A program made the translations under genes and the position numbers. Shown here in pieces: positions 1 through 64,000 of a stretch of DNA of 64,000 nt; the first letter of the stretch is position 1, and each line of letters opens with the position of its first letter. This DNA comes from Cyanobium sp. PCC 7001. Lineage in GTDB: Bacteria > Cyanobacteriota > Cyanobacteriia > PCC-6307 > Cyanobiaceae. The DNA lies in contig NZ_DS990556.1 in the NCBI RefSeq assembly GCF_000155635.1, positions 2,552,607 to 2,616,606 on the forward strand, given 5' to 3'. A model generated the notes under the pieces. That model saw only the letters and a list, made by a program, of their open reading frames with translations. It was not told the origin of the DNA and ran no database searches.

Positions 1-1731
1 GTGGCCAGTCTGGTGCTCGGGCTCTGGCTCGCCCGTCGCAACCGCAACGAGGCCGACTACTTCGTGGCGGGCCGTCGCCTCAGTGGCTGGCTGGCCGGCG
101 CCTCCATGGCGGCCACCACGTTTTCCGTGGACACCCCCCTCTACGTGGCCGGGCTGGTGGGCGTGCGGGGCCTGGCCGGCAACTGGGAATGGTGGAGTTT
201 CGGGGTGGCCCATGTGGCCATGGCGGTGGTGTTCGCGCCGCTGTGGCGCCGCAGCGGCGTGCTGACGGATGCGGCCTTCACCGAGCTGCGCTACGGCGGC
301 GCCACGGCGGCCTGGCTGCGGGGCATCAAGGCCTTTCTCTTTGCCCTGCCGATCAACTGCATCGGCATCGGCTACGCGTTCCTGGCCATGGCCAAGGTGA
401 GTGAGGCCCTGGGGCTGGCCCCCACCCCCCAGGCCCGTCTCACCCTGCTGGCGATCGTGGGGGTGCTGGTGCTGGTGTACACCGCCGCCGGCGGGCTCTG
501 GGCCGTGGTGGTGACGGACATGGTGCAGCTCGTGCTGGCCCTGGTCGGCGCCACGGCCGTGGCCGTGGCCGCCGTGCACGCCGCGGGCGGCATGGATGCC
601 CTGCTGGCCAGCCTGCGGGCGCTGGAGAGGCCCGAACTGCTGTCCCTGGTGCCCTGGCAGCTCCGGGACGGCCAGCTGCGCTGGATCGACAGCGCCGGCA
701 TCTCGATCTCCACCTTCAGCGCCTACATCGCCCTGCAGTGGTGGAGCTTCCGCCGCAGCGACGGCGGCGGGGAATTCATCCAACGGCTGCTGGCCACCCG
801 CAACGAGCGGGAGGCCCGAGTGGCCAGCTGGGTGTTTCTTGGGGTGAACTATCTGCTGCGCAGCTGGCCCTGGATCCTCGTGGCCCTGGCCGCCGTGGTG
901 CTCCTGCCCGACCAGACCGACTGGGAGCAGAGCTACCCCCTGCTCGCCGTCCGTCTGCTACCCCCCGTGGCCCTGGGCCTGGTGGTGGTGTCTCTCGTGG
1001 CGGCCTTCATGAGCACCGTGAGCACGGCCGTGAACTGGGGGGCCAGCTACCTCACCCACGACCTCTACCAGCGCTTCATGCGCCCCGCGGCCTCCCAGCG
1101 GGAGCTGCTGCTGGTGGGCCAGATGGCCTCGGTGCTGCTGGTGGTGCTCGGGGTGCTCACGGCCCTGCTGAGCAACAGCATCGGCACGGTGTTCCGGCTG
1201 GTGATCGCGATCGGCACCGGACCCGGGGTGGTGCTGGTGCTGCGCTGGTTCTGGTGGCGGGTCAACGCTGCCGCGGAGCTGGCGGCGATGCTGGGGGGCT
1301 TCGTGGTGGGCTTCGGCACCTCGGTGGTGCCGCTGCTGCGCATCGACGACTACGGCGAGCGCCTGCTGGCCACCACCGGCATCACCGCGGTGCTCTGGCT
1401 GGTGGCCATGCTGGCCACCCCACCGGAATCCGCCGAGGTGCTCGAGCGGTTCGTGCTGCAGGTGAAGCCCGCCGGCCCGGGCTGGCGACACTGGCGGCAG
1501 CGCACCGGCGTGGAGCCCCAGGAGAGCCTGCTCGACCTGCTGGCCCAGCTGGCCTTCAGCTGTGCGGTGCTGTTCGGTGCCCTGCTGGGTCTCGGCGGTT
1601 TCCTGCTCAAGTTGCCGCTCTGGGGCTGGGGAGGTCTGGTCACGGCGGTGCTGGGAACCCTCGCCCTGCGACAGCTGCCGCAGTTGCAGGGCAGCCTGCG
1701 GCGGGCCCTGGGCCAGACCCCGCAGGGGTGA
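1..1731 (+). CDS. Sodium:solute symporter family protein (5' end probably cut by the window)
   Basis: The protein is a polytopic inner-membrane transporter. It reads as a member of the sodium:solute symporter (SSS) family: many hydrophobic helices separated by short loops, an early polar segment (ADYFVAGRRLSGW) and a following stretch (TTFSVDTPLYVAG) typical of TM2-3 of the family. The substrate cannot be told from sequence. The first codon of the window is GTG in frame, but the open frame begins inside what should be the end of the first helix, so the real start most likely lies upstream and the 576 residues seen are a near-complete C-terminal portion. It ends just before a small membrane peptide gene. 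Confidence 0.8.
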   Translation: MASLVLGLWLARRNRNEADYFVAGRRLSGWLAGASMAATTFSVDTPLYVAGLVGVRGLAGNWEWWSFGVAHVAMAVVFAPLWRRSGVLTDAAFTELRYGGATAAWLRGIKAFLFALPINCIGIGYAFLAMAKVSEALGLAPTPQARLTLLAIVGVLVLVYTAAGGLWAVVVTDMVQLVLALVGATAVAVAAVHAAGGMDALLASLRALERPELLSLVPWQLRDGQLRWIDSAGISISTFSAYIALQWWSFRRSDGGGEFIQRLLATRNEREARVASWVFLGVNYLLRSWPWILVALAAVVLLPDQTDWEQSYPLLAVRLLPPVALGLVVVSLVAAFMSTVSTAVNWGASYLTHDLYQRFMRPAASQRELLLVGQMASVLLVVLGVLTALLSNSIGTVFRLVIAIGTGPGVVLVLRWFWWRVNAAAELAAMLGGFVVGFGTSVVPLLRIDDYGERLLATTGITAVLWLVAMLATPPESAEVLERFVLQVKPAGPGWRHWRQRTGVEPQESLLDLLAQLAFSCAVLFGALLGLGGFLLKLPLWGWGGLVTAVLGTLALRQLPQLQGSLRRALGQTPQG

Positions 1732-1767
1732 TGATGGCGGCGGCGAACGGCCACCTACCCCACGCCC

Positions 1768-1893
1768 GTGCAATTCTTCCGCTCCACCCTGCTGCCGGCG
1801 GCCATCGTGCTGCTGTTTGCCCTGGCCCTGCTGGCGGTGAGTGCCCGCATCTGGCTTCCGGGCGACATGGCTGCCCCTGCCCCGATGGCCTGA
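1768..1893 (+). CDS. Small single-pass membrane peptide, 41 aa
   Basis: GTG-started frame of 41 codons lying 36 bp after the symporter and 8 bp before the HEAT-repeat gene, on the same strand. Residues 9-28 form one clean hydrophobic helix (LPAAIVLLFALALLAVSARI), preceded by a basic residue and followed by a short soluble tail. It lies in the gap between two real genes and its frame is not a shadow of either. No function is recognised. Because it is so short, the call rests on position and the hydrophobic pattern alone. Confidence 0.5.
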   Translation: MQFFRSTLLPAAIVLLFALALLAVSARIWLPGDMAAPAPMA

Positions 1894-1901
1894 GCGGACC
1901 C

Positions 1902-2735
1902 GTGAGTTTTCCGCCCCCCGACCCCCTGCCGGAGCCGCCGGCGACCCCCGGGCCCTACCCCGAGAGTCCCCAGGAGCTCTATCTGGATCCCGAGGTGCTG
2001 GCCCAGGAGCTGGCCCAGGAACTGCTGGGCGACCCCCTCGACGAGATCGAAGGTGCCGATTCCGCCGGCGTGGACGTAGCGGCTGAGTGCGATCTGGGCC
2101 TCACCCTGCTGCAGGGACCGCATGAGCAGCGGATGCAGGGGTTGCGCATCTTCTGCGAACACCGGGACCCCAGGGCCGTGCCGCTGCTGCTGCCCCTGCT
2201 GTCAGCCGCCTGTCCGATCCTGCGCATGAGCGCCGTGTATGCCCTCGGCCGCAACCCCAGCCCCCAGGCGGTGGCTCCCCTGCTCACCCTGCTGGCCGGA
2301 GACGACAACGGCTATGTCCGCAAGGCGGTGGCCTGGAGTCTGGGCAACTATCCGGATGCGCCGGTGCTCAATCCCCTCATCCGGGCCCTGCAGGTGGACA
2401 TCGCCGCGGTGCGTCTCTGGGCGGCGAGCTCCCTGGCGGATGCGGGAGGCACAGGGCCCGCCAAGGCGGACCCGGCGGCGGCCCAGCTCCTGCTGAGCCT
2501 GCGGATCGACAGCGAGCCCGCCGTGCGCAGCAACAGCGCCTGGGGGCTGGGACGCCTTTACCCGGATCTGGTGGAACCACGCCAGCGGGAGGTGGTGGAG
2601 AGCCTGCTCCACACGATGCTCCATGACGCCGAATCCGGGGTGCGCGAGGAAGCCCGTCTCGCCCTTGAGCAGCTGGAGCAGCCGGCGGTGCTGCAGCAGC
2701 TGCAGACCCTGGTGGACGAAGGCCTGATCGCCTGA
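1902..2735 (+). CDS. HEAT-repeat protein, PBS-lyase-like
   Basis: 277 residues if started at the GTG at 1902, which sits just after the preceding small gene; the same frame is open far upstream but only as a shadow of the symporter. The N-terminal 60 residues are Pro/Glu-rich (SFPPPDPLPEPPATPGPYPE), then about five HEAT-like helical repeats follow, with recurrent patterns such as LRMSAVYALGRN, VRKAVAWSLGNY, VRLWAASSLADAG, VRSNSAWGLGRL and VREEARLALEQL. This is the pattern of phycobilisome-lyase-like and other cyanobacterial HEAT proteins. A lyase or scaffold role is possible, but no phycobilisome genes are nearby, so the function is left open. Confidence 0.85.
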   Translation: MSFPPPDPLPEPPATPGPYPESPQELYLDPEVLAQELAQELLGDPLDEIEGADSAGVDVAAECDLGLTLLQGPHEQRMQGLRIFCEHRDPRAVPLLLPLLSAACPILRMSAVYALGRNPSPQAVAPLLTLLAGDDNGYVRKAVAWSLGNYPDAPVLNPLIRALQVDIAAVRLWAASSLADAGGTGPAKADPAAAQLLLSLRIDSEPAVRSNSAWGLGRLYPDLVEPRQREVVESLLHTMLHDAESGVREEARLALEQLEQPAVLQQLQTLVDEGLIA

Positions 2736-2801
2736 GCGCCCGCCTGAAGCACATCATCCGCAGATCACGGCTAGCATCCGCCCATTCCGCCAGGGGCCTG
2801 G

Positions 2802-2999
2802 ATGGCACAGGAATCCATCCGTTTCCGCATCCGCCCGGACGGGCGTGTGGAAGAGCTGGTGGAAGGAGTGCGAGGACTGGCCTGCGAGCAGCTCACCGAG
2901 CGCATCGAAGCCCGCCTCGGCGCGGTGCAGCAGCGCCGCAGCACCGCGGAAGCGTTCCAGCCCGCCTCCCAGCCCCAGTCCCAACCCCAGCTCACCTGA
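2802..2999 (+). CDS. DUF2997 protein
   Basis: 65 residues. The N-terminal half (QESIRFRIRPDGRVEELVEG) matches the small DUF2997 domain, which in cyanobacteria and plastid-related genomes travels with the Ycf35/DUF1257 gene, exactly as here. The C-terminus is a Gln/Pro/Ser-rich tail. The ATG at 2802 follows the HEAT gene by 66 bp and the gene ends 4 bp before the next start, so the three small genes from 2802 to 3824 are probably co-transcribed. The biochemical role of the family is not established. Confidence 0.85.
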   Translation: MAQESIRFRIRPDGRVEELVEGVRGLACEQLTERIEARLGAVQQRRSTAEAFQPASQPQSQPQLT

Positions 3000-3003
3000 G
3001 GTC

Positions 3004-3393
3004 ATGTCCCACTTCAGCACCGTCAAGACCGAACTGCGCGATCGCGAGGCCCTGCTGGCCGCTCTGCACGATCTGGGCCATGACCCGCGCGAAGGTGAGC
3101 TGCCGGTGCGCGGTTACCGGGGCCAGACGGAGCTGGCCCAGCTCGCCATCGCCCAGGCCAACGGCGCCGACATCGGCTTCCGCCTCAATCCCGCCACCGG
3201 CACCTACGAACTGGTCACCGATCTGGATCTGTGGTCCCAGCAGGTGCCGATCGAACGGTTCCTGGCCCAGCTCACCCAGCGCTATGCCCTGCGCAGCATC
3301 CTTGCCGCCACCCAGGACGAGGGGTTCCAGGTGAGCGAGCAGACCAACCAGGCCGATGGCAGCATCGAGCTGGTGGTGACCCGCTGGAGCTGA
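3004..3393 (+). CDS. ycf35: Ycf35-like DUF1257 protein
   Basis: 129 residues starting MSHFSTVKTELRDREALL, the characteristic opening of the Ycf35/DUF1257 family, followed by the conserved GYRGQTELAQLAI and the terminal SIELVVTRW segment. The family is widespread in cyanobacteria and some algal plastids and has no firmly assigned function. The gene sits between DUF2997 and a ferredoxin, a conserved trio, so an iron-sulfur or redox-related role is a reasonable inference. Start is the ATG 4 bp after the DUF2997 stop; the open frame also extends upstream but only across that gene. Confidence 0.9.
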   Translation: MSHFSTVKTELRDREALLAALHDLGHDPREGELPVRGYRGQTELAQLAIAQANGADIGFRLNPATGTYELVTDLDLWSQQVPIERFLAQLTQRYALRSILAATQDEGFQVSEQTNQADGSIELVVTRWS

Positions 3394-3395
3394 GC

Positions 3396-3824
3396 GTGAC
3401 CGGCGCCCTGCCGGCGGGCTCGGTGGATCCGGCCCTCGCCTTCAGCACGGATGCCGACGGCGTCAGCGCACCACCCTCCGGACTTGAACCCGTCCTGGCC
3501 GGTGCGCTGCGCGAGAAAGCCGTCTGGGTGGACGAGGCCGTGTGCATCGGCTGCCGCTACTGCGCCCATGTGGCCGGCAACACCTTCCTGGTGGAGGAAC
3601 GCTGGGGCCGCTCCCGTGCCATTCGCCAGGACGGTGACAGCACCGGGACCATCCAGGAAGCGATCGACACCTGTCCTGTGGACTGCATCCACTGGGTGGA
3701 CTACGAAGAACTTCCCGCCCTGGCCGATCAGCTGGCCCAGCAGGATCTGCAGCCCCTGGGTTTCCCCAGCCCGGCCCGGGTCAGGCGCACCCTGCCCCGC
3801 CGTCAGGCCGAGCCAGCCCCTTGA
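3396..3824 (+). CDS. 4Fe-4S ferredoxin
   Basis: 142 residues from a GTG two bases after the Ycf35 stop. A single [4Fe-4S] site is visible: C50, C53 and C56 in CIGCRYC, with C93 in the CPVDC motif. The sequence between (AGNTFLVEERWGRSRAI) is the usual fold of cyanobacterial single-cluster ferredoxins of this neighbourhood. The first 40 residues and the Pro/Arg-rich tail are extensions. It probably transfers electrons to an unidentified partner; the gene overlaps the start of the following aldo-keto reductase (TTGA overlap), suggesting coupled translation and possibly a functional pairing. Confidence 0.9.
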   Translation: MTGALPAGSVDPALAFSTDADGVSAPPSGLEPVLAGALREKAVWVDEAVCIGCRYCAHVAGNTFLVEERWGRSRAIRQDGDSTGTIQEAIDTCPVDCIHWVDYEELPALADQLAQQDLQPLGFPSPARVRRTLPRRQAEPAP

Positions 3825-5020
3825 TCCCCACCCGTCGCTTCGGGCGCACCGAGCTGCTGATGCCGGTGCTCTCCCTCGGGGGGATGCGGTTCCAGCAGAG
3901 CTGGACCGACCTGCCGCCCGAGCAGATCACGGCCGAGAGCCAGGCCAATCTCCGCGCCACGCTGGAAGCGGCCCGGGGGGTGGGGATGCACCATCTGGAG
4001 ACAGCCCGCCACTACGGCAGTTCGGAGCGGCAGCTGGGCTGGCTGCTCCAGGAGGTGGCCGATCCGCACAGAATCCTGCAGACCAAGGTGCCGCCCCAGG
4101 CCGATGCCCGGGCCTTCGAGGCGGAGCTCAACCTCAGCTTCCAGCGGCTGGGGGTGGAGCGGGTGGACCTGCTGTCCATCCACGGCATCAACCTGCCCGA
4201 GCACCTCGAGGCCACCCTGCGGCCCGATGGTTGTCTGGCCGTGGTGCGGGAATGGCAGCGCCAGGGGCGGATCGGGCAAGTGGGCTTCTCCACCCACGCC
4301 AGCCTCAGCCTGATCGAGGAGGCCATCGCCTCCGATGCCTTCGATTACATCAACCTCCACTGGTATTTCATCCGTCAGGACAACCGGCCTGCGATCGATC
4401 TGGCCAGGGCCCACGACATGGGGGTGTTCGTGATCAGCCCGACGGACAAGGGCGGCCATCTGCACAGCCCTTCGGCCCGGTTGGTGGAGCTGTGCGCTCC
4501 GCTCCATCCGATCGTGTTCAACGATCTGTTCTGTCTGGCCGCCGAGGGCATTCACACCATTTCGGTGGGAGCGGCCCGGCCGGGTGATCTCGAGCGTCAC
4601 CTGGAGGCCGTGCGGTTGCTGGATCAGGCCCAGGGCCTGTTGCCACCGGTGCTGGAGCGCCTCGAGGCTGCCCGGCTGGAAGCGCTTGGACCCGAATGGC
4701 TGGCCAGCTGGCACGAGGGGCTGCCCGACTGGCAGGACACCCCGGGGCAGCTCAATCTCCCTGTGCTGCTGTGGCTGCACAACCTGCTCGAGGCCTGGGA
4801 TCTGGAAAGCTACGCACGCGCCCGCTATGGCCTGCTCGGCAACGCTGGCCACTGGTTTCCGGGCGCGAATGCCGACGGTCTCGACGCGGGTGTGACGGCC
4901 GGAAGCCTGGATCGTGCCCTGCAGCACAGCCCGTGGCGCCGGGAGATTCCCGGCCTGCTGAGGCGGCTGCGTCAACGGGTCGGGGGCCACAGCCAGCAAC
5001 GGCTCAGCTCAGCCTCCTGA
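3821..5020 (+). CDS. Aldo/keto reductase family oxidoreductase
   Basis: 399 residues starting at a TTG that overlaps the ferredoxin stop. The opening [20 protein letters not shown] is the standard aldo/keto reductase N-terminus. Of the catalytic tetrad, Tyr (ARHYG), Lys (LQTKVPP) and His (LLSIHGIN) are present, but the usual Asp of the DTA..YG motif is Glu here (HLETARHYG). It is longer than the usual 310-330 residue family members because of a C-terminal extension of roughly 100 residues that I do not recognise. Substrate unknown; the ferredoxin upstream may be linked to it. It converges with rsmG and overlaps it by 12 bp. Confidence 0.85.
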
Positions 5021-5782
5021 GGCTGCCCCCAGGGGCTGTTTGGCGGGGATGCCCACGGGGCGCGGATAGGCAGCGGGGCACACCCCCGCCGGTTCCAGCA
5101 GCACCGCATGGCGGCAGCCCCGATCCCCGGGCAGCCGCCGCTGCTCCACCCCGCTCACCCGCGAGCGGAGGCGGCGGCAGGCCCGCTCCAGATCCTGCCG
5201 ATCCGTGGCCGTCCACTGGCCCCGGTACAGCAGGGCTCTCCCATCGGGCTTCAACAGGGGAACCAGGTACTCGGCCACCACCGGGGCGCTGGCCACGGCT
5301 CGCGCCATGGCCCAGTCGAAGCGGCCCCGGCTGTCGGCCCGCCGGCCGGTGAGTTCCGCCCGCTCGCACCGCAGGGTCACCCTGTGCTCCAGCCCCAGAG
5401 CCTCCGCCATCGCGCCCACGGCCTCCAGCTTCCGTCCCACGGAGTCCACCAGGGTGAGATGGGCATTGGGGAGGGCCACGGCCATGGCCAGCCCCGGAAA
5501 GCCGCAGCCGGTGCCCACATCGATCAGCCTGAGAGGCTCCAGGGCCCTGGCGCTGGCCAGCAGCGGCACCAGCGGCCAGAGGCTGTCGTACACCTGGGCG
5601 ATCCAGTAGTCGTCACCCTCCACCAGCCGGGTGAGGTTGAGCCGGCCATTCCAGTGCCGCAGCTGCTCCTGCAGGCGCTCCAGCCGGTGTTCCTGTTCGG
5701 CACTGGGTTGCCAGCCCAGCTCCGCCCAGAGGTGCCCGCGGCTGGGGCCGTCGTCGGCCCTGGATCCGGAGGCAGAGGCCAT
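5009..5782 (-). CDS. rsmG: 16S rRNA (guanine-N7) methyltransferase RsmG (GidB)
   Basis: 257 residues. It methylates N7 of G527 in 16S rRNA using S-adenosylmethionine. The family hallmarks are visible in order: [11 protein letters not shown] near residue 45, the SAM-binding motif [29 protein letters not shown], and [11 protein letters not shown] followed by a Pro-containing loop and a lysine ([13 protein letters not shown]). Length agrees with RsmG plus a short N-terminal extension. The ATG at 5782 gives an N-terminus rich in Ser/Asp/Gly; a start a few codons later is possible. It lies alone on the minus strand between convergent and divergent neighbours. Confidence 0.95.
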
Positions 5783-5830
5783 CGTTCGCTGTCGGGAGAG
5801 GAATTCTTAGGATCCCTCAGCCCGGACCCT

Positions 5831-6301
5831 GTGCCGTTGCCACCCTTCGGCGCCAGCCCCAGCCACTACAGCCTGCTGCAGTTGCCCTCCTCGGCCAGCA
5901 CCGAGGAGCTGCGGCAGGCGTTCCGCAGCCTCAGCAAGCTCTACCACCCGGACACCACGGCACTGCCCGTTGAGGAAGCCGCCGAGGCCTTCCAGCGGCT
6001 TAAGCAGGCCTACGCCGTGCTGAGCAACCCCGAGAGCCGCCGCCGCTATGACGAGGAGCTGCGCCGTGCCAGGGCCGCCGTGGGTCCCCCGTCTCCCTTG
6101 ACGGCGCCCCCTGCGCCCACGCTCCGCACCGTGCCCTCTGCACGGCCGATGTCCGTGCGCCGCGCCCTCTCCGGAGGGGAGTGGCTGGCCCTGCTGCTGC
6201 TTGGCCTTGCCCTGGTGCTGAGCCTGGTGCTCGGGGTGGGTCTGGCCCTGGCCAGGGGCATGGAGCTGGCCCGCCTGCCCAGCTGGTGGCCCCCGGGTTG
6301 A
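5831..6301 (+). CDS. J-domain (DnaJ-like) membrane-anchored protein
   Basis: 156 residues from a GTG at 5831. Residues 11-80 form a J-domain: HYSLLQLPSSASTEELRQAF, then the diagnostic HPD at 39-41 (LYHPDTT) and the AYAVLSNPESRRRYD helix. A Pro/Ala linker follows and residues about 118-143 form one hydrophobic helix near the C-terminus. The protein should recruit and stimulate an Hsp70 (DnaK) at a membrane. It lacks the Gly/Phe region and zinc centre, so it is a type III J-protein. Start chosen because the J-domain begins right after it and rsmG reads away on the other strand. Confidence 0.85.
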   Translation: MPLPPFGASPSHYSLLQLPSSASTEELRQAFRSLSKLYHPDTTALPVEEAAEAFQRLKQAYAVLSNPESRRRYDEELRRARAAVGPPSPLTAPPAPTLRTVPSARPMSVRRALSGGEWLALLLLGLALVLSLVLGVGLALARGMELARLPSWWPPG

Positions 6302-6355
6302 GATCTGACCTCGGACACCCTGCGATTCACTCCCTCACCGGTCTTCCCGCCCCGC

Positions 6356-6622
6356 ATGCCCGACTTGCCCGCCGAAACCACGCCGCTCTACAACCACCCC
6401 CTGCCCGCTCTGGAGGCCTGGTTGCAGCAGCTCGGAGCGATCCGCAGGCCGTCGGAGCCCTGCCTCTGGGATCTGCACCGGCCCTGCTGGAGCGCCAGCA
6501 TCGAGCTGGAGGTGGAAGACCTGAAAGTGAGCTGGGAGGCGGATGGCCAGGAATGCACCCGCCAGTTCCCCTACGGACTGTCCAGGGCCGACGTGGAGGC
6601 GGCGATCCTGGCCGGCCCGTGA
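6356..6622 (+). CDS. DUF3143 protein
   Basis: 88 residues, starting MPDLPAETTPLYNHPLPALE. The core (PALEAWLQQLGA, WDLHRPCWSASIELEVEDLKV, GLSRADVEAAI) is the small cyanobacterial DUF3143 family, whose function is not known. It follows the J-domain gene by 54 bp on the same strand and may be co-transcribed. There are no catalytic motifs, membrane segments or signal peptide visible. Confidence 0.8.
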   Translation: MPDLPAETTPLYNHPLPALEAWLQQLGAIRRPSEPCLWDLHRPCWSASIELEVEDLKVSWEADGQECTRQFPYGLSRADVEAAILAGP

Positions 6623-6645
6623 GCAAGGTCTTCAGCGGCAGGCCT

Positions 6646-6801
6646 TCAGCGGCAGACTGAGCTGCTTCGCTCATCGGCGGGAGACAGCGGCCCGCAGTTG
6701 ACCCACTCCACCACCCTGAGCTCCACGTCCGTGAAGATGGCCAGGATGGCGCCGCAGAGCAGCACGAGCAGCCCGCCCACCACGGTGTTGCGGCTGATCA
6801 C
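6646..6801 (-). CDS. Small membrane peptide coupled to bioD, 51 aa
   Basis: Read from the GTG at 6801 this frame gives 51 residues with one hydrophobic helix (VVGGLLVLLCGAILAIF) and a charged soluble tail. That GTG overlaps the bioD stop codon (GTGA, 6798-6801), the same arrangement as between bioC and bioD, which argues it is the last gene of the biotin operon and translationally coupled. A longer frame from an ATG at 6837 would overlap bioD by 40 bp and is less likely. Function unknown. bioA would be a common neighbour here in related genomes, but no aminotransferase is found. Confidence 0.55.
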   Translation of the reverse strand: MISRNTVVGGLLVLLCGAILAIFTDVELRVVEWVNCGPLSPADERSSSVCR

Positions 6802-7502
6802 GGATCCCCTGGGCGACCGGCGTCGCTGCATCCCCAACCCCCAGGCGGTCTGGCCGCGATCAGTGCCTCCAATCTATGGGCGATCCGCTGGCGTTGCCAT
6901 TCCGCCTCCAGGGAGTCGCCGCTGAGAGGGCTGAGCGGCGGCAGGTGGCCGATCAGGGGCACGCCGCCCAGCTCCACCAGGGTGCGGGGATTGTCGCCAT
7001 GGGGGGCGCCATTGAGAATCAGGCCCAGCACGGGAATCTGCCGCCGCCGCAGGGCCTCCAGGGAGAGCAGGGTGTGGTTGAGCGTGCCGAGTCCGCTGCG
7101 GGCCACCAGCACCACCGGCAGGTTCCACTGCCGCAGTTGATCGATCTGCAGCCAGTCCCGCCGCAGGGGCACCAGCAGGCCTCCGGCCGTTTCCACCACG
7201 AGGGCTCCGGGGACGGCGGGGAGGGTGAGGCGGTTCGGCTCGATCAGCACCCCCTCCAGTTCGGCCGCCCAATGGGGGGAGACGGGTTCCCGGAGCCGGT
7301 AGGCCTCCGGACACAGGCGGCTGGAGGGCAGGCGCAGCAGGTTCTTCACTCGGCCACAGTCGCCACCACCATCCAGGCCGCTCTGCACCGGCTTCCAGTA
7401 GTGGGCGCCAAGCCCCTGCACCAGCCAGGCGCTCACCGCGGTCTTGCCCACATCGGTGTCGGTGCCGCAGACCACCAGCCGGATCGGTGCAGGTCCGCTC
7501 AC
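6798..7502 (-). CDS. bioD: Dethiobiotin synthetase BioD
   Basis: 234 residues. It makes dethiobiotin from 7,8-diaminononanoate, CO2 and ATP. The P-loop GTDTDVGKTAVSAWL is near the N-terminus, followed by YWKPVQSGL and the LVVETAGGLLVPL segment that corresponds to the family's VEGAGG loop. The GTG start at 7502 overlaps the bioC stop codon by the GTGA pattern. It is the fourth gene of the bioF-bioK-bioC-bioD operon. The C-terminus (RPPGGWGCSDAGRPGDP) is a short unconserved tail. Confidence 0.93.
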   Translation of the reverse strand: MSGPAPIRLVVCGTDTDVGKTAVSAWLVQGLGAHYWKPVQSGLDGGGDCGRVKNLLRLPSSRLCPEAYRLREPVSPHWAAELEGVLIEPNRLTLPAVPGALVVETAGGLLVPLRRDWLQIDQLRQWNLPVVLVARSGLGTLNHTLLSLEALRRRQIPVLGLILNGAPHGDNPRTLVELGGVPLIGHLPPLSPLSGDSLEAEWQRQRIAHRLEALIAARPPGGWGCSDAGRPGDP

Positions 7503-8275
7503 GGCGCCCTCTGGCCGCTCAGCAGCAGCACCTCCCATGTCACCGTTCCAGTCGCCGGCCAATGCTGCAGCAGCCGCCGCAACTGCATCGGCCCCAGAGG
7601 GGCGGTGGGGCTGGTGCCCGCGCCGATGGCCTTGAGCTGGCCCAGGAACGTGCCTCCGTCGGGACAGGGGAGGCTGAACCGCAGCCGATCGCAGCGCTCC
7701 AGCCGCAGGTCGCGCCGGGCAACAGACTCCAGAGCCCGGGCCGCAGGCAGGGGAAGCCCGCTGCAGGGCACCCCGGCGTAGCTGGCGGCCGTGCGCCACT
7801 CCGGAAAGCTCCGAGCCGTCGGCACCGCCAGCACCAGCCAGCCACCGACCATCAGGCCCTGGCACCATCGCTCCAGTTGCAGGAGAGGATCGTCCAGCCA
7901 CTGCAGCGCGAAGCTGGAGCTGAGCAGGGCTGCCCCAGCCAGTCCATCCGGCAGCCCCTGGTTCAGATCCCACAGCAGGCTGCCATGGGATTCGCTGAGG
8001 GGGTTGCGGGCCAGCAGTGCGGCGCTGGCATCCACCTGCCGAAGCCTCTGGGGCCAGCCCTGCTGGGCCAGGCTGCGCCCCACCAGGCCGGTACCGGCGC
8101 CCAGATCGGCCATCGGGCCCGGTGGCAGGGCAAGGGCCCGCACCTGGTGGGCCAGGCGCCAGGCCACGGCCCGCTGCAGCCGGGCGTGATCGTCGTAGGC
8201 CGCTGCGCCCTGGTCGAAACCGCACCGCACGCGCTGGCTGAACGCGTTGCGCTGACTCAGAGCTGCTCGATCCAC
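7499..8275 (-). CDS. bioC: Malonyl-ACP O-methyltransferase BioC
   Basis: 258 residues. BioC methylates malonyl-ACP so that it can enter fatty-acid elongation and yield the pimeloyl moiety of biotin. The sequence shows the class I SAM-dependent fold: a BioC-type N-terminus (FDQGAAAYDDHARLQ), motif I MADLGAGTGLVGRSLA, and SSFALQWLDDPLLQLERW, where the family usually reads SxxALQWxxD. The context (bioF upstream, bioD downstream) fixes the assignment. The ATG at 8275 overlaps the end of bioK by 19 bp. Confidence 0.9.
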   Translation of the reverse strand: MDRAALSQRNAFSQRVRCGFDQGAAAYDDHARLQRAVAWRLAHQVRALALPPGPMADLGAGTGLVGRSLAQQGWPQRLRQVDASAALLARNPLSESHGSLLWDLNQGLPDGLAGAALLSSSFALQWLDDPLLQLERWCQGLMVGGWLVLAVPTARSFPEWRTAASYAGVPCSGLPLPAARALESVARRDLRLERCDRLRFSLPCPDGGTFLGQLKAIGAGTSPTAPLGPMQLRRLLQHWPATGTVTWEVLLLSGQRAP

Positions 8276-8934
8276 CCGATCACCCGATCCACAAGCCCCT
8301 CGGAAAGCAGGGCATGACCGCAGCCTGCCAGCTCGATCCGATCCGCCTCCGGCAGGGCCAGCCGCAGCTGTTGCCGTGCCTCCGGCAGCACGATGCGGTC
8401 GAGCTCAGCCTCCACGACCAGACACGGCCCATCCGAGGGGAAGCCAGCCGGCAGGCCGGCGGTGGCTTGCAGGCTGGCCAGATCCTGCTGCAGCCGTTGG
8501 CGCCCCGCCGCTGTCAACGGTGCTTCCAGGATGGTGCTGGGCAGCTGGCTGATGGCCTGGGGCGCGGCGGCCTCCTGCAGGAATGTCTGCAACATGGCTT
8601 CCACGTGGGCTCCCTTCAGCTCCCGCGCCATGCCGGCCAGGGCGGCCCGCAGTCGCCGACCGCCAGGCCCCTGGGGCACGAAGCGCCCGAAACTGGCCAG
8701 CAGCACCACCGCATCCGCCTGGCCCAGCAGCTCCGCCGGCAGCAGATGGGGCCCGAGGGAATGGGCGATCAGCACCCGCCGTCCTTCACCGGGCCAGGCA
8801 GGAGCCATGGGCTGGCAGGGTCCATAACCCCGGTCGGGGCTCTGCCAGCTCCATCCGCGGCTGCGAGCCTGGTCTGCGAAAGGGGCCCAGTTGCGGTGAT
8901 CACCGCACCAGCCGTGCATGGCGATCACCTGCAT
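8257..8934 (-). CDS. bioK: Pimeloyl-ACP methyl ester esterase, BioK-like alpha/beta hydrolase
   Basis: 225 residues of alpha/beta-hydrolase fold. The nucleophile elbow is IAHSLG with Ser59, the oxyanion region is AMHGWCGDHRNW near the start, an acid candidate lies in EAELDRIVL and the catalytic His in GCGHALL near the C-terminus. Position between bioF and bioC points to the demethylation of pimeloyl-ACP methyl ester, the job of BioH/BioG/BioK. In marine and freshwater picocyanobacteria the analogue at this place was named BioK; the symbol is used on that basis. It overlaps the bioF stop by 10 bp, so translation is probably coupled. Confidence 0.8.
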   Translation of the reverse strand: MQVIAMHGWCGDHRNWAPFADQARSRGWSWQSPDRGYGPCQPMAPAWPGEGRRVLIAHSLGPHLLPAELLGQADAVVLLASFGRFVPQGPGGRRLRAALAGMARELKGAHVEAMLQTFLQEAAAPQAISQLPSTILEAPLTAAGRQRLQQDLASLQATAGLPAGFPSDGPCLVVEAELDRIVLPEARQQLRLALPEADRIELAGCGHALLSEGLVDRVIGWIEQL

Positions 8935-10118
8935 GGGCCGGGGCCGAGAGCGTTGAGCAGCTTCTCCAGACTGCCGCTGGGAAGTCCCTGACGCAGGACC
9001 AGACGCAGCCGCGCCGTCCCCTCGGGCACTGTGGGCGGGCGTATCGCCACCGCCAGCAGTCCAGCGGCCTCGAGCCGCTCCTGCAGCGCCAGGGCCTCAG
9101 CGTCAGCCCCGATCAGCAGCGGCAGGATCGGCCCGCTCCCGGCAGGCCGGGGCCAGCCCGCAGCCTCGAGAGCATCGCGCCAGCGCTGGGCCCGTCGCAG
9201 CAACGCGGGGCCGGGATCGGTGGCCTGGATCACCTTCAGGGCAGCCAGTGCCGCGGCTGCCAGGGGCGGTGCCAGAGCCGTGGTGTACCGGAAGGCGCCG
9301 CTGGTCTGGAGCAGCCATTCCATCACGGTGTCATCCCCGGCCAGGAAGGCCCCGCCGCTGCCGAAGGCCTTGCCGAAGGTGCCGCAGATCAGAGCGATGG
9401 AGGGAACGCCGTGCCCCAGGCCACGACCGCCCGAGCCGAGGATGCCGAGGGCATGGGCTTCGTCGAGGATCAGGGCGGCGTCGTAGCGCTCACAGAGCTC
9501 CGCCAGGGCGGGCACATCAGGGCTGGTGCCCTCCATGGAGAAGAGGCTTTCGCTCAGCACCACCAGGCGCTGTTGGGGGCTGCGTTGTCGGGCGGCTTCA
9601 AGCTTCCGGGCCAGGTCCGAGAGGTCGTTGTGAAGGAAGCGCTGGAGCCTGGCTCCGCTGGCGCGTACTCCGGTGAGCAGCGAGTTGTGGATCAGCCTGT
9701 CCGCCAGCACGAGGCTGTGGCGATCGGCGAGGGCCATCACGGCGGCCAGATTGGCTTGGAAACCGCTGGGAAAGAGGAGGGTCTGATCGCGGCCAAGCCA
9801 GGTGGCGAGTGCGCGTTCGAGGATGGCGTGAATCGGCCGGTGACCCGTAACGAGTCTGGAGCCTCCCGCCCCTACCCCCTCGGCGCAGATGACCTGCTGG
9901 GCCGCCGCCATCACGGCAGGGTGCCCGTTCAGCCCGAGATAGTCGTTGCTGGCCAGATCAAGCAGTGCCGAACCCTGCTCGGTCAGCAGGCTGGGCTCGC
10001 TGCTGCCGTGCTGGTCGGCCGCAGTGGAGCGCGTCAGATAGCGGAGGCGACGCCTTCGCTTGGCGCTCAGGGCTGACACCCTCTCGCCCAACAGCTGCTG
10101 CCACCCCGGCGCTTCCAC
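8925..10118 (-). CDS. bioF: 8-amino-7-oxononanoate synthase BioF
   Basis: 397 residues. A PLP-dependent alpha-oxoamine synthase condensing pimeloyl-ACP/CoA with alanine. Visible landmarks: LASNDYLGL near residue 56, GAGGSRLVTG, LLFPSGFQANLA, the LDEAHALGILG motif (219-228) and the Schiff-base lysine K250 in CGTFGKAFGSGGAF. Length is normal for the family. It is the first gene of the biotin operon; the region upstream of its start (10119 onward) must hold the operon promoter, but no BirA-type operator was recognised. Confidence 0.95.
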   Translation of the reverse strand: MEAPGWQQLLGERVSALSAKRRRRLRYLTRSTAADQHGSSEPSLLTEQGSALLDLASNDYLGLNGHPAVMAAAQQVICAEGVGAGGSRLVTGHRPIHAILERALATWLGRDQTLLFPSGFQANLAAVMALADRHSLVLADRLIHNSLLTGVRASGARLQRFLHNDLSDLARKLEAARQRSPQQRLVVLSESLFSMEGTSPDVPALAELCERYDAALILDEAHALGILGSGGRGLGHGVPSIALICGTFGKAFGSGGAFLAGDDTVMEWLLQTSGAFRYTTALAPPLAAAALAALKVIQATDPGPALLRRAQRWRDALEAAGWPRPAGSGPILPLLIGADAEALALQERLEAAGLLAVAIRPPTVPEGTARLRLVLRQGLPSGSLEKLLNALGPGPCR

Positions 10119-10968
10119 ATGATCTGTTCTGCCCTGGTTCCAGGCTAGGTTCCGGCGGGAACTCAGGTGGGCAGCGGGCTGGGTGGCTCTGTCCGGTCAC
10201 GGTTGGGGAGTCCTGAACAGGACCCGCGTCATGCCCGCATGGGTTCTTCAGGAGTTGGAACGACCTGGTCTGCTGCCCGCGTCCGTTCCAGTTGGGTGAC
10301 ATGCTGCGCTGCAGGAACACGCTTGCAATACCGTCAATGGTGAAGGTTCTAACTGGGGCCATGATCACGCTGGGGCCACGATCAGGGTCAGGCAGCGACA
10401 TGCCTTTGCTACAAGGCCTATCGATCGTGTGTGCCCTTCAGCATTCAGCCTGTCCACCTGTGGTGTTTTGATGATGTGACGTTGTAATGCATTGGGGAAC
10501 TCCAGAGTGCATTGGTTGCTGCGGCCGCTCGAGTCCCAGCCAGTAGTCACCAAGTTTGAGTCAAGATGAGGGCACAGGATGCGCTCAGGCTGATATCTTG
10601 CCAATCAAGATTGGCGCCTCTGCGTTGTCGTTTGAAGCTTTCTCATGAAAACTTAGCTTATGCAGAGGCAATTGATTGCTGCAGTAACTGGCTGAATCAC
10701 GATCCATCGCCATTGCAGGGTCGCAATAAAGCAACTCGAAGCGTCACTGACAGATGGGTGAGGCATTTAAAGTCTGTTGGATCAACTCGCAAGAACATGA
10801 CCTTAGAGCTTGAAAAGCTGTGCATTGTTGCGTGATGAGCTTGTCAAACGCGCCAATGAGCCTTTGGGAATCTGGTTTCAGACGTATGGATGGAATGTGG
10901 TCAGTTCAGCTGTAAGGAACTGTGATAGCCTTCAAGTGATGGAACCTTGATGAGGTGATGGCAAGACC
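10119..10968. other. 850-bp intergenic region between bioF and the AT-rich island
   Basis: No convincing gene. Short open frames occur on both strands but lack coding character and recognisable motifs. Base composition drops across this stretch, from GC-rich near bioF to clearly AT-richer by about 10600, marking the left edge of the variable island. It should carry the promoter of the biotin operon (minus strand) and that of the RgpF-like gene at 10969 (plus strand). One strong imperfect hairpin is annotated separately at 10211-10253. No tRNA remnant or attachment-site repeat was found. Confidence 0.6.
10211..10253. other. Imperfect long hairpin
   Basis: Three paired blocks read by eye: TCCTGA (10211-10216) with TCAGGA (10248-10253), AGGACCC (10219-10225) with GGGTTCT (10241-10247, one G-U pair), and GCG (10226-10228) with CGC (10236-10238), around a short loop. 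About 16 pairs with one small bulge. There is no T-run on either side, so it is not a standard intrinsic terminator. It may be part of the biotin operon leader or a small RNA. Confidence 0.4.
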
Positions 10969-12102
10969 ATGGCAAGGCAGTGGTTTTCATGGCGAGGGAA
11001 GTGGGCCAGAAAAGTTCTAGCCCCACTGACTTTCGGCTCGCTCACTGGCAGGTCAAAGGCCCAGCAGGCGAACCCTAAGCCGACACTCCTGCGTGTGACA
11101 GGGCTGCACCGGTTGGCGGCAGCTCCTGTATCCGTCACTGTCATCTTCGTCCACTATCACCATCGAGGGCTCGTCACCGATGGGTTCAAGCGGCTGATTC
11201 GCTCATCTGTGGAAGCCGGATTTCGAAGCCTCTTGGTATCCTCAATGATTTCGGAGGAGGAAATTCAAGAACTCTCTAGCTTGAATCTTGCCATCGCAGT
11301 ACGAGCCAATTATGGCTATGACTTTGGCTCAATAAGAGAAGCAAGAGACTTGTTAATGAAGCATGATCTGCTTCAGTCGAGCCGCTATGTCTTTATCAAT
11401 AGCAGCATGCTCAATATCGCCAGCCATGGGTTTGGGCAAGATGCGTTCCTGGACGCACTCGCCAACCAGAGTTGCGGTGATGATCTTCTTGGCATCACTG
11501 GATCTTTCGAGGATCGAAGCTATCATATTCAGACATACTTTTTTAGTGTTTCATCCAAACTCTTTGAATCAAAGGCATTCGGTCGGTTTTTGGGAGACTA
11601 TATTCGCGGATTAAAAGTAACAAAAGAATCGCCGCGTCTCTATGCAATCAAGAATGGAGAGCTCAAGCTGACCCGCTTTGCGATTAGTCAAGGCATGTCC
11701 GTAGGTACCTTGCTCTTCAATGGAGGATTTCCAACGATTGAAGATTATGAGTTGATGAAAGAGCTTAGTGGCAGCCTCGCCAAGTATCTTCATGTTGACT
11801 TCGTTGGACAGAGAACTAAGTTGCACTCACTCATTGACGACTTCTCGTCTGAATGGATGCCATCGGCTGGCCTCCAGTTCAACCCATCTCAGTCTTGTTG
11901 GGCGCTACTGATGGCTAAAGGATTCTTGTTCATCAAACGGGAAGCTCTAGAACTTAGTGATAGTCGAAGTATCCACGCTCCTTCAGTTTGTGCCATGATT
12001 ACTCCCTTGATGCACCAGCTAGGTATTTCCCTGCCAGCATGGTCAGACCTTAACTATCTCCCGAAAATCCTCTTCGCGCCCAAGGCAAAATCAGGAAGTT
12101 AA
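10969..12102 (+). CDS. RgpF-like rhamnan/glycan synthesis protein
   Basis: 377 residues. The section SVTVIFVHYHHRGLVTDGFKRL, then the diagnostic ANYGYDFGSIREARDLL and YVFINSSMLNI, matches the rhamnan synthesis F (RgpF) family, proteins that act in assembly of rhamnose-rich and other cell-surface polysaccharides, probably as glycosyltransferases on the cytoplasmic side. No membrane helix is evident. The ATG at 10969 gives a basic N-terminal 40 residues before the conserved core; a later start is possible. Codon and base use are AT-richer than in the biotin genes. The next gene is a second, more distant RgpF-like protein, so the two may act together. Confidence 0.75.
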   Translation: MARQWFSWRGKWARKVLAPLTFGSLTGRSKAQQANPKPTLLRVTGLHRLAAAPVSVTVIFVHYHHRGLVTDGFKRLIRSSVEAGFRSLLVSSMISEEEIQELSSLNLAIAVRANYGYDFGSIREARDLLMKHDLLQSSRYVFINSSMLNIASHGFGQDAFLDALANQSCGDDLLGITGSFEDRSYHIQTYFFSVSSKLFESKAFGRFLGDYIRGLKVTKESPRLYAIKNGELKLTRFAISQGMSVGTLLFNGGFPTIEDYELMKELSGSLAKYLHVDFVGQRTKLHSLIDDFSSEWMPSAGLQFNPSQSCWALLMAKGFLFIKREALELSDSRSIHAPSVCAMITPLMHQLGISLPAWSDLNYLPKILFAPKAKSGS

Positions 12103-12156
12103 ACCTAAGGCTAAAGCTAAGGCCTGATTATGACTTTCTGATTAGATCGTTCTTTG

Positions 12157-13281
12157 ATGACACATCATCACGCGTCCAAGATAAAGCCCGGATTTGATTC
12201 GGAATTCTATTGTCGCTCCTACTCCTCGGGATCCAGTGGAATTCGGGAGGATCAAGCCCTTGGTCATTATCTTGAAAGAGTCGATAGATCTGAAGTCTAT
12301 GGCTCAGCTCAAGACTATATTTATAGAAATCTTCAAGATTCTAGTCTGTTGGACTATCGTGAGGAGATAGCAGCACGATTCTCTTGGGTTGATTATCTTG
12401 CCTGTAATGCAGACTTGGCTGCGATGACGCCACTGCAAGCTGTTCGTCATTACATCACATACGGGATCTACGAGCCTAGACAAACTGACTCGAAAGCTCG
12501 CTTGCTAGACCGTAGGTATGCATTGAGTGGAATCTATGAGAATGCATTTACTTCTGATTACCCAATCCAAGTCATCATTCATTGTTATCATTTTGATGTA
12601 CTCTGTCGCATGCTTTCGTACCTTCGGTCTTTGGCTAGAGTTGGAGCGGTCGTAAGGCTTGTTGTGGCCAATCAATCGATAGAAGCAAGTGCTCTCGATG
12701 ATCTTCTGAGTTCTTTGTACACTGGATATCGAAAGCACTCTTGGGAGAGAGTAACTAACTATGGTGAAGACTGGTCTTCATTCCATCATTTGTTCTATAG
12801 TGGCGCATTCTCTTCTCGCGGAGCTACGTTTAAGCTTCAAACGAAAAAGTCGTCCAATCTCGGAGCAGATGGTGGGATGGCGTGGGTTGACGAAGCCCTG
12901 CAACCAATTGCCAGTTCCTACCGAGCCACTGCAACTGTCATTAAGAATCTAAAGGCTGGTACCATCAAGCTTGCTGCAAGCAAGCTTTGCAAGCGCACAG
13001 GTTTTGGTGCGAACCCACAACTTGTTGCTGAATATATCCACCGGCTTGGACTGAATGAGCAATCTGCTAAGCGGCAAAGCTTCTGCATGGGATCCATGTT
13101 CGCAGCAGACAATGACTTGATCCAGTTGTTTTACTCCTCTCTGGGTGATGTCGATTATCGTATAACGTCAGATGGTGGCTCACAGTTCTGTGGCCGTTAT
13201 CCAGGCCATGCAATTGAGCGAGCATTCTTCTATTATTCCTATCAAGCTTTAGGAGATCAGTCGATCGTGTGGTTGACTTAG
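12157..13281 (+). CDS. RgpF-related glycan protein with N-terminal tandem YL..G motifs
   Basis: 374 residues from the ATG at 12157. The N-terminal third carries two copies of a motif common at the ends of surface-polysaccharide glycosyltransferases (FDSEFYCRSYS...ALGHYLER and WVDYLACNADL...AVRHYITYGIYEPRQ). The rest resembles the RgpF fold: PIQVIIHCYHFDVL near residue 130, then LGADGGMAWVDEAL, and the C-terminal FCMGSMFAADNDLIQLF and PGHAIERAFFYYS, which correspond to the GTMFW and HA.ER.F patterns of RgpF. A role in capsule or O-chain glycan assembly is inferred. It lies 54 bp after its RgpF-like neighbour and is AT-rich (positions 12301-12360 are 22/60 G+C by hand count). Confidence 0.65.
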   Translation: MTHHHASKIKPGFDSEFYCRSYSSGSSGIREDQALGHYLERVDRSEVYGSAQDYIYRNLQDSSLLDYREEIAARFSWVDYLACNADLAAMTPLQAVRHYITYGIYEPRQTDSKARLLDRRYALSGIYENAFTSDYPIQVIIHCYHFDVLCRMLSYLRSLARVGAVVRLVVANQSIEASALDDLLSSLYTGYRKHSWERVTNYGEDWSSFHHLFYSGAFSSRGATFKLQTKKSSNLGADGGMAWVDEALQPIASSYRATATVIKNLKAGTIKLAASKLCKRTGFGANPQLVAEYIHRLGLNEQSAKRQSFCMGSMFAADNDLIQLFYSSLGDVDYRITSDGGSQFCGRYPGHAIERAFFYYSYQALGDQSIVWLT

Positions 13282-13349
13282 TGCTGCTGAGCTGTCGGGG
13301 CATAGCTAGAGCTTCGAAGTAGAAGGTTCAATTCAATAACTACTGCTCC

Positions 13350-14930
13350 TTATTCGGCTAACACCTCATGGTGAGGAAGCGGCCTAAGTGTCAAGTCCTT
13401 CCGTCTTATTAGGAAGCGATACCCCTCCTGTTTCCCGTACAGAGTTTGAGGCTGCCGTGAAACAAAGTTCATGACTGAAAAACAAAAGTGTCCAGATGAG
13501 GAGATACATCCAACACTTCCTGCAATTAGTTCCAAGGCGGAATCATTGTGCTTTGGTTCATTGCCTATGATTGACGAGCCATCGAAATAGATGTTTGCGT
13601 CTCGAATGAGTGTGGCCTCTGCCTGGTCAACTGCATCATGGATTGCAGCGATGACACTGGTGATACCTTGTCCACTGCGCTCGGAGATCCAACGCAGACA
13701 TCTTTCCTTGAGTAGGATTTCTCGAGCGTGTGAATACCCATCACTGATAAATCGAACGGATTGGTTGGGAAATAGTCTTTGGCTCAACATGGACATGCTT
13801 TGAGGCGTGTAATTGTTGGCTCGGAAGGAAGGTGTAGATTGGACCCACTGATCGTGAGTCATGGCATAGTTATCAAGAAAATAGGGAATAATCTCTATCC
13901 CAAGCACCCAAAGCCTGGCTGTATCTCCAAGTCTGCTATGACAAACAACATAAGAATCTCCCTTATCGCCGCTCTTCCCGTCTAGAGAAAAGTGAAGATT
14001 AAAATTTCTTGAAAAAAAAGCCTCATCTAGACTCGTAAAGACGTGATGACCTCGTTTTGGCCGTTTATCATTAAGGCCAATTGAGCTCGATAAGAATCTG
14101 CAGATTGTTTCGTAGGTACCAGCTCCTCCACTGAGGATGACGTTGGAGGAGACTGAAGACCCAACGCAAGCAGCATAATAATCCGAAAAAAGGTCCAGAA
14201 GCACCTGCGTCATGGAGGAATTCTTTCCAGTGCCCTTAGGTAAGTAGCCACCGATATGTCCAGTGCTACTAAGTCGTTGGTCAATGTTCTGGACAATCTT
14301 ACTGAGTGAGGCAATTTGGGATCTTCTCGCCGTATCGTTATGAGCGTTATCCAGAATCATCACATCATTAGCACTTGAACTGAGACCAACTAAATACAGA
14401 AAGATAAATTGATAAGCCAGTCCCATAATTATATCGCCAAAACCAGCTTCTAATGTAATCGAGTGGTTTATATGCCGCTTGAGGAGTTCATCCCGAAGAG
14501 CGGATATCAATGCTGTCTCAATGAGCGTGATTCTAATCTGACTGACTGGTAGAGACGATGTGTCAAACTCAATTGCATCTGCAAAGTACGCTGCGGGTTT
14601 GCCATCTTGTAGGAATCCCTGAAGGCAATAAAAAGTGTGATTGCGTGAGCACGTCTCTTCAATCTCAACACCAAGACGACTTCCAAGTAAGGAGAAAGCC
14701 GCTGACCAAGGGCGACTATGTGTCTCAGTACTTATGGTTGAAGACTCAGGGCAATACTCAACAACGATGCTGATGGCTTGGATGGCGTAACAGCGAGGTA
14801 GTTTGTAGATAAGACGACTTCGCTGTCGTCTAGCTTGAATTTCTATGGAACTTGATGAAACATCATCTGTCTGAAGAAAAGCTGTCGGGATTTCAGACAC
14901 CTGGGACGGACTTGCGATATTCTTTGGCAT
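13350..14930 (-). CDS. Putative glycosyltransferase, GT11/GT23-like, with unusual N-terminal domain
   Basis: 526 residues. The C-terminal half has features of fucosyltransferase-type GT-B enzymes: SYVVCHSRLGDTARL (like the H.RxGD donor-site motif), VRFISDGYSHAREIL (like the SDD-type loop) and ELIAGSVGCISSSGHFCFS, which resembles the terminal SNSSFSWW-type motif. The N-terminal 140 residues are beta-rich and weakly resemble the discoidin-like domains of the two FkbM genes nearby. A short A8 run lies at 14012-14019. The exact donor and acceptor are unknown and the family call is tentative. The gene faces its plus-strand neighbour tail to tail, 68 bp apart. Confidence 0.5.
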   Translation of the reverse strand: MPKNIASPSQVSEIPTAFLQTDDVSSSSIEIQARRQRSRLIYKLPRCYAIQAISIVVEYCPESSTISTETHSRPWSAAFSLLGSRLGVEIEETCSRNHTFYCLQGFLQDGKPAAYFADAIEFDTSSLPVSQIRITLIETALISALRDELLKRHINHSITLEAGFGDIIMGLAYQFIFLYLVGLSSSANDVMILDNAHNDTARRSQIASLSKIVQNIDQRLSSTGHIGGYLPKGTGKNSSMTQVLLDLFSDYYAACVGSSVSSNVILSGGAGTYETICRFLSSSIGLNDKRPKRGHHVFTSLDEAFFSRNFNLHFSLDGKSGDKGDSYVVCHSRLGDTARLWVLGIEIIPYFLDNYAMTHDQWVQSTPSFRANNYTPQSMSMLSQRLFPNQSVRFISDGYSHAREILLKERCLRWISERSGQGITSVIAAIHDAVDQAEATLIRDANIYFDGSSIIGNEPKHNDSALELIAGSVGCISSSGHFCFSVMNFVSRQPQTLYGKQEGYRFLIRRKDLTLRPLPHHEVLAE

Positions 14931-15082
14931 GACTACAACAACTTATGCCGCACAGCAGGTGTTGTAACTAAGCTGATCCTCATAATATTGTGATTTTCGA
15001 GAATAGCTCCATGGAGTTTGTGGCGCACACAGTCTACTGCTTAGAAGTGATGAAGCTGGTGCAACGCTTGAACGCCCTTCCT

Positions 15083-16486
15083 TCATGATTGATGGGATGG
15101 TGATAAGACTCGAATAGATGAAAAGTGGAGCGCTGTGTCTTGTGCAGAGATCTTGAGGAATCTTGCTCTAAGTCTTGGTAAATTCGTTCGATGTATGGAC
15201 TTCTTTCCCGAGAGAAAAGCTGCAGATTCAAGCAAGGGAATGGCCGAGGGTAAAATTGGTAGCTGATTGTCATCCATAAGCACGAGACTGAGGCATCTCG
15301 CGCGGGCTTGGCACGAATCCGTGCGGTTGCCGATTTCCAATGCGGTGACTTCGACCGGTCTGCCTAAGTCAATCATCAGCCATGGATTATCTTCAATGCA
15401 AGTATGAAAGAAAAATGGACGGAATTCGGTTACCTTCTCAATCCCAAGATCAAAGGGTTGGAGGCGTGAAGAAAAAGATATACTGCAGTCTTGAGCAACA
15501 TCGACTTCATCATGTCGGTCTTGTTGAAGATAGCTGTGCTGAGGATCTACGGTGCCAGTACTTAATGAGCTAAGTTGCAACTCTAGTAATTTCTCCATCC
15601 CGTGCCTTAATGTCTCAATCCTCTGATGTAACGAGATGAAATCAAGATCTTTATCGTGCATTTCCAACCTTATCTTGCCAACTGTTGCTGCCAGTGAACT
15701 GGAATCCGTTACCCATGGCTTGCCAAGGGCAATGGAACTCATGGTCTCATTATTGATGATATCAAGAAAGTGAGGGATCACAACTTCTCCACCCTGTCGA
15801 ATTCGATCTCGGCGCAGAAAAGTCACTTCGACCATACTTGGAATCAATGGCTGACCATTGCCATAGTCTTTGACGAAGCTTGTGTTATTGGGGTGAATAT
15901 GGACACAGGAGTGGGTTTGAGAAATCTTTCTCAGGTTTGGTAAAACTATGTTGGAGGCAAAATTGGCTTTATCTAGCTTGTCAAGATCGTGAAGCTCTAG
16001 CACGATAATGCGAAAATCTGATAGCAATGACTCAGGACAGCTACTAAGAACGTCCCACTCCGCCCCTTCTATATCCATCTGCAGAATTAAATCATCACCC
16101 TTCTCGCAATTCTCATTGATGAGATCTTGAAGGCTGACCTGCATCTGCTCAAGATTCGACTTGGCTGCCAGCCACTTCTTGTAGAAGATCTGCTTGCCTT
16201 CCTGCAAGGGAGTTGCAAAGAGCTGTGGGTCGGAAGTGTAATCAACAAGAATGCTTTTGACGCCATAAAGCTCAAGGAGCTGATCTTCAAAGTATTTGAA
16301 GTTATTTACCCCCGGGGAGATGCACCACTTGATGCCCTCGAGATCATCTGGTAAAAGATATGCCCCGTCTTTGTCTCCGCCTATTCTGATTAGCTTGTGT
16401 CCGCAGGGGCGTGGCTGGAGATAACTGACGATCTCGGTTAACACGCTTTCCGGATTAAGCCCGAATCGTTGATGGTCTTCGTTCAT
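15083..16486 (-). CDS. FkbM-type methyltransferase with C-terminal discoidin-like (F5/8 type C) domain
   Basis: 467 residues. Residues about 30-240 form an FkbM-like SAM methyltransferase: RIGGDKDGAYLLPDD, CISPGVNNFKYFEDQL, ILVDYTSDP, LILQMDIEGAEWDVLS and RIIVLELHDLDKLDK. After a linker of roughly 80 residues with coiled-coil character (IRLEMHDKDLDFISLHQRIE), a C-terminal domain begins whose FFFHTCIEDNPWLMIDLGRP and VTALEIGNRTDSCQARAR are typical of discoidin-like domains that bind carbohydrate or lipid surfaces. O-methylation of a surface glycan is the likely job. The same two-domain layout recurs at 18513-19598. Confidence 0.75.
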   Translation of the reverse strand: MNEDHQRFGLNPESVLTEIVSYLQPRPCGHKLIRIGGDKDGAYLLPDDLEGIKWCISPGVNNFKYFEDQLLELYGVKSILVDYTSDPQLFATPLQEGKQIFYKKWLAAKSNLEQMQVSLQDLINENCEKGDDLILQMDIEGAEWDVLSSCPESLLSDFRIIVLELHDLDKLDKANFASNIVLPNLRKISQTHSCVHIHPNNTSFVKDYGNGQPLIPSMVEVTFLRRDRIRQGGEVVIPHFLDIINNETMSSIALGKPWVTDSSSLAATVGKIRLEMHDKDLDFISLHQRIETLRHGMEKLLELQLSSLSTGTVDPQHSYLQQDRHDEVDVAQDCSISFSSRLQPFDLGIEKVTEFRPFFFHTCIEDNPWLMIDLGRPVEVTALEIGNRTDSCQARARCLSLVLMDDNQLPILPSAIPLLESAAFLSGKKSIHRTNLPRLRARFLKISAQDTALHFSSIRVLSPSHQS

Positions 16487-18512
16487 GGCGGTTTGGAGAT
16501 CTGTTGATTATACAGATAAATCTCGCTCCCTCATACTCTCTATCCATACTGGCTCAGCTTGCGGGAGCATCCGCGGTCTCGCCCCAGTGTCCCCCTTCCC
16601 AACGTCTGAAAATTCGGTTCGCCTCTCACGTCGCTGGTGGTGGCGTTGATGCCGTTATTAGAGGGCCTTCCGTGAATGTAGAGATTTTGCCATCCTAGCC
16701 TCCTGATCAGTGGATGAAGACGAGAGAAATTCTGCTGTATTAATCCTCTCTAGAGCGCCTGTGCGTCCGGATTGTGGTTGTGTCGCCCAAGTCTGTCTTG
16801 ATGTGGGATATGCTCTCCATTGCAGGTCCCGCTAATTCGAGAGCTGCTGATTGTTCAGACAGCTTTCTGCTGCTGAATCATCTCAGGCAGAGTCTATCCA
16901 TGCAGAGCTGAGCTGGCGGAGCTGGTGCTGAGCTGAATCCGATACTGCCAGCCATCAGCCAGGCTTTCGGCAGATGGGAGAACAGCTCAACTGTCAGGAC
17001 ATCATCCTTCAAGCGACTATTGCTAATTCTTCAAGATACGGCAGTGTCAGTTTGAACCTTTTGGAATAGAGGATGTACTAGTGTCTTTGCTAGGCGCTGA
17101 TTCATGCGGTATTGGCAATGAACTCAGGGCAATACCCACGCGCAGTTGGATAAGATAAGATATGGTGCGCCAGGTTTCTGAAGCATCTTGCTCTTTTTGA
17201 CCGGCTTACATCTTCATTCGACATGACTGCCTAGATGTCGTAGCCATAGTCATTTCCAAGACCCCAGAACTTCAGGCGTGGGCCCTCTCTCGCTGAGACC
17301 AACTGGACGTCAAGGGCTGAACCCTGTGGTGCAGGAGCTTTGACATCAGCAGCCCCAGCCATCCGTGTGCAGGTGGGGGACAAGGTCCTGCAGGTGCCTC
17401 TGGAATCCTGATTCCATCCAGATCCGTTGAACATGCGGACGGTGGACACGCCAAGCCGCGAGCCGGAGTCACCGATACGTCGACCTATGACCTGCCAGCC
17501 CACGGGCACTCCTCCTTAAGCCCCTATACGTTGGTTTGGATGCACCTCCGCATTGCGACGTCCTTCCTTCCTGGCTCGGAAGATTTCCATGACAGGCTCC
17601 TGATGCCGTGCAGAAGCCATCGTGGAGAGCTGGGTGTTTGCCGTCTCCGGCTGCTTCGAGCGTTGGGCCTCGATTGCCTTGGCCTCAAGCCTACCTTGTC
17701 ACCATGCCTGCGTAGAACTGTACCGACGGTGTTACGCGGGTGTTGAGACTCTGAGGGCTGCGGAGATCTCCGACGGTCTGGCTTTTGATCAGCAGGTGCT
17801 CCCTGGTGTGCAGCCTACGGATGACCTGCATTGCTGGGTTGCGAGGCTTCCCTAGGACTTCTCTTGGCCAGAATTGGCCTTTGGTGACGCTCTGATGAGG
17901 CTTGGTGCAGTGTTTGGGACTATCATGTACACACAGTCGCTGCCGAATTCCTCAGTGATTCTGTTCTACAATTGACTAGCTGGATGAGAGTATCTGTTTG
18001 CCCAAGCCAGTCTTCAACTACTCAGGCTCGTGTTACGAGTCTGGCATTGATCTGCTGGCTTCTTAACCTTTTCGCGCTGTTTGCGCCACGTGGAAACGTC
18101 CAGAGGCCCGCAGCGAGCGTATAATCCGGCTGGTTTTTCTCATGTGCGAGACAATGATTCCTCTATTATTCCGGCCTCGTGGCTTCTCAGTCTCTTGGCG
18201 AGTATTCTCCACAGCTTCTTCTGTGATCAACCTCTTGTGCGACCGTGAGTTCGGTTCCCCTGCCCACCGAACTGAATCGCCTTGAGCCGGTGGCCTTGAT
18301 GCCACCACTTGTGTGTTCTGTTGAGAGCTCCTTGACCTTCCTCCCCTCGGAATACCCACACTCGCCCCGAGCGATTCTCAGTTGTCTTCAGCCTGGGGGG
18401 CACTCCTGTTTGCCAATAGACTTGCATTTATGGCTTGGCATTGCAACATGTGCTATGCCACCAGTTATCTGGCATTCCAGCTTTACTCTTTATCGCTAAC
18501 CAATCTCCACTC
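16487..18512. other. About 2 kb with no recognisable gene
   Basis: Composition is intermediate and no open frame shows coding character or a known motif. The longest candidates (minus strand 17231-17509, 92 codons; minus 18063-18359, 98 codons; plus 17531-17746 and 17622-17855) overlap each other, lack matches I can name, and look like random frames or decayed genes. The 92-codon frame, with VGWQVIGRR, VRMFNGSGW and TLSPTCTRMAGAADV, faintly resembles a worn FG-GAP/VCBS repeat but not enough to call. No transposase, tRNA or long inverted repeat was seen. Confidence 0.5.
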
Positions 18513-19598
18513 ATGAGTCATCACTCGTACTACCTGCCTGGACAAGTCGTTCTTCATATTGGCGCCAATTACGGACACGAAGTCTCCTCGTATGATGCGG
18601 TAGGGCTTCGTGGGTATCATGTCGAAGCCATTCCACAGGTATTTTCGAAGCTCAAGCAGAAGTGTGCAAAGAGCAAGTATCAGGCTTGCGTCTGCGCCTG
18701 TCTATCTGATGCTGTTGGCGAGAAAGTTGTCTTTAATATTGCGGGCAACAACGCTGAGAGCTCCTCGATGCTGCCACTCGGGCGTCATCAGCTTGCCTAT
18801 CCCCATATCCAATACACAGACTCCGTCGAACTGCTGACCGAAACAGTGGACCACCTTCGGTCGACTGGCGTCCTCCCAGAGATGGCTCACCACCTGGTCA
18901 TTGATGTCCAGGGTGCAGAGCTCAAGGTTCTCTCAGGTGCCACTAAGCTATTGCAGTCTGAGGCCTTGCAATCTGTGGTGGTGGAGGCTTCGGCTGAGCC
19001 GCTCTATGAGGGTGGGGCAGCATTTTCAGAAGTCTTCTCTTTACTGACGCGATATGGTTTTTACCTTCGTGAGGCCAAGTTCAATTTCCATGGCTGGTGT
19101 GATGCTTTATTCATGCGGCCTTGGTGGCCGCGTGAGGCGATCCAAATTCAGACATCGGGTACTAACATTGCACCACGGGCCAAGTGCACCCAGAGTTCCA
19201 TTTCTCCTTGGTCATATGGAGCGCAAGAGGCTGCCAATGTGGTGCAAGGTCGACTGAATGGCTCCTATGCGTTTCATACACTCGAAGAGATGCATCCTTG
19301 GCTCACGATGGATCTCCAGCAGGAATATGACATTCATGAGATCTTGGTTTACAATCGTGTCGTTGATGGTAGCGACATTGCCGCAAGAGCTGCTTCGCTT
19401 AGAACATCAATATCCTGCGATGGAGAGCATTGGAATGTGATCCATTTATCCGATCGAGTCTTTGGTGGTATTGACGGCTTCCCCCTGCGTGTAGGGTGTG
19501 ATGGCCTTCGAGCACGTTATGTACGTTTGGATCTTGCCGCATCAAAACCTCAGCCATTGCATCTTGACACGGTTGAGATCTATTCGACCGAAGACTGA
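18513..19598 (+). CDS. FkbM-family methyltransferase with C-terminal discoidin (F5/8 type C) domain
   Basis: 361 residues from the ATG at 18513; the frame is open upstream but without coding character. Residues 1-215 are an FkbM methyltransferase: VVLHIGANYGHEVSSYDAVG (SAM motif), GYHVEAIPQVFSKLK, ESSSMLPLG, HLVIDVQGAELKVLSGA and VVVEASAEPLYEGG. Residues about 225-361 form a discoidin domain: SYAFHTLEEMHPWLTMDLQQ, IHEILVYNRV, LRTSISCDGEHWNVIH and ARYVRLDL. The FHT.E..PW..DL core is shared with the 15083-16486 protein, showing the same module in both. Probably O-methylates a glycan and binds a surface polymer. It ends the AT-rich island. Confidence 0.85.
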   Translation: MSHHSYYLPGQVVLHIGANYGHEVSSYDAVGLRGYHVEAIPQVFSKLKQKCAKSKYQACVCACLSDAVGEKVVFNIAGNNAESSSMLPLGRHQLAYPHIQYTDSVELLTETVDHLRSTGVLPEMAHHLVIDVQGAELKVLSGATKLLQSEALQSVVVEASAEPLYEGGAAFSEVFSLLTRYGFYLREAKFNFHGWCDALFMRPWWPREAIQIQTSGTNIAPRAKCTQSSISPWSYGAQEAANVVQGRLNGSYAFHTLEEMHPWLTMDLQQEYDIHEILVYNRVVDGSDIAARAASLRTSISCDGEHWNVIHLSDRVFGGIDGFPLRVGCDGLRARYVRLDLAASKPQPLHLDTVEIYSTED

Positions 19599-19823
19599 CA
19601 CCCTCCTCTGAGCGCCTTCTCTACTTTGACGCCAGCATTTGATTGCCGGTCTGGCTGCATGACATCTGGTTTCAAGCATCTTGGGGGCTTCCCTGATGAT
19701 AGAGGTGCAATGTTGTCTTCACCTTGCTTTTGTTTATTCCGCTCCTGCTTTCGCAGGTCGCCATTGACCGGCTCATTACCGCTAGTGCCTTGGCTGCTGG
19801 GTGCCTATGTTCTGTAGAGATCT

Positions 19824-22514
19824 GTGAATTCCTATTTTCCTTTTCCTTTAGACTCCTTCCAGCTTGAAGCCTTGGACGCCTTGAGCCAGGGAAGTTCTGT
19901 TGTTGTGAGTGCGCCCACAGGCAGTGGGAAGACGATTATCGGAGAATATGCGATCTACCGTGCCTTGGAGCACGGCCAGAGGGTTTTCTATACAACCCCA
20001 CTCAAGGCGCTTTCCAACCAGAAACTACGCGATTTCCGTCAACAGTTCGGTGCGGAGCGGGTGGGTTTGCTCACCGGTGATCTCAGCCTCAATCGGGAGG
20101 CCCAGGTTGTTGTGATGACCACCGAGATCTTCCGCAATATGCTCTATGCGGAGATCGACAACCCCGATGATGATCCGCTGGCAGATGTCGAGGCCGTGGT
20201 GCTCGATGAGTGCCATTACATGAACGATTCCCAGCGCGGCACTGTCTGGGAAGAATCAATCATCCATTGCCCACCCTCGATTCAGTTGGTGGCCCTATCC
20301 GCCACTGTGGCCAATGCCGGTCAGCTCACTGACTGGATCGACCGGGTTCATGGACCGACCCGGCTGATTTACAGCGATCATAGGCCTGTCCCCCTGGACT
20401 TCAGTTTCTGCAGCGCCAAAGGCCTCCATCCGCTTCTCAATGACGCCGGCACGGACCTCCACCCGAACTGCAAGGTCTGGAGGGCGCCGAAGGGGCACCG
20501 CCGTAAGGGACCGAAAACCCCAAAGCCTCCGCAACCGGAGGCGCCACCCCTGGCCTTTGTGATTGCCCAGCTGGCGGAGCGCGACATGCTCCCGGCCATC
20601 TACTTCATCTTCAGCCGCCGTGGCTGTGACAGGGGAGTGCGTGACCTCGGCAAGGTCTCTCTGGTCAGCGCCGAGGAGCAGGAACGGATCCGGGCCAAGC
20701 TTGAGGCTTTCACGGAGGTTTCATCCGAGGCCGTTCGCGATGGTCACGCCGAGCCACTGTTGAGGGGCATCGCCTCCCATCACGCCGGGGTGCTGCCGGC
20801 CTGGAAGGAGCTGATCGAGGACCTGTTCCAGCAGGGTCTGATCAAGGTGGTGTTCGCCACCGAAACGCTGGCCGCCGGCATCAACATGCCGGCCCGCACC
20901 ACCGTGATTTCGGCCCTCTCCAAGCGCACCGAGCGCGGCCACCGGCCGCTGATGGGCAGCGAGTTTCTCCAGATGGCCGGCAGGGCCGGCCGCCGCGGGC
21001 TTGATTCCCAGGGTTACGTCGTCACCGTGCAGAGCCGCTTCGAGGGAGTGCGCGAGGCGGGCCAGCTGGCGCTGGCACCGGCTGATCCTTTGGCCAGCCA
21101 GTTCACTCCCAGCTACGGCATGGTGCTGAATCTTCTCCAGCGCTATGACCTGCCCAAGGCCAGGGAGCTTGTGGAGCGCAGTTTCGGTCGCTATCTCGCC
21201 ACCCTCGACCTGGCCGAGGATGAGGCCCGCATCCGCGAGCTTCGCGCCCAGCTTGCCTCGCTCGAGGCCGGTGGAGGAGAGGTGCCATGGGAGGAGTTCG
21301 AGGATTACGAGAAGCAGCGCAGTCGCCTCCGTGAGGAGCGGCGCCTGCTGCGCACCCTTCAGCATCAGGCTGAAGAAACGGTCGCTCACGAGCTCACTCT
21401 TGCTCTTCAGTTCGCCAGTGAGGGCACCCTGGTGAGCCTCAAGGCCCCCCAGTTGCGGGGCCGGATCACCCCGGCTGTGATCGTCGAGAAGATCCAGGGC
21501 TCCGGCCAGTTTCCCCTGTTGCTCTGTCTCACCGATGAGAACCTCTGGATCCTGCTCCCCTGCAGTGCGGTGGTGAGTCTGCACGCCGAACTCAGCTGCC
21601 TCCAGGTGCAGCAGCTCGATGTTCCAACCCTGCGCCATCCCGGTGAACTACGCCATGGCGACCAGGCCAGTGGCGGGCTCGCCCTGGCCGTCAGCTCGAT
21701 GGCCCGGCGCCATGACATGGCCACGCCCCAGTACGACCTGGCCGGCGAGGTGCAGCAGCAGGCTCGCCAGGTGCGCCAGTTGGAGGAGGCGCTTGAGCTC
21801 CATCCGGCCCACCGCTGGGGTGATCGCAGGCAGCTCAAGCGCCACCGCCGCCGGATGGACGAGGTGGCGGCCGAACTGGAGGAGCGCCAGCGGCTGCTGC
21901 ATTTCCGCTCCAATCGGCACTGGGACACCTTCATGGCCCTGATCGAGGTGCTCCGCCACTTCGGGGCTCTGGCCGGTGAGGATGGTCTGGAGCCCACCGA
22001 TGTGGGCCGCACCGTAGCGGCGTTGCGCGGTGACAATGAGTTGTGGCTGGGGCTGGCCTTGATGACCGGCCACCTGGACGCCCTGACCCCGGCTGAACTG
22101 GCTTCGGTGCTGGAAGCCATTTCCACCGAGGTCAACCGCCCCGATCTCTGGTGCGCCTGGGCGCCTCCGGCTGCCGTGGAGGAAGCCCTCCATGACCTTC
22201 GCAGCCTGCGTCGGGAGATCGCACGCCAGCAGGACAATGCCGGAGTGGCGTTCCCGATCTGGTGGGAGCCGGAACTCACCGGGCTTGTCCATGCCTGGGC
22301 CTCAGGCACCAGCTGGAGCGAGGTGATGGCCAATACCTCGCTGGATGAGGGAGATGTGGTGAGGGTGATGAGACGCACGGTGGACCTTCTCAGCCAGGTG
22401 CCCTACTGCGAGGCTGTGACACAGCAACTGCGTGATCACGCCCGTCTTGCGCTGAAGAGCATCAACCGTTTTCCGGTCTGTGAACTTGAGGACCTCCTTC
22501 CAACGGAGTCATGA
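19824..22514 (+). CDS. SKI2/ISE2-like DEAD/DEAH-box RNA helicase
   Basis: 896 residues from a GTG at 19824. A superfamily II helicase: motif I APTGSGKT at residues 30-37, TTPLKALSNQK (motif Ia), LLTGD, VVLDECHYMND (motif II, DECH), LSATVAN (motif III), then the second RecA domain with IYFIFSRRGCD, FATETLAAGINMPARTTV and QMAGRAGRRG (motif VI). The C-terminal third corresponds to the DSHCT domain of Ski2/Mtr4 helicases. The cyanobacterial form is the relative of chloroplast ISE2 and is thought to act in RNA metabolism. Its stop lies 4 bp before DUF1997, and the capsule export genes follow with tiny gaps, so they may share transcripts. Confidence 0.92.
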   Translation: MNSYFPFPLDSFQLEALDALSQGSSVVVSAPTGSGKTIIGEYAIYRALEHGQRVFYTTPLKALSNQKLRDFRQQFGAERVGLLTGDLSLNREAQVVVMTTEIFRNMLYAEIDNPDDDPLADVEAVVLDECHYMNDSQRGTVWEESIIHCPPSIQLVALSATVANAGQLTDWIDRVHGPTRLIYSDHRPVPLDFSFCSAKGLHPLLNDAGTDLHPNCKVWRAPKGHRRKGPKTPKPPQPEAPPLAFVIAQLAERDMLPAIYFIFSRRGCDRGVRDLGKVSLVSAEEQERIRAKLEAFTEVSSEAVRDGHAEPLLRGIASHHAGVLPAWKELIEDLFQQGLIKVVFATETLAAGINMPARTTVISALSKRTERGHRPLMGSEFLQMAGRAGRRGLDSQGYVVTVQSRFEGVREAGQLALAPADPLASQFTPSYGMVLNLLQRYDLPKARELVERSFGRYLATLDLAEDEARIRELRAQLASLEAGGGEVPWEEFEDYEKQRSRLREERRLLRTLQHQAEETVAHELTLALQFASEGTLVSLKAPQLRGRITPAVIVEKIQGSGQFPLLLCLTDENLWILLPCSAVVSLHAELSCLQVQQLDVPTLRHPGELRHGDQASGGLALAVSSMARRHDMATPQYDLAGEVQQQARQVRQLEEALELHPAHRWGDRRQLKRHRRRMDEVAAELEERQRLLHFRSNRHWDTFMALIEVLRHFGALAGEDGLEPTDVGRTVAALRGDNELWLGLALMTGHLDALTPAELASVLEAISTEVNRPDLWCAWAPPAAVEEALHDLRSLRREIARQQDNAGVAFPIWWEPELTGLVHAWASGTSWSEVMANTSLDEGDVVRVMRRTVDLLSQVPYCEAVTQQLRDHARLALKSINRFPVCELEDLLPTES

Positions 22515-22518
22515 CTCC

Positions 22519-23049
22519 ATGAGCAGTGGGAGTCTCGAGCTGAGTGAAGGTCTGGCGACGGTGGTCGACCTGCAGCGTTCAGGGGCGCGCCGCTTTGCCA
22601 GCCACCCTGGCCGGGTGCTGGCAGCCCTGCTCAGCCGGGATCGCTTGAGGAAGCTGGGCCCGAGTCGCTTCCGTTACCGCTCACGTCCGGTTGCTGTGGG
22701 GCCCTGGGAGCTTCAGCCTGAGCTTCTCTTTCGTGCGGAGTGGGACGGCACGGCAGTGTCGATCCGGCTAGAGGACTGTCAGCTGCACGGTTTCCCCACT
22801 GGGGCGACCCAGCCTCCGATCCGTTTCGAGATGGACGCGGTGATCCGGCCGACGGAGAGCCAGCTCATGGCGGAGGCCACCACCCGTCTTGTCATCCCCT
22901 CGGGCTCGGCGGCCCGGCTCCTGCCGCGCTCCTTGCTGCGTCTTCTGGGCCAACAGGCTCTGCTGGCCTGTCTGGCCCGGCTGGAAAAGCGTTGCCAGAC
23001 GCGGTTACCATTGGTGGCCCAGGCCTGGATGCAGCGTGGTAGTGACTGA
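22519..23049 (+). CDS. DUF1997 protein
   Basis: 176 residues from the ATG at 22519, four bases after the helicase stop. The sequence (RFRYRSRPVAVGPWELQPEL, FEMDAVIRPTESQLMAEATTRLVIP, RLEKRCQTRLPLVAQAW) matches the cyanobacterial/plastid DUF1997 family of uncharacterised soluble proteins. There is no signal peptide. It sits between the helicase and the KpsT-like gene, with only 4 bp to the latter, which places the capsule exporter genes at the tail of a housekeeping transcription unit. Confidence 0.8.
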   Translation: MSSGSLELSEGLATVVDLQRSGARRFASHPGRVLAALLSRDRLRKLGPSRFRYRSRPVAVGPWELQPELLFRAEWDGTAVSIRLEDCQLHGFPTGATQPPIRFEMDAVIRPTESQLMAEATTRLVIPSGSAARLLPRSLLRLLGQQALLACLARLEKRCQTRLPLVAQAWMQRGSD

Positions 23050-23053
23050 CATC

Positions 23054-23932
23054 ATGGACCCTCGGATCGAGCCGAGGAGCTCCGATGACCTGGATCGCGG
23101 CACGATCTATTTCAAGAATGTCACCAGGCGCGTGTCCTTGGGGGGCACGCGGTCGCTTGCTGCACTTGACGATGTCTCCATCACGATTCCGGCGGGAAGT
23201 CGACTCGCTTTATTCGCCGACGGTATGGAGACAAGCAGGGCTTTCTTGAGCTGTCTTGCAGGCCATGATCCGATCAGCTCCGGCACGTTGCTGGTTGGCG
23301 GATGCTCCTCATGGGTGATTGGCTCTCGCATGCCGCTGATGCCTTCCTTGTCAGGCAGAGACAACGCAGACTTCCTGATCTCGGTGTATGGAGTTTATGA
23401 TGACGATACAAGAGAGCTTGACTTTATTGAGAAGCTTTGTGATCTCGGAGAGCTCTTCGATCAGCCTCTGGAAAAGTATTCCAGCGGCATGAAGGATCGA
23501 TTCAAGCTTGCGCTGTCTCTTGCCTTCCAGTTTGATGTGTATCCGGTGATGCGCTTCGATGGCTGGAACTGCCGATCCGAAGTTCCTTTCATGCAACAAG
23601 TCAAGCGCCTAGTTGATCGCCGCTTGGAGGGCAGGACCCTGATCGCGGAAGCTTCTGGCTCTCAAAGCTTTGCTCGAGACTACTGCACAACAGGAATCGT
23701 CTTCAAAGATGGTCAGATTATTCTCCAGGGAACGCCTGATGAATGCGCCACCCTTGCGAAGGAAGTTCGAGCTGCCAGAAAGGATCGATCGTTGTCCCGA
23801 TCCCTGAGGCAGCATTCCGATGTTGAAGATTCACTTGAAGACACCATGAATGAGCTTCTCGAAGCCAGCCAGCCCAGCACGGGTTCTAATCCTGGCCTCG
23901 AGAATTCTCAGGATCGAAACCTACCTTCCTGA
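23054..23932 (+). CDS. KpsT-like capsule export ATPase with degenerate nucleotide-binding site
   Basis: 292 residues. The whole length aligns by eye to KpsT of ABC-2 capsule exporters: IYFKNVTRR, ALDDVSITIPAGSRLAL, the GRDNADFLISVYG segment, LGELFDQPLEKYSSGMKDRF (signature loop SSGM intact), and CTTGIVFKDGQI. The catalytic parts are lost. The Walker A position (residues 54-62) reads FADGMETSR instead of GRNGAGKST, Walker B Asp-Glu is Met167-Arg168, and the H-loop His is Gly202. It should therefore bind or hydrolyse ATP poorly or not at all. A C-terminal tail of about 60 charged residues (SLEDTMNELLEAS...) is extra. It lies directly upstream of kpsM. Confidence 0.85.
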   Translation: MDPRIEPRSSDDLDRGTIYFKNVTRRVSLGGTRSLAALDDVSITIPAGSRLALFADGMETSRAFLSCLAGHDPISSGTLLVGGCSSWVIGSRMPLMPSLSGRDNADFLISVYGVYDDDTRELDFIEKLCDLGELFDQPLEKYSSGMKDRFKLALSLAFQFDVYPVMRFDGWNCRSEVPFMQQVKRLVDRRLEGRTLIAEASGSQSFARDYCTTGIVFKDGQIILQGTPDECATLAKEVRAARKDRSLSRSLRQHSDVEDSLEDTMNELLEASQPSTGSNPGLENSQDRNLPS

Positions 23933-23950
23933 TCTGACGGCCTTGCATCG

Positions 23951-24742
23951 ATGATCTTTCAGAAACTGCTCCTTCAGGTCAGGATTGTCAACGCCATTGC
24001 CAGGCGCGAGTTGCAGATGCGGGCGGCCAAAGGCCCCATGGGTGTCGCCGGTGTCTTTGTAGAGCCACTATTCTTCATCGCCATCTTCATGTCCTTTCGG
24101 CTGTTCGGCACGCAAGGCAGCCTTCAGCCTGATTACATCAATCCGGTGATGTGGATGGCCATTGGCTTTGTTGGTTTCTTCATGTTCTCGGAAGTGGCAC
24201 TCAAGGCTCTGGGTGGAGTGAAGAAAAGCACCAAGCTCACCTATTACAGCCGAATCCGGCCAATTGACTACCTGCTTGGCTCTGCTGTCCTTGATACCCA
24301 GGTTTTTTCCCTGCTGATCCTTGCCTTTATCCTTGGATCTTTTCTCTATGAATGGAAGCCCATCGTTGAGGAGCCAGGTCTTGCCGTCTTTTACTTCATC
24401 ATGCTCTCGCTCCTCGCGTTTGGAGTGGGTCTGGTTACCTTGATCATTGGCCATCGTCTTCCATTTGTAGCCAGTCTTGCCAGGACTGCCGTAAGGAGGC
24501 TGCTTCTGTTCACGTCCTGCATCTTCTTCTCAATCAGCACAATCCCCAATATCTTCCGCGGTTGGATTCTTTGGAATCCCCTGGCCCACGGAATTGAGTT
24601 ATTGCGCCATTCGTTTAATCATGATTATCCAATTCCGGGGGTCTCTGCTGCATACCTGATCGGATCAACGGTGTTCTTGCTTGGCTTTGGCTTCGTGATT
24701 TATGGCAACAACGAATCTCTGCTTCTCTCCGACGAGGAATGA
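23951..24742 (+). CDS. kpsM: KpsM-like ABC-2 capsule export permease
   Basis: 263 residues with about six membrane helices in the ABC-2 arrangement (VAGVFVEPLFFIAIFMSFRL, WMAIGFVGFFMFSEVALKAL, YLLGSAVLDTQVFSLLILAF, AVFYFIMLSLLAFGVGLVTL, LLLFTSCIFFSISTIP, YLIGSTVFLLGFGFVIYG). The N-terminal ARRELQMRAAKGPMGVAGV corresponds to the amphipathic segment before TM1 in KpsM/BexB. The WNPLAHGIELLRHSFNHDY loop is a family hallmark. It forms the inner-membrane channel for the lipid-linked polysaccharide. 18 bp separate it from the KpsT-like gene, and 92 bp from kpsE. Confidence 0.9.
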   Translation: MIFQKLLLQVRIVNAIARRELQMRAAKGPMGVAGVFVEPLFFIAIFMSFRLFGTQGSLQPDYINPVMWMAIGFVGFFMFSEVALKALGGVKKSTKLTYYSRIRPIDYLLGSAVLDTQVFSLLILAFILGSFLYEWKPIVEEPGLAVFYFIMLSLLAFGVGLVTLIIGHRLPFVASLARTAVRRLLLFTSCIFFSISTIPNIFRGWILWNPLAHGIELLRHSFNHDYPIPGVSAAYLIGSTVFLLGFGFVIYGNNESLLLSDEE

Positions 24743-24834
24743 CTCTTTTGTATGGCTGCGCCCCACTTGCCAGCGCGCCCGTGGGTTGGTTGAATCGGGT
24801 TGGGCGATAGAACGTCCATGATAGGATCGTCCCG

Positions 24835-26220
24835 ATGAAGTCTTCCAACCGCAAGCGCAGTACGCTCGCCTCCGCTTCGGCTCGCCAGCGCCGACATGCT
24901 CGCTATGGTCTGCAGGGTCGGCCTGAAGCCAGTGCGCTTGAGGTGGGGATGATTGCTGGTGGTTTGGCAGGTCGCATCAGCGGTTCGCTCTCGCAGGTGC
25001 TCCGTGCCCTGGGCCTGGCTGAGGACGAGCTTCCCAACGTAGGACCCACTCCCCAAGGCACGGACTCAACCAAGCCAGGCTTGCGTTCCCGCTGGGATGA
25101 TCTCAAAAATCGAGCCAGCAACGCCCCTTACAGACGGTGGCTTGTCCCTGGACCGAAGCGCTTGGCGGCTTTGGTGCTGGTTGCCGGTGTTGCTTACTTC
25201 GGTGTGATTGGCCGTAGCCGTTACCAGGTCACCTCGGATTTCATTGTTCGCTTGCCGCAAGCACCCAACAATGTCACCCCGTCCCTGCTTGGGACCGTGC
25301 TTGCAGGTCCGACAATGCTGGGGTCGTTGGAAGACGGCCGCTTCCTTGCTGTTTATCTGACATCACCCGAGGTGATGCAAAGGGTGTTCCTGCGGTTGGA
25401 GCCGGAGACGACCTACGCCAAAAAGGGTCTTGATCCGTTTGCGGGCATGCCCAAAGATGCCCCATTTGACCAGAAACTTGCTTTTTTCAGGAGGCAAGTC
25501 AGCGTTGTTCCCCAGGATCTGACCGGTGTGATCCAGCTGACGACCACTGGCTTGAACCCCGCAACCGCTTTCGAGCTCAATCGCCTGCTGCTCAACGAGG
25601 CTGAGAACTTTCTTAACACCTCTAATCAGAATATCAGCCGCAATCAGCAAACGTTTGCCGAGCAGGAGCTGGAGAATGCTCGTGAGCGTCTGGCTAAGGC
25701 CCAGCAAGCCTTGGCGGCCTTCAATGACAGTCAGGGCGAGATTAATCCCGAGGCCTCTGCAGAAGCCACGAGTCGTTACATCGCCGGCATGGAGGCCAAA
25801 TTGGTGGATCTTCAGGTTGAGGAGGGCAGGCTACGTCGTCAGTTCTTGGACCCCAACGCCCCTGAGGTTGCCTTTGTCACAGACCAGATCATTGAGTTGA
25901 AGCAGCAGATTGATGAAGAGCGCGCCAAACTGGTAGGGCCAGACGAAAAAAATCTCAACCAAAGGCTCGTCAAGCTCCGTAACCTCCAAACGGAAGTTGG
26001 TTTCGCTGAGGCATCTGTCAAGGCTGCCCAGCTCGCTGCGGACAACAGCAGGCTCGAGAGTCAACGTCAGCTCAAGTTCCTCGTACTGCTCAGTAATCCG
26101 GAGACCCCCTCAGGTCAATCTCTCGATTGGCGCTGGAAAGGCCTTCTTTCGCTCGTGGGTCTGTTGCTGGTGGGCTGGGGTGTCGCCAGTTTCGTCCTTG
26201 GCATTTCCCGACGCCAGTAA
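24835..26220 (+). CDS. kpsE: KpsE-like capsule export inner-membrane (PCP family) protein
   Basis: 461 residues. A membrane helix near residues 108-126 (RLAALVLVAGVAYFGVIG) and a second near the C-terminus (GLLSLVGLLLVGWGVASFVLG) enclose a large periplasmic region with a long coiled coil (AEQELENARERLAKAQQALA ... EEGRLRRQFLDPNAPEVAFV). This is the layout of KpsE/BexC/CtrB, which link the ABC exporter to the outer-membrane KpsD/Wza channel. The DPNAPEVAFVTDQI segment is typical. Unlike E. coli KpsE (about 380 aa), there is a basic, Ser/Gly-rich cytoplasmic extension of about 105 residues. Confidence 0.88.
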   Translation: MKSSNRKRSTLASASARQRRHARYGLQGRPEASALEVGMIAGGLAGRISGSLSQVLRALGLAEDELPNVGPTPQGTDSTKPGLRSRWDDLKNRASNAPYRRWLVPGPKRLAALVLVAGVAYFGVIGRSRYQVTSDFIVRLPQAPNNVTPSLLGTVLAGPTMLGSLEDGRFLAVYLTSPEVMQRVFLRLEPETTYAKKGLDPFAGMPKDAPFDQKLAFFRRQVSVVPQDLTGVIQLTTTGLNPATAFELNRLLLNEAENFLNTSNQNISRNQQTFAEQELENARERLAKAQQALAAFNDSQGEINPEASAEATSRYIAGMEAKLVDLQVEEGRLRRQFLDPNAPEVAFVTDQIIELKQQIDEERAKLVGPDEKNLNQRLVKLRNLQTEVGFAEASVKAAQLAADNSRLESQRQLKFLVLLSNPETPSGQSLDWRWKGLLSLVGLLLVGWGVASFVLGISRRQ

Positions 26221-26226
26221 CGATTC

Positions 26227-27738
26227 TTGTTTTGGCGCCGTAGGCTAACGAGGGCTGCCGATGTCTTCCGTGAGCAGCGCGATAGCGCTCGCAGGCAGCG
26301 CGACAGGCTTGTTGCTCGCGTCAAGCGTCTCTCCCGTGAGCTCAGCCAGGAGCGTCAGCAGGCCCTGTTGCCGCCCTACAGCTCCCTGAGCACAGGCCCC
26401 GCTGCCTCCAGCGAGGACCAGATCTGGTGGCCGGAACGCCTCCTGCCGAACGTCACGGGCACCGCCACGAATCCCGGCCCGGATGTGGCCTTCGTGACGG
26501 TGGCCAACGATCGCTTCCTTCCCGGTCTCGAGGCCCTGCTGCTTTCGCTGCGGGCCGTGTATCCAGAGCTCTCCAGTCCGGTCGTGGTCTTCCATGACGG
26601 CAGCCTCGGTTCCGTGGCACGTGCCGAGCTTGAAGCCATCCATCCCCGCGTGCGCTTTGAGGTTCCCCATCCTTCCTGGGCGGACGCTCTTCCCCTGGAT
26701 TCGCCCAACCGTGAGCGGATCGGCCTGCTGGGTTATCTGAATACCTATGCCTTCGCGCTGGAGGGTTTTCGTCGGGTGATCGTGCTGGATTCCGATGTGC
26801 TGGTCCTCGGGCCACTCGATCCCCTGTGGGCCCCGGGGGAGGCTTTCCGTGCCGTGCCCGATTGCGGGGCACTCCCCTATGGCCTTGTCAGTGCCCACAC
26901 GGGCAAACCCGTCTTGAATTCGGGGATGATCTCCATCCCGGGCTGGGCCCTCGGGCCAGCCATGCTGGATCGGATGCATCGTCTCATCAGCCTGGCCGCC
27001 CAGCCGGTGTGTCCTCTTCTGGACAGTTTCGCGGATCAGAAGGTCTGGAATCTTCTGTTTGCTGAGCATTCAGTGGAGCTGATGCCTGTCAATTTCAACT
27101 GCAACATCAAGTATGTGGTGCAGTTCCTTGAGGGCTGCACCGAGGGTCTCTCCCTTGTCCACTTTGCCGGTCCCAAGCCATGGCTGCGTGATGCCCAGCC
27201 AAGAGCGCGTTCCAAGTCCGTGGTGGATCACTGGCTATGGATCCGCCATCACCGCGAGCTCCTCTGCGCCGAGCGCCTGAGGCAGTACGAAGGCTTTCTT
27301 GCCAGCCGAGCTGCCCTGCCCGAGCTGGTGCCGGCTCCGCGTTCAAGGCCGGCCCTGCTGGCCGACGACCCCGCTGCTCTGCGGTTGGAACTGCCCACCG
27401 ATCACGGCCTGCATCTGCTGCTGCCGTCGGCGGACACTTCCCAGTGGCCTCCTTCGGAGTGGCCCTCCGACTGGCAGACCCTGGTGGCAGAACTGGCTGA
27501 GCAGCAACCGCTCCACCTCTGGGCCCCCTTCTGCCTCCGGTCCATCCTGGCCAGCCTGGTGTGGCACCCCGCGATCCGTCTGGAGTTCATCCTGTTGGAG
27601 CGCCCCTTCAGTGCCCCCGACCTTGTGGACCAGGGCGGATGTGCCTTCGTGCCCTGGCGGGGCTCCCTGCGCGCGTCCTTGCGGGCGGCGGTGGAGCGGC
27701 GACTTCAGGCCATGTCGATCCGCTGGGTCGGCTCCTGA
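26227..27738 (+). CDS. GT8-like glycosyltransferase
   Basis: 503 residues from a TTG at 26227, six bases after kpsE. The first 50 residues are a basic coiled coil (FREQRDSARRQRDRLVARVK). Residues 85-330 are a GT-A domain of the GT8 type: VAFVTVANDRFLPGLEALLL, VIVLDSDVLVLGPLDPLW with the metal-binding DSD at 188-190, KPVLNSGMISIPG, FADQKVWNLLF, MPVNFNCNIKY and LVHFAGPKPWL. The C-terminal 150 residues are not recognised. It probably adds a hexose to the capsule repeat. Its 3' end overlaps the convergent gene by 34 bp. Confidence 0.8.
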   Translation: MFWRRRLTRAADVFREQRDSARRQRDRLVARVKRLSRELSQERQQALLPPYSSLSTGPAASSEDQIWWPERLLPNVTGTATNPGPDVAFVTVANDRFLPGLEALLLSLRAVYPELSSPVVVFHDGSLGSVARAELEAIHPRVRFEVPHPSWADALPLDSPNRERIGLLGYLNTYAFALEGFRRVIVLDSDVLVLGPLDPLWAPGEAFRAVPDCGALPYGLVSAHTGKPVLNSGMISIPGWALGPAMLDRMHRLISLAAQPVCPLLDSFADQKVWNLLFAEHSVELMPVNFNCNIKYVVQFLEGCTEGLSLVHFAGPKPWLRDAQPRARSKSVVDHWLWIRHHRELLCAERLRQYEGFLASRAALPELVPAPRSRPALLADDPAALRLELPTDHGLHLLLPSADTSQWPPSEWPSDWQTLVAELAEQQPLHLWAPFCLRSILASLVWHPAIRLEFILLERPFSAPDLVDQGGCAFVPWRGSLRASLRAAVERRLQAMSIRWVGS

Positions 27739-28610
27739 GGTGCAGCCGGCATCTCCTCCTCAAACGCCGCAGCCGCCAGCGGGTAGAACTCCGGATCCAC
27801 CAGCCGTTCCATGACGGCATCGTTGCCGCCGCTTTTGTTGATCGTGAGGAAGAGGCTTTTCAGCGGAACGGAGCGCCTGGCTGGCCGGACCCGGCGCCCA
27901 TCGGCGGACAGTTCAGGGAATTCGAGGCTGAGCGAGGGGTTGAGCAGGGCGCTGGGAACTCCCAGGCGCAGGGTGTGATGCTTGAACCAGAGGTCGTCCG
28001 CATGGCCGGCCAGCCGCAGGGCGGCCTTGAGATCACACACCCCGGCATGCAGCTGACTGAGCCGGTAGCAGATTCCATCCTTGCCTGTGGGCACCGTGAG
28101 CGGATGGGGTGAAGTGAGGGAGGGATCGTGCTTGATCCAGCGGTGGTACGGCGCAATCCTCCCGTCTTCCACGACCATGCGACGGCCGCGGAACCCCACC
28201 ACGCAGCCCAGTCGCTCCTGAGCTTCCAGCAGGCGGGTCAGCCAGGTTCTGGGGTAGAGGGTGTCGTCGTCGGCGGTGATCAGGTAGGGGTCCTGACGCC
28301 GTTGTTCAGTCGAGAGGAGACTGATCATGGGCAGCAGTTTGCGGTACGACCCCGAGTTCTCCACCATGTGGCAGTGGAGGGGAATGGCCGTGCGTCGCGA
28401 ACGCTCGATCCTGCGCTGGATGAAGCCTGGAATGGCGGCAAATCCCTGATCGAGCAGGTAGGGCTCCTGTGAGAGGAACAGGTGCAGCGACACCGGCCGA
28501 CTGGCATCCGGCGGAATCTGTTGCAGCAGGGTGTCCAGGGTGCGCCGCAGCGCACCTTCGCGGCCCCGGATCGAGGTGAGGCCGATCAGCACCGGAACCG
28601 TTTTTCTCAT
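27705..28610 (-). CDS. Glycosyltransferase family 2-like protein
   Basis: 301 residues. The N-terminus VPVLIGLTSIRGREGALRRT and the segment DPYLITADDDTLYPRTWLTRLL show a GT-A nucleotide-binding domain with a DDD metal motif; YPRTWL after it is typical of enzymes that act on short oligosaccharides. A DDLWFKHHTLRLG motif later in the chain agrees with the family's acceptor region. Likely a capsule sugar transferase; donor unknown. The ATG overlaps the stop of the upstream gene (ATGA, 28607-28610), so the two are translationally coupled. Confidence 0.7.
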   Translation of the reverse strand: MRKTVPVLIGLTSIRGREGALRRTLDTLLQQIPPDASRPVSLHLFLSQEPYLLDQGFAAIPGFIQRRIERSRRTAIPLHCHMVENSGSYRKLLPMISLLSTEQRRQDPYLITADDDTLYPRTWLTRLLEAQERLGCVVGFRGRRMVVEDGRIAPYHRWIKHDPSLTSPHPLTVPTGKDGICYRLSQLHAGVCDLKAALRLAGHADDLWFKHHTLRLGVPSALLNPSLSLEFPELSADGRRVRPARRSVPLKSLFLTINKSGGNDAVMERLVDPEFYPLAAAAFEEEMPAAPQEPTQRIDMA

Positions 28611-31018
28611 GCCAGGTACCCCTCCCGGATCAGCCGGCGCCAGGTGGGCAGCCGCAGACTGCAGCCGTACTCGAAGTCGGACGAAATCGTGGTGGGGGCG
28701 CCTCGCATGAGGTACAGGGGTTGCTCCAGCCAGGCGATCGCCCCCTCCCCGAAGCGCCGCAGCAGCCGCTCACGGAACTCCACATCCCCACGGGAGCGCA
28801 CCGGGTAGAACCCGCCCAGCTCCACGGCCGTGCTGCGCCGCACCATCAAGGTGGTGATGCCATCGCCGACAGCCCGGGTGCCATCGCCATCGGGCTGGGG
28901 GTGGCCCGTGGCCTCATCCAGACGCACATGCTGGGCGTAGCAGGCCAGCTTGCCGCCCTGGAGCGCCTCCCACTGCCGTTCCAACCGCAGGGGATGGGAG
29001 AGATCGTCATCGTCCTGGATCGCCAGCAGCTCCGAGCGGCTGGCCGCGATCGCCACGTTGCGGCAGGCGTACTGGCCGCGGTTGCTGTTCTGCCGCAGCA
29101 GTTTCAGTGGCAGGTTCCTGCCGTAGTGGTGCAGATCGATCAGCTGCGCCAGGGCTTCCGCCTCCACCGCAGGTGATCCGTCATCCACCACCAGGATCTC
29201 CTCGGCAGGCAGCGTCTGCAGAGCCAGAGCCTCAAAGGTCTGTGCCAGGCGCTCCAGGTCCGGCCGAAACGTGGTGATCACCACGGCGATGGAAGCCCCG
29301 GTCCTGGGAGATCGCCAGCGTTCGCTGTGCCGCCAGTGCTCCAGAACCCGCTCGAATGTGCCCCGCACCCCCCCGGATCCGTCTCCTGCAAGCGGCAGCA
29401 GATCGGGCACCTGCCTGGCTTCCGCCCACAGCCGCAGCAGGGATGTGGTGTGGGCGCCGAGCCCCGCACAGGCAGCCTCCAGGACCGCCGACTCCTCCCC
29501 ACCCTGCCAGCAGCGTCCTGCAGCCCCCGGATTGATCTCCTGCAGGCGGCGCAGGAGGCTGATGCGGTCCTTCACGCCGCCCGTGAAGCGCAGCAGCACC
29601 AGGAGTTGCCAGCGCATCAGCTCCATCTCCTGGTCGGCCCCGGCACTGGGTGCCACCAGATACCGGTGCAGCCGCACGGTTCCTTCCAGGACCGTGCCGC
29701 CCTGCAGGGACAGCCAGGAACCATCCAGAGGAAAGCGCCTCAGGTCGCGCAGCAGGACGCGCAGCAGCTCCGCCTGCCACCACACCCGCGGCAACAGCCG
29801 CTCGAACAGCTGGATCAGGGCCTGTTGCCGTTCCACCGGCAAGGCCATCACGGTCTCCCTGTCCAGCACCAGAAGCCCCTTCAGGAGCAGCAGGCAGGCT
29901 GAGGGCGGCTGGCGCTGGGGTAGCTGGCTGCAGCTGGCAGGACTCAGCTGCAGCACCAGCTCCTTCAGCAGCAGGATGTTGGACCCCACCCCCCGAAGGG
30001 CCTCCGCCAGCTGACGCTGCAGCAGGCGCCGCCGCTGACCGTCTCCGAGTCTGGAGGCTTCATCGATCTGATCCACCACGGTGTCCACCGCTGCGGCCAG
30101 GGCTTCGACAAGCCCGGGGTCCCGCCGCAGGCTGCCACTGTCGAGGGTCCGCAGCAGGCGCGTGGCCCGCAGCAACGGATCCTCGAGGCGCCGCGCTGCG
30201 GTGAGGGTGTGGCGGCGGAGTCCCTCCCCCACGGCGGCCAGCTGGAGGTCTCGCGTGTTGAGGCCTCCGATCAGGGCCTCGCAGGCGGACCACACCCATG
30301 GCGGCGGGGGCTGGGTTGGCGCCTCGCCTGCCGTGGCAGTCAGCAGATCCCGCAGGTGCCCGGCCATCTGCACGGCGAAGCCAACCTGCTCGTCCTCCGG
30401 CAGCAGATGCACCAGTGCCACCAGCTGATCGGCCTGGTCCGCACTCGGCTCGTCGTCGGGGCCAATCCAGCCGCTGGGATCAACGGGTGGCCGCCAGCGC
30501 TGCCCAGGCCAGCTGCGGCCATCAATCCGGTGCCGCAGCCGTCGTTCCTGCTGGAGCAGGCCCAGGAGCCCGGCCGCTCCGTACGGCGCCGCCGCTGCGG
30601 CCAGTCGGTAGGCGCGGATCGCCGCGGACAGCTCGGATCTGCAGGGTTCTTCCCAGGGGAGATCCGCCAGGTTGCAAATCCGATTGGCCAGTCCGGGCAG
30701 CTCCGCCAACGCCGGAACCCCGTTGGCGGAAGTCAGGAGCCCACGACTCCAGTGCACGGGCAGCAGGCCCAGCACCGCTTCGCCAGGCCCGCCGTCAAGG
30801 ACATCACCTTCAGGCAGGCCCTCTGCGCTCTCGAGACTCAGCAGCCAGGGTCTGCAGGCTTCGGGAAGGGCCTGGCCTGGCACCAGGAGCAACTGGTCCA
30901 GGCCCCCAACGAAGACGTAGTGCCCCACCCCAGGCAGCGCATGCAGCCGCTGAACCAGTCCCTGCAGATTGAGCTGGGTGTGGACGTCCAGGGTGATCGG
31001 CCAGGCGAGGATGGACAC
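28607..31018 (-). CDS. Large glycosyltransferase: unknown N-terminal domain plus C-terminal GT2
   Basis: 803 residues if started at the GTG at 31018 (the frame is open further up, but only over the divergent gene). The first 560 residues are helical, Leu/Arg-rich and unrecognised. From about residue 572 a GT2 domain follows: SIAVVITTFRPDLERLAQTF, EEILVVDDGSP, NSNRGQYACRNVAI, AIQDDDDLSHPLRLERQW (metal-binding Asp run near residue 670), then GDGITTLMVRRSTAVELGGF. It probably transfers a sugar to the capsule. The next gene on the same strand overlaps its stop codon. Only 17 bp separate its start from the oppositely oriented gene, so its promoter should lie within that gene. Confidence 0.75.
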   Translation of the reverse strand: MSILAWPITLDVHTQLNLQGLVQRLHALPGVGHYVFVGGLDQLLLVPGQALPEACRPWLLSLESAEGLPEGDVLDGGPGEAVLGLLPVHWSRGLLTSANGVPALAELPGLANRICNLADLPWEEPCRSELSAAIRAYRLAAAAAPYGAAGLLGLLQQERRLRHRIDGRSWPGQRWRPPVDPSGWIGPDDEPSADQADQLVALVHLLPEDEQVGFAVQMAGHLRDLLTATAGEAPTQPPPPWVWSACEALIGGLNTRDLQLAAVGEGLRRHTLTAARRLEDPLLRATRLLRTLDSGSLRRDPGLVEALAAAVDTVVDQIDEASRLGDGQRRRLLQRQLAEALRGVGSNILLLKELVLQLSPASCSQLPQRQPPSACLLLLKGLLVLDRETVMALPVERQQALIQLFERLLPRVWWQAELLRVLLRDLRRFPLDGSWLSLQGGTVLEGTVRLHRYLVAPSAGADQEMELMRWQLLVLLRFTGGVKDRISLLRRLQEINPGAAGRCWQGGEESAVLEAACAGLGAHTTSLLRLWAEARQVPDLLPLAGDGSGGVRGTFERVLEHWRHSERWRSPRTGASIAVVITTFRPDLERLAQTFEALALQTLPAEEILVVDDGSPAVEAEALAQLIDLHHYGRNLPLKLLRQNSNRGQYACRNVAIAASRSELLAIQDDDDLSHPLRLERQWEALQGGKLACYAQHVRLDEATGHPQPDGDGTRAVGDGITTLMVRRSTAVELGGFYPVRSRGDVEFRERLLRRFGEGAIAWLEQPLYLMRGAPTTISSDFEYGCSLRLPTWRRLIREGYLA

Positions 31019-31035
31019 CCATCTTCGCGTCCCGC

Positions 31036-31956
31036 TTGAGGCACCTCGATCTCCTTGTCGCCGCACCAGGGGATCCCGCCGTATTCGCAGGGTGGGGGGA
31101 TGTGGCCTTCGCCCAGAGCCTGCAGCGGGCCTTTCGCGCCAAGGGGGTGGCCACAAGGCTGCTGTTCCGCGATACCTACGAGACGGCGCCGCTCCCCCCC
31201 CATGACACCACCCTGCTGGTGCTGCGGGGTAAGTTCCGCCCCAAGCCGGCCTGGCTAGAGCACTGTCCCCACAGGCGGCGCCTGCTCTGGCAGATCAGCT
31301 GGCCCCTCGACATCAGCCGCGAAGAGCTGGCGTCCTATCACCGTGTGTTTGTGGCCTCCCGGCAGGACCGCAAGCGGCTGGCCTACCTCAGCGGGCGACC
31401 CACCCACGTGTTGCTGCAGGCCACGGACTTTCGCTGTTTCGGCACTCCGCCCTTGCCCTCCAGGGGCCTGCTGTTCGTCGGCAACACCCGCGGCGTGGAT
31501 CGTCCCTTGATTCTTGCCTTTGCCCGCAGTGGCATCCCTCTCACCATCATCGGGGCCGGTTGGGATCGGTATGGCATCCAGGCTGAGCGCGAGAGCATCA
31601 GCAATCACGAATTGCCCAAGCTGTATGCCCAGAGCCTGGCTGTGCTCAACGATCACCATGGCGCCATGCGCGACTTCGGCTATCTCAACAACCGCGTCTT
31701 CGACGTGCTCGCCTGCGGTGTTCCGGTGATCACCGACATGGCACCGGGATGTCCCGACGCCCTGTTGCCCGGCGTGGTGGTGCATGGTCCGGATCACGAT
31801 CCATGGCAGACACTCCGGGAGGTGATGGCTCGTCGTGACCAGGCGGGTCTGATGGCGCAGATCGCAGCCTGTGTGGCTTCGGAGCATGGGTTTGAAGCCC
31901 GGGCCGAGGTGATGTTGCGCATCTGCCGAGGGGAGGTCGCAGAAATGGTGCGGTGA
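31036..31956 (+). CDS. Glycosyltransferase, GT4/CgeB-like
   Basis: 306 residues. The start is uncertain: a TTG at 31036 is used. The C-terminal domain shows GLLFVGNTRGVDRPLI, SNHELPKLYAQSLAVLNDHH and YLNNRVFDVLACGVPVITD, the pattern of the short glycosyltransferase domain found in CgeB-like and related GT-B enzymes (the acidic DVLACG region replaces the classical E-x7-E). The N-terminal domain has AAPGDPAVFAGWGDVAFAQSL. Likely adds a sugar in capsule assembly. The gene is alone on its strand between two minus-strand genes. Confidence 0.75.
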   Translation: MRHLDLLVAAPGDPAVFAGWGDVAFAQSLQRAFRAKGVATRLLFRDTYETAPLPPHDTTLLVLRGKFRPKPAWLEHCPHRRRLLWQISWPLDISREELASYHRVFVASRQDRKRLAYLSGRPTHVLLQATDFRCFGTPPLPSRGLLFVGNTRGVDRPLILAFARSGIPLTIIGAGWDRYGIQAERESISNHELPKLYAQSLAVLNDHHGAMRDFGYLNNRVFDVLACGVPVITDMAPGCPDALLPGVVVHGPDHDPWQTLREVMARRDQAGLMAQIAACVASEHGFEARAEVMLRICRGEVAEMVR

Positions 31957-31984
31957 AGCTCTGGTGGTTTCTTCGGGGGTTCGT

Positions 31985-32503
31985 TCAGCGGGATGTTTTG
32001 CCAGTCGCGGAGGACGCTTTGGCTTTGGCGGTCGCCGGTGGAGCTGGGAGGGCGCCGAAGCCGGCCTGATCGAGCAACTGCTCCACTTCATCGACGTAGA
32101 GCTGAAACCCTTCAAGCTCAAGGGCCTGTTCCCTGAGATCGGCTGGCAGATCGGCCCAGGGATCTGCCTTGCCCGCCTTCGCATCACGTTTGAGCTTGAG
32201 GGCAGCAGCCTCTTTGAGCAGGCTGTGGAACTCCGGGAAGTCCGGGTCCTGCAGCAGAGCACGGCTCAGTTCCCTGGCCGCCACCACGCCCTTTTTGTTG
32301 GCCAGCAGTTCCTTGACCCGAACAGTGGTGGCCTTGCGCCAGGCCCGCCATTCGCTGGGCGTGCGCTGTTCGGGGTTGCCCAGCAGGCCGGCCAGCTTCC
32401 GTCTGGGGGCTGGCCGGCGAGATAGGCCGAGGCTTCGGAGGATCCGTTTCAGGAATCCACCCTTTGAAGGAGCTCTGCGGGGTGTCTTGGCAAGATCAGG
32501 CAT
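31985..32503 (-). CDS. Hypothetical basic protein
   Basis: 172 residues, not recognised. The N-terminal 50 residues are strongly basic (RRAPSKGGFLKRILRSLGLSRRPAPRRK), the middle is helical and charged (VAARELSRALLQDPDFPEFH, EAAALKLKRDAKAGKADPWA) and the C-terminal third (FQLYVDEVEQLLDQAGFGAL) ends in an Ala/Lys/Ser-rich tail. No signal peptide, membrane helix or catalytic motif. Its GC-rich third-position pattern fits a real gene. It lies tail to tail with the CgeB-like gene, 28 bp apart. Function unknown. Confidence 0.6.
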   Translation of the reverse strand: MPDLAKTPRRAPSKGGFLKRILRSLGLSRRPAPRRKLAGLLGNPEQRTPSEWRAWRKATTVRVKELLANKKGVVAARELSRALLQDPDFPEFHSLLKEAAALKLKRDAKAGKADPWADLPADLREQALELEGFQLYVDEVEQLLDQAGFGALPAPPATAKAKASSATGKTSR

Positions 32504-32734
32504 GGAGCGAGAGGGGGATGGGCCGCCGTTGATGACCGGCCAGCGGCCTCAGTGGGGGCATCAAACAAAGTTTACCCTTTTACCCTGCTTCCTCTCAGTG
32601 TGGAACAACGATTTGCTCAGGATGGATCGTGGTCTTCGTTCTCATCTCGTGGGTTGGGTGGCGAACCTCAGATGAGTGGATGTTCACTTCTTCTTTCAGT
32701 GCTTGGTTCCGAAATATTCTTCTTGTGCGGAAGT

Positions 32735-33886
32735 TTAGGTGGCAGCGCCAAGCTCTTTGAGTTGGCGCTTTAATCTGCTGTTTTCGGAAGCTTTTCGCGC
32801 CATCTTGTGAATCACCATGAGCGCAATTCTGGCGTAGGCATCGGGGGATACAGCTTCGACCAGGTTGGACACTTCGCGAAGGCCATCCGGAAGGTCACTT
32901 TCTGGGACAGCAGGTGGAGCTGGCGGAGTTCCATTCTCCAGGGCATACAGATGGTCATAGTTGATGCCGGCATAGCTGATACCGAACTCCGTTTGCAGGG
33001 TCAGCAACTCCTGGGCATGGGTTGAGCTCAGATAGTCTCTCCACTCATGCTTGAGTCTGGCTGGCTCGAAGTCACCGCTTGCGGCGCATTCCTGAAGCGC
33101 GAGAATCAATTGCCGTGTGTCAGGCGTGAACGTGTGGGCGAGATCTCTGTGGAACATTCGCCTATAGGTCAGCAGCATCGCCATCCCCTCAGCCGTGAGT
33201 GACTGGTTCTGAGCACCACTGGTGGGCAAGGAAACCTGTGCAAGATCCACTCCCGATGCATGCGTTTGAACCACGCCAACAAAGTCGTCGACCACTGAAC
33301 TGGATTTCAGCGATTCTCGCTCAAAGGCGGTGAAGCGTGTGCCCTCTGGGAACACCGATTTCCAGGCTCTCAGAACGCCTGAAAACTCATGCTTCCAGCC
33401 GATCGGGGAGGGCAGCTCATGGTGGGCCTTGATGGACTGCTGAGCGCTGGAGAGGAACAGGGATCCAGGCTCGCGCACGTAGGCCAGGATGCATACTTTT
33501 CCCACGCCATGGGATTCAAGAAACTCTCGAAGTTCCGCTATGCTAGAACGATCAAGACGCGTGAGATATTCGTCGCTGAATACCAGCGTCTTGCAGGCTT
33601 GATGAACTTCAAGTTCTTCCGCGATCAACTGCTTCTGAAGGGCGCGATGCTCTGCATAGTCAGCCTCTGATCTGAATCGCAGGCGATCCACCCTGCTGAT
33701 GTTGCCGTTGTGAAAGGCGAAATAGAGACTGCGGTGATTCAGGCCAGACTTGGCTCCAGTCATTCCTGCGGCAAGAATCCCAAACTGCTGCCAGTGCTGG
33801 TAGTTGGCTTTGAGGAAAGACTGGATTGCGGTTGAACCAGCTTTAGGGGCTCCAATGTGGACGATGGCTTGACGACTGCCGGGCAT
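32735..33886 (-). CDS. Sulfotransferase-family protein
   Basis: 383 residues. The P-loop-like PAPS-binding segment is at residues 10-19 (HIGAPKAGSTAIQ), and the second co-substrate motif is seen in CILAYVREPGSLFLSSAQQS. The C-terminal portion is a helical region without known motifs. It would move a sulfate from 3'-phosphoadenylyl sulfate to a sugar hydroxyl. It starts opposite another sulfotransferase gene (34220) across a 333-bp AT-richer gap. Together with three more downstream this implies a sulfated glycan. Confidence 0.78.
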   Translation of the reverse strand: MPGSRQAIVHIGAPKAGSTAIQSFLKANYQHWQQFGILAAGMTGAKSGLNHRSLYFAFHNGNISRVDRLRFRSEADYAEHRALQKQLIAEELEVHQACKTLVFSDEYLTRLDRSSIAELREFLESHGVGKVCILAYVREPGSLFLSSAQQSIKAHHELPSPIGWKHEFSGVLRAWKSVFPEGTRFTAFERESLKSSSVVDDFVGVVQTHASGVDLAQVSLPTSGAQNQSLTAEGMAMLLTYRRMFHRDLAHTFTPDTRQLILALQECAASGDFEPARLKHEWRDYLSSTHAQELLTLQTEFGISYAGINYDHLYALENGTPPAPPAVPESDLPDGLREVSNLVEAVSPDAYARIALMVIHKMARKASENSRLKRQLKELGAAT

Positions 33887-34219
33887 GCTGGCGACTGCTG
33901 AAAGGTTTCCTTGGGCTTGGGAGGTGGGAATTAAGGCGAGTGACTTGACGCCACCATGGCCGTGACTTTGAATATTCTATTGATTGAATCGGCGGTAGTT
34001 TATCATGCGGTCTAATCTTTTGCCTCTCGTCGCTGAGGCTTCGCTGTTCTCCTGGGTTCTCGCATGGTGGTCCTGTTCCACGAGTTTGTCCAGGACATAG
34101 GCCTATTGCCCCAGTCATGAGTGATCAATTGGCAGGGCTTTCTCTAGCCATACTGTCCAGGCTCTGCCTTGGTGCTCTCCTCTCTTGGTTCCCCTCCTTG
34201 AAGATGCGATGATCACCCC
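33887..34219. promoter_or_regulatory. Divergent 333-bp intergenic region between two sulfotransferase genes
   Basis: No gene. AT-rich at 33965-34010 and GC-poorer throughout. It must contain the promoters for the two divergent sulfotransferase genes. A sequence TAGAAT read on the minus strand near 33975-33980 could be a -10 box for the leftward gene, but with no convincing -35 partner. No repeats noticed. Confidence 0.35.
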
Positions 34220-35275
34220 ATGGCCCCTCTTGTCTTCGTCCTCAGGCCCTCCCCACAGGGCCAGAAGATCTGTCGCCGCGTCCTCAAAGGACTCGGCCTA
34301 GCCGTCACCGAGGCTTCGCCGGATTCGGAGCGGGCATCCGGTCACACCGTGTTCATGGGAGCCGGGCTGATCGAGCGGTACCGCGACCTCGCGCATCGCT
34401 TCCCCACCAGCCGTTTCATCCTCCTCGTGCCCCGACCGTTGGAATCGGCCATGGGTCATGCAGGATCCGAAAGGGACACCAGTGAAGGCCTGGTGGCCCT
34501 GGGTCAGGAGGTCGAAGCCTTTTTTGCTGATCAGCCTGAGCGGTTGCTGACGGTGCAGCTCCCCAGTCAGGAGGGCAGGGTTGCACTCAAACGTTTCCTG
34601 CAGCTTCCTGAACCGCAAGTTTCGCCATCCCCTGGGTCAGACCTCGCGACCAGACGCTTGAGGCGCCAGCGTCGCGAACGGGCGAGAACGAAAGTGTTCT
34701 GCATTGGGTTTCACAAGACCGGCACCACAAGCCTGGAGCGCGCTCTTGAATACCTGGGGTATCGCGTGATCGGGCGTAGGCGCCTCAGCAGAGCGCGCTC
34801 GCTGGAAGAACTTTTCGCCAGCTGCTGTGAGCTTGTTCCACGCTACAATGCTTTTCAAGATAATCCCTGGCCCATCTTCTTCAAGGATCTCGATGCTCGG
34901 TATCCTGGCAGTAAATTCATTCTTACGGTTCGTTCTCCCGATGAATGGCTGCGCAGCCAGCTCAAACACTTTGGCGCAAAGTCGTCACAGATGCGGCAGT
35001 TGATCTATGGGGTTGGCTCTCCATTGGGTCATGAGGACATCTATCGCGATCGCTTCAACCAGCACAACCAAGAGGTTCTTGAGTACTTCCACGACCGACC
35101 GTCCGATCTGTTGGTGCTGGATCTCACGGCCGGCGATGGCTGGGAGAAGTTATGCCCTTTTCTCGGTCACTCCATTCCGGACGTTCCCTTCCCCCGCTCC
35201 AACACGGCCCAGGACCGCCTCCAACGGGAACAACTCCAGAGCCGTTCCCTTTCTCGGCGGGGCTCAGAGGCCTAG
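34220..35275 (+). CDS. Sulfotransferase with an N-terminal degenerate duplicate domain
   Basis: 351 residues. The active domain is residues 155-351: KVFCIGFHKTGTTSLERALE (PAPS P-loop, 162-171), YPGSKFILTVRSPDEWLRSQ (3'-phosphate motif) and the end HNQEVLEYFHDRPSDLLVLD. The first 135 residues repeat this plan with key residues lost: VFVLRPSPQGQKICRRVLKG aligns to the P-loop, FPTSRFILLVPRPLESAM to the second motif and GQEVEAFFADQPERLLTVQL to the third. The sequence is therefore a tandem duplication in which the first copy is probably non-catalytic. The N-terminal copy may be structural or bind the acceptor. Confidence 0.75.
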   Translation: MAPLVFVLRPSPQGQKICRRVLKGLGLAVTEASPDSERASGHTVFMGAGLIERYRDLAHRFPTSRFILLVPRPLESAMGHAGSERDTSEGLVALGQEVEAFFADQPERLLTVQLPSQEGRVALKRFLQLPEPQVSPSPGSDLATRRLRRQRRERARTKVFCIGFHKTGTTSLERALEYLGYRVIGRRRLSRARSLEELFASCCELVPRYNAFQDNPWPIFFKDLDARYPGSKFILTVRSPDEWLRSQLKHFGAKSSQMRQLIYGVGSPLGHEDIYRDRFNQHNQEVLEYFHDRPSDLLVLDLTAGDGWEKLCPFLGHSIPDVPFPRSNTAQDRLQREQLQSRSLSRRGSEA

Positions 35276-35712
35276 GCTCTCTCCGTTCACTTCCATCAGT
35301 TGCAGACTGCAGTCTGGGTTATCTCATGTCACAGAATGGTGGCCCTGCCCATTCTGTCGGCGCTGTGCACGACAACCCCGTTGCTGGCTTTGCCGTGAAG
35401 TTGACTGATGTGTCAACCTTCGTCTCCACCGCGATCAGTTCAATCAACTTCATGCGGCAGTTGGAGTCTGTTCTCAGGTTGAGGAGGGTTTCACCGCCGG
35501 AGTCAAGAATCGGCGCTGGCAGCCCGGCGTACTGCAGCAGCTCTGCGTCCTCTGCCGCAACGTGGCCACGTCGCTGACGTCATGGTCCGTGATCCCGATG
35601 TTCGTTGACGGTTCAAGCCTGCTGCGCTCCTGCTGCTTCCCCATGGGGATCAGTGTCGATGGGTCGGGCGACCAAGATGGCACGATCCCTATGGAATCTC
35701 CGTGAGTTCAGC
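35276..35712. other. 437-bp intergenic region
   Basis: Nothing recognisable. Short open frames exist on both strands but carry no motif. It includes the upstream region of the coiled-coil gene at 35713. No hairpin with a T-run was seen downstream of the sulfotransferase stop. Confidence 0.4.
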
Positions 35713-36675
35713 GTGAGTGCAGTCCGGATCGCCACGCCCCCCGGTTCCAGCGGACCTGTGCTGGCTCCAGTGGTGCAGCGGCTCCAAGAGGCCTTCCAGG
35801 ACGCCGCGATCCCCATCCAGCTCTTGCCCGACTGGGACTTCGGCGTCGCTACGGAAGCTCCCCTCCTGGTGCTCTACCCGCCACCGGACCAGGCCCTCAC
35901 CCCTGAGTGGCTGCAGGAGGCAGGTGGAGGGCTGGCCGGCTCCTATCACCGGCTGCTTGCCCAGCTGGAAGCTGTTGCAGCGGGCGGTTTTGGTGCTGAA
36001 GTTCGGCTCGTGAATCTGGCCCTCTCCTCGGCGCCGCGCCTGATCGGCTGGAGTGTGGACAGGCTCCAGCCGCTGATTCAGGGCGAACCAGTCGAAGGGG
36101 CGGCGGAACAGTGCCCCGATCTCTGGTTTCAGCCGAGGCCCGAGCCTTTCGATGCACGCCTCACGCTGGATCTGCTGGAGGCCGATCCGGCCATCCTGGC
36201 GGCCTACCTGGCCCTTGAGGCGCACCCCCTGGCGGCTTCCGCCGAAGGTCGTAATCCGGATCGCCACTATCCGGAGCGCCTGCGTCAGGCGGCCGGCTTG
36301 GAACGGCTGCTCGCTCAGCGCCATGCATCGGCTCGTGCGGATGCAGACCTGCGGCTGCTTGGTGGCGAGCTTGGGGCGGCCCGTGCCGAGTTGATCGACG
36401 CGGCCTGGATCCGCCAACAGCTCAGCGACCAGCTTCATCAGATGCAGGCCGCCCTGGACGATCTTGAGCTCAGCCAGGTCGAGGTGAAGCGGCTGGAGCA
36501 GGAGCTTGCTGAAGCCCAGCTCCGCCATGCCGATCTCCAGGCCAACCAGCAGATGATCCAGTCCACCCTCGAGCAGGCCGTGCAGCACTCCCGCAGCCAG
36601 GGCGCGATGCAGGGCGCGGCGCTGGGGGTGATCAGCGCTCTCCTGCGCCAGCTGTCCCGCACCCGTGGGGCCTGA
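35713..36675 (+). CDS. Hypothetical coiled-coil protein
   Basis: 320 residues from a GTG at 35713; the same frame is open from 35605, and an ATG at 35677 is an alternative start. Residues 1-150 are a mixed alpha/beta domain (PVVQRLQEAFQDAAIPIQLL, PLLVLYPPPDQAL, SAPRLIGWSVDRLQ) and the rest is a long charged helix (LRLLGGELGAARAELIDAAW ... LDDLELSQVEVKRLEQELAE), typical of coiled coils. Such proteins accompany sugar-transferase genes in picocyanobacterial capsule loci, but no enzymatic role can be read. Its end overlaps the convergent GT2 gene by 44 bp. Confidence 0.6.
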   Translation: MSAVRIATPPGSSGPVLAPVVQRLQEAFQDAAIPIQLLPDWDFGVATEAPLLVLYPPPDQALTPEWLQEAGGGLAGSYHRLLAQLEAVAAGGFGAEVRLVNLALSSAPRLIGWSVDRLQPLIQGEPVEGAAEQCPDLWFQPRPEPFDARLTLDLLEADPAILAAYLALEAHPLAASAEGRNPDRHYPERLRQAAGLERLLAQRHASARADADLRLLGGELGAARAELIDAAWIRQQLSDQLHQMQAALDDLELSQVEVKRLEQELAEAQLRHADLQANQQMIQSTLEQAVQHSRSQGAMQGAALGVISALLRQLSRTRGA

Positions 36676-38269
36676 ACACCGGCCGCGGTGATCGCAGCCA
36701 TGCCGGGCGACCCGGACGGTCCTGGTTCAGAAAGCCCACCAGGGCCAATCCATCCTGCCGGGCCGTGCGTTCGAGCCACCCTTGCGGCGGATGGGGCCAA
36801 CGGGCAATCAGGCGGCTGCGATTGGCCTCGATGAAGCGGTACCTCCCGGGACTGGAGCCCTCCGGATGGATGGCCGTGGCTTGCCCCACCACCAGGCAGG
36901 TGCCCCCGAAGCGCTCCTGCAGCCGAAGACAGAGATCCGTGTCTTCCTGGCCGTTGAGATAGCCCACGTCGAATCCCTCCACGGCCGCGAACTCGTCGGC
37001 CCGCAGCAGCACGCAGGCTGCCGTCACGGCTGGCACCCGCCGCGGCCTCAGCAGAGCCGCATCCGGTGCAGAACCCGCATGCAGGGCGATGCCCAGGGGG
37101 CTGGCGGAGCCGAACACAATGCCCAGGCACTGCACGTCCCCAGTGGGTGTGAGCAGTGCCGGCTGCACCGCCCGACAGCGACGATCCTTCAGGGCCTGCA
37201 GCAGCGGGGACAGAGCATCCCCCTCCAGGCGGGCATCACTGTTGAGGAACAGCACCCATTGTCCCCGGCTGGCTGCGAAACCGAGATTGGATCCCAGCGC
37301 AAAGCCGAAATTGCGGCTCTGGCGCAGCACCTGGACCCGCGGATCCTGCCGGGGGGCTTCCGCCAGCACGGCGCAGGTGGTGGCATCGGTGTTGCCATTG
37401 TCCACCAGCAGAATCTCCAGGCGATCACGGCCCTCCATGTGCCGCAGGCTCTCCAGGCAAGCCGCCAGTTCCCGGCCGGCACCCCACACCGGGATCACCA
37501 CACTGACCAACCCCGCCTGACGGTTCCGCCGCCGCTCCTGCTCCCAGTTGATCCGCCGGCGTTCCTCCAGAAGATGCCCGTGGGTGATCCGGCGTGCCTC
37601 CAGCCAGTGTCGTGGCAGATCCCTGGAGGCCATCGGGCCCGCGGCGGCGTTGGCAGGAGCCGTGGCGTCGACCAGGCGGGGCAGCCAGGGCCAGGGGTGC
37701 CAGGCGAGCAGCTGCTCCAGCCCGAGCCTCAGCCGGATGGTCCGCTCCAGCCGGGCCTGGGGAGGCTGGCGGGGATTCAACGGTGTGGGCGGATGGCCGG
37801 CGAGCTCCACGCGCAACCCATCGAGGCAATGCAGCGCCTCTTCCTGGCAGGCTTCATGGGCGTCAGGACTCAGGCTGAGCCAGACGGTGGCGTCCCAGAT
37901 CTGTTGGTACAGCAGTCCGAGTCGCAGGGCCGCGGGACTGGCCTCCGTGAGTTCGACCAGTCGGGCGGGATGGGCCACCACCCAGCTCAGAAGGGCTTCG
38001 GGTGTCTGGTGAGGAGGCTGTGGGCTCCGCAGCAGGGGCGGGGCGATGGCGCTCTCGCGGATTTCCAGCAGGGCCTGACGGGCGAGGTGCGTGCAGTACG
38101 AGCGCAGTCCGGCTGAAGCGTTGGCCACCCGGATCAGCTGATGCAGCCCCTGGATGGGGCGGCCAGTGGCGATCCGATGGGCCGCTGCGACCAGCCGGCG
38201 GTTGGGGGACGGCAACCAGGCGAGATCCGGGACGTTGCGGGTTTCCGGTCGGGGGCCTGTCACGGACAT
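36632..38269 (-). CDS. Glycosyltransferase family 2 with helical N-terminal domain
   Basis: 545 residues from the ATG at 38269. The first 250 residues are helical and unrecognised, rather like the extension of the 28607-31018 protein. Residues 253-500 are a GT2 domain: AGLVSVVIPVWGAGRELAAC, LEILLVDNGNTDATT, QSRNFGFALGSNLGFAASRG, WVLFLNSDARLEGDAL (metal-binding SDA), CVLLRADEFAAVEGFDVGYL and NGQEDTDLCLRL, the last resembling the ED-type catalytic region of rhamnosyl- and galactofuranosyltransferase-type GT2 enzymes. It faces the rfbF gene across 88 bp with a tandem repeat. Confidence 0.8.
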   Translation of the reverse strand: MSVTGPRPETRNVPDLAWLPSPNRRLVAAAHRIATGRPIQGLHQLIRVANASAGLRSYCTHLARQALLEIRESAIAPPLLRSPQPPHQTPEALLSWVVAHPARLVELTEASPAALRLGLLYQQIWDATVWLSLSPDAHEACQEEALHCLDGLRVELAGHPPTPLNPRQPPQARLERTIRLRLGLEQLLAWHPWPWLPRLVDATAPANAAAGPMASRDLPRHWLEARRITHGHLLEERRRINWEQERRRNRQAGLVSVVIPVWGAGRELAACLESLRHMEGRDRLEILLVDNGNTDATTCAVLAEAPRQDPRVQVLRQSRNFGFALGSNLGFAASRGQWVLFLNSDARLEGDALSPLLQALKDRRCRAVQPALLTPTGDVQCLGIVFGSASPLGIALHAGSAPDAALLRPRRVPAVTAACVLLRADEFAAVEGFDVGYLNGQEDTDLCLRLQERFGGTCLVVGQATAIHPEGSSPGRYRFIEANRSRLIARWPHPPQGWLERTARQDGLALVGFLNQDRPGRPAWLRSPRPVFRPHGCGTAGAGER

Positions 38270-38287
38270 GGTGGTGCCGGTACTAAG

Positions 38288-38341
38288 GCTCTGTAGGGAG
38301 TGGCAGCTCTGTAGGGAGTGGCCGCTCGGTAGGGTGTGGCC
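38288..38341. repeat. Three 18-bp tandem repeats between divergent genes
   Basis: Units at 38288-38305 and 38306-38323 differ only in the last base (unit GCTCTGTAGGGAGTGGC plus A or C); the third at 38324-38341 has two further changes. They end 16 bp before the rfbF ATG and lie in the 88-bp space between the GT2 and rfbF starts, so they may be a binding-site array or a repeat whose number changes expression. Confidence 0.85.
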
Positions 38342-38357
38342 GCCCCGGTGCCGCCCC

Positions 38358-39131
38358 ATGAAAGCTGTCATCCTGGCAGGCGGTCTTGGCACCCGTCTCT
38401 CCGAGGAAACCCAGCTTCGTCCCAAGCCGATGGTGGAGGTGGGCGGCAGACCGATTCTGTGGCACATCCTCAAGATCTACAGCTCCTTCGGCATCAACGA
38501 CTTTGTGGTGTGTTGTGGCTACAAGGGCTACATGATCAAGGAATACTTTGCCAATTATTTCCTCCATACCAGTGATGTCACCTTCCATATGGATGAGGGC
38601 AACCGGATGGAAGTGCACCATCAGAAGACCGAACCGTGGAAAGTGACGCTGGTCGATACCGGTGAGAGCACCCAGACCGGAGGCCGGCTGGCTCGGGTGC
38701 GTCCCTATCTCGGTGAAGGGAGCTTCTGCTTCACCTATGGCGATGGTCTGGCCGATGTCGATGTGGCGGCCCTGGTGCGCCATCACACTGGCCACGGCCT
38801 GCAGGCCACGCTCACGGCCGTCCAGCCGCCCGGCCGCTACGGGGCGCTTCATCTGGAGGAAGACCGGGTGGTGCAGTTCCAGGAGAAGCCCGATGGCGAC
38901 AACGCCTGGATCAACGGCGGCTTCTTCGTTCTGGAGCCGTCCGTCTGCGATCTGATCGCCGATGACGCCAGCGTCTTCGAAGCGGATGTCCTGCCCCGGT
39001 TGGCGAGCCAGGGCCAGCTCTCGGCCTTTCGCCACAGCGGCTTCTGGCAGCCGATGGACACCCTGCGGGAACGCAACCGGCTCGAGGCCCTCTGGGACGG
39101 GGGCCGGGCCCCCTGGAAGCACTGGCCATGA
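38358..39131 (+). CDS. rfbF: Glucose-1-phosphate cytidylyltransferase
   Basis: 257 residues. It forms CDP-glucose from glucose-1-phosphate and CTP. The nucleotidyltransferase motif is at the N-terminus (MKAVILAGGLGTRLSEETQL, then RPKPMVEVGGRPILWH), followed by the family-specific GINDFVVCCGYKGYMIKEYF, FTYGDGLADVD, GRYGALHLEEDRVVQFQEKP, WINGGFFVLEP and the FWQPMDTLRERNRLEALW end. The length is exactly that of RfbF. It overlaps the next gene by ATGA, and the pair rfbF-rfbG opens the CDP-6-deoxysugar pathway. Confidence 0.95.
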   Translation: MKAVILAGGLGTRLSEETQLRPKPMVEVGGRPILWHILKIYSSFGINDFVVCCGYKGYMIKEYFANYFLHTSDVTFHMDEGNRMEVHHQKTEPWKVTLVDTGESTQTGGRLARVRPYLGEGSFCFTYGDGLADVDVAALVRHHTGHGLQATLTAVQPPGRYGALHLEEDRVVQFQEKPDGDNAWINGGFFVLEPSVCDLIADDASVFEADVLPRLASQGQLSAFRHSGFWQPMDTLRERNRLEALWDGGRAPWKHWP

Positions 39132-40222
39132 CGGATCCCCTGGGGATCGACCCCGGTTTCTGGGCTGGCCGGCGGGTGCTGCTCACCGGCCATACGGGCT
39201 TCAAGGGCGCCTGGCTCAGCCTGTGGCTGCTCCAGCTCGGTGCTCAGGTGCACGGGCTGGCCCTGCCTCCTGAGGGCGATGAGAGTCTTTACAAGTCGCT
39301 GGCTCTTGAGGAGCGGTTCCCCCGTCGACTGATCTCACGGCTGGTGGATGTGCGTGACGCGGCGGCCGTGGGAGCAGCAGTGCAGGCGGCCCAGCCCGAG
39401 GTGGTGCTCCACCTGGCGGCCCAGGCGCTCGTGCGGCGCGGCTACGCGGATCCAGTCGGCACCTGGGCCACCAACACCATCGGCTCCCTCCATCTGCTGG
39501 AAGCCCTGAAGCACCTGCAGCATCCCTGTGCCGTGGTGATGGTCACCACCGACAAGGTGTACGAGAACCGGGAATGGGTGCATGGCTACCGGGAGACCGA
39601 TCGCCTCGGCGGCCATGACCCCTACAGCGCCAGCAAGGCGGGAGCGGAGCTCGCCATCGCCTCCTGGCGCCGGAGCTTCTGTGGCCACGGGCCCCATCAG
39701 GTGAGCCAGCTGGCCATCGCCACCGCCCGGGCCGGCAATGTGATCGGAGGTGGCGACTGGGCTGACCACCGGGTGGTGCCCGACGCAATGCGGGCCTGTG
39801 CGGCGTCCACCGCCCTTCCCCTGCGCAGTCCCGAGGCGACACGTCCCTGGCAGCACGTGCTGGAGCCCCTCGGCGGCTACCTCATGCTGGCGGAGGCGCT
39901 GCACCGGGATCCGGACACGTTCGCCGAAGCCTGGAATTTCGGACCTGCCCTCGAGTCGAACCGCCGAGTCGCTGAGCTGGTGGACGCGCTGCATCGCCAC
40001 TGGCCGGGGCATTGGGTGGATGCCAGCGATCCGGCCCATCCCCATGAGGCCGGCCTGCTGCACCTGGCCATCGACAAGGCTGTCGGCCGGCTGGGTTGGC
40101 ATCCCCGCTGGGGTTTTGCCGCCACGGTGGCCCGCACCGCCTGCTGGTACAGGCAGGTGTATGAAGGGGCCTCCCCCCTGGCCTGTTGCCAGGCCGACCT
40201 GGAGGCGTACCGAGCGGGCTGA
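39128..40222 (+). CDS. rfbG: CDP-glucose 4,6-dehydratase
   Basis: 364 residues of the extended SDR family. It converts CDP-glucose to CDP-4-keto-6-deoxyglucose. RVLLTGHTGFKGAWLSLWLL is the NAD-binding segment typical of RfbG; LHLAAQALVRRGYADPVGTW, MVTTDKVYENREW, the DPYSASKAGAELAIASWR catalytic YxxxK and ATARAGNVIGGGDWADHRVVP all match. The ATG overlaps the rfbF stop (39128-39131). What follows next in the pathway is probably the epimerase and C-methyltransferase at 42278-44073. Confidence 0.95.
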   Translation: MTDPLGIDPGFWAGRRVLLTGHTGFKGAWLSLWLLQLGAQVHGLALPPEGDESLYKSLALEERFPRRLISRLVDVRDAAAVGAAVQAAQPEVVLHLAAQALVRRGYADPVGTWATNTIGSLHLLEALKHLQHPCAVVMVTTDKVYENREWVHGYRETDRLGGHDPYSASKAGAELAIASWRRSFCGHGPHQVSQLAIATARAGNVIGGGDWADHRVVPDAMRACAASTALPLRSPEATRPWQHVLEPLGGYLMLAEALHRDPDTFAEAWNFGPALESNRRVAELVDALHRHWPGHWVDASDPAHPHEAGLLHLAIDKAVGRLGWHPRWGFAATVARTACWYRQVYEGASPLACCQADLEAYRAG

Positions 40223-40225
40223 ACC

Positions 40226-41224
40226 ATGAATGACCATGTCCAGGCCGTCTTTGCCGAACGCCATCAGATCGATCTCAACCTGATGCGCGGGCATCGCATC
40301 CCCGCCCCCACGGCCCACCGCAAGCGCAATGATCCCTACGGCGTGCATCTGGGAGCCGGCGCCGTTCCGGAGGGGTTCGATGGCCGGGTGGATGCCCTGC
40401 GGATCCATCGGCTGGAGCGGTTCTCCAACAGCCTGGCCCAGCTCTGCCATGCGTCCCACCTGGCGCGCCGGCTCGGTGCGGGTGTTCTCGAGGTGCCGGA
40501 TGCCTGGTATCTGCGCCGGGGCACCACCCGGCTGGGGGATGGGCTGCAGGTGATCAACGGCACCGACCACTTCCCAGCCAGCCACACCCGCCTGGAGGGC
40601 CGTTTCTTCTATTGCCATACCCTCGGCGCGCTGGCCCATCCGATGCCGGGTTTCCGCACCCTGCTCCAGCAGCTGCGTCCAGCCATGCACCTCGCCCTCG
40701 ACGGCGCCCCCCTGCCGGATGACCACCTCGTGGTGCACATCCGCTGCGGGGACATCTTTGACCGGCATCCCCACCCTGGGTACTACCAGCCGCCGCTGGC
40801 CTTCTACAGCCTGGTGCTGCAGCAGCGGGCCTGGTCTCACGTGCACGTGGTGTTCGAGGACTTCGGCAATCCGGTGGTGCTGGCGCTCAAGCGCCGCTGC
40901 GAACAGCTCGGCATCGGCGTGAGCCTGCACAGCTGGGGCCTGGAGCGGGACATCGCCTTTCTGGTGCGCGGCCGCCACTTCGTGGCCGGCCGCGGCACCT
41001 TCATGCAGGGCGTGGTGGCGCTCTCCGCCCATGCTGAAACGGTGTACAGCTTCTGGCCCTTCGATCCAGGCCACGGCTGGGGGTTGGACACGGTGACCAA
41101 CGTGCTGATCGAAGATCGCAAGGGCCGCTATCTGCGCAAGATCCGGCCATGGCGCAATTCGCGCCTGCAGCGGGCCCTGATGCTGGCCTACCCCGAACGC
41201 CTTCTCGATCTGCGCATCGCCTGA
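40226..41224 (+). CDS. Putative glycosyltransferase with fucosyltransferase-like HIRCGD motif
   Basis: 332 residues, starting 3 bp after rfbG. Motif HLVVHIRCGDIFDRHPHPGY resembles the HxRxGD donor-site motif of GT11/GT23/GT65-type enzymes. YYQPPLAFYSLVLQQ, HVHVVFEDFGNPVVLALKRR (like the SDD loop) and the end FVAGRGTFMQGVVALSAHAE (in place of the SNSSFSWW-type motif) follow in the expected order. A 6-deoxyhexose transferase for the CDP-derived sugar is a natural guess because of its place after rfbG, but that is inference. It overlaps the convergent 41188 gene by 37 bp. Confidence 0.6.
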   Translation: MNDHVQAVFAERHQIDLNLMRGHRIPAPTAHRKRNDPYGVHLGAGAVPEGFDGRVDALRIHRLERFSNSLAQLCHASHLARRLGAGVLEVPDAWYLRRGTTRLGDGLQVINGTDHFPASHTRLEGRFFYCHTLGALAHPMPGFRTLLQQLRPAMHLALDGAPLPDDHLVVHIRCGDIFDRHPHPGYYQPPLAFYSLVLQQRAWSHVHVVFEDFGNPVVLALKRRCEQLGIGVSLHSWGLERDIAFLVRGRHFVAGRGTFMQGVVALSAHAETVYSFWPFDPGHGWGLDTVTNVLIEDRKGRYLRKIRPWRNSRLQRALMLAYPERLLDLRIA

Positions 41225-42201
41225 CGGCGTCGACGCGGGGTGAGGGCCATGGAGTCGGCCAGGGCCAGGGAGGACGCCGTGGCGGGCCAACCCATCCCCC
41301 ACACCTTGAGGCCCAGCCTGTCCTGGGCCAAGCTGACGCCAGCGGGAGCGGCCCCCGCGCCGAGGGCCACCGCCCAGCTGTGCACCGGTGGTTCATCGCT
41401 GGCGGCTGCAGCCACCCGTGCCTCCAGGCTCTTGCGCAGCTGCTCCCGCTGCCGGCCGCGGGGGGGATGGCCGAGGCCCTGGAGCAACTCCTGGGCGACC
41501 TTCACCTGATGCAGGGAGAGTCCGGCCGTCAACGGGACCGGAGCTGCCCAGGTCCGGGCTGTCTCGGGCGCCATGATTGGTGGTGTGGTGCTGTCCAAGG
41601 GGCCCGCACCGCCGAGATGGTCGAGGGTTCCCCACGTGGTGGCCAGGCGATCGGCGGGTGCCGCGCTGTGGAGCACGAAGCGAAGCCCCCGAGCCCCCAG
41701 CCACTCCAGCAGCGGCTCGAACAGCCGATCCACCAGATAGCGCTGCGGATGGCGCTCGAGCTGGCGGGCCACGTAGTCGTCCAGTGAGCCGCAGAAGCGC
41801 AGGGCGGTCAGCGCGCGGACGTAGTCGCGGGCGAGTTGCTCGCGTCCGTCCAGCAGGTGCACCACCACCGCCAGGCGGAATCCCATGGCGCCCACCTGGT
41901 GCTGAAGGCGGCTTAGCCTCCGCTCCTGCAGCAGCGGATTCACCAGGCTGGGTGCCACAGCCCAGAGATGATCGTCCCGGCGCCAGGGTTTCCAGAGCCG
42001 CAGGCGTTCGTGCTGGCGCCAGGCTTGCCAGTTGTTGCGAAGCACAGCTGGAACCAGGGCCGCACCGGGATGGAGACTGATGCCCCGCTTCCGCAGCTGC
42101 TTCCGGTTCAAGGACGCCTCCAGCGCCAGCTCGCTGATCAACGTGGGGTCCAGGCCAGTGTGGATCACCAGTTCGCGCTGCTCTGCGAAGGGTTGCGCCA
42201 C
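41188..42201 (-). CDS. Sulfotransferase-like protein lacking the PAPS P-loop
   Basis: 337 residues. The N-terminus LVIHTGLDPTLISELALEAS, then LNRKQLRKRGISLHPG, lines up without gaps with that of the sulfotransferase at 32735 (VHIGAPKAGSTAIQSFLKAN), but the PKAGST P-loop is replaced by DPTLIS. Further along, LAVVVHLLDGREQLARDYVR takes the place of the co-substrate 3'-phosphate motif. The fold is therefore probably sulfotransferase-like without PAPS binding, a pseudoenzyme or one using another donor. The C-terminal tail is very basic (RRRRQAMRRSRRRSG). It is alone on its strand between rfbG-linked genes. Confidence 0.5.
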   Translation of the reverse strand: MAQPFAEQRELVIHTGLDPTLISELALEASLNRKQLRKRGISLHPGAALVPAVLRNNWQAWRQHERLRLWKPWRRDDHLWAVAPSLVNPLLQERRLSRLQHQVGAMGFRLAVVVHLLDGREQLARDYVRALTALRFCGSLDDYVARQLERHPQRYLVDRLFEPLLEWLGARGLRFVLHSAAPADRLATTWGTLDHLGGAGPLDSTTPPIMAPETARTWAAPVPLTAGLSLHQVKVAQELLQGLGHPPRGRQREQLRKSLEARVAAAASDEPPVHSWAVALGAGAAPAGVSLAQDRLGLKVWGMGWPATASSLALADSMALTPRRRRQAMRRSRRRSG

Positions 42202-42277
42202 ATCCGTACCTGAGGTCGCAGCAGCCTACGGGTGGGCGCTTCTGTCAGGCTGACGCTGCCGTTCTGCCAGGTCCGAT

Positions 42278-42817
42278 GTGGTGATCCAGGCCGTGGCCAC
42301 TCCCCTTGCGGGCCTGGTGGAGCTTCGCTCCACGGCCTTCACCGATGGGCGCGGCAGCTTTCTCAATGCCTTCCGCCTCGAGGAGATGCACGCCTGGTGG
42401 GGGCATCGGGCCGTCCATCAGATCAACGTCAGCCGCACCGAACGGGTCGGGGCGATCCGTGGCCTGCACGGTCAGCAGGGCCCCACCCCTGAGGCCAAGC
42501 TGGTGCGATGCCTGCGTGGTCGCGTGTTCGATGTCGCCGTCGACGTCCGGCCTGGCTCTAGCACCCGGGGCCAGTGGCGGTCTCTGGAGTTGACCCCCGA
42601 GGCCGGCAATGCCTGGCTGATCCCCGAGGGTGTCCTGCACGGCTTTCAGGTGCTGGAAGCCGGCAGCGAGCTGCTCTACGTCCACTCCGCTCCTTACCGC
42701 CCGGGCGACCAGGTCGGGGTGGTGTGGAATGATCCGGAACTTGCCATCGCCTGGCCCCTGCCAGCGCTCGATCTCAGCCAGCGCGATCAGCAGCTTCCGT
42801 TGCTGGCTGCCCTGTGA
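42278..42817 (+). CDS. NDP-4-keto-6-deoxyhexose 3,5-epimerase-like protein (RmlC/RfbC family)
   Basis: 179 residues of RmlC-type cupin. FTDGRGSFLNAFRLEEM, HQINVSRTERVGAIRGLHGQ (active-site His64), VRCLRGRVFDVAVDVR, WLIPEGVLHGFQVLEAGSEL and the NDPELAIAWP tail are family landmarks. In this context the substrate should be CDP-4-keto-6-deoxyglucose from RfbG, with epimerisation at C3 and/or C5, rather than dTDP-rhamnose, since no rmlA, rmlB or rmlD is here. Two GTG codons (42278 and 42281) are possible starts. The stop overlaps the next gene (GTGA). Confidence 0.85.
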   Translation: MVIQAVATPLAGLVELRSTAFTDGRGSFLNAFRLEEMHAWWGHRAVHQINVSRTERVGAIRGLHGQQGPTPEAKLVRCLRGRVFDVAVDVRPGSSTRGQWRSLELTPEAGNAWLIPEGVLHGFQVLEAGSELLYVHSAPYRPGDQVGVVWNDPELAIAWPLPALDLSQRDQQLPLLAAL

Positions 42818-44073
42818 CCCCTCCCCCCATGGCCGTGTCCTCTCCCTGCTGTCGCCATTGCCAGAGTCCCCTGGAGCAGGAGGTGATCGACCTGGGCCAT
42901 CAACCGCCCAGCAATGCCTATCTCACGGCAGAGCAGCTGTCGCTGCCGGAGATCACCTATCCCCTGAAGGTGTATGTCTGCACCGCGTGCTGGCTGGTGC
43001 AGCTGCCGGCCCACGCCGCTGCCGACCAGTTGTTCACCGCCGACTACGCCTATTTCTCCAGCACCTCCAGCAGCTGGTGCGACCATGCGAGGCGCTACGT
43101 GGGCGCGGCGTGTGAGCGTCTCGGTCTCGGTGCGGACAGCTTCGTGGTGGAGCTGGCCAGCAACGACGGCTACCTGTTGCAGTATGTGCGGGAGCGGGGC
43201 ATTCCCTGCCTGGGCATCGAGCCGACGGCCGCCACGGCAGCCGTGGCGCGGACCAAGGGCATCGACACGATCGAGCGTTTCTTCGGGGTGGCTCTGGCCG
43301 AAGAGCTGGTGGATGGGCGGCAGGCTGCCGATTTGATCGTGGCCAACAACGTGCTGGCCCACGTTCCGGACATCAACGATTTCCTGGCAGGCATGGCCAT
43401 CCTGCTCAAGCCTGCCGGCCAGGTTTCCATTGAATTCCCCCATCTGCTGGAGTTGCTTCAGGGCAACCAGTTCGACACCATTTATCACGAGCACTACAGC
43501 TACATCAGCCTGGCTGTTCTGCAGCGCATGGCCGGTCACGCCGGCCTCAAGCTCGTGGATGTGGAACGTCTCCCCACCCACGGCGGCAGCCTTCGCGTCT
43601 GGCTGGCACGCTGCGATGCCGGGCTTGAGAGCGATGCCGCTGCCCAGGATCGCCTTGCGGCGATCCTGGGCGCAGAGTCGGCTGCGGGACTGACGTCCCT
43701 CCAGGCTTATGCCGGTTTTCAGCAGCGCGCCGAAGCCGCCAAGCATGGCCTGCTGCGCTTTCTGCTGAATGCCCGCGAGCGGGGAGCCTGGGTGATGGGC
43801 TACGGGGCCGCCGCCAAGGGCAACACGCTGCTGAACTATGCAGGCGTGTCCAGGGATCTCCTGCCCGTCGTGGCGGACAAGGCTGCCAGCAAGATCGGTC
43901 GCTTTCTGCCGGCCAGCCACATCCCTGTCATCAGTCCGGAGGAATGGCTTTCTCTCCAGCCCCAGGAGGTTCTCGTTCTGCCCTGGAATCTTGCCGAGGA
44001 GGTGAAGTCAGCGTTTCGCGACCAGCCAGCTATGACCTTTTACCGTGCGATTCCTGGACTTGAGCGGATCTGA
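42814..44073 (+). CDS. NDP-sugar C-methyltransferase (NovU/TylC3 type)
   Basis: 419 residues from a GTG overlapping the epimerase stop. The N-terminal zinc-binding domain has the CxxC pairs (CCRHC and CTACW), typical of sugar C-methyltransferases, followed by SNAYLTAEQ. The SAM motif is VVELASNDGYLLQYV, followed by NVLAHVPDINDFLAGM and FDTIYHEHYSYI, a conserved His/Tyr region, and the C-terminal domain shows MGYGAAAKGNTLLNYAG. NovU, TylC3 and EryBIII methylate C3 or C5 of 4-keto sugars. Here the likely product is a branched 3-C-methyl-6-deoxy CDP-sugar. The later 4-ketoreductase is not found in the window. Confidence 0.9.
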   Translation: MTPPPMAVSSPCCRHCQSPLEQEVIDLGHQPPSNAYLTAEQLSLPEITYPLKVYVCTACWLVQLPAHAAADQLFTADYAYFSSTSSSWCDHARRYVGAACERLGLGADSFVVELASNDGYLLQYVRERGIPCLGIEPTAATAAVARTKGIDTIERFFGVALAEELVDGRQAADLIVANNVLAHVPDINDFLAGMAILLKPAGQVSIEFPHLLELLQGNQFDTIYHEHYSYISLAVLQRMAGHAGLKLVDVERLPTHGGSLRVWLARCDAGLESDAAAQDRLAAILGAESAAGLTSLQAYAGFQQRAEAAKHGLLRFLLNARERGAWVMGYGAAAKGNTLLNYAGVSRDLLPVVADKAASKIGRFLPASHIPVISPEEWLSLQPQEVLVLPWNLAEEVKSAFRDQPAMTFYRAIPGLERI

Positions 44074-44108
44074 TTTCTGTTGGCTCCTTCTGTAGCTCCA
44101 GACTGGGG

Positions 44109-44129
44109 TCCATCAGACTCGTTGATGGA
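44109..44129. terminator. Candidate bidirectional terminator hairpin
   Basis: TCCATCA (44109-44115) and TGATGGA (44123-44129) form a perfect 7-bp stem with a 7-base loop, extended by GACT/AGTC outside with a bulge. It lies between two convergent genes that end at 44073 and 44185. There is no T-run. A 12-bp direct repeat (GATGTCCACCGA, 44134-44145 and 44146-44157) follows. Confidence 0.35.
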
Positions 44130-44184
44130 GTCGGATGTCCACCGAGATGTCCACCGACGCCAGGCTGCGATGGAGTTCAGGAAG

Positions 44185-44916
44185 CTACTGAGCCGGATAC
44201 ATCGCTTTGCGAAAACACAGTGGGTAGTCCTTGGCCACCAGCCAGTGGCGGCCGGCATGCTCTGCGGCAATGGCCTCCTCAACCGAGAGTGTTTCCTTCC
44301 AGGCTCCTGATCGCCCGTCGGTGATGTGGTTGGTGGTGATGAAGGTCTCCAGCCGCACGGAACGGTCGCCACTGCTCACTTTCAGAGAGCGTTGGCGCTG
44401 TTTGTCGGGGGCAGCCTCCGTCACCAGCTCTTGAAGCTTCTCAGGGGTAAGGGACACACCCAGGAAGGCGGCGAGATCAGTCACCAGCCCAGGAAGGTCT
44501 TTCACGATCGTTTCATAACGACCGATCCAGCAGTGTCGCCGGTCCTCGAAAACAGCTCCGATATCAATTTCCTCACGAACAAACTGGGACGCAATGGCTG
44601 GCCCTCGTTCGTCGCTGCCAAACAGAAAGCGATTCTTGCGCCAGGCAGAGGCCAGGGCATCGCGGACATCGCGGTAGGTGTAGAGGTAGCGAGTGCCCTC
44701 ATCAGGGAGGGCTCGCCTCAGCACCCGACGGGGAATATGAACCTTGGCCAGCCAGGTGTGATCGGGATCCTTGGCTCTGGCGTGCATTTCTTCCACGGAA
44801 CTTCCAAGGCCGTTGTTGCTCACGCTCAAGGGGGTCGTGCCACTCAGGAGGCCTTTAGCCAATTGGGCCACAAGTGTCGATCCTGAACGGTGCATGCCGC
44901 AGACAACGACCAGCAT
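44185..44916 (-). CDS. Sulfotransferase
   Basis: 243 residues. MLVVVCGMHRSGSTLVAQLA holds the PAPS P-loop (6-15), and RYLYTYRDVRDALASAWRKN matches the RxxxD-type phosphate-binding loop. Near the middle FEDRRHCWIGRYETIVKDLP and LVTDLAAFLGVSL match the YEDL and LAxFLG patterns of the sulfotransferase fold. It should sulfate a sugar. It is the last gene of the minus-strand run that begins at kpsC and ends 44.2 kb; 92 bp separate it from the next sulfotransferase upstream. Confidence 0.85.
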   Translation of the reverse strand: MLVVVCGMHRSGSTLVAQLAKGLLSGTTPLSVSNNGLGSSVEEMHARAKDPDHTWLAKVHIPRRVLRRALPDEGTRYLYTYRDVRDALASAWRKNRFLFGSDERGPAIASQFVREEIDIGAVFEDRRHCWIGRYETIVKDLPGLVTDLAAFLGVSLTPEKLQELVTEAAPDKQRQRSLKVSSGDRSVRLETFITTNHITDGRSGAWKETLSVEEAIAAEHAGRHWLVAKDYPLCFRKAMYPAQ

Positions 44917-45008
44917 GGATTAAGTGCGACAAGGTCAATGGTCGATTCTAGCGTATCAGCGCGATGCTGTTTGACGTTGGTTCATACGGGGATGGCCAGC
45001 GTCCGATG

Positions 45009-45647
45009 TCAGACTGGCTGCAATTTCTGATAGCCAAAGCTGACGAAGTCGTTGGCGTACAGTTTGTTGATCCGTTTAATTGTGCGAGGATTTCTGAAGA
45101 CAAGATCGTCGGTGGCTTTGCTGGCGGGCACACGGTGCGGCAGCGGCCGTGGAGTCTTGATGCCGAGCACATAGGCTAGGTCCTTGATGGCGGAGTCCAG
45201 CTCCTCGAATTTGTAAATCCGATCCAGCTCCTCAGTGAGAATGTTGTTGTAGACGCTGTTTGGGGTGTAGGGGCGGGAGCACTGTGGCTCAAGACCAAGC
45301 AGTTCCCCGTAGTTGTAGTAACGGAGATCGTGCTCAAGGGTGATCGGGCTTCCAAATCTTTTCTTGTAGCGCCCGAAGTAGATGCTGTTATTCTTGAGTC
45401 CCACTCCATAGAAGCTGCTGAAACTGGACAGCAGAGATACCGAGCGAGTGTAGGGGTTGCGAACGATTGAGAATTTGAAATAATAATCCCAGTAGTCCTT
45501 GTAGAGAATCTTGGCCTGAATGCTGCTTAGATGTTTTTGCTCTGGCGCCAGAATCCATTGAGGAGTTGGATTTAGCCACTCCTCAATGCTTGTGCCCGCT
45601 GTTCGAGGTATGTGGATGAAGATGCATCGATGATCATGGGAAATCAT
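45009..45647 (-). CDS. Sulfotransferase (Sulfotransfer_2-like)
   Basis: 212 residues from the ATG at 45647. A TTG start at 45677 is open too but would overlap the upstream stop, and I prefer the ATG. IFIHIPRTAGTSIEEWL carries the PAPS loop (residues 12-19), and FKFSIVRNPYTRSVSLLSSF the R-N-P-Y-x-R motif of the carbohydrate/heparan sulfotransferase type. The TPNSVYNN, YKFEELDSAIKDLAYVLG region completes the fold. It probably sulfates the capsule. It follows the GT61-like gene by 13 bp, so co-transcription is expected. Confidence 0.82.
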   Translation of the reverse strand: MISHDHRCIFIHIPRTAGTSIEEWLNPTPQWILAPEQKHLSSIQAKILYKDYWDYYFKFSIVRNPYTRSVSLLSSFSSFYGVGLKNNSIYFGRYKKRFGSPITLEHDLRYYNYGELLGLEPQCSRPYTPNSVYNNILTEELDRIYKFEELDSAIKDLAYVLGIKTPRPLPHRVPASKATDDLVFRNPRTIKRINKLYANDFVSFGYQKLQPV

Positions 45648-45660
45648 GGCCTCACGGGAG

Positions 45661-46776
45661 CTAGCCTTCTCGCGCAATCATGTCGATGCTGTTAACAACC
45701 TTGTCAATGCCAAACGAGTTGCTGCGTTGAAAGCCCTCATCGGCTCTTTGTCGCGTGGTGTCCGTCGGGTGGCAGTCAACGTAATAGTCATTGAAGCCAC
45801 AGGCGGCATCAATGTTCACCCAATTCGTGCTCAGGGTTTTGGGGCCTGCGAGAAACATGACCTGTCGGGCCACAGGATGCCCCGCTGAGGAGGGAACAAA
45901 AGCCTTGAGATTCATGCAGGCCTGCGGAAAACCTACGACCCAGTCGTATTGGCGGTAGAGGGCCAGTTTCTGTTCAAAGGTAAGCTCTTCAGGGCATATC
46001 ACATCCACTGTGGCGATTTTGCTGAGGCGATTGACAACCTCGGTTTCGCCAATGAATCTGGTGGTGCCCGTGCTGAGTTTGTGTCGAGAGAGGTAGGCGA
46101 TCTTTTGCTTCCGCGTGGTGTTCTTCAGGCCATCGCGCAGTTCCGGGCGGAGGGCAGCAAGGCAGGCATCATGAAAGTCCTCGGTGACGAAGCATCGGTC
46201 TCGATAGAGAACGCTGCTGGACACCAGAGTTCTGGCGCGGATCGGTCTCCTGACCAGGCGCGCCCGTTGACGGATGCCAAGGCAGTCCAGCCATGCCGTG
46301 ATCAGCGTGCGATCTGCAAGAGTTCCGCCTTTGCGAAGCCGATGATAATGAAACCAGATGGGAGAATCGTGATCGCGGAATAGCCGAAGCATCTGATAGG
46401 TTCGGGTGAGATCCAGCAGGAGATGACCAAAGTGGTCAAAGAGAGTGCCGCCATAGAGTACAAAGTCTTTTTCAATCGGTTCGGCCCCGATGCCTCGTCC
46501 CTGCTTGATTTCTGAAAGGCGATCTTCTTGTGGGTAGTAAAAGTGCCGCTCTCCACGCTTGTCGTTGAGAGCAGTAACAAGTTGTCCGTGTCGGTCGACA
46601 ACACCATGGCTCATGTTGAGCCACCAGCGTTTCTGATAGTGCTGATGCCGGCTGATGTCCAGTACGAACGCATCACTCTCGACAACGACTGTCGCCCTTT
46701 CAGCGACCTTTGCTTTTCCCCACCAGGACGGGTGCCGCTTCTTGGCCTCGCGGATCAGGTTGAAGGCGAGTGGCAT
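45661..46776 (-). CDS. GT61-like glycosyltransferase (DUF563)
   Basis: 371 residues. DFVLYGGTLFDHFGHLLLDL, RTYQMLRLFRDHDSPIW, the KIAYLSRHKLSTGTTRFIGE region and the DVICPEELTFEQKLALYRQY then DWVVGFPQACMNLKAF pattern match the DUF563/GT61 family (the YISR, NE, H/QI and hG.gl.N positions). GT61 enzymes are often xylosyl- or N-acetylglucosaminyltransferases. Here, it sits between sulfotransferase genes, so a capsule sugar acceptor for sulfation is probable. No signal or membrane helix. Confidence 0.8.
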   Translation of the reverse strand: MPLAFNLIREAKKRHPSWWGKAKVAERATVVVESDAFVLDISRHQHYQKRWWLNMSHGVVDRHGQLVTALNDKRGERHFYYPQEDRLSEIKQGRGIGAEPIEKDFVLYGGTLFDHFGHLLLDLTRTYQMLRLFRDHDSPIWFHYHRLRKGGTLADRTLITAWLDCLGIRQRARLVRRPIRARTLVSSSVLYRDRCFVTEDFHDACLAALRPELRDGLKNTTRKQKIAYLSRHKLSTGTTRFIGETEVVNRLSKIATVDVICPEELTFEQKLALYRQYDWVVGFPQACMNLKAFVPSSAGHPVARQVMFLAGPKTLSTNWVNIDAACGFNDYYVDCHPTDTTRQRADEGFQRSNSFGIDKVVNSIDMIAREG

Positions 46777-46816
46777 GCTTCTGCAGTGGGGGAACGCCGG
46801 TGGGCTGGACGCCTGA

Positions 46817-47704
46817 TCATAATTTCCAGTAGTCCGCTGGCTTGCCGATGTAGTTCAGGAATTGTCTGGCGTCGTCCCGCAGGAGTCGGCTGATTTTCCA
46901 TTTCATCAACAGCGGCCAGCGGGGCTTGTCCACGTACCGCCGGCCTTGCTGTCCGGCTTCGTTCACCATCGGTAAGCGGACGCCGTCGTTCAACAAGGGT
47001 TCCACAGGTCCGTCCACCCCCAGAAAGGCAAGAACACGTTCCAATGAGACGCTCGGCGAGCCCAGGAAATCCTCAAAGGTCAGGCAGAGAATCCGATCGT
47101 CGGAGAAATGAGCACGGAACTGGTTGACCCGTTCGTAGTAGAGGGAGCAGCCGATCAATAATCGCTTCAACCTCGACGTCTTCAGCAGACGATTGAAATC
47201 GCTGGTATCGGGATGCTTGCCTTTGATATGCCGCCAGTGAGACACAATCCTGTCCAAAGGATGCCTGGCCATATAAATGATCTTGGCGTTGGGCAGATAG
47301 GTGCTGATCAGCGCAGCAGTATGTTGAAAGCCTGGCAAGGGGCTGGTGTACATCGTGCTTCCCTCCCCGCGCACCTTGGCATGGCCCCCATCGCTGAAAT
47401 GATTGGCATACCAACTCCAACCCTTGTCGTAGTGGCGCCCAAAGAACTTCGGTTCCTTCGGCTTGGACATGAAGATGTCAGGGTGCCTGCCCAGGACTCT
47501 GGTCAGCGTCGTGGTGGCAGACTTGGCAGCACCCACCACGATGAAGTCCGGAAGTGAGGACGTTGGAATCGCGCGGACTGCGTCACGATCAGCACCAGCC
47601 AAGCCCCGCTCGATGGCATCGAACACAGGGCGCATGCTCGGATCAGGATCGATGCTGAGGTTGAAGTCTGGCTTTCCGGGCAAGAGCAGAGACAGGGACA
47701 TCAT
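46817..47704 (-). CDS. Sulfotransferase (Sulfotransfer_1-like)
   Basis: 295 residues. SLPDFIVVGAAKSATTTLTR (P-loop near residue 55), GRHPDIFMSKPKEPKFFGRH, AKIIYMARHPLDRIVSHWRH (3'-phosphate R-P-D-R-S-type motif) and RILCLTFEDFLGSPSVSLER, AFLGVDG match the classical sulfotransferase order. The ATG at 47704 overlaps the stop of the neuB fusion (ATGA), so it is translated with the nonulosonic acid synthase, which links sulfation with that sugar. Confidence 0.9.
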   Translation of the reverse strand: MMSLSLLLPGKPDFNLSIDPDPSMRPVFDAIERGLAGADRDAVRAIPTSSLPDFIVVGAAKSATTTLTRVLGRHPDIFMSKPKEPKFFGRHYDKGWSWYANHFSDGGHAKVRGEGSTMYTSPLPGFQHTAALISTYLPNAKIIYMARHPLDRIVSHWRHIKGKHPDTSDFNRLLKTSRLKRLLIGCSLYYERVNQFRAHFSDDRILCLTFEDFLGSPSVSLERVLAFLGVDGPVEPLLNDGVRLPMVNEAGQQGRRYVDKPRWPLLMKWKISRLLRDDARQFLNYIGKPADYWKL

Positions 47705-50025
47705 GCTCCTACTGATGTTGGGATTGTGGGATTGGTGGCCGCGGCTCCTTCAACCGTTGGTCGCGACCCTGCACTGGCTCGGTCGTGAGTTTCCAGCCGC
47801 TCGAGAGCTCGCCAGGCTCCTTCACCTTGATTCTTATGGCCTTGCCAGATTTCCGGGATGAAGGATGCTTGCGGGGCGTAACGCTGCAACATCGCAAACA
47901 GCATCGGCCAGTCAATATCACCCTCATCAATCTGTAGCCCTTCCCCGTCAACCCCACGGGCATCGGCCAGATGCAGGTGGGCCGTCAGCGGCAGAATGCG
48001 CTCCAGAAAACCATGGAACGACTGGCCAAGATGATTGCAGGCCAATTTGGAGTGGGAGGCATCCAGGCAGACTCTGTAGCCATGCTCCACACAGAAGGAC
48101 TCAATGAAATCCGGGTCAACAAACAGGTTGTGGAAGCGTTGCCCTCCAAAATGCCAGGGGAAGGGCGGCATGGTCTGGGGAATGATTTCAACCCCGTCGC
48201 TGGAGAGTTGCGCAAGACTGTCGACAAGCGCGTTCAGCATGGTGTCCCGTTCGTCATGGCGGAGATGGTGATGTGCTGAAAATCCGCCGACATTGGTGAC
48301 CAGGAGCACATCGTTGGGGCATGTGAACCGTTCCTTGAGCTGTCGGGCAATGTTGATCACACGCTGGAGTTCCTGAATCGAGTGTTCCCGGTAGCTGGCC
48401 TCCGGACTGCAGAGATCGAGGGTGTGGTCCCCGGCGAAGAGCTCCGGGGCGTGGACCACCAGCCCAAGCGGCACCGGGCTCGGCACGGCTGTTTCGATGG
48501 GAATCTCCAGGTCTTTGTAGCTGAGGTGGATCTCCACCAGGTCCAGATTGCTGGCCTGGCTGAACAGAGCCAGATCGTGGTATCTGACCGGGACTCCGAA
48601 GGGATTGCGGAATTGGTACTGCCGTGCCCTCACTCCACCATCACCAAGGTCGGATTCAAAGAAAAAATCACCCGCACGCTTGTCGCAACTCAACGCTTTG
48701 CCCAGAAGATCACCGAGCCGGTAGGGTTGCAGGCCCTGGCCCGGACTCTGCACCCGAACCATGGTGGGCTCAATCACCGTGCCCCTTGGAATCGCACAGG
48801 CGGCTACCAGGCTCTTGGCCAGGATCTCCCGATTCATGAGTTCCCCTTGGCTGATGGCCCGCTCAGCGTCGCTGCCCATGGAGTCCTCCACGGCGCGGAT
48901 CGCTTCGACCATGCGCTGAAACTCAGCGGGAAGCAGGCTCACCTTATGGTCATTGCCCTCCATGGTGGGATCGAGGGTGATGTGCTTTTCCACAACCGCC
49001 GCCCCGAGGGCCACGGCTGCAATCGGAACTTCGATGCCACGCTCATGGCCGGAATACCCCACCGGAGCTCCGGACAGCTCGCGCAGTCGCGCGAGGTAGC
49101 GCAGGTTCACATCCTTGTAAGGGGTGGGGTACGTGGAATTGCAGTGCAGGAGAGCGAAGGGTGCGCCCAGGTTGCGAAGATGACGAATCCCACTGGTGAT
49201 TTCCAGTTCCGTGGCCATCCCGGTGGAACAGATCAGGGGTTTGCCCGTGGCGGCGATGGCACTGAGCAGCGCAGGGTTCGTGAAATCGGCTGAGGCGACC
49301 TTGAACGCCTCCATCCCCCAGTGATTCAGCTTCGCGAGACTGCTGACGTCCCATGGTGTACACATCGGAACCATCCCCTTGCGTGCTGTGTAGTCAAAGC
49401 AGCGGAAGAGATCGTCGTCGCTGAGTTGGAAGCGCTCCAGTAGATCGAGGGTGTACTGGGTTCCCAGATCCGAGGCCATGTCGTTGCTGTTGCCAGCATT
49501 GACATACAGATTTTTCATCTCGCGCATCTGAAACTTGGCGCAGTCAGCCCCTGCTGCTGCAGCCGCATCGATCAGCTGAAGAGCGAGATCCAGACTGCCA
49601 TTGTGATTATTGCCAATCTCTGCGATCGTGAAGCAAGGCGCCCCTTCCCCGATTATCCGCCCGGCAATGCGTAATTCTCTCGCCCTCTCCATGGCCACGG
49701 CAGCAATCCGGCCGTGGTTGTCCAGCAGCGGAATCAGCTGAATCTGCGGGCTGAACAGCGGACTGAGCTCCGCTGGGCTCATCCCCATCACCCCCGTTCG
49801 ACAGCGAGGGTTCATCGCCTGCGTCACGGGCGCATTGAGGTCGATGCTGCTGCAGTCAGCGACCCAGCGGCGAAAGTCGCCATCGCTGAGCACGCCCTGG
49901 AGAATGCCACTCTCGGAGACGACAAAAATCAGGCGAGACTTGTTGGCCGTGATCTTTGAAAGGGCTGTCAGAACTGTGTCTTCAGCGAAGACAACGAACT
50001 GGGTGAAGTTGCGCTCGATCTGCAT
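47701..50025 (-). CDS. neuB: Nonulosonic acid synthase fusion: CBS pair - NeuB - SAF - TIM barrel
   Basis: 774 residues in four parts. Residues 1-115 are a CBS pair (TVLTALSKITANKSRLIFVV, GVLSDGDFRRW, PLLDNHGRIAAV). Residues 130-385 are a NeuB synthase: IAEIGNNHNGSLDLALQLID, KVASADFTN, STGMATE, HCNSTYPTPY, GYSGHERG and EKHITLDPTMEGNDHKVSL. Residues 400-460 form the SAF domain. Residues 480-750 resemble a xylose isomerase-like (AP endonuclease 2) barrel with LVVHAPELF, CLDASHSKLACNHL and AHLHLADARGVDGEG. NeuB-family enzymes condense phosphoenolpyruvate with a mannosamine-type sugar to give a nine-carbon acid. The extra barrel may be an epimerase supplying that sugar. Confidence 0.85.
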   Translation of the reverse strand: MQIERNFTQFVVFAEDTVLTALSKITANKSRLIFVVSESGILQGVLSDGDFRRWVADCSSIDLNAPVTQAMNPRCRTGVMGMSPAELSPLFSPQIQLIPLLDNHGRIAAVAMERARELRIAGRIIGEGAPCFTIAEIGNNHNGSLDLALQLIDAAAAAGADCAKFQMREMKNLYVNAGNSNDMASDLGTQYTLDLLERFQLSDDDLFRCFDYTARKGMVPMCTPWDVSSLAKLNHWGMEAFKVASADFTNPALLSAIAATGKPLICSTGMATELEITSGIRHLRNLGAPFALLHCNSTYPTPYKDVNLRYLARLRELSGAPVGYSGHERGIEVPIAAVALGAAVVEKHITLDPTMEGNDHKVSLLPAEFQRMVEAIRAVEDSMGSDAERAISQGELMNREILAKSLVAACAIPRGTVIEPTMVRVQSPGQGLQPYRLGDLLGKALSCDKRAGDFFFESDLGDGGVRARQYQFRNPFGVPVRYHDLALFSQASNLDLVEIHLSYKDLEIPIETAVPSPVPLGLVVHAPELFAGDHTLDLCSPEASYREHSIQELQRVINIARQLKERFTCPNDVLLVTNVGGFSAHHHLRHDERDTMLNALVDSLAQLSSDGVEIIPQTMPPFPWHFGGQRFHNLFVDPDFIESFCVEHGYRVCLDASHSKLACNHLGQSFHGFLERILPLTAHLHLADARGVDGEGLQIDEGDIDWPMLFAMLQRYAPQASFIPEIWQGHKNQGEGAWRALERLETHDRASAGSRPTVEGAAATNPTIPTSVGA

Positions 50026-50109
50026 GCGTTTACCCGTTGCTTGACAGCATCAAATTTCTTAACGCCTCGGTATGAATCTGAACGACTGGCCTGCTTTTGC
50101 CGGGCCAGC

Positions 50110-51426
50110 TTACAGCTTGAACCTTGGGCTCGCCAGCAGGAGAATCCTGCGCCACAGGCGATGGCGTGTGCGCACCGCCCTGAGCCTGCGTCGGATGTTG
50201 CCGTTGTCGGGCCGTTGCAGGGCGGCCATCTCCAGCAGCTTGGCCGCTTCCTGGTAGTCGCGGCCGGCGATGGCCTCCTCCGCGTTCAGCCGCAGCTGGT
50301 TGCTGGACAGGTCGGCGGAGTTCACCACGTAGCCCCGTTGTTGCAGCTCGGGGGGGCAGGGCCTGGGATCGGAGTCCTGGAGCGTCCGGAGCGTTGCGAA
50401 CAGGTTGGCCGGCGAGAAGGCCGGGTCATAGCCCACCCAGTGCAGCCAGTCCGGGCAGACGGACCGATCCACCAGAGCCTCGAGACTGTCGAGGCTCTCC
50501 AGCTCGGTCAACAGGCCGCAGCCGCCGAAGAAATCCGTTCCCAGATCGTTGCGCACGCCCAGGTCGGCCACGATCAGAGGGGTGCAGCCCTGGTCCAGGG
50601 CATCGAAGAACGCCGTGGAGGAGACGGTGGCGAACAGGCGGCTTTCCCTCAGCAGCTCCGGAAGGGGCCTGTACGAGACCGTGAGGTTGCCGGCAGGCCG
50701 GGCCTGGCTGATCCGGCCCAGCGTGGTGGCGATGTGCTCCCCGGTCTCATGGAAGGTGGCCTCATGGGGGGCGACCCTGGGCTTGATCACGATCTGCCAA
50801 TCCGGGAAGCGGCGTGCCACGGCCACCAGCAGGGCGGTCAGGCGCTCCCGTTCCTCCAGCCGCGACGGCATGGCCACCTGTTCGGCGAAGACCAGCTGGC
50901 GCTTCCGCGCCATCGGGGGTGGAGGAGCCGTCACCACGGACCGGCGCAGGCCGGTGATCACGCAGCGCTGGCTGTGGTAAGGGGTGTGACGCACCAGCCG
51001 ATGGAACCGGGTTTCATCGCGGGGACCGTTGAGGCAGATGAGGTCATAGCCCAATCGCCAGGTGATGCCCTCTTCAAAGCGCTCCAGCACCACCCCGTTG
51101 AAGCCACAGAACAGCAGGGCCTGCCGGGCCGGGTGTTGCTCACGGGAGCGCACATAGGCGCTGCGGAACGCCGCGATCTTGCTGCCCGTCAGGAAGACCC
51201 CGATGGCGCTGTAGCGGCTGAGCTCGGGATCCTGAAGCAATGCCCCCATGCTCCGCTCCTGCACCTCGGCCAGCTGATGCATGCGCCGCTTCACCGCTTC
51301 CGGGGTTCCCTCACGGGGAATCAGGTTGATCGTCAGGTTCACCCCGTGGGCCGCGTGCTCCCGTGCCAGGGCTTCGCAGTACAGCAGCTGGCTGTCGGAA
51401 TCGGCGATCAGAAGGACGGAGCTCAT
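50110..51426 (-). CDS. DUF6716-like putative glycosyltransferase, copy 1
   Basis: 438 residues. It shares the layout of its two neighbours: an N-terminal Rossmann part (SVLLIADSDSQLLYCEALAR), LDPELSRYSAIGVFLTGSKI, YDLICLNGPRDETRF, WQIVIKPRVAPHEATFHE and the C-terminal RLFATVSSTAFFDALDQGC, TPLIVADLGVRNDLGTDFF, the pattern of the DUF6716 family, GT-B-like proteins linked to nonulosonic acid loci. A sialyl-like transferase role is inferred. A helical tail (residues 360-438) includes RDYQEAAKLLEMAALQRPDN, a TPR-like stretch. The ATG at 51426 overlaps the stop of copy 2 (51423-51425). Confidence 0.65.
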   Translation of the reverse strand: MSSVLLIADSDSQLLYCEALAREHAAHGVNLTINLIPREGTPEAVKRRMHQLAEVQERSMGALLQDPELSRYSAIGVFLTGSKIAAFRSAYVRSREQHPARQALLFCGFNGVVLERFEEGITWRLGYDLICLNGPRDETRFHRLVRHTPYHSQRCVITGLRRSVVTAPPPPMARKRQLVFAEQVAMPSRLEERERLTALLVAVARRFPDWQIVIKPRVAPHEATFHETGEHIATTLGRISQARPAGNLTVSYRPLPELLRESRLFATVSSTAFFDALDQGCTPLIVADLGVRNDLGTDFFGGCGLLTELESLDSLEALVDRSVCPDWLHWVGYDPAFSPANLFATLRTLQDSDPRPCPPELQQRGYVVNSADLSSNQLRLNAEEAIAGRDYQEAAKLLEMAALQRPDNGNIRRRLRAVRTRHRLWRRILLLASPRFKL

Positions 51427-52484
51427 CGGCCTTCACCATGGGCATCACGGCCTGCAGGTCCCCTGGGGCGCCCGGCCAGCCATCGCACCAACGGCTCGGC
51501 ATCCGGCTGGATGCTCCAGCCCAGTGCATGCAGCCATGCCGGGTTGGGGGGGGGGAGGTCCAGCAGGGCGTCGAGGTGCTCGCAGCTGCTGAGGCGCTGC
51601 ATGAGTCCGGAGCCGAACAGCAGGGGGCCGTCCATGTCCGTGCGGATGCCGTAGTCGCCCAGCAGGAGCAGCGGGCAGGAGCGGGCCAGAGCCTGCCACA
51701 GCAGTGGGCTGCTGATGGTGGCGCAGACCCCTGCCCTCTCCAGGCATGGCCGCCAGGCTTCCGCCGGGGAGAACCGGAGGGAGCTGGGGCGAGATCGTTG
51801 CAGCAGCAGGTCCGCCAGGCTGGGATCCTGGGGTGGCGGGTCTGGAGGATCAGTTCGGAACGGATCCGCCTGGACCGTCACGACCCAGTTGGGGGAGGCC
51901 TCGCTGAGACGCTCCAGCATCTCCAGCAGGCGTTCCCGCGCTCCGGGAGCCGGTGGCAGGTCGGCCTGCTCCAGAAACACCAGGTGCCTCGGACGCGGCA
52001 GTTGGTCCCTGGATGGTTGCTCCCCGGCGCTCTCATCGGTCCCCGGATGGCGCGGTCCCACTCCCCAGAGTCCGAGTTCCACCGAAGCCGGGGCCCGATG
52101 CCCGCTGGTGCGCAGCAGGTCGGCCAGGTCCTCACTCTGGTGCTGTCCGTGCAGACAGAGCAGGTCCACGTCCAGTCGAGGCAGCAGGTCGGCCACAAGC
52201 GCATCCCCCATCAAGGGGGCGCTTGGGCCGCTGAACACCGCCACCGGCGGGATCCCGCGCAGGGCCGCTGCCTGATGGAGGCGGCGCAGGAACGGGGGCA
52301 GCTTGTCGGACCGCACGAACAATCCGACGGCATCGAGCCGCAGCAGCAGATCGCTGGTGGCGAGAGCCTCCAGATCGAGGGGCGGCTCCTCGAGCACCTC
52401 GACCCCCTGCCGACGCAGGCTGGCCCCGAGGTGCATGCAGCCTGTCCGTGCCAGGGCCGTGTCCGCCACCAGCAGGACTCTCAT
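51423..52484 (-). CDS. DUF6716-like putative glycosyltransferase, copy 2
   Basis: 353 residues, the most divergent of the three. RVLLVADTALARTGCMHLGA, LRLDAVGLFVRSD, VDLLCLHGQHQSEDLADLL, NWVVTVQADPFRTDPP and VCATISSPLLWQALARSCPL, LLLLGDYGIRTDMDGPLLFG follow the order of the family, but the PR and STAAMESM-type positions are altered (SSPLLWQA), so it may be less active. Its stop and start overlap those of the neighbouring copies (ATGA both sides), so the three are translated as one set. Confidence 0.6.
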   Translation of the reverse strand: MRVLLVADTALARTGCMHLGASLRRQGVEVLEEPPLDLEALATSDLLLRLDAVGLFVRSDKLPPFLRRLHQAAALRGIPPVAVFSGPSAPLMGDALVADLLPRLDVDLLCLHGQHQSEDLADLLRTSGHRAPASVELGLWGVGPRHPGTDESAGEQPSRDQLPRPRHLVFLEQADLPPAPGARERLLEMLERLSEASPNWVVTVQADPFRTDPPDPPPQDPSLADLLLQRSRPSSLRFSPAEAWRPCLERAGVCATISSPLLWQALARSCPLLLLGDYGIRTDMDGPLLFGSGLMQRLSSCEHLDALLDLPPPNPAWLHALGWSIQPDAEPLVRWLAGRPRGPAGRDAHGEGR

Positions 52485-53779
52485 CGGCCGCGGACGAAGT
52501 TCTCCACCCAGCGCAGGCCCAGCAGCAGATCCCGCAGATAGCGCACCGCATTTTTGCCGCGGCTGGTGGTCTTGTGGCGTGAGCGGTTGCCAGCGCTGCT
52601 CAGCATCCGGCGGCCCCCGTGGCGCAGGGCATAGGCCTGCCAGGCCTCCGCCCCCCAGCCCGGTGGCCCCAGGGAGGCGGTGGACAGTGCCCCCCTGGTT
52701 GTGTTGCCCTGCTCCAGGCGTTCGGCCAGGGCTTCGACGAAACGGCCAGCGCCGTTCTGACAGCGGCCGTGGCGGTCGAGCCAGCCTTCATCGTGGATCG
52801 GCGTGAAGGGGTCAGCGATGATCGCCTCGAAGCTGCGGACGGTGTTGGACCCCATGAAGTAGTGGTTGCCCAGGGTTTCGTTCACACCCAGATCCGCCAC
52901 GATTCGGGTGCTGATGCCCAGAGCCATGGATTCCATGGCTGCCGTGGAGGAGACGGTGATCGCACAGCCGCACTGGCGCAGGAGGGCCAGGCTGGGCTTG
53001 TAGTTGATCTGGAGATTGGGAGACTTCCGCATCAGTTTCTCGATCCGGCTCGCCATCTCCCCGTGCCGGCGGTGCAGGGTGCGTTCCACGCCGGAGGTCC
53101 GGGGCTTGAAGATCACGGTGTGCTCCGGCCAGCGCTTGGCCAGGTCGTTGAGACGGTTGCAGATGTAGTGGCGCTGGAGGGGATTGGCCGGTACGGAGGG
53201 CTGTTCGAAGAAGACGATGGTGGGGTTCTCTCCGGGGCCCCGGCGGCCGTGATGCAGGTTCCAGAGGATGGGGAGCCCTGTGACCACCGCGTTGTCGGCA
53301 CTGAGCCCCTGGGCCTCGCAGGCCTGCCGGTAGAGCTCCAGATCCACCGGGGAGTTCAGGCAGAGGAGGTCGACGCCGGAGCGGTCCATCATTCCTTCGA
53401 TCTGGTGGCGGAAGAGGATGCCGGGATAGGCACTCACCGTGAGCGGCCAGCGGCCCTCCGTGATGTCCGACTGCAGCAGCAGCTGCACTTCCCGGGTGCG
53501 CTGGCCATCCAGTCCGAGCACCAGCACATCGAGCTCCGCCAGGGAGCTGCGCATCTGGCGCAGGGCCTGCCACTCCTGGCGCACGATCGTGACCCTCGCA
53601 TCGATGCGCTGAATCTCCAGCAGCTGGCGGCGCGAGAGGCGCCGTCCCTGGATCTCCAGGAGGTACAGGGTGGTTCGGGCGTTCTGGCGGCGGCACTGCG
53701 AGAGCATCGTCATTGCTGTCTTCCCGAAGGAATCGAAGCTGGCGATCGCCGCGATCTGCCTCCCGTCGAGCCGGCTCAT
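52481..53779 (-). CDS. DUF6716-like putative glycosyltransferase, copy 3
   Basis: 432 residues from the ATG at 53779, which overlaps the neuA stop (ATGA). IAAIASFDSFGKTAMTMLSQ, LDVLVLGLDGQRTREVQLLL, VDLLCLNSPVDLELYRQACE, NPTIVFFEQPSVPANPLQRH, HTVIFKPRTSGVERTLHRRH and CAITVSSTAAMESMALGIST then RIVADLGVNETLGNHYFMGS are the clearest examples of the family motifs. The immediate neighbour is the CMP-activating enzyme NeuA, so it is likely to use a CMP-nonulosonate donor and attach it to the capsule. Confidence 0.7.
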   Translation of the reverse strand: MSRLDGRQIAAIASFDSFGKTAMTMLSQCRRQNARTTLYLLEIQGRRLSRRQLLEIQRIDARVTIVRQEWQALRQMRSSLAELDVLVLGLDGQRTREVQLLLQSDITEGRWPLTVSAYPGILFRHQIEGMMDRSGVDLLCLNSPVDLELYRQACEAQGLSADNAVVTGLPILWNLHHGRRGPGENPTIVFFEQPSVPANPLQRHYICNRLNDLAKRWPEHTVIFKPRTSGVERTLHRRHGEMASRIEKLMRKSPNLQINYKPSLALLRQCGCAITVSSTAAMESMALGISTRIVADLGVNETLGNHYFMGSNTVRSFEAIIADPFTPIHDEGWLDRHGRCQNGAGRFVEALAERLEQGNTTRGALSTASLGPPGWGAEAWQAYALRHGGRRMLSSAGNRSRHKTTSRGKNAVRYLRDLLLGLRWVENFVRGR

Positions 53780-54531
53780 GCGGCACCTCCGGCGGGATCG
53801 GGATCGAGCAGCCCGGCCAGCTGACGGCACACCGCCAGATCCAGCGGCGTGTCGATCTCCGGGGCCGGTCCGTCCACCTCGACGGGCAGCAGAGGGGGCA
53901 CAAAGCGGTTCCGTGCTGCCAGGAAGGGGGCGGTGCGCAGCGCGTAGATGGCGCCGGTCTCGAGATAACACGGCTCCAGATCCTGGCGCCGCTGCCTGGG
54001 GAGGCTGGCGTCGTGATTCACCCCGCGGCCCCAGCCGGATGGATCCCGGCTCCAGAGGAAGCCATGCCAGGGGATCACGGCCATCGCCGTGTTGGCGGAG
54101 GAGGTCTGCAGCTGCCTCACCACCGCGTCGATCTGCGCGCCCGTGGTGAAGGGCGATGTGCACTGAAGGAAGACGAACAGGGGGGGGAGTGGCCCGTCCT
54201 GTGCCAGCTGTTCGAGCGCGTGCAGCAGGGCGGACTCCGATGAGGCGGCATCGCCGGCGAGGGCCTCGGGCCTGGTAACGACCTCGGCGCCAGCCGCGCT
54301 GGACGCGTCAGCGATGGCGGGGTCGTCGGTGCTCACAACGGCGCGGCCGACGCTGTTCGCCGCCAGAGCTGCAGCGATGGTGCGGCACACCAGGGGGACC
54401 CCCCCCACGGGCTGCAGATTCTTGCCGGGAATGCCCTTGGAGCCACCCCGGGCCGGGATCAGGGCCAGGGCCTGAAGGGTCGGATCGATGACTGGGGCAG
54501 GCTGCTCACGAGGTTGGATCTCCGCTTCCAT
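53776..54531 (-). CDS. neuA: CMP-N-acylneuraminate cytidylyltransferase-like protein
   Basis: 251 residues from the ATG at 54531; an ATG at 54579 would overlap the kpsC stop by 14 bp. It activates a nonulosonic acid by forming the CMP-sugar. Family motifs: ALALIPARGGSKGIPGKNLQ, AVVSTDDPAIADASSAAGAE, FVFLQCTSPFTTGAQIDAVV, CYLETGAIYALR and the final EIDTPLDLAVC (divalent-metal Asp). It is co-transcribed with kpsC upstream and the DUF6716-like genes downstream, and its partner is the neuB fusion at 47701. Confidence 0.92.
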   Translation of the reverse strand: MEAEIQPREQPAPVIDPTLQALALIPARGGSKGIPGKNLQPVGGVPLVCRTIAAALAANSVGRAVVSTDDPAIADASSAAGAEVVTRPEALAGDAASSESALLHALEQLAQDGPLPPLFVFLQCTSPFTTGAQIDAVVRQLQTSSANTAMAVIPWHGFLWSRDPSGWGRGVNHDASLPRQRRQDLEPCYLETGAIYALRTAPFLAARNRFVPPLLPVEVDGPAPEIDTPLDLAVCRQLAGLLDPDPAGGAA

Positions 54532-54565
54532 CCCCAGGACCCCGGGGCCCGCACATCCCGAGAAC

Positions 54566-56764
54566 CTAGCAGTGGCCATCGGGGAACCAGACGCGCAGGC
54601 GGGCCCGGGCCTGGGCCAGGCTGAAGCGAATTCCAGGCGGCAGTGTCAGGCCGAAGACCTCCAGCCAGCGCGGCTCAGGCGCCGGGAAGCGGCGATGCCC
54701 CTGGCGCAGCAGGGTCAGCTCCTCGACCGCCCGCTCCGGCGTGGTGTAGCAGCCGGTGGCCAGACTCAGATACACCGGATAGTGGATCAGGGCCGCGAAG
54801 ACCAGATCATCGAGCTGCAGGCTCCGCCCGCGTCTGGGGCATTGCAGCCGATCCTGGCTGAGGCCCCAGCCGGCGTAGAAGGGCATTCCCCAGGTGGTGA
54901 CGGGGATGCCCCGCAACAGGGCCTCGAAGCCCGTGATCGAGGTGCGCACGTGCACCCCATCCACCGCCTCCAGCAGGGCCTCCATGGGAGCATCCGGAAG
55001 CACAAGGTCGCAGTGCCGGTGCGCCTGCTCTTCGCCAGGACCGGGACGCTGGCGGCCGGAGATCACATCCGGGTGGGGTTTGTAGATCAGGAAGGCCTCC
55101 GGATGGGCGGCGCGGACGGCGCAGAGGAGCTGGAGGTTGCTGCGCACACTGGCCTCCGCCGGCACGCCGTAGCGGATGGAGAGGTCCACCTCCACCTGGC
55201 CGGGCACCAGCAGCACGGGCCGTTCCCCCAGGTGAGCGGGGCGTCGCCAGGGTGGGGCCGTGAGGTTGTACTTGGTGAGGCGCGAGGCCACGATCCGGTG
55301 GCGCAGGGCGGCGGCACGCCGGCGCTCGGAATCACTGAACGGATGCGTGGCCAGGAAGGTTTCCAGATCGCTGGGGCCGGAGGCGTCGTAGTAGATGCCG
55401 CTGTGGTCCACCACCCAGGAGATCGGGGGCACCCAGCGCAGCCACCAGCCCTGGCCAACGGAGCGGAGAAAACCATCCTCCGCGTGGATCAGGGGAACTC
55501 CCGCCTGCCGGAGGCCGCGGCCGACACGCTTGCCCCACACCAGCGAGCGGCAATCCCCGGAGGTGGAGGGGCGGGCATGGAAGCCGCGGAACCGCAGGCG
55601 GCGGGGGGTGAGGCTCCGCTGAAAACGGCGCACGGCATTGCGTTTCCAGCCGGCGATGCCGAACACCTCCAGGTTGCGGGGCACGGTGGAGCGCTGGCGC
55701 CGCTGCAGCCCCACATGGGCGATCAACCGTTCGGGTGTGGTGATCTGCCCGGTTTCGGGGTCCAGGTAACGGGCATAGCTCACCAGGCAGCTGTGGATCA
55801 GGCTCTCGACATCGGCGCCGTGCCGGCGTCCGCCATGGGCTGGTGGAGCCAGGCGGTCCTGGGTGAGGCCCCAGCCCGCGTAGAAGGGCATGCCGAAGCA
55901 GTGCACCGGCCTGCCCCAGATCAGGGCCTCGAATCCCATCTGGGAGGTCACCACGTACACCGCCGTCGCCGCCTCGAGCAGCCCGGCGGGATGGCCGCCA
56001 TCGATGCAGGCGCTCACCCGGGGATGCTGGAGGGCCTCCTGGGGGAAGTGTCCGCGCCGCCTGCCGCTCACCACATCGGGGTGGGTCTTGAGCAGGATGC
56101 GATGGCGGGGAAAATCCTCCAGTGCGGACTGCAGCATGGCGCTGAAGCTCGCCGCGGAGGCGCTTCCGTAGCGGATGGCCGCGTCATCGGCCACCTGGTC
56201 CACCACCAGCACGAAGTCCTCGTCGGGCACGGGCGACTCGGCTGCCGCATTCACCTTGCTCACCCGCTGGTGGCGCCAGGCCCTGGCCAGGGCCTGGGCC
56301 CGCTGCCGCTGTCCGTGATCGAGTCCGGCGGCGATCAGGGCCTCCAGTCGGCTCGGCCGCGAGGCGTCGTAGTGGATGCCCCGATCGTCCAGCAGAACCC
56401 CGAGGGGCGGAGCGCCGGGGCCGGGATCCACGGACCGGAGGAAGGCGTCCTCGACCCGCCAGAGGGGGACGTTGTGGCGTCGGGCCGCCTGCTCCCCCCA
56501 GCGGCCGCTGGGGCGTCGACCCCAGACCAGCAGGGCATTCAGCTTCCGCCGCTGGCAGGCCTGCCGTCCCACCACGAGCCTGGCTGGCGCCAGCAGATCG
56601 CTCAGGGTGGTGTGCGCCAGAACCAGGGGGTCCGGCAGCCCGAGCACTGGGCCGTCTCGGGCAGGGCTCGCGGTGCCGCCTCCGTCGGGCGGGACCTCCG
56701 GAAGCAAGGGAGTTAGGGCAGGGGATGCGGCCGGCGGCGGGCTGTTCCCCATCCCTGGACCCAT
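54566..56764 (-). CDS. kpsC: KpsC-like dual-module beta-Kdo transferase
   Basis: 732 residues from an ATG at 56764. Two tandem Capsule_synth modules are visible: one at about 40-370 (VWGRRPSGRW, VEDAFLRSVDPG, GIHYDASRPSRLE, VVDQVADDAAIRYGSASAAS, LKTHPDVVSGRRRGHF, PVHCFGMPFYAGWGLTQDRL) and one at about 385-715 (LVWGKRVGRG, AEDGFLRSVGQG, GIYYDASGPSDLE, VPGQVEVDLSIRYG, YKPHPDVISGRQRPG, VTTWGMPFYAGWGLSQDRLQ). KpsC builds the poly-Kdo linker on the lipid. The Kdo supply genes (kdsA, kdsB, kpsF, kpsU) are not in the window. It diverges from kpsS. Confidence 0.93.
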   Translation of the reverse strand: MGPGMGNSPPPAASPALTPLLPEVPPDGGGTASPARDGPVLGLPDPLVLAHTTLSDLLAPARLVVGRQACQRRKLNALLVWGRRPSGRWGEQAARRHNVPLWRVEDAFLRSVDPGPGAPPLGVLLDDRGIHYDASRPSRLEALIAAGLDHGQRQRAQALARAWRHQRVSKVNAAAESPVPDEDFVLVVDQVADDAAIRYGSASAASFSAMLQSALEDFPRHRILLKTHPDVVSGRRRGHFPQEALQHPRVSACIDGGHPAGLLEAATAVYVVTSQMGFEALIWGRPVHCFGMPFYAGWGLTQDRLAPPAHGGRRHGADVESLIHSCLVSYARYLDPETGQITTPERLIAHVGLQRRQRSTVPRNLEVFGIAGWKRNAVRRFQRSLTPRRLRFRGFHARPSTSGDCRSLVWGKRVGRGLRQAGVPLIHAEDGFLRSVGQGWWLRWVPPISWVVDHSGIYYDASGPSDLETFLATHPFSDSERRRAAALRHRIVASRLTKYNLTAPPWRRPAHLGERPVLLVPGQVEVDLSIRYGVPAEASVRSNLQLLCAVRAAHPEAFLIYKPHPDVISGRQRPGPGEEQAHRHCDLVLPDAPMEALLEAVDGVHVRTSITGFEALLRGIPVTTWGMPFYAGWGLSQDRLQCPRRGRSLQLDDLVFAALIHYPVYLSLATGCYTTPERAVEELTLLRQGHRRFPAPEPRWLEVFGLTLPPGIRFSLAQARARLRVWFPDGHC

Positions 56765-56851
56765 GGCAGTGGCAAGGCGGGATCCTACGGCTCCTGCCCC
56801 GGATGACCCAGGGCGGGAGTGCGCGTCACCACTGGGTTTGCCCTCACACGC

Positions 56852-58903
56852 ATGGGAAGATGGGGAGGCCCGGCCGCAGGTGTGGCATTGGTCAGCGTTC
56901 AGGTGCAGATCGAAGGCCCCGTGCTGCTGCTGATGGGTCCGATCGGTCTCTTTTTTTCGCGGCTGTGGCGCTACCTGCACGATTCGGGCGTGCCGGCCTA
57001 CAAGATCTCCTTTCCGCTCCACGAGTTCGGCTTCCCAGGCCGCGCCCGAATCCCCTACAGCGGCTCGATGCAGGACTGGCCGGCATTCCTGCGCGGCGTG
57101 ATCGAGGAGAAAGGGATTCGCCATCTGTTCATGTATGGCGATTTCATCGACCCCCACCGTCTTGCCATTCAAGTGGCCAACGACATGGGTGTGGATGCCT
57201 ATGTCTTTGAGCTCGGCTACGTCCGACCCAACTACGTCACCCTTGAGCGGGATCGTGTCAATTGCCGATCCAATCTCAATCGACCCGTTGAATTCTACGA
57301 GGCGCTGCCGCCTGTCTCCAGTCTGCCGCAGGCGCGACTGGATCCTGGCTGGCGTTGGCGCAAGATCTGGAAGGCGCCCACATTCATTCAGCATGCCTTC
57401 ACCCGTTACCGCATCATTGAGGGTGAACACAAACTGCAGCCATCCCCGGGATTTCTCTGGTGCCAGGTCCGCGGATCCGTGCGCTATTGGATGTACAGGT
57501 TGGAGGAGCGCAAGCTCAAGCGACTGCTGGTGGAGAACCTTTCCTTCTTCCTTGCAGTTCTTCAGGTTTCCAGCGATTCCCAGATCACGATGGGATCGGG
57601 ATTCCGTGGCATGCACGACTTCATTGAAACGGTGATCGTCTCGTTTGCCGCCCACGCTCATCCGTCCGATCACCTGGCCTTCAAGCACCACCCCCGTGAC
57701 CGCGGTTACAACAATTACAAGGGGTTGATCCGCCTGCTGGCGGAGCGGGAGGGTGTGGCCGGCCGGGTGCACTACTTCCACGACGGTCCCCTCAGTGCCT
57801 TCATTCGTACCTGCCGCGGCGTGGTGACCGTCAACAGCACCGTGGGGCTTCAGGCGCTGTTCCATGCTGCCCCCACCAAGGTGCTGGGGCAGACGTTCTA
57901 CAACCTGCGGGGTCTCACGGATCAGCAGTCTCTTGATGATTTCTGGGTGTCACCCCAGCCCAGCCATCGCCCGCTCTTCTACCGCTTCTACCACCATCTC
58001 GTCACCACGACCCAGGTCAATGGCAACTTTGATGGGGAGTTTCCCTTTCGGGACACCCTGCCAGTGTCTTCTGTGGCACGATCCAGCACGGCTCTGCTGA
58101 CTGCCGGCCGTCCCAACGTCAGAGGCTGGGTGCTTCCCTTCAGGGTGGCCTATCGGCTCCTGTGCTTCCTGTTGATGTACCTGGCCTATGCCCTGGAGCT
58201 GCTGGCCCTCACCCTGGGCTTGCGGAGGATCGCCAGTCGCCTGCTCACCAGCGTGGCACGCTTCGGCCTCAGGGCCCTTGGGCTGGACGTCATCGTGGAT
58301 GACAGTTTGCTCAATGCCGAGGACGACAGGCCTCGCATTCACATCTGGAACCACAACAGTCCCTTCGATGTGTTTGCGATCCAGGCCTATCTCCGGATGC
58401 CGGCCGTCACCACCTCCGGGCTGCACCTCAACCGGCTATTGCCGTTCTTCGACCGCTCCGCCAGCAACGCCGGCCACGTGCTGCTCGACCATCGACAGCC
58501 CGACCAGCGGCGCAGCAGTCTGTGGCAGGCCTCCCAGGTGCTTGAACGCCACGGCCAGCTGATGATCGCGCCCAACGGGTCGCTGCGGACGTCGATCCTT
58601 CACCGGGCCTCCGCCAGTGCCTTTCTGCTGGCCAGGCGGCATCAGGCCATCGTGGTGCCTTGGTGGTTCGAATACCGGGGGCTGGAGGGCATCGACGCCG
58701 CCACCCTCTACAAGCCCCTCCGGCTTCTGGCCCAGCGCCTCTGCGCTCCCAGGGCCGTGCTGCACTGCCGCCAGGGCCGTCCGGAGGACCTCCAGCTTCA
58801 GCCCGAGGAACGGCATCGCGACGGCTTTTCCCGTCGGGTGATCGCGTACTACTCCCAGGATGCGGCGGGGTGGGCTGAGGCCCACCACAGCGCGGCATCC
58901 TGA
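56852..58903 (+). CDS. kpsS: KpsS-like Kdo transferase fused to a PlsC-type acyltransferase
   Basis: 683 residues from the ATG at 56852; GTG starts at 56819 and 56882 are possible. Residues 20-430 are KpsS: GPVLLLMGPIGLFFSRLWRY (near-identical plan to E. coli KpsS), MYGDFIDPHRLA, VFELGYVRPNYVTLE, LAFKHHPRDRGYNN and GVVTVNSTVGLQALFHAAP. A hydrophobic segment (FRVAYRLLCFLLMYLAYALE) leads to a PlsC/LPLAT domain: HX4D at 501-506 (HNSPFD), GHVLLDH, IAPNGSLR and AIVVPWWFEYRG. KpsS adds the first Kdo to lyso-phosphatidylglycerol, so a fused acyltransferase could build or re-acylate that lipid. Confidence 0.85.
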   Translation: MGRWGGPAAGVALVSVQVQIEGPVLLLMGPIGLFFSRLWRYLHDSGVPAYKISFPLHEFGFPGRARIPYSGSMQDWPAFLRGVIEEKGIRHLFMYGDFIDPHRLAIQVANDMGVDAYVFELGYVRPNYVTLERDRVNCRSNLNRPVEFYEALPPVSSLPQARLDPGWRWRKIWKAPTFIQHAFTRYRIIEGEHKLQPSPGFLWCQVRGSVRYWMYRLEERKLKRLLVENLSFFLAVLQVSSDSQITMGSGFRGMHDFIETVIVSFAAHAHPSDHLAFKHHPRDRGYNNYKGLIRLLAEREGVAGRVHYFHDGPLSAFIRTCRGVVTVNSTVGLQALFHAAPTKVLGQTFYNLRGLTDQQSLDDFWVSPQPSHRPLFYRFYHHLVTTTQVNGNFDGEFPFRDTLPVSSVARSSTALLTAGRPNVRGWVLPFRVAYRLLCFLLMYLAYALELLALTLGLRRIASRLLTSVARFGLRALGLDVIVDDSLLNAEDDRPRIHIWNHNSPFDVFAIQAYLRMPAVTTSGLHLNRLLPFFDRSASNAGHVLLDHRQPDQRRSSLWQASQVLERHGQLMIAPNGSLRTSILHRASASAFLLARRHQAIVVPWWFEYRGLEGIDAATLYKPLRLLAQRLCAPRAVLHCRQGRPEDLQLQPEERHRDGFSRRVIAYYSQDAAGWAEAHHSAAS

Positions 58904-58931
58904 CGCGCCCCCTCCCGGGGATGCTCAGCGC

Positions 58932-60182
58932 TCAGGCTGACTGCAGCACCAGCGAGATGTTGTGGCCACCGAAGCCGAAGGCATTCTTGAGCGCGCTGCG
59001 GCTGTGGGATGGCGCCGCCAGAGCGGCCGGTTGCTCTGTCACCAGATGGAGCCGGATCGCCGGGTCCCGGGGTTCGGCGTTGACGCTCACGGGGATCAGG
59101 CCGCTCTGGAGGGCGCGCAGGGCCATGATCGTCTCCACGGCCCCCGCGCCTCCGAGCATGTGGCCGAACTGGCCCTTGGGTGCCGTGACCGGAATCTCAC
59201 TGTGGCGACGGCCGAGGAAGCAGGAGATGGCCTGGGCTTCGGCAAGGTCGCCCATTGGTGTGCCGGTGGCATGGGCCTGGATGAAGCCGAGGTCGTCGAG
59301 ACTGAGGCCACTGCGGCCCAGGGCCTGCTGCATGGCGGCACAGGCCTGGGTGCCCTGGGGATCGGGGGTCACCATGTGGTGGGCATCGGCCGTGCTGCCC
59401 GCGTCGAGCAGAAAACCTGCGCAGTGCGCCCCGCGGCTGCGGGCGTCCCGCTCCCGTTCGAGCACCAGGATGCCGGCTCCTTCGGCAATCACGAAACCGT
59501 CCCGGTCGCGGCCGTAGGGACTGGAGGCCAGCTCCGGGGTGGCGTTGCGGGTGGAGAGGGCCCGCATGGCGCTGAATCCGGCTAGGCCCAGCGGGTTCAC
59601 CGGCGCTTCCGATCCTCCGGCGATCACCACGTCGGCCCGGTCATCCCGCAACAGCATCAGGGCCCACAACAGAGCTTCCGCGGAAGACGCACAGGCGGAG
59701 ACGGGGGTGTGGGCTCCTGCGTGGGCCCCCAGAGCGATGCTGATCTGCCCCGCTGCGGCATTGGGAATCAGCATCGGAACGGTGACGGGATTGACCCTGG
59801 CCGGCCCCCGCTCCAGCAGGGTGCGGTACTGCTGCCCCATGGTCTCCAGACCACCGATGCCACAGCCGACCACCACGGCAATCCTGGCGCCGTCCCCCTG
59901 CTCGGCTGGGCTGAGCTGAGCCTGGTCCCACGCCTCCAGAGCGGCGAGCAGGGCCAGCTGGGAATAGCGGTCCAGGCGCCGTTTCTGCAGCGGCTCCAGA
60001 CTTGCGGTGGGATCACCGGGCACCACCCCGGCCAGCCGGGAGGGCAGTGCCGCTGCCCACTCCTGCTCCAGCAGCCGGATGCCGGACTGTCCTGTCAGGT
60101 AGTGGGTCCAGCAAGGCTCAACACCACAGCCGAGGGGGGACACCACGCCCATGCCGGTGATGGCGATCCTCTCCTGGCTCAC
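58932..60182 (-). CDS. Beta-ketoacyl-ACP synthase II-like enzyme (FabF type)
   Basis: 416 residues. The catalytic set is complete: Cys164 in SACASSAEALL, His304 in IQAHATGTPMGD, Lys336 and His341 in APKGQFGHMLGGAGAVE. The SACASS context around the Cys is more like KAS enzymes of specialised pathways than the TACAxG of housekeeping FabF, which in cyanobacteria usually sits by acpP and tktA. Here it sits downstream of an unusual ACP (140 bp) and next to kpsS, so it may elongate acyl chains for a capsule lipid. It converges with the kpsS fusion, 28 bp apart. Confidence 0.85.
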   Translation of the reverse strand: MSQERIAITGMGVVSPLGCGVEPCWTHYLTGQSGIRLLEQEWAAALPSRLAGVVPGDPTASLEPLQKRRLDRYSQLALLAALEAWDQAQLSPAEQGDGARIAVVVGCGIGGLETMGQQYRTLLERGPARVNPVTVPMLIPNAAAGQISIALGAHAGAHTPVSACASSAEALLWALMLLRDDRADVVIAGGSEAPVNPLGLAGFSAMRALSTRNATPELASSPYGRDRDGFVIAEGAGILVLERERDARSRGAHCAGFLLDAGSTADAHHMVTPDPQGTQACAAMQQALGRSGLSLDDLGFIQAHATGTPMGDLAEAQAISCFLGRRHSEIPVTAPKGQFGHMLGGAGAVETIMALRALQSGLIPVSVNAEPRDPAIRLHLVTEQPAALAAPSHSRSALKNAFGFGGHNISLVLQSA

Positions 60183-60322
60183 GGCACGTGCTTCACGGAA
60201 GTGGTTGGGTCGAGCGTGGAGACGCAGCCAAACCTAGACGGCAGGTCTGCTGGCCCTTGCCAGCACCGGTGGACCAGCACCGGTGGAGCCGCCTGACCCG
60301 TGGTGACGTGCTTGTCGTGCAG

Positions 60323-60685
60323 TCAAAGCTGGAGGTCGTCGAGCCGCGCGTTCTCACGCTGCTCGATGTAGGTGACGATGTCGCGGACCGTCTTGAAGGT
60401 GAGCAGATCCTTCTCTTCAATCTTGATGCCCATCGTTTCGTCGGCTTCGATCAAGATCTCATAGAAGCCGAGGGAATCCACGCCAACATCGTCGATGATC
60501 AGTGCATCGAGTGTGATGGATTCGGGGTCGGCACCGGCGATTCTGGCGAGAATGTCCGTCAGCCCGGCCAGGATTTCGGCGCGGCTCAGCGCCCGCCGAA
60601 CAGCAGGGTTGCCATCGGCTTCACCACTCGGCTGAGCCTTGGTGGGTTCGTCGTTGGGTTCTGTTGGGTTGACGGAATCTGCCAA
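60323..60685 (-). CDS. Acyl carrier protein with an N-terminal extension
   Basis: 120 residues. The four-helix ACP core occupies about residues 30-112, with the 4'-phosphopantetheine Ser71 in the VGVDSLGFYEILIEADET motif, and the helical patterns LTDILARIAGADPESITLDA and FKTVRDIVTYIEQRENAR. Housekeeping AcpP is near 80 residues and has no such 28-residue acidic, Pro-rich N-terminus (NPTEPNDEPTKAQPSGEADG). It starts 9 bp after the GNAT gene stop and precedes the KAS gene, so the three form an operon-like unit. Confidence 0.88.
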   Translation of the reverse strand: MADSVNPTEPNDEPTKAQPSGEADGNPAVRRALSRAEILAGLTDILARIAGADPESITLDALIIDDVGVDSLGFYEILIEADETMGIKIEEKDLLTFKTVRDIVTYIEQRENARLDDLQL

Positions 60686-60694
60686 GGGAGCCTC

Positions 60695-61852
60695 TTATTT
60701 CGGACGGGACTGGGCTGTCAGTGTTTGCTCCCTTAGTTTATCATCACGTTCTTGCGGGGATGGTCCAGTCAGGTTGCTGGTGTTCTTCGCAACCTCATCC
60801 TCATCCTCGCCACGGAACCAGGGAAACTTTCGATAGACCGGTGCATGGGGAAAGCCCACGAAGTGCTGCAGTCTTCGATGGGGGACCTTGGTGAGGTCCG
60901 CAGTCATCAGGATTTCAGTGATCTGGTTGAAATCCTTGGCAATCGAGATGTCATGGGTTCTCGCTCCCATCAGATTGATGTACTGCCGCAGCAGCACCGG
61001 AAGCCGAAAGGAGGCCAGCTGCTTCTGCGCTTCTGCCTCCAGCTGCTGGATGGTCTGGCAGGCTCCATCGGCATGCTGCTCGTCGCCGCGGAAGGCCCGT
61101 GGGTAGCGGGCAGGGGGAAGTTCGGCCACGGGACTCCTGAATGGGGGCAGCATCAGGGAGCGCAGAAAAAAATCATTGACGCTTCCTGGGTACTGGAAAT
61201 GGTTGTAGGAAACGAGTCCGTAGACAGCTGTGTAGCCAGCTGCGATGGCGGCTTGCAGACCACCTCGAAATAGGGTCATCAACGAAGCGGGCTGCCGTTG
61301 GAAGGCCGGGGAGATGGCCACACGTCCGATCTCCAGATGGCTGCCCCTGGCCATCAGGCAATTCTTGATCCCTGGATAGACGTGTTCCAGGTACGAGGTG
61401 GATGAGCTGTGCGTGGAGGGCGTTGAGGGTGCTTCCTGGCCAGGGCGCAGAGTGGGGACGAACTGCAGTCTCGCTGTGCCTGCCAGGGCAAAGGTGGTGT
61501 CGTCAACCAACACGAAGTGATCGTAGTAGGGATCGCGACCGTCGAGATCCTTGTTGTTGCCCGATCCAGAGAGCTTCTGGCGGTAGGTGAGCTCGCGCAG
61601 CAGCCCCACTTCATCCGCAAAGTTCTCAAACGTATTGCCAGGGATGAGAAAGAGAGTCAGGCCGTAGTTGGAAAAAAAGAAAAAAGGCTTGATATCATCA
61701 ATCAGGACGCGACTCAGCGGGATCATCGGCTGCTCAGGTTGCTGGGATTGAACAAGAACCTCGTCCTTGCCGTCAGGAAGACGTGGAGACTGGTCGCTGA
61801 GGCGGCAATGCCCGGTGGCTGTGGCCGCATGGTCTTGCCGCAAGTGTGCCAT
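60695..61852 (-). CDS. OlsB-like GNAT-fold N-acyltransferase
   Basis: 385 residues from the ATG at 61852, which has an AGGA 5 bp upstream; a second ATG at 61726 (343 aa) begins directly at the conserved part. The core resembles the hemolysin/OlsB-type Acetyltransf_5 domain: LLRELTYRQKL, DPYYDHFVLVDDTTFALAGT, ARLQFVP, HLEIGRVAISPAFQRQPASL, MTLFRGGLQAAIAAGYTAVY, GLVSYNHFQYPGS. These enzymes transfer 3-hydroxyacyl groups from ACP to amines. The ACP gene 9 bp downstream is a likely partner. Poly-A tracts (A7 G A6, 61672-61685) near the 5' end could cause slippage. Confidence 0.7.
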   Translation of the reverse strand: MAHLRQDHAATATGHCRLSDQSPRLPDGKDEVLVQSQQPEQPMIPLSRVLIDDIKPFFFFSNYGLTLFLIPGNTFENFADEVGLLRELTYRQKLSGSGNNKDLDGRDPYYDHFVLVDDTTFALAGTARLQFVPTLRPGQEAPSTPSTHSSSTSYLEHVYPGIKNCLMARGSHLEIGRVAISPAFQRQPASLMTLFRGGLQAAIAAGYTAVYGLVSYNHFQYPGSVNDFFLRSLMLPPFRSPVAELPPARYPRAFRGDEQHADGACQTIQQLEAEAQKQLASFRLPVLLRQYINLMGARTHDISIAKDFNQITEILMTADLTKVPHRRLQHFVGFPHAPVYRKFPWFRGEDEDEVAKNTSNLTGPSPQERDDKLREQTLTAQSRPK

Positions 61853-62079
61853 CGCGATCCTGGCAGGGGCAGCAGGCCCAGACACTTTCTTGGGGAGACC
61901 CTGCTCCTGGGCAAGACCGTCTCGGTTCGACAGCCGCCGCCACGAACCGCCGGGGTCTGTGCGAACTGCCGGTTGCTCCGCTGTCACCTGGATTGCCACG
62001 CCCGACCCCCTTACAGTTGGCGCCCCAGGCCGGGCCTGGCTCTCCCGGTCCCGGGCCCCGTCCGTTCGCTTGCCCGTCG

Positions 62080-63318
62080 ATGTCCCTGAATCCCCTGTTC
62101 CCCCGGCAGCCCGGCTGGCAGGCACCGCTGAGAACAGGGGTCTGTGGACTGGTGCTCGCCCAGTGCGCCCTCACCGCCGTCCCAGCGGCCGTGCGTTCGG
62201 CGCCTCAGGCCTACCCGATGCCTGGAGAGGCTTCGACCCCATCGGTGGCCCCTCCTTCCGAGGGTCGGCCGTCCCGTCTGGAGGGGACAAGCGTGGTGAA
62301 GCGCCAGTCCCAGGATCCCCGCCACAGCGGCTTCCGCTACCGCCTGGCTCCTGGCGATCGGGTCAGGGTCACCGTGTTCAAGGTCGAGGGCTATGGAGCT
62401 GAAACCGAGGTCCTCAGCGACGGCACCATCAACCTGCCGCGGATCGGCTCGGTGAACGTCTGGGGCATGACCCTCGATGAGGCGAACAACCGGATCACCG
62501 CCCTCTACAGCGCCATCCTCAGGCGCCCCCTCGTCTATATCGATCTGATGGCACCCCGCCCGGTGCGGGTGTCCCTGGTGGGGCAGGTCGAGCGGCCAGG
62601 CTTCTACACCCTCAGCCGCGATCCCTCCTCCTCCACACTGAGGGCCTCAGGCCCTGGCCTTGAGGGGGTGGGAACGGTCGTTAACACGTCTGGTTGGCCC
62701 ACGATGGTGGATGCGCTCCAGAGGGCCGGCGGCATCACGGCGCTGGGGGACCTCTCCAACCTGGTGCTGGTCCGCCGTGGCAATGCCCCCGGAGAACCGT
62801 CCCGTGAGTACCGCTTCGATTACCTCAGCGTCTTGATGGGGAACGGCACCGCCGTGAACCCGCTGATCAATGACGGGGACATGATCAAGGTCGACAAGGT
62901 GGAGGGGGTCCAGTCCAGTGAAGCCCTGATCGCCTCGGCCGCCTCCAATTTCGCCCCCGATGCCATCTCGGTGAACGTGGTGGGAGAGGTGGTCAGCCCG
63001 GGGGTCAAGCAGGTGAAGTCCAACAGTCCCCTCACCAATGCCGTGCTGGCGGCTGGAGGACTCGATCCCCAGCGGGCCAAGGCCTCCAACATCCGCCTGC
63101 TGAGGATGGAGGCCGACGGCTCGATCCTGTCGCGTCAGGTGGCTTTCGATCCAGCGGCACCGTTGGGTTCGGAGGCCAATCCCCCGTTGCGCAATGGCGA
63201 TGTGGTGGTGGTCTACCGCAACAACTGGACCCGCTTCAACGACACCCTCTCCCAGGCAGTTGCTCCACTGGGCCCCCTGCTCAACGCAGCCTCGCTGTAC
63301 AACATCCTCACCCGCTGA
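62080..63318 (+). CDS. Polysaccharide export outer-membrane protein (Wza/KpsD-like)
   Basis: 412 residues from the ATG at 62080. A hydrophobic segment near the start (GVCGLVLAQCALTAVPAAV) is a signal peptide-like region. YRLAPGDRVRVTVFKVEGYG begins the poly_export domain, followed by LSDGTINLPRIGSVNVWGMT. SLBB-like ligand-binding repeats come next (VSLVGQVERPGFYTLSRDPS, VNVVGEVVSPGVKQVKSNSP, each followed by an LxxAGGxxxx helix). It forms the outer-membrane channel that KpsE contacts. The gene diverges from the GNAT-fold gene and sits 62 bp before purB's end. Confidence 0.9.
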   Translation: MSLNPLFPRQPGWQAPLRTGVCGLVLAQCALTAVPAAVRSAPQAYPMPGEASTPSVAPPSEGRPSRLEGTSVVKRQSQDPRHSGFRYRLAPGDRVRVTVFKVEGYGAETEVLSDGTINLPRIGSVNVWGMTLDEANNRITALYSAILRRPLVYIDLMAPRPVRVSLVGQVERPGFYTLSRDPSSSTLRASGPGLEGVGTVVNTSGWPTMVDALQRAGGITALGDLSNLVLVRRGNAPGEPSREYRFDYLSVLMGNGTAVNPLINDGDMIKVDKVEGVQSSEALIASAASNFAPDAISVNVVGEVVSPGVKQVKSNSPLTNAVLAAGGLDPQRAKASNIRLLRMEADGSILSRQVAFDPAAPLGSEANPPLRNGDVVVVYRNNWTRFNDTLSQAVAPLGPLLNAASLYNILTR

Positions 63319-63380
63319 TCTGATCATGACCAGCTGATCATTCTGGCCCGCAGATCAGCCGGCCTGCAGCGGGTCTGGGC

Positions 63381-64000
63381 TCACAGCCCCAGCCGCTGCC
63401 AGATCACCTCCAGGTTGGCCCGGTGCAGCTCGGTGGAGAAGCAGGCCGCCAGCTGATCCGGGCTCAGGCGGTTGGTCACCTCAGCATCCGCCTCCAGGTT
63501 GGCGCGGAAGTCGCCGCGCTCCCGGTTCCAGGCGGCGTGGGCGTTGCGCTGCACCAGGCGGTAGGCCTCTTCCCGGCTGAGCCCCGCCTCGACCAGGGCA
63601 AGCAGCACCCGCTGGCTGAAGACCACGCCTCCGTAAATGTTCATGTTGCGCGCCATGTTCTCGGGGTAGATCCCCAGCCCCTTCACCACCTCGGTCATCT
63701 CGCGCAGCATGAAGTGCAGAGTCACCGAGCAGTCGGGCAGCATCATCCGCTCCACCGAACTGTGGCTGATGTCCCGCTCATGCCACAGGGCGCAGTTCTC
63801 GAGCGCGGCCACGCTGTAGCTGCGCAGCACCCTGGCCAGGCCACTGATCCGCTCACTGCGGATCGGGTTGCGCTTGTGGGGCATGGCGGAACTGCCCTTC
63901 TGGCCCTTGGCGAAGTTTTCCTCCACCTCCAGAACATCGGTGCGCTGAAGGTTGCGGATTTCCGTGGAGAACCGCTCGAGGGCCGCACCCACCAGGGCCA
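63381..64000 (-). CDS. purB: Adenylosuccinate lyase (C-terminal part, cut by the window)
   Basis: The frame is open past the right edge of the window, so only the last 206 or so residues are seen. The fumarase/aspartase-superfamily signature is complete: GQKGSSAMPHKRNPIRSERI. LARVLRSYSVAALENCALWH, ERDISHSSVERMMLPDCSVT and NIYGGVVFSQRVLLALVEAG are typical of PurB. The enzyme acts in purine synthesis (two steps). It marks the end of the capsule locus; it converges on the outer-membrane exporter gene. Confidence 0.95.
   Translation of the reverse strand, partial: ALVGAALERFSTEIRNLQRTDVLEVEENFAKGQKGSSAMPHKRNPIRSERISGLARVLRSYSVAALENCALWHERDISHSSVERMMLPDCSVTLHFMLREMTEVVKGLGIYPENMARNMNIYGGVVFSQRVLLALVEAGLSREEAYRLVQRNAHAAWNRERGDFRANLEADAEVTNRLSPDQLAACFSTELHRANLEVIWQRLGL

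Follow-up and report, generated by a model that had tools for sequence, protein, structure and literature searches.

Two neighbouring genes of Cyanobium sp. PCC 7001, here called A and B, each join a methyltransferase to a C-terminal module, raising the question of what this module is and what it does on two such enzymes. An earlier note on this DNA had read it as a discoidin module that targets glycan-modifying enzymes to a common polymer or membrane. Both genes lie in a window of 64,000 nucleotides (the whole stretch of DNA that was analysed), to which the following coordinates refer:

10969-19598 (no strand): A+T-rich island, containing two weakly RgpF-like genes, C, A and B
13350-14930, minus strand: gene C, next to A on its downstream side and on the same strand; no known family, 526 amino acids
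15083-16486, minus strand: gene A, methyltransferase, linker with short heptad pattern and F-type lectin domain; 467 amino acids (Pfam, AlphaFold)
15092-15481, minus strand: C-terminal F-type lectin domain of A, about residues 336-465 (profiles, fold model, fucose motif)
15581-15664, minus strand: linker helix of A with a weak heptad pattern, residues 275-302 (9 of 200 shuffles score equally high)
15713-16441, minus strand: methyltransferase core of A, about residues 16-258, Methyltransf_21/22-like (Pfam, structural matches)
18513-19598, plus strand: gene B, FkbM methyltransferase and F-type lectin domain; 361 amino acids from the likely ATG
18555-19061, plus strand: FkbM methyltransferase core of B (PF05050, 47.9 bits; TIGR01444)
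19155-19595, plus strand: C-terminal F-type lectin domain of B (phmmer to FBP32, E 5.2e-13; other profile matches)

The island has a GC content of 48.6%, compared with 70.8% in the left flank (1-9500), and the surroundings of A and B may be described as a cyanobacterial capsule-gene island.

The open reading frames were found as the earlier note had given them, and its pairing of an FkbM methyltransferase with a related C-terminal module holds for both genes. For B, first given as 18435-19598 (plus strand, 387 amino acids), the TTG start is probably 78 bases too early; we prefer the ATG at 18513, chosen by eye against the relatives L099 and L026. B matches Pfam Methyltransf_21 (FkbM, PF05050; curated cut-off 22.7) with 47.9 bits and the FkbM subfamily TIGR01444 with 47 bits, above the cut-off of 37.7. 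A also exceeds the PF05050 cut-off (29.5 bits) but stays under that of TIGR01444 (26.1 bits), with a weak match to Methyltransf_22 (15.3 bits, cut-off 22.4); by these scores it appears to belong to the wider Pfam FkbM family only. Its core has the conserved stretches CISPGV, LQMDIEGAE and HIHPNN, and the structural matches of model residues 37-227 are SAM methyltransferases. The methyltransferase halves of A and B do not match each other at E 0.01 (blastp) and appear to be unrelated, whereas the modules (blastp 23.5% over 136 amino acids, E 5e-6) are alike beyond chance.

The FHT..E..PW..DL pattern described for the module is real in A FHTCIEDNPWLMIDL and in B FHTLEEMHPWLTMDL, except that three residues, not two, precede DL. 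The discoidin label also stands in part: PF00754 matches the C-terminus of B with 38.9 bits, above the cut-off of 28.2, and that of A with 22.3 bits, below it. A sharper identity comes from solved structures. A search of the PDB with the module profile finds FBP32 as the best match (E 2.6e-12), then CBM47 (2j22, E 5.5e-9) and eel agglutinin (1k12, E 1.2e-7), with lactadherin far weaker (E 1.6e-3); as single sequences, B matches solved F-type lectins at E 5.2e-13 and A at 1.8e-4. The F-type jellyroll fold was judged from the AlphaFold model of A alone, for which Foldseek ranks 1-11 are all fucose-binding lectins or modules, other galactose-binding-like domains ranking closely after the F-type lectins. 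The VIA fold comparison, which covers Foldseek's best chains only, has an F-type lectin as its best row (Z 10.6, rmsd 2.1 over 102 residues) and places non-fucose domains level with the lectins (e.g. 3ggl, Z 10.1). Confidence in this part of the model is uneven, with pLDDT values per ten residues of 54-85 from residue 361 onward, about 35 or less at 336-360 and under 50 in the loop 391-395, which contains R395. The module is an F-type lectin (fucolectin) domain rather than a generic discoidin, and the annotation is corrected accordingly: the name "discoidin" conceals a fucose-type lectin.

Both modules resemble the F-type lectins MsaFBP32 (3cqo), eel agglutinin (1k12), the S. pneumoniae modules (2j22, 2j1r) and lectinolysin (3le0) in sequence profile, and A resembles them also in model fold and fucose motif. 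F-type lectins are known chiefly as secreted proteins that recognise fucose. The known ones are secreted or serum proteins, whereas the domains of A and B sit on enzymes without a visible export signal.

The fucose motif is complete in A as H361-x26-R388-T-D390-x4-R395 (triad H361, R388 and R395), the x26 spacing being that of eel agglutinin. The exact x26 pattern occurs eight times in 261,115 ORF residues (the window plus part of the loci); three of these are the motifs of A and of the relatives L019 and L099, and a further one, in another part of B, arose by chance. The triad is thus intact in three modules that share only 33-37% identity over their aligned parts, which suggests that selection acts on the binding site. 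B has H255-x26-R282 (numbered from 18513) followed by RVVDGSDIAAR, in which the R-x-D-x4-R loop exceeds its canonical length by three residues; on sequence, this suggests either another specificity or weakened binding, and A and B may therefore mark different residues. Further losses are seen in L021 (no His, no last Arg) and L098 (no His). In the available text of a review, the motif H-x24(26)-R-x-D-x4-(R/K) is given with a spacing of 24, some family members deviate from it, and the calcium motif h2DGx is present in most, not all, F-type lectins, with frequent metal-site replacements (PMC5712786). Compared with the known lectins, and reading the alignments by eye, the calcium motif is altered in B (VVQGR where AIDGN is expected), with nothing clear in A.

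The lectin module is rare, occurring in 3 of 386 genomes of the phylum, and the suggested search of the organism's own genome for further copies returned only those of A and B. Nevertheless, each fusion type is found again in another cyanobacterium: L099 joins the module to a B-type FkbM, and in L019 it is attached to an A-type methyltransferase preceded by a domain that weakly resembles glycosyltransferases (Pfam E 0.02-0.03, under the cut-off). Moreover, the module is fused to a DUF268 domain in L100 and follows TPR repeats in L098. Together with the unrelated halves of A and B, these architectures bear out the idea of one glycan-binding-type module spread over different catalytic partners. 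No copies beyond those named were found with the lectin profile at E 0.05 in 133 sequences (836,812 bases, overlapping loci included). Generic F5/8 domains are present in 7 of 399 genomes of the order at E 1e-4 (own genome counted), and among ORFs from five of the six others no methyltransferase was seen by eye.

The enzymes are also found without the lectin. A-type methyltransferases occur in 9 of 201 family genomes; of the eight relatives outside the own genome, two have the lectin, five lack it and the one in G103 is a fragmentary gene. The lectin is likewise absent from all 51 A-type relatives on viral contigs (IMG/VR). The existence of such lectin-free relatives implies that the enzyme does not need the lectin to work. 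Of 60 genomes in the set of relatives, the own genome and two others have the B type; in these two, G011 and G013 (the latter interrupted by two internal stops), the match stops short of the lectin. A phage origin of the fusion was considered and rejected: in 50,697 phage records (tblastn) A has no match, the weak FkbM matches to B in nine records all stop before the lectin, and the IMG/VR contigs are lectin-free.

Gene C had been proposed as a third carrier, with an N-terminal domain resembling the module, a resemblance that its sequence does not bear out. Comparing the three terminal domains by profile relates A to B and leaves C without sequence similarity (the module profile scores it at -1.1 bits even when every filter is switched off; hhalign probability 0.3%); with the own-genome searches, this appears to rule C out as a carrier as far as sequence can tell. 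Pfam gives no match to C up to E 10, and its AlphaFold model, built from an alignment of two sequences, is too poor to judge the fold (mean pLDDT 35). Its stretches VCHSRLGD, FISDGY and SSSGHFCFS run in what we take to be the order of the GT11 motifs, and hhalign aligns the first of them with HIRRGD and the second with FSDD, though not significantly. As a GT11/NodZ-like fucosyltransferase C was rejected (hhalign 0.2% to GT11 and 0.9% to NodZ; 92% for the GT11-NodZ control); given that alignment without significance, the idea remains a lead, and a profile built from two sequences makes the family comparison insensitive. C is itself rare: the 200 other genomes of the family contain a single relative, and a pattern scan of genome contigs gave one match, apparently on the same contig as that relative.

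Genes for making GDP-fucose are present in the own genome: GMD, above cut-off, and, adjoining it, a GDP-L-fucose synthase-like gene (445 bits, cut-off 500), about 1.4 Mb from the locus; the genome has no NodZ match and no GT11 match. Among the 201 family genomes, six carry the NodZ family and four of these also an A-type methyltransferase (P 1.6e-5), the overlap being three of five (P 4e-4) when only NodZ matches above the curated cut-off are counted. The two genes lie 1.0-6.5 kb apart in G192, G083 and G103 (both fragments in the last); the NodZ of G119 is on a separate contig and below cut-off. G083 holds A-type, split B-type, NodZ and GT11 genes within one 18-kb stretch. No enrichment was seen for GT11, present in 11 of 121 genomes; only one of the 11, G083, is also A-type. 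In the synthesis of rhizobial Nod factors, the fucosyltransferase NodZ acts first and NoeI then 2-O-methylates that fucose. The linkage of a NodZ-family gene to a methyltransferase in these three genomes is comparable, unlike the own genome, where NodZ was not found. The NodZ linkage could merely reflect clustering of sugar genes; taken at face value, it suggests that the surface polymers of picocyanobacteria contain methylated fucose.

On balance, we favour a reading of A and B as cytosolic O-methyltransferases that the lectin tethers to fucose-like sugars of a surface polysaccharide still under construction. Both would be SAM-dependent sugar methyltransferases whose C-terminal lectin docks on a 6-deoxyhexose (L-fucose or a close relative) of the unfinished, lipid-linked polymer. 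Docking would keep the enzyme on the chain and let it methylate the bound sugar, or one next to it, before the chain leaves through a nearby KpsM/KpsE-type exporter; 4-7 kb away from B there are genes whose best family matches, though under the curated cut-offs, are KpsM and KpsE. From the likely starts, neither A nor B has a hydrophobic N-terminus and, since the nearest solved relatives are fucose lectins, we infer that cytosolic targeting before polymer export is the likelier arrangement. Of the targeting first proposed, the common polymer fits a fucose-type lectin, while a membrane or surface location fares poorly.

Indeed, that the module is a phospholipid-binding discoidin anchoring the enzymes to a membrane seems very improbable: PF00754 is the F5/8 type C family, named after clotting factors, and the fold is held in common, but lactadherin and factor V fall far under the fucolectins by profile, factor VIII C2 is only rank 35 by fold, and A has the fucose triad. 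Alternatively, the lectin domain may have ceased to bind sugar, its role now being to support the structure of the methyltransferase or to make it dimerise. The lengthened loop of B and the residues missing from L021 and L098 would suit this, as would the short heptad helix in the linker of A if the protein forms oligomers, yet we consider it unlikely in view of the whole triad being kept in A, L019 and L099 at such low identity.

Less likely still is that A is a chain capper, with end-methylation, a coiled-coil linker measuring length and the lectin holding the chain, comparable to the Klebsiella O7 terminator. According to the available text of PMC11231755, polymers exported by ABC transporters have terminators that combine a coiled-coil ruler with a methyltransferase, and in one of these a CBM is added; KpsM/KpsE-like genes are close by. 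The best heptad window follows the methyltransferase in three of six A-family proteins (equally good shuffles: A 9/200, L019 0/200, L022 3/200), but it lies inside the methyltransferase in L021 (20/200), L023 (64/200) and L024 (137/200), the stretch in A is short and B has none (172/200). The neighbouring KpsT-like ATPase, moreover, has by eye no CBM-sized tail and looks ATPase-dead. As far as the available texts on WbdD and the O7 terminator go (PMC3482155, PMC11231755), those proteins have a methyltransferase on an ABC-exported polymer, as would be the case for A and B, and a coiled coil is a further point in common, as is the predicted CBM in O7; A and B differ in that they have no kinase module, that the heptad stretch is short and that an F-type lectin takes the place of the Ig-like CBM.

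An association of prokaryotic F-type lectin domains with methyltransferases, Cyanobacteria among the taxa, is already in print (Bishnoi et al., 2015, as reported in the available text of PMC5712786) and is the same kind of architecture; the fusion in A and B is, by that account, of a rare but recorded kind. No publication linking an F-type lectin with FkbM or with Cyanobium was found, in a literature thin in subscription papers, and the available parts of PMC10888714, PMC4875605 and PMC4390846 hold nothing bearing on the lectin.

In our favoured reading of A and B as tethered methyltransferases, the lectin probably steers the enzyme toward particular sugars of the growing cell-surface polymer. 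A bolder and doubtful extension is a sugar code read by lectins and written by methyltransferases, in which unrelated methyltransferases with intracellular lectins of two different specificities would read fucose-like residues on the nascent capsule chain and cap or mark it, A capping chains by means of its coiled-coil linker and lectin clamp, and methylation would decide chain end, export or phage recognition. Were this true, fucolectins would hold an intracellular biosynthetic role in bacteria. As it stands, a fucolectin domain seems to direct enzymes of biosynthesis within a cyanobacterial cell, and it offers a direct way of asking which sugar they methylate.

Pfam assigns the products of genes A and B to its FkbM methyltransferase family, and each ends in an F5/8-like module that lies above the Pfam cut-off in B and below it in A. 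The architecture and the common terminal module proposed in the earlier note are borne out for these two genes: the two modules share 23.5% identity over 136 residues (E 5e-6), and each carries the FHT..E..PW motif. The N-terminus of the neighbouring gene C, in which a resemblance had been seen, did not match (-1.1 bits to the module profile; hhalign probability 0.3%); C has one named relative, on a cyanobacterial MAG contig. A search of the organism's own 2.83 Mb genome, which its relatives mark as picocyanobacterial, returned two copies of the module in total, and an FkbM search gave four matches. The genes lie in an island of 48.6% GC, compared with 70.8% in bases 1-9500 of the window, with the following borders and neighbours:

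8925-10118, aminotransferase (Pfam Aminotran_1_2), which we take to be bioF-like; one island border
10969-12102, weakly RgpF-like gene (PF05045, below cut-off)
12154-13281, weakly RgpF-like gene (PF05045, below cut-off)
13350-14930, minus strand, gene C
15083-16486, minus strand, gene A
18435-19598, plus strand, gene B
19824-22514, Ski2-like helicase (named by eye); other island border
23951-24742, KpsM-like gene (best family match, below curated cut-off)
24835-26220, KpsE/BexC-like gene (best family match, below curated cut-off)

One RgpF-like gene matches the N-terminal part of PF05045 and the other the C-terminal part, possibly representing a split rhamnan-synthesis F-like protein. Between A and B, about 1.9 kb (16487-18434; 54% GC) holds no ORF of 100 aa and may be a degraded gene or a regulatory stretch. 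Adjoining the KpsM-like and KpsE-like genes is a KpsT/Wzt-like ABC ATPase gene (22889-23932, plus strand) that, by eye, has neither the lysine of Walker A (FADGMETSRAF) nor the acidic residues of Walker B. Five relatives (L102-L106; 31-74% identity; E 1e-20 among 121 family genomes) likewise miss these residues, and the protein is a conserved and apparently ATPase-dead capsule-exporter subunit.

A profile built from four modules (A, B and the relatives in L019 and L021) was searched against PDB sequences. At E 2.6e-12 to 1.2e-7, the six best distinct sequences were all fucolectins or modules that bind fucose, and lactadherin came next (E 1.6e-3); single-sequence searches reached FBP32 from B (E 5.2e-13) and A (E 1.8e-4). 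The AlphaFold model of A, based on an alignment of 26 sequences in which only A and B cover the lectin, has a mean pLDDT of 71.3, with 54-85 per ten residues from 361 onward and values below 50 at residues 303-365 and 391-395. With this model, Foldseek ranks 1-11 were fucose lectins, and the top VIA structural alignment was to 3lei (Z 10.6, rmsd 2.1, 102 residues, model 357-465). Since other galactose-binding-like domains were tied or next (Z 9-10), the fold match alone does not set F-type lectins apart from modules related to them; it is sequence and motif that make this distinction. PMC5712786 defines the fucose motif as H-x24-R-x-D-x4-R/K. A carries it in full (H361, R388, R395), with x26 instead of x24, and it is complete in L019 and L099. 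B keeps the H and first R but has a longer loop, L021 is without the H and last R, and L098 without the H.

In a draw of 386 genomes across the phylum, three carry the module: our own; G674, as a B-type FkbM-lectin fusion (L099, 371 aa); and G629, where one protein joins it to TPR repeats (L098) and another, its start cut by the contig end, to DUF268 (L100; DUF268 103 bits). Two further carriers, G192 and G119, were not among the genomes matched there. Nine of 201 family genomes, own included, encode A-type methyltransferases. Among the eight others, G192 encodes a 761-aa protein joining a weakly glycosyltransferase-like part, methyltransferase and lectin, and the G119 protein is a fusion of 459 aa; that of G195 has a coiled-coil-like tail, that of G103 is a fragment, and the remaining four are methyltransferases of 288-298 aa. 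No lectin was found in 51 A-type relatives from IMG/VR viral contigs (L042-L092; ORFs of 240-299 aa, mostly ~240), and tblastn at E 0.001 gave no A-type match among 50,697 phage records. Module identities follow the partner (A-L019 36%, B-L099 39%, A-B 24%) and neither methyltransferase half finds the other in sequence comparison, which suggests two separate, old lectin fusions, not a recent duplication.

Is the ligand fucose? Far from the window, the genome encodes GMD (575 bits, cut-off 415), adjoined by a GDP-L-fucose synthase-like protein (445 bits, below the cut-off of 500); searches for NodZ and GT11 in this genome gave no match. At E 1e-4, six of the 201 family genomes have NodZ-family genes (PF05830), and four of the six also have A-type genes (expected 0.24; P 1.6e-5, own genome left out); above the curated cut-off the overlap is 3/5 (P 4e-4). 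Two draws of 201 genomes were treated here as one set, their handles agreeing where both list them. The genes lie 6.5 kb (G192), 5.7 kb (G083) and 1.0 kb (G103) apart, and on different contigs in G119. Because sugar genes generally cluster, this association supports the fucose link rather than proving it. GT11 overlaps with A-type genes in G083 alone. There, a B-type FkbM gene (L026:10024-11797) adjoining the A-type, NodZ and GT11 genes is interrupted by an insertion whose long ORF (10231-11184) is presumably, by its looks, an IS1595-type transposase. Another possible source of the ligand is a CDP-6-deoxysugar pathway at 34220-44073, with a sulfotransferase, glucose-1-phosphate cytidylyltransferase, CDP-glucose 4,6-dehydratase and C-methyltransferase-type gene.

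In the best-supported reading, the lectin would tether the enzyme for sugar O-methylation. The identity of the domain, the triad in A, the recurrence of the fusions and the genomic links are observations. Sugar binding, the substrate, and the place and time of action are inferred. No hydrophobic N-terminus is present in A, nor in B from its likely ATG (18513); from a TTG start that of B is mildly hydrophobic (mean 1.31). Most simply, A and B would work in the cytosol, on the polymer before export. Prokaryotic F-type lectin domains associated with methyltransferases are on record, with Cyanobacteria among the taxa (Bishnoi et al., cited in PMC5712786), so A and B join an already known kind. Less ordinary, it appears, are the presence of two unrelated lectin-bearing methyltransferases in one locus and the link to NodZ.

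Follow-up and report, generated by a model that had tools for sequence, protein, structure and literature searches.

The window, i.e. the whole stretch of 64,000 nucleotides from Cyanobium sp. PCC 7001 that was analyzed, harbors a gene in which a KpsS-type domain is fused to an acyltransferase (LPLAT) domain, flanked by kpsC on one side and by genes for a ketoacyl synthase (KS), an acyl carrier protein (ACP) and a GNAT acyltransferase on the other (Table 1). The reading frame of the fusion gene contains neither an internal stop nor a frameshift, and the gene occurs as a single copy in the genome. By employing Pfam, the two halves were identified as Capsule_synth (PF05159; residues 94-393, E 2e-55, 189 bits against a cut-off of 20) and Acyltransferase (PF01553; residues 488-606, E 7e-10, 39 bits against a cut-off of 23). 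The original prediction, that both reside in one polypeptide, was thereby borne out, and the fusion recurs full-length in independent genomes, where the intact versions are 46-87% identical to the window protein. A frameshift or assembly error as the source of the fusion was ruled out, as many independent genomes share it. In the structural model of the fusion protein (pLDDT 82, pTM 0.58), the N-terminal domain has a beta-Kdo transferase fold, with WbbB as the best PDB match (Z 16.3 over 276 residues, 3.7 Å) and KpsC at Z ~14, while the C-terminal domain has the PlsC fold, matching Thermotoga maritima PlsC (5kym) with Z 14.4 over 228 residues.

Table 1. Features of the capsule locus, in window positions.
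Feature	Position	Strand	Details
ABC-2 membrane protein, KpsM-like	23951..24742	+	PF01061
kpsC, two beta-Kdo transferase modules (QVADD, QVEVD), divergent from kpsS	54566..56752	-	PF05159
kpsS-LPLAT fusion gene	56852..58903	+	683 aa
Beta-Kdo transferase (KpsS-type) domain	56909..58075	+	~residues 20-408; PF05159; WbbB and KpsC fold matches
QVSSD, QxxxD nucleophile motif (Q238, D242)	57563..57577	+	alignment of 34 sequences
LPLAT (PlsC-fold) domain	58118..58900	+	residues 423-683; PF01553; 5kym PlsC Z 14.4
N-terminal helical hairpin of LPLAT domain	residues 427-475		predicted helices
HNSPFD, catalytic HX4D motif (His is H501)	58352..58369	+	alignment
PNGSL, in place of motif III PEGTR	58571..58585	+	alignment
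FabF-like ketoacyl synthase, extra paralogue	58932..60182	-	438 bits, cut-off 494
Acyl carrier protein, extra paralogue, DSL serine present	60323..60685	-	PF00550
GNAT acyltransferase, OlsB/FeeM/LuxI-like	60695..61726	-	PF13444
kpsD/Wza-type export protein, start uncertain	62161..63318	+	Poly_export and SLBB

The position of kpsC next to kpsS is conserved in the flanks compared, and the KS, ACP and GNAT genes (58932-61726) are convergent with the fusion gene. Further genes in the window may concern the polymer itself. A CBS-NeuB-SAF-TIM-barrel protein of 774 aa is encoded in the region 47701-54579, together with a CTP_transf_3 cytidylyltransferase and, in a row, three putative DUF6716 glycosyltransferases. 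This gene set is conserved in Cyanobium/Synechococcus loci and suggests a nonulosonic-acid part in the polymer. Sulfotransferase-domain genes are found at 34220-35275 and 46817-47704, and the polymer may therefore be sulfated. A similar-looking glycosyltransferase-like gene of ~300-330 aa, possibly a conserved Kps glycosyltransferase, was noted in kps loci of freshwater cyanobacteria, Prochlorococcus, a deltaproteobacterium and an Aquificaceae (L046:6019-7005, L053:6069-6983, L111:689-1627 and L114:7424-8416).

The Kdo transferase half

The N-terminal domain was aligned with its counterparts, and Q238, D242, E120 and H279 were found to be invariant in all 34 KpsS-type sequences. The QxxxD nucleophile motif has been defined for KpsC (PMC10148158), and the assignment of E120 and H279 as the catalytic Glu and His is by analogy with the same enzyme. 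The NCBIfam KpsS equivalog model NF050054 matches with E 2e-80, although the 270.8 bits lie below its cut-off of 600, and this half is consequently named KpsS-type and not a KpsS equivalog. With that wording, the KpsS identity given in the original prediction stands, as PF05159, the QxxxD/Glu/His set and the WbbB/KpsC fold all agree, and the domain is likely a retaining beta-Kdo transferase of the KpsS type.

Kdo-8-phosphate synthase (KdsA) scored above its cut-off in all 34 KpsS genomes, compared to 98 of the 200 genomes overall. Absence of Kdo from the host was ruled out, as both kdsA and kdsB are present in Cyanobium sp. PCC 7001. Taken together, the catalytic residues, the fold and the Kdo genes make Kdo transfer by this domain likely. 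A WaaA homologue is present in Cyanobium sp. PCC 7001 and some relatives, while being absent or weak in others, and with a homologue in the host, Kdo may serve more than the capsule. In Prochlorococcus loci such as L053 (L053:2772-6042), genes that by eye look like a kdsB-kdsC fusion, kdsA and kpsF adjoin kpsS and kpsC, forming a compact Kdo set.

The acyltransferase half

The C-terminal domain belongs to the LPLAT superfamily, but neither its score nor its motifs make it a PlsC/AGPAT. Its profile match to Thermotoga PlsC has an E-value of 9e-5, while its TIGR00530 (PlsC/AGPAT) score of 28.6 bits does not reach the cut-off of 102.95. The original prediction credited it with all four LPLAT landmarks, of which HX4D and the motif IV Pro are indeed canonical. 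The other two are altered family-wide: the motif II Arg is replaced by His (GHVLLDH), or by Tyr in some members, and the Glu of motif III PEGTR by Asn or Ser. In the PlsC family, these Arg and Glu residues bind the acceptor phosphate, and judging from the motifs the domain no longer looks suited to a glycerol-phosphate acceptor.

The HX4D His is retained in 29 of the 33 fused LPLAT domains, and dN/dS values of 0.08-0.13 between close relatives indicate purifying selection. Three of the genomes that lack the His (G062, G066 and G092) have an intact stand-alone LPLAT gene following the fusion, and between two of these the decayed domain has a dN/dS of 0.31. In the fourth, G185, the fused domain has decayed with no replacement copy nearby. 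The replacement of a decayed fused copy by a stand-alone one suggests that LPLAT activity is needed, though not necessarily in the same chain as KpsS. The same arrangement, a decayed fused domain with an intact tandem stand-alone LPLAT, was noted in the loci L042, L043 and L044 (and L088), the tandem copies of which form one clade, weakly adjacent to the window's own fused domain.

Distribution of the fusion

Relatives were searched both for fusions and for separate acyltransferase genes beside kpsS, and both were found. Among 200 genomes from the same order as Cyanobium sp. PCC 7001, 34 had the KpsS domain, joined in 33 to a C-terminal LPLAT-derived domain that has decayed in four. The exception, G102, has KpsS and GNAT without a linked LPLAT. 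Named genomes with the fusion belong to Cyanobium, Synechococcus and Vulcanococcus, a narrow range that is biased by the scan, for which two peptide patterns of the KpsS domain served as queries. Prochlorococcus instead has kpsS (~410 aa) and LPLAT (~244 aa) as separate neighboring genes in ten loci, eight of which read GTGA at the junction, i.e. the stop of one gene overlaps the start of the other. Separate, adjacent and mostly overlapping genes argue for a strong functional link between the two.

An LPLAT profile run against 386 genomes of the phylum (142 genera) gave no match outside the same family, and neither LPLAT nor GNAT was seen in the available flanking DNA of three non-cyanobacterial KpsS loci (L111, L112 and L114). 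KpsS/KpsC themselves have a confined spread in cyanobacteria (Pereira 2015). A cyanobacterial fusion with GNAT was also encountered on a contig labelled Bifidobacterium breve (L079), almost certainly a mis-binned cyanobacterial contig. No description of a KpsS-acyltransferase fusion was found in a literature search.

The neighboring GNAT, ACP and ketoacyl synthase

GNAT was found in exactly the same 34 of the 200 genomes as KpsS, a co-occurrence that, being within one family, partly reflects shared ancestry. It adjoins kpsS in nearly every complete locus, with L103 lacking a GNAT nearby. All 26 GNAT members matched PF13444, and five of the 26 also matched Pfam FeeM. The structural model (pLDDT 86) has acyl-homoserine-lactone synthases (BjaI, RpaI, TofI and LasI) and the N-acyl amino acid synthase FeeM as best matches (Z 12.9-13.4), with other GNATs close behind at Z 12.4. 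The invariant residues are D62-D65, R86 and E132-R135, the spacing of which presumably resembles that of the LuxI family and serves as a lead only. Scores against the OlsB and OlsF equivalog models were far under the cut-offs (54.6 against 620 and 21.6 against 350 bits, respectively). The GNAT profile gave no real match to PDB sequences, and no homology between GNAT and LPLAT was found.

In most loci, KS and ACP are situated between GNAT and kpsS. They are additional to a housekeeping pair elsewhere in the genome, where e.g. the housekeeping FabF scores 634 bits. One subclade and Prochlorococcus lack the KS-ACP pair next to kpsS, and the pair is therefore helpful and not essential.

A proposed route to the capsule lipid

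The domains, fold, catalytic motifs, conservation, co-occurrence and gene coupling are shown by the analysis. We hold with moderate confidence that the fusion is a two-domain capsule-initiation enzyme, i.e. a KpsS-type Kdo transferase and an acyl-ACP-dependent LPLAT O-acyltransferase, which works with the neighboring GNAT, usually together with ACP and KS, to build a lipid primer. For this enzyme we infer the acyl donor, acceptor, product, membrane association and order of steps as follows. KS and ACP would shape the acyl donor, from which GNAT would make a single-chain lipid, either an N-acyl (amide-linked) or an otherwise mono-acylated primer. The fused LPLAT domain, associated with the membrane, would add a second acyl chain onto a hydroxyl, and the KpsS domain would place the first beta-Kdo on the lipid. 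KpsC would then extend the Kdo, after which the KpsM/D machinery would assemble and export the polymer. This suggests a so far undescribed route by which picocyanobacteria make a capsule lipid anchor of their own.

Both the GNAT co-occurrence and the additional ACP and KS speak for a lipid of dedicated origin, possibly amide-linked, and not for phospholipid remodelling. Two-step aminolipid synthesis has as its signature the combination of a PF13444 N-acyltransferase and a PF01553 O-acyltransferase (PMC11631085), and at the kpsS loci a PF13444 gene is likewise linked to a PF01553 gene. As a tentative extension, plausible but short of probable, the anchor would be a purpose-built, phosphate-free amide lipid (aminolipid) made by GNAT and the KpsS-fused LPLAT, and not lyso-phosphatidylglycerol (lyso-PG), so that completing the lipid and attaching the first Kdo would fall to a single polypeptide. 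In the original prediction, lipid handling was coupled to capsule initiation with lyso-PG as the acceptor. The coupling is upheld by the conserved fusion, the overlapping split genes in Prochlorococcus and the CMP-Kdo genes; remodelling of a phospholipid is not, as GNAT, ACP and KS point elsewhere. Lyso-PG as the acceptor finds no support in the form given there, the LPLAT lacking the PlsC-type phosphate-acceptor residues and the co-occurring GNAT and extra ACP/KS having been overlooked.

Two other readings concern the fusion as such. That a PlsC paralogue was joined to KpsS by chance, with no link in pathway, is hardly credible: nothing beyond the generic Pfam match favors it, several genera have the fusion with the same neighbors, kpsS and LPLAT are separate yet overlapping in Prochlorococcus, and the fused domain is distinct from the host PlsC copies, so that conservation already contradicts it. 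The fused domain could also mainly be a membrane tether for KpsS via its helical hairpin, with catalysis dispensable, and the decayed copies (G062, G066, G092 and G185) have indeed lost motif I but still have the hairpin region. We regard this as quite improbable, with the catalytic His kept in 29 of 33 fused domains, purifying selection acting on the domain, and an intact separate LPLAT adjoining three of the four decayed cases.

The remaining readings keep the catalysis but change the acceptor. In a remodelled classical anchor, KpsS would add Kdo to lyso-PG and the LPLAT would convert (lyso)PG or Kdo-lyso-PG into a diacyl lipid by re-acylation, leaving GNAT, ACP and KS to serve another step. 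KpsS and KpsC are intact, Kdo is available, the domain has the PlsC fold, and E. coli K5 termini have been reported as both mono- and diacyl PG (PMC7694667). The family-wide loss of the motif II Arg and PEGTR Glu argues against this, and the strict GNAT co-occurrence would be left unexplained; we thus consider it possible, although unlikely and less favored than a dedicated acyl-ACP module. Alternatively, LPLAT and GNAT might acylate sugars, i.e. Kdo or polymer residues, instead of the anchor lipid, somewhat like VexE on UDP-GlcNAc. VexE is indeed an LPLAT-domain enzyme with a sugar substrate (PMC9597891), and the acceptor-side residues are changed here, but Vi systems are without KpsS/KpsC (PMC12220298), both of which are intact in this locus, and fusion to the first Kdo transferase favors a step at the lipid end, making sugar acylation improbable. 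The dedicated acyl-ACP module remains our preferred reading.

For the KpsS/KpsC capsules characterized so far, (lyso)phosphatidylglycerol is the presumed lipid, and the literature examined yielded no acyltransferase dedicated to such capsules. The conserved set described here, which occurs in abundant cyanobacteria of oceans and lakes, joins the Kdo-initiating enzyme to two acyltransferases and often also to an acyl donor of its own. Dedicated capsule acylation would thereby be extended beyond VexE, and the source of the capsule lipid becomes testable in culturable strains. Speculatively, a phosphate-free anchor would suit life in phosphate-poor water.

Comparison with known systems

E. coli group 2 KpsS shares the QxxxD beta-Kdo transferase domain, the adjacent kpsC and the Kps-type export genes. 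It is however monofunctional (PMC10148158), whereas the present protein has the LPLAT attached and scores well under the KpsS equivalog cut-off. Thermotoga maritima PlsC (5kym) has the fold and HX4D in common with the fused domain, but here the motif II Arg and motif III Glu are replaced. The FeeL/FeeM N-acyl amino acid synthase and ACP resemble the neighboring genes in the GNAT fold match (Z 13.2) and the ACP gene nearby, although the sequence identity between FeeM and GNAT is low (13%). The FeeL/FeeM system is not known to contain LPLAT or KpsS.

VexE of the Vi antigen, an LPLAT-domain, ACP-dependent acyltransferase for a glycolipid anchor, sets the precedent for such an enzyme serving specifically the anchor of a capsule with ABC export (PMC9597891). 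It differs in acylating UDP-GlcNAc, in a system without KpsS/KpsC, while the present locus has both, along with a GNAT, and carries the LPLAT on the same polypeptide as the Kdo transferase. Lastly, OlsB/OlsA (ornithine lipid) and related aminolipid systems share the linked PF13444 N-acyltransferase and PF01553 O-acyltransferase (PMC11631085), but no link of these systems to capsule genes is known, and the GNAT scores far under the OlsB/OlsF cut-offs. By analogy, the picocyanobacterial module may work like OlsB/OlsA with KpsS added, although its scores place it outside the OlsB and OlsF families.
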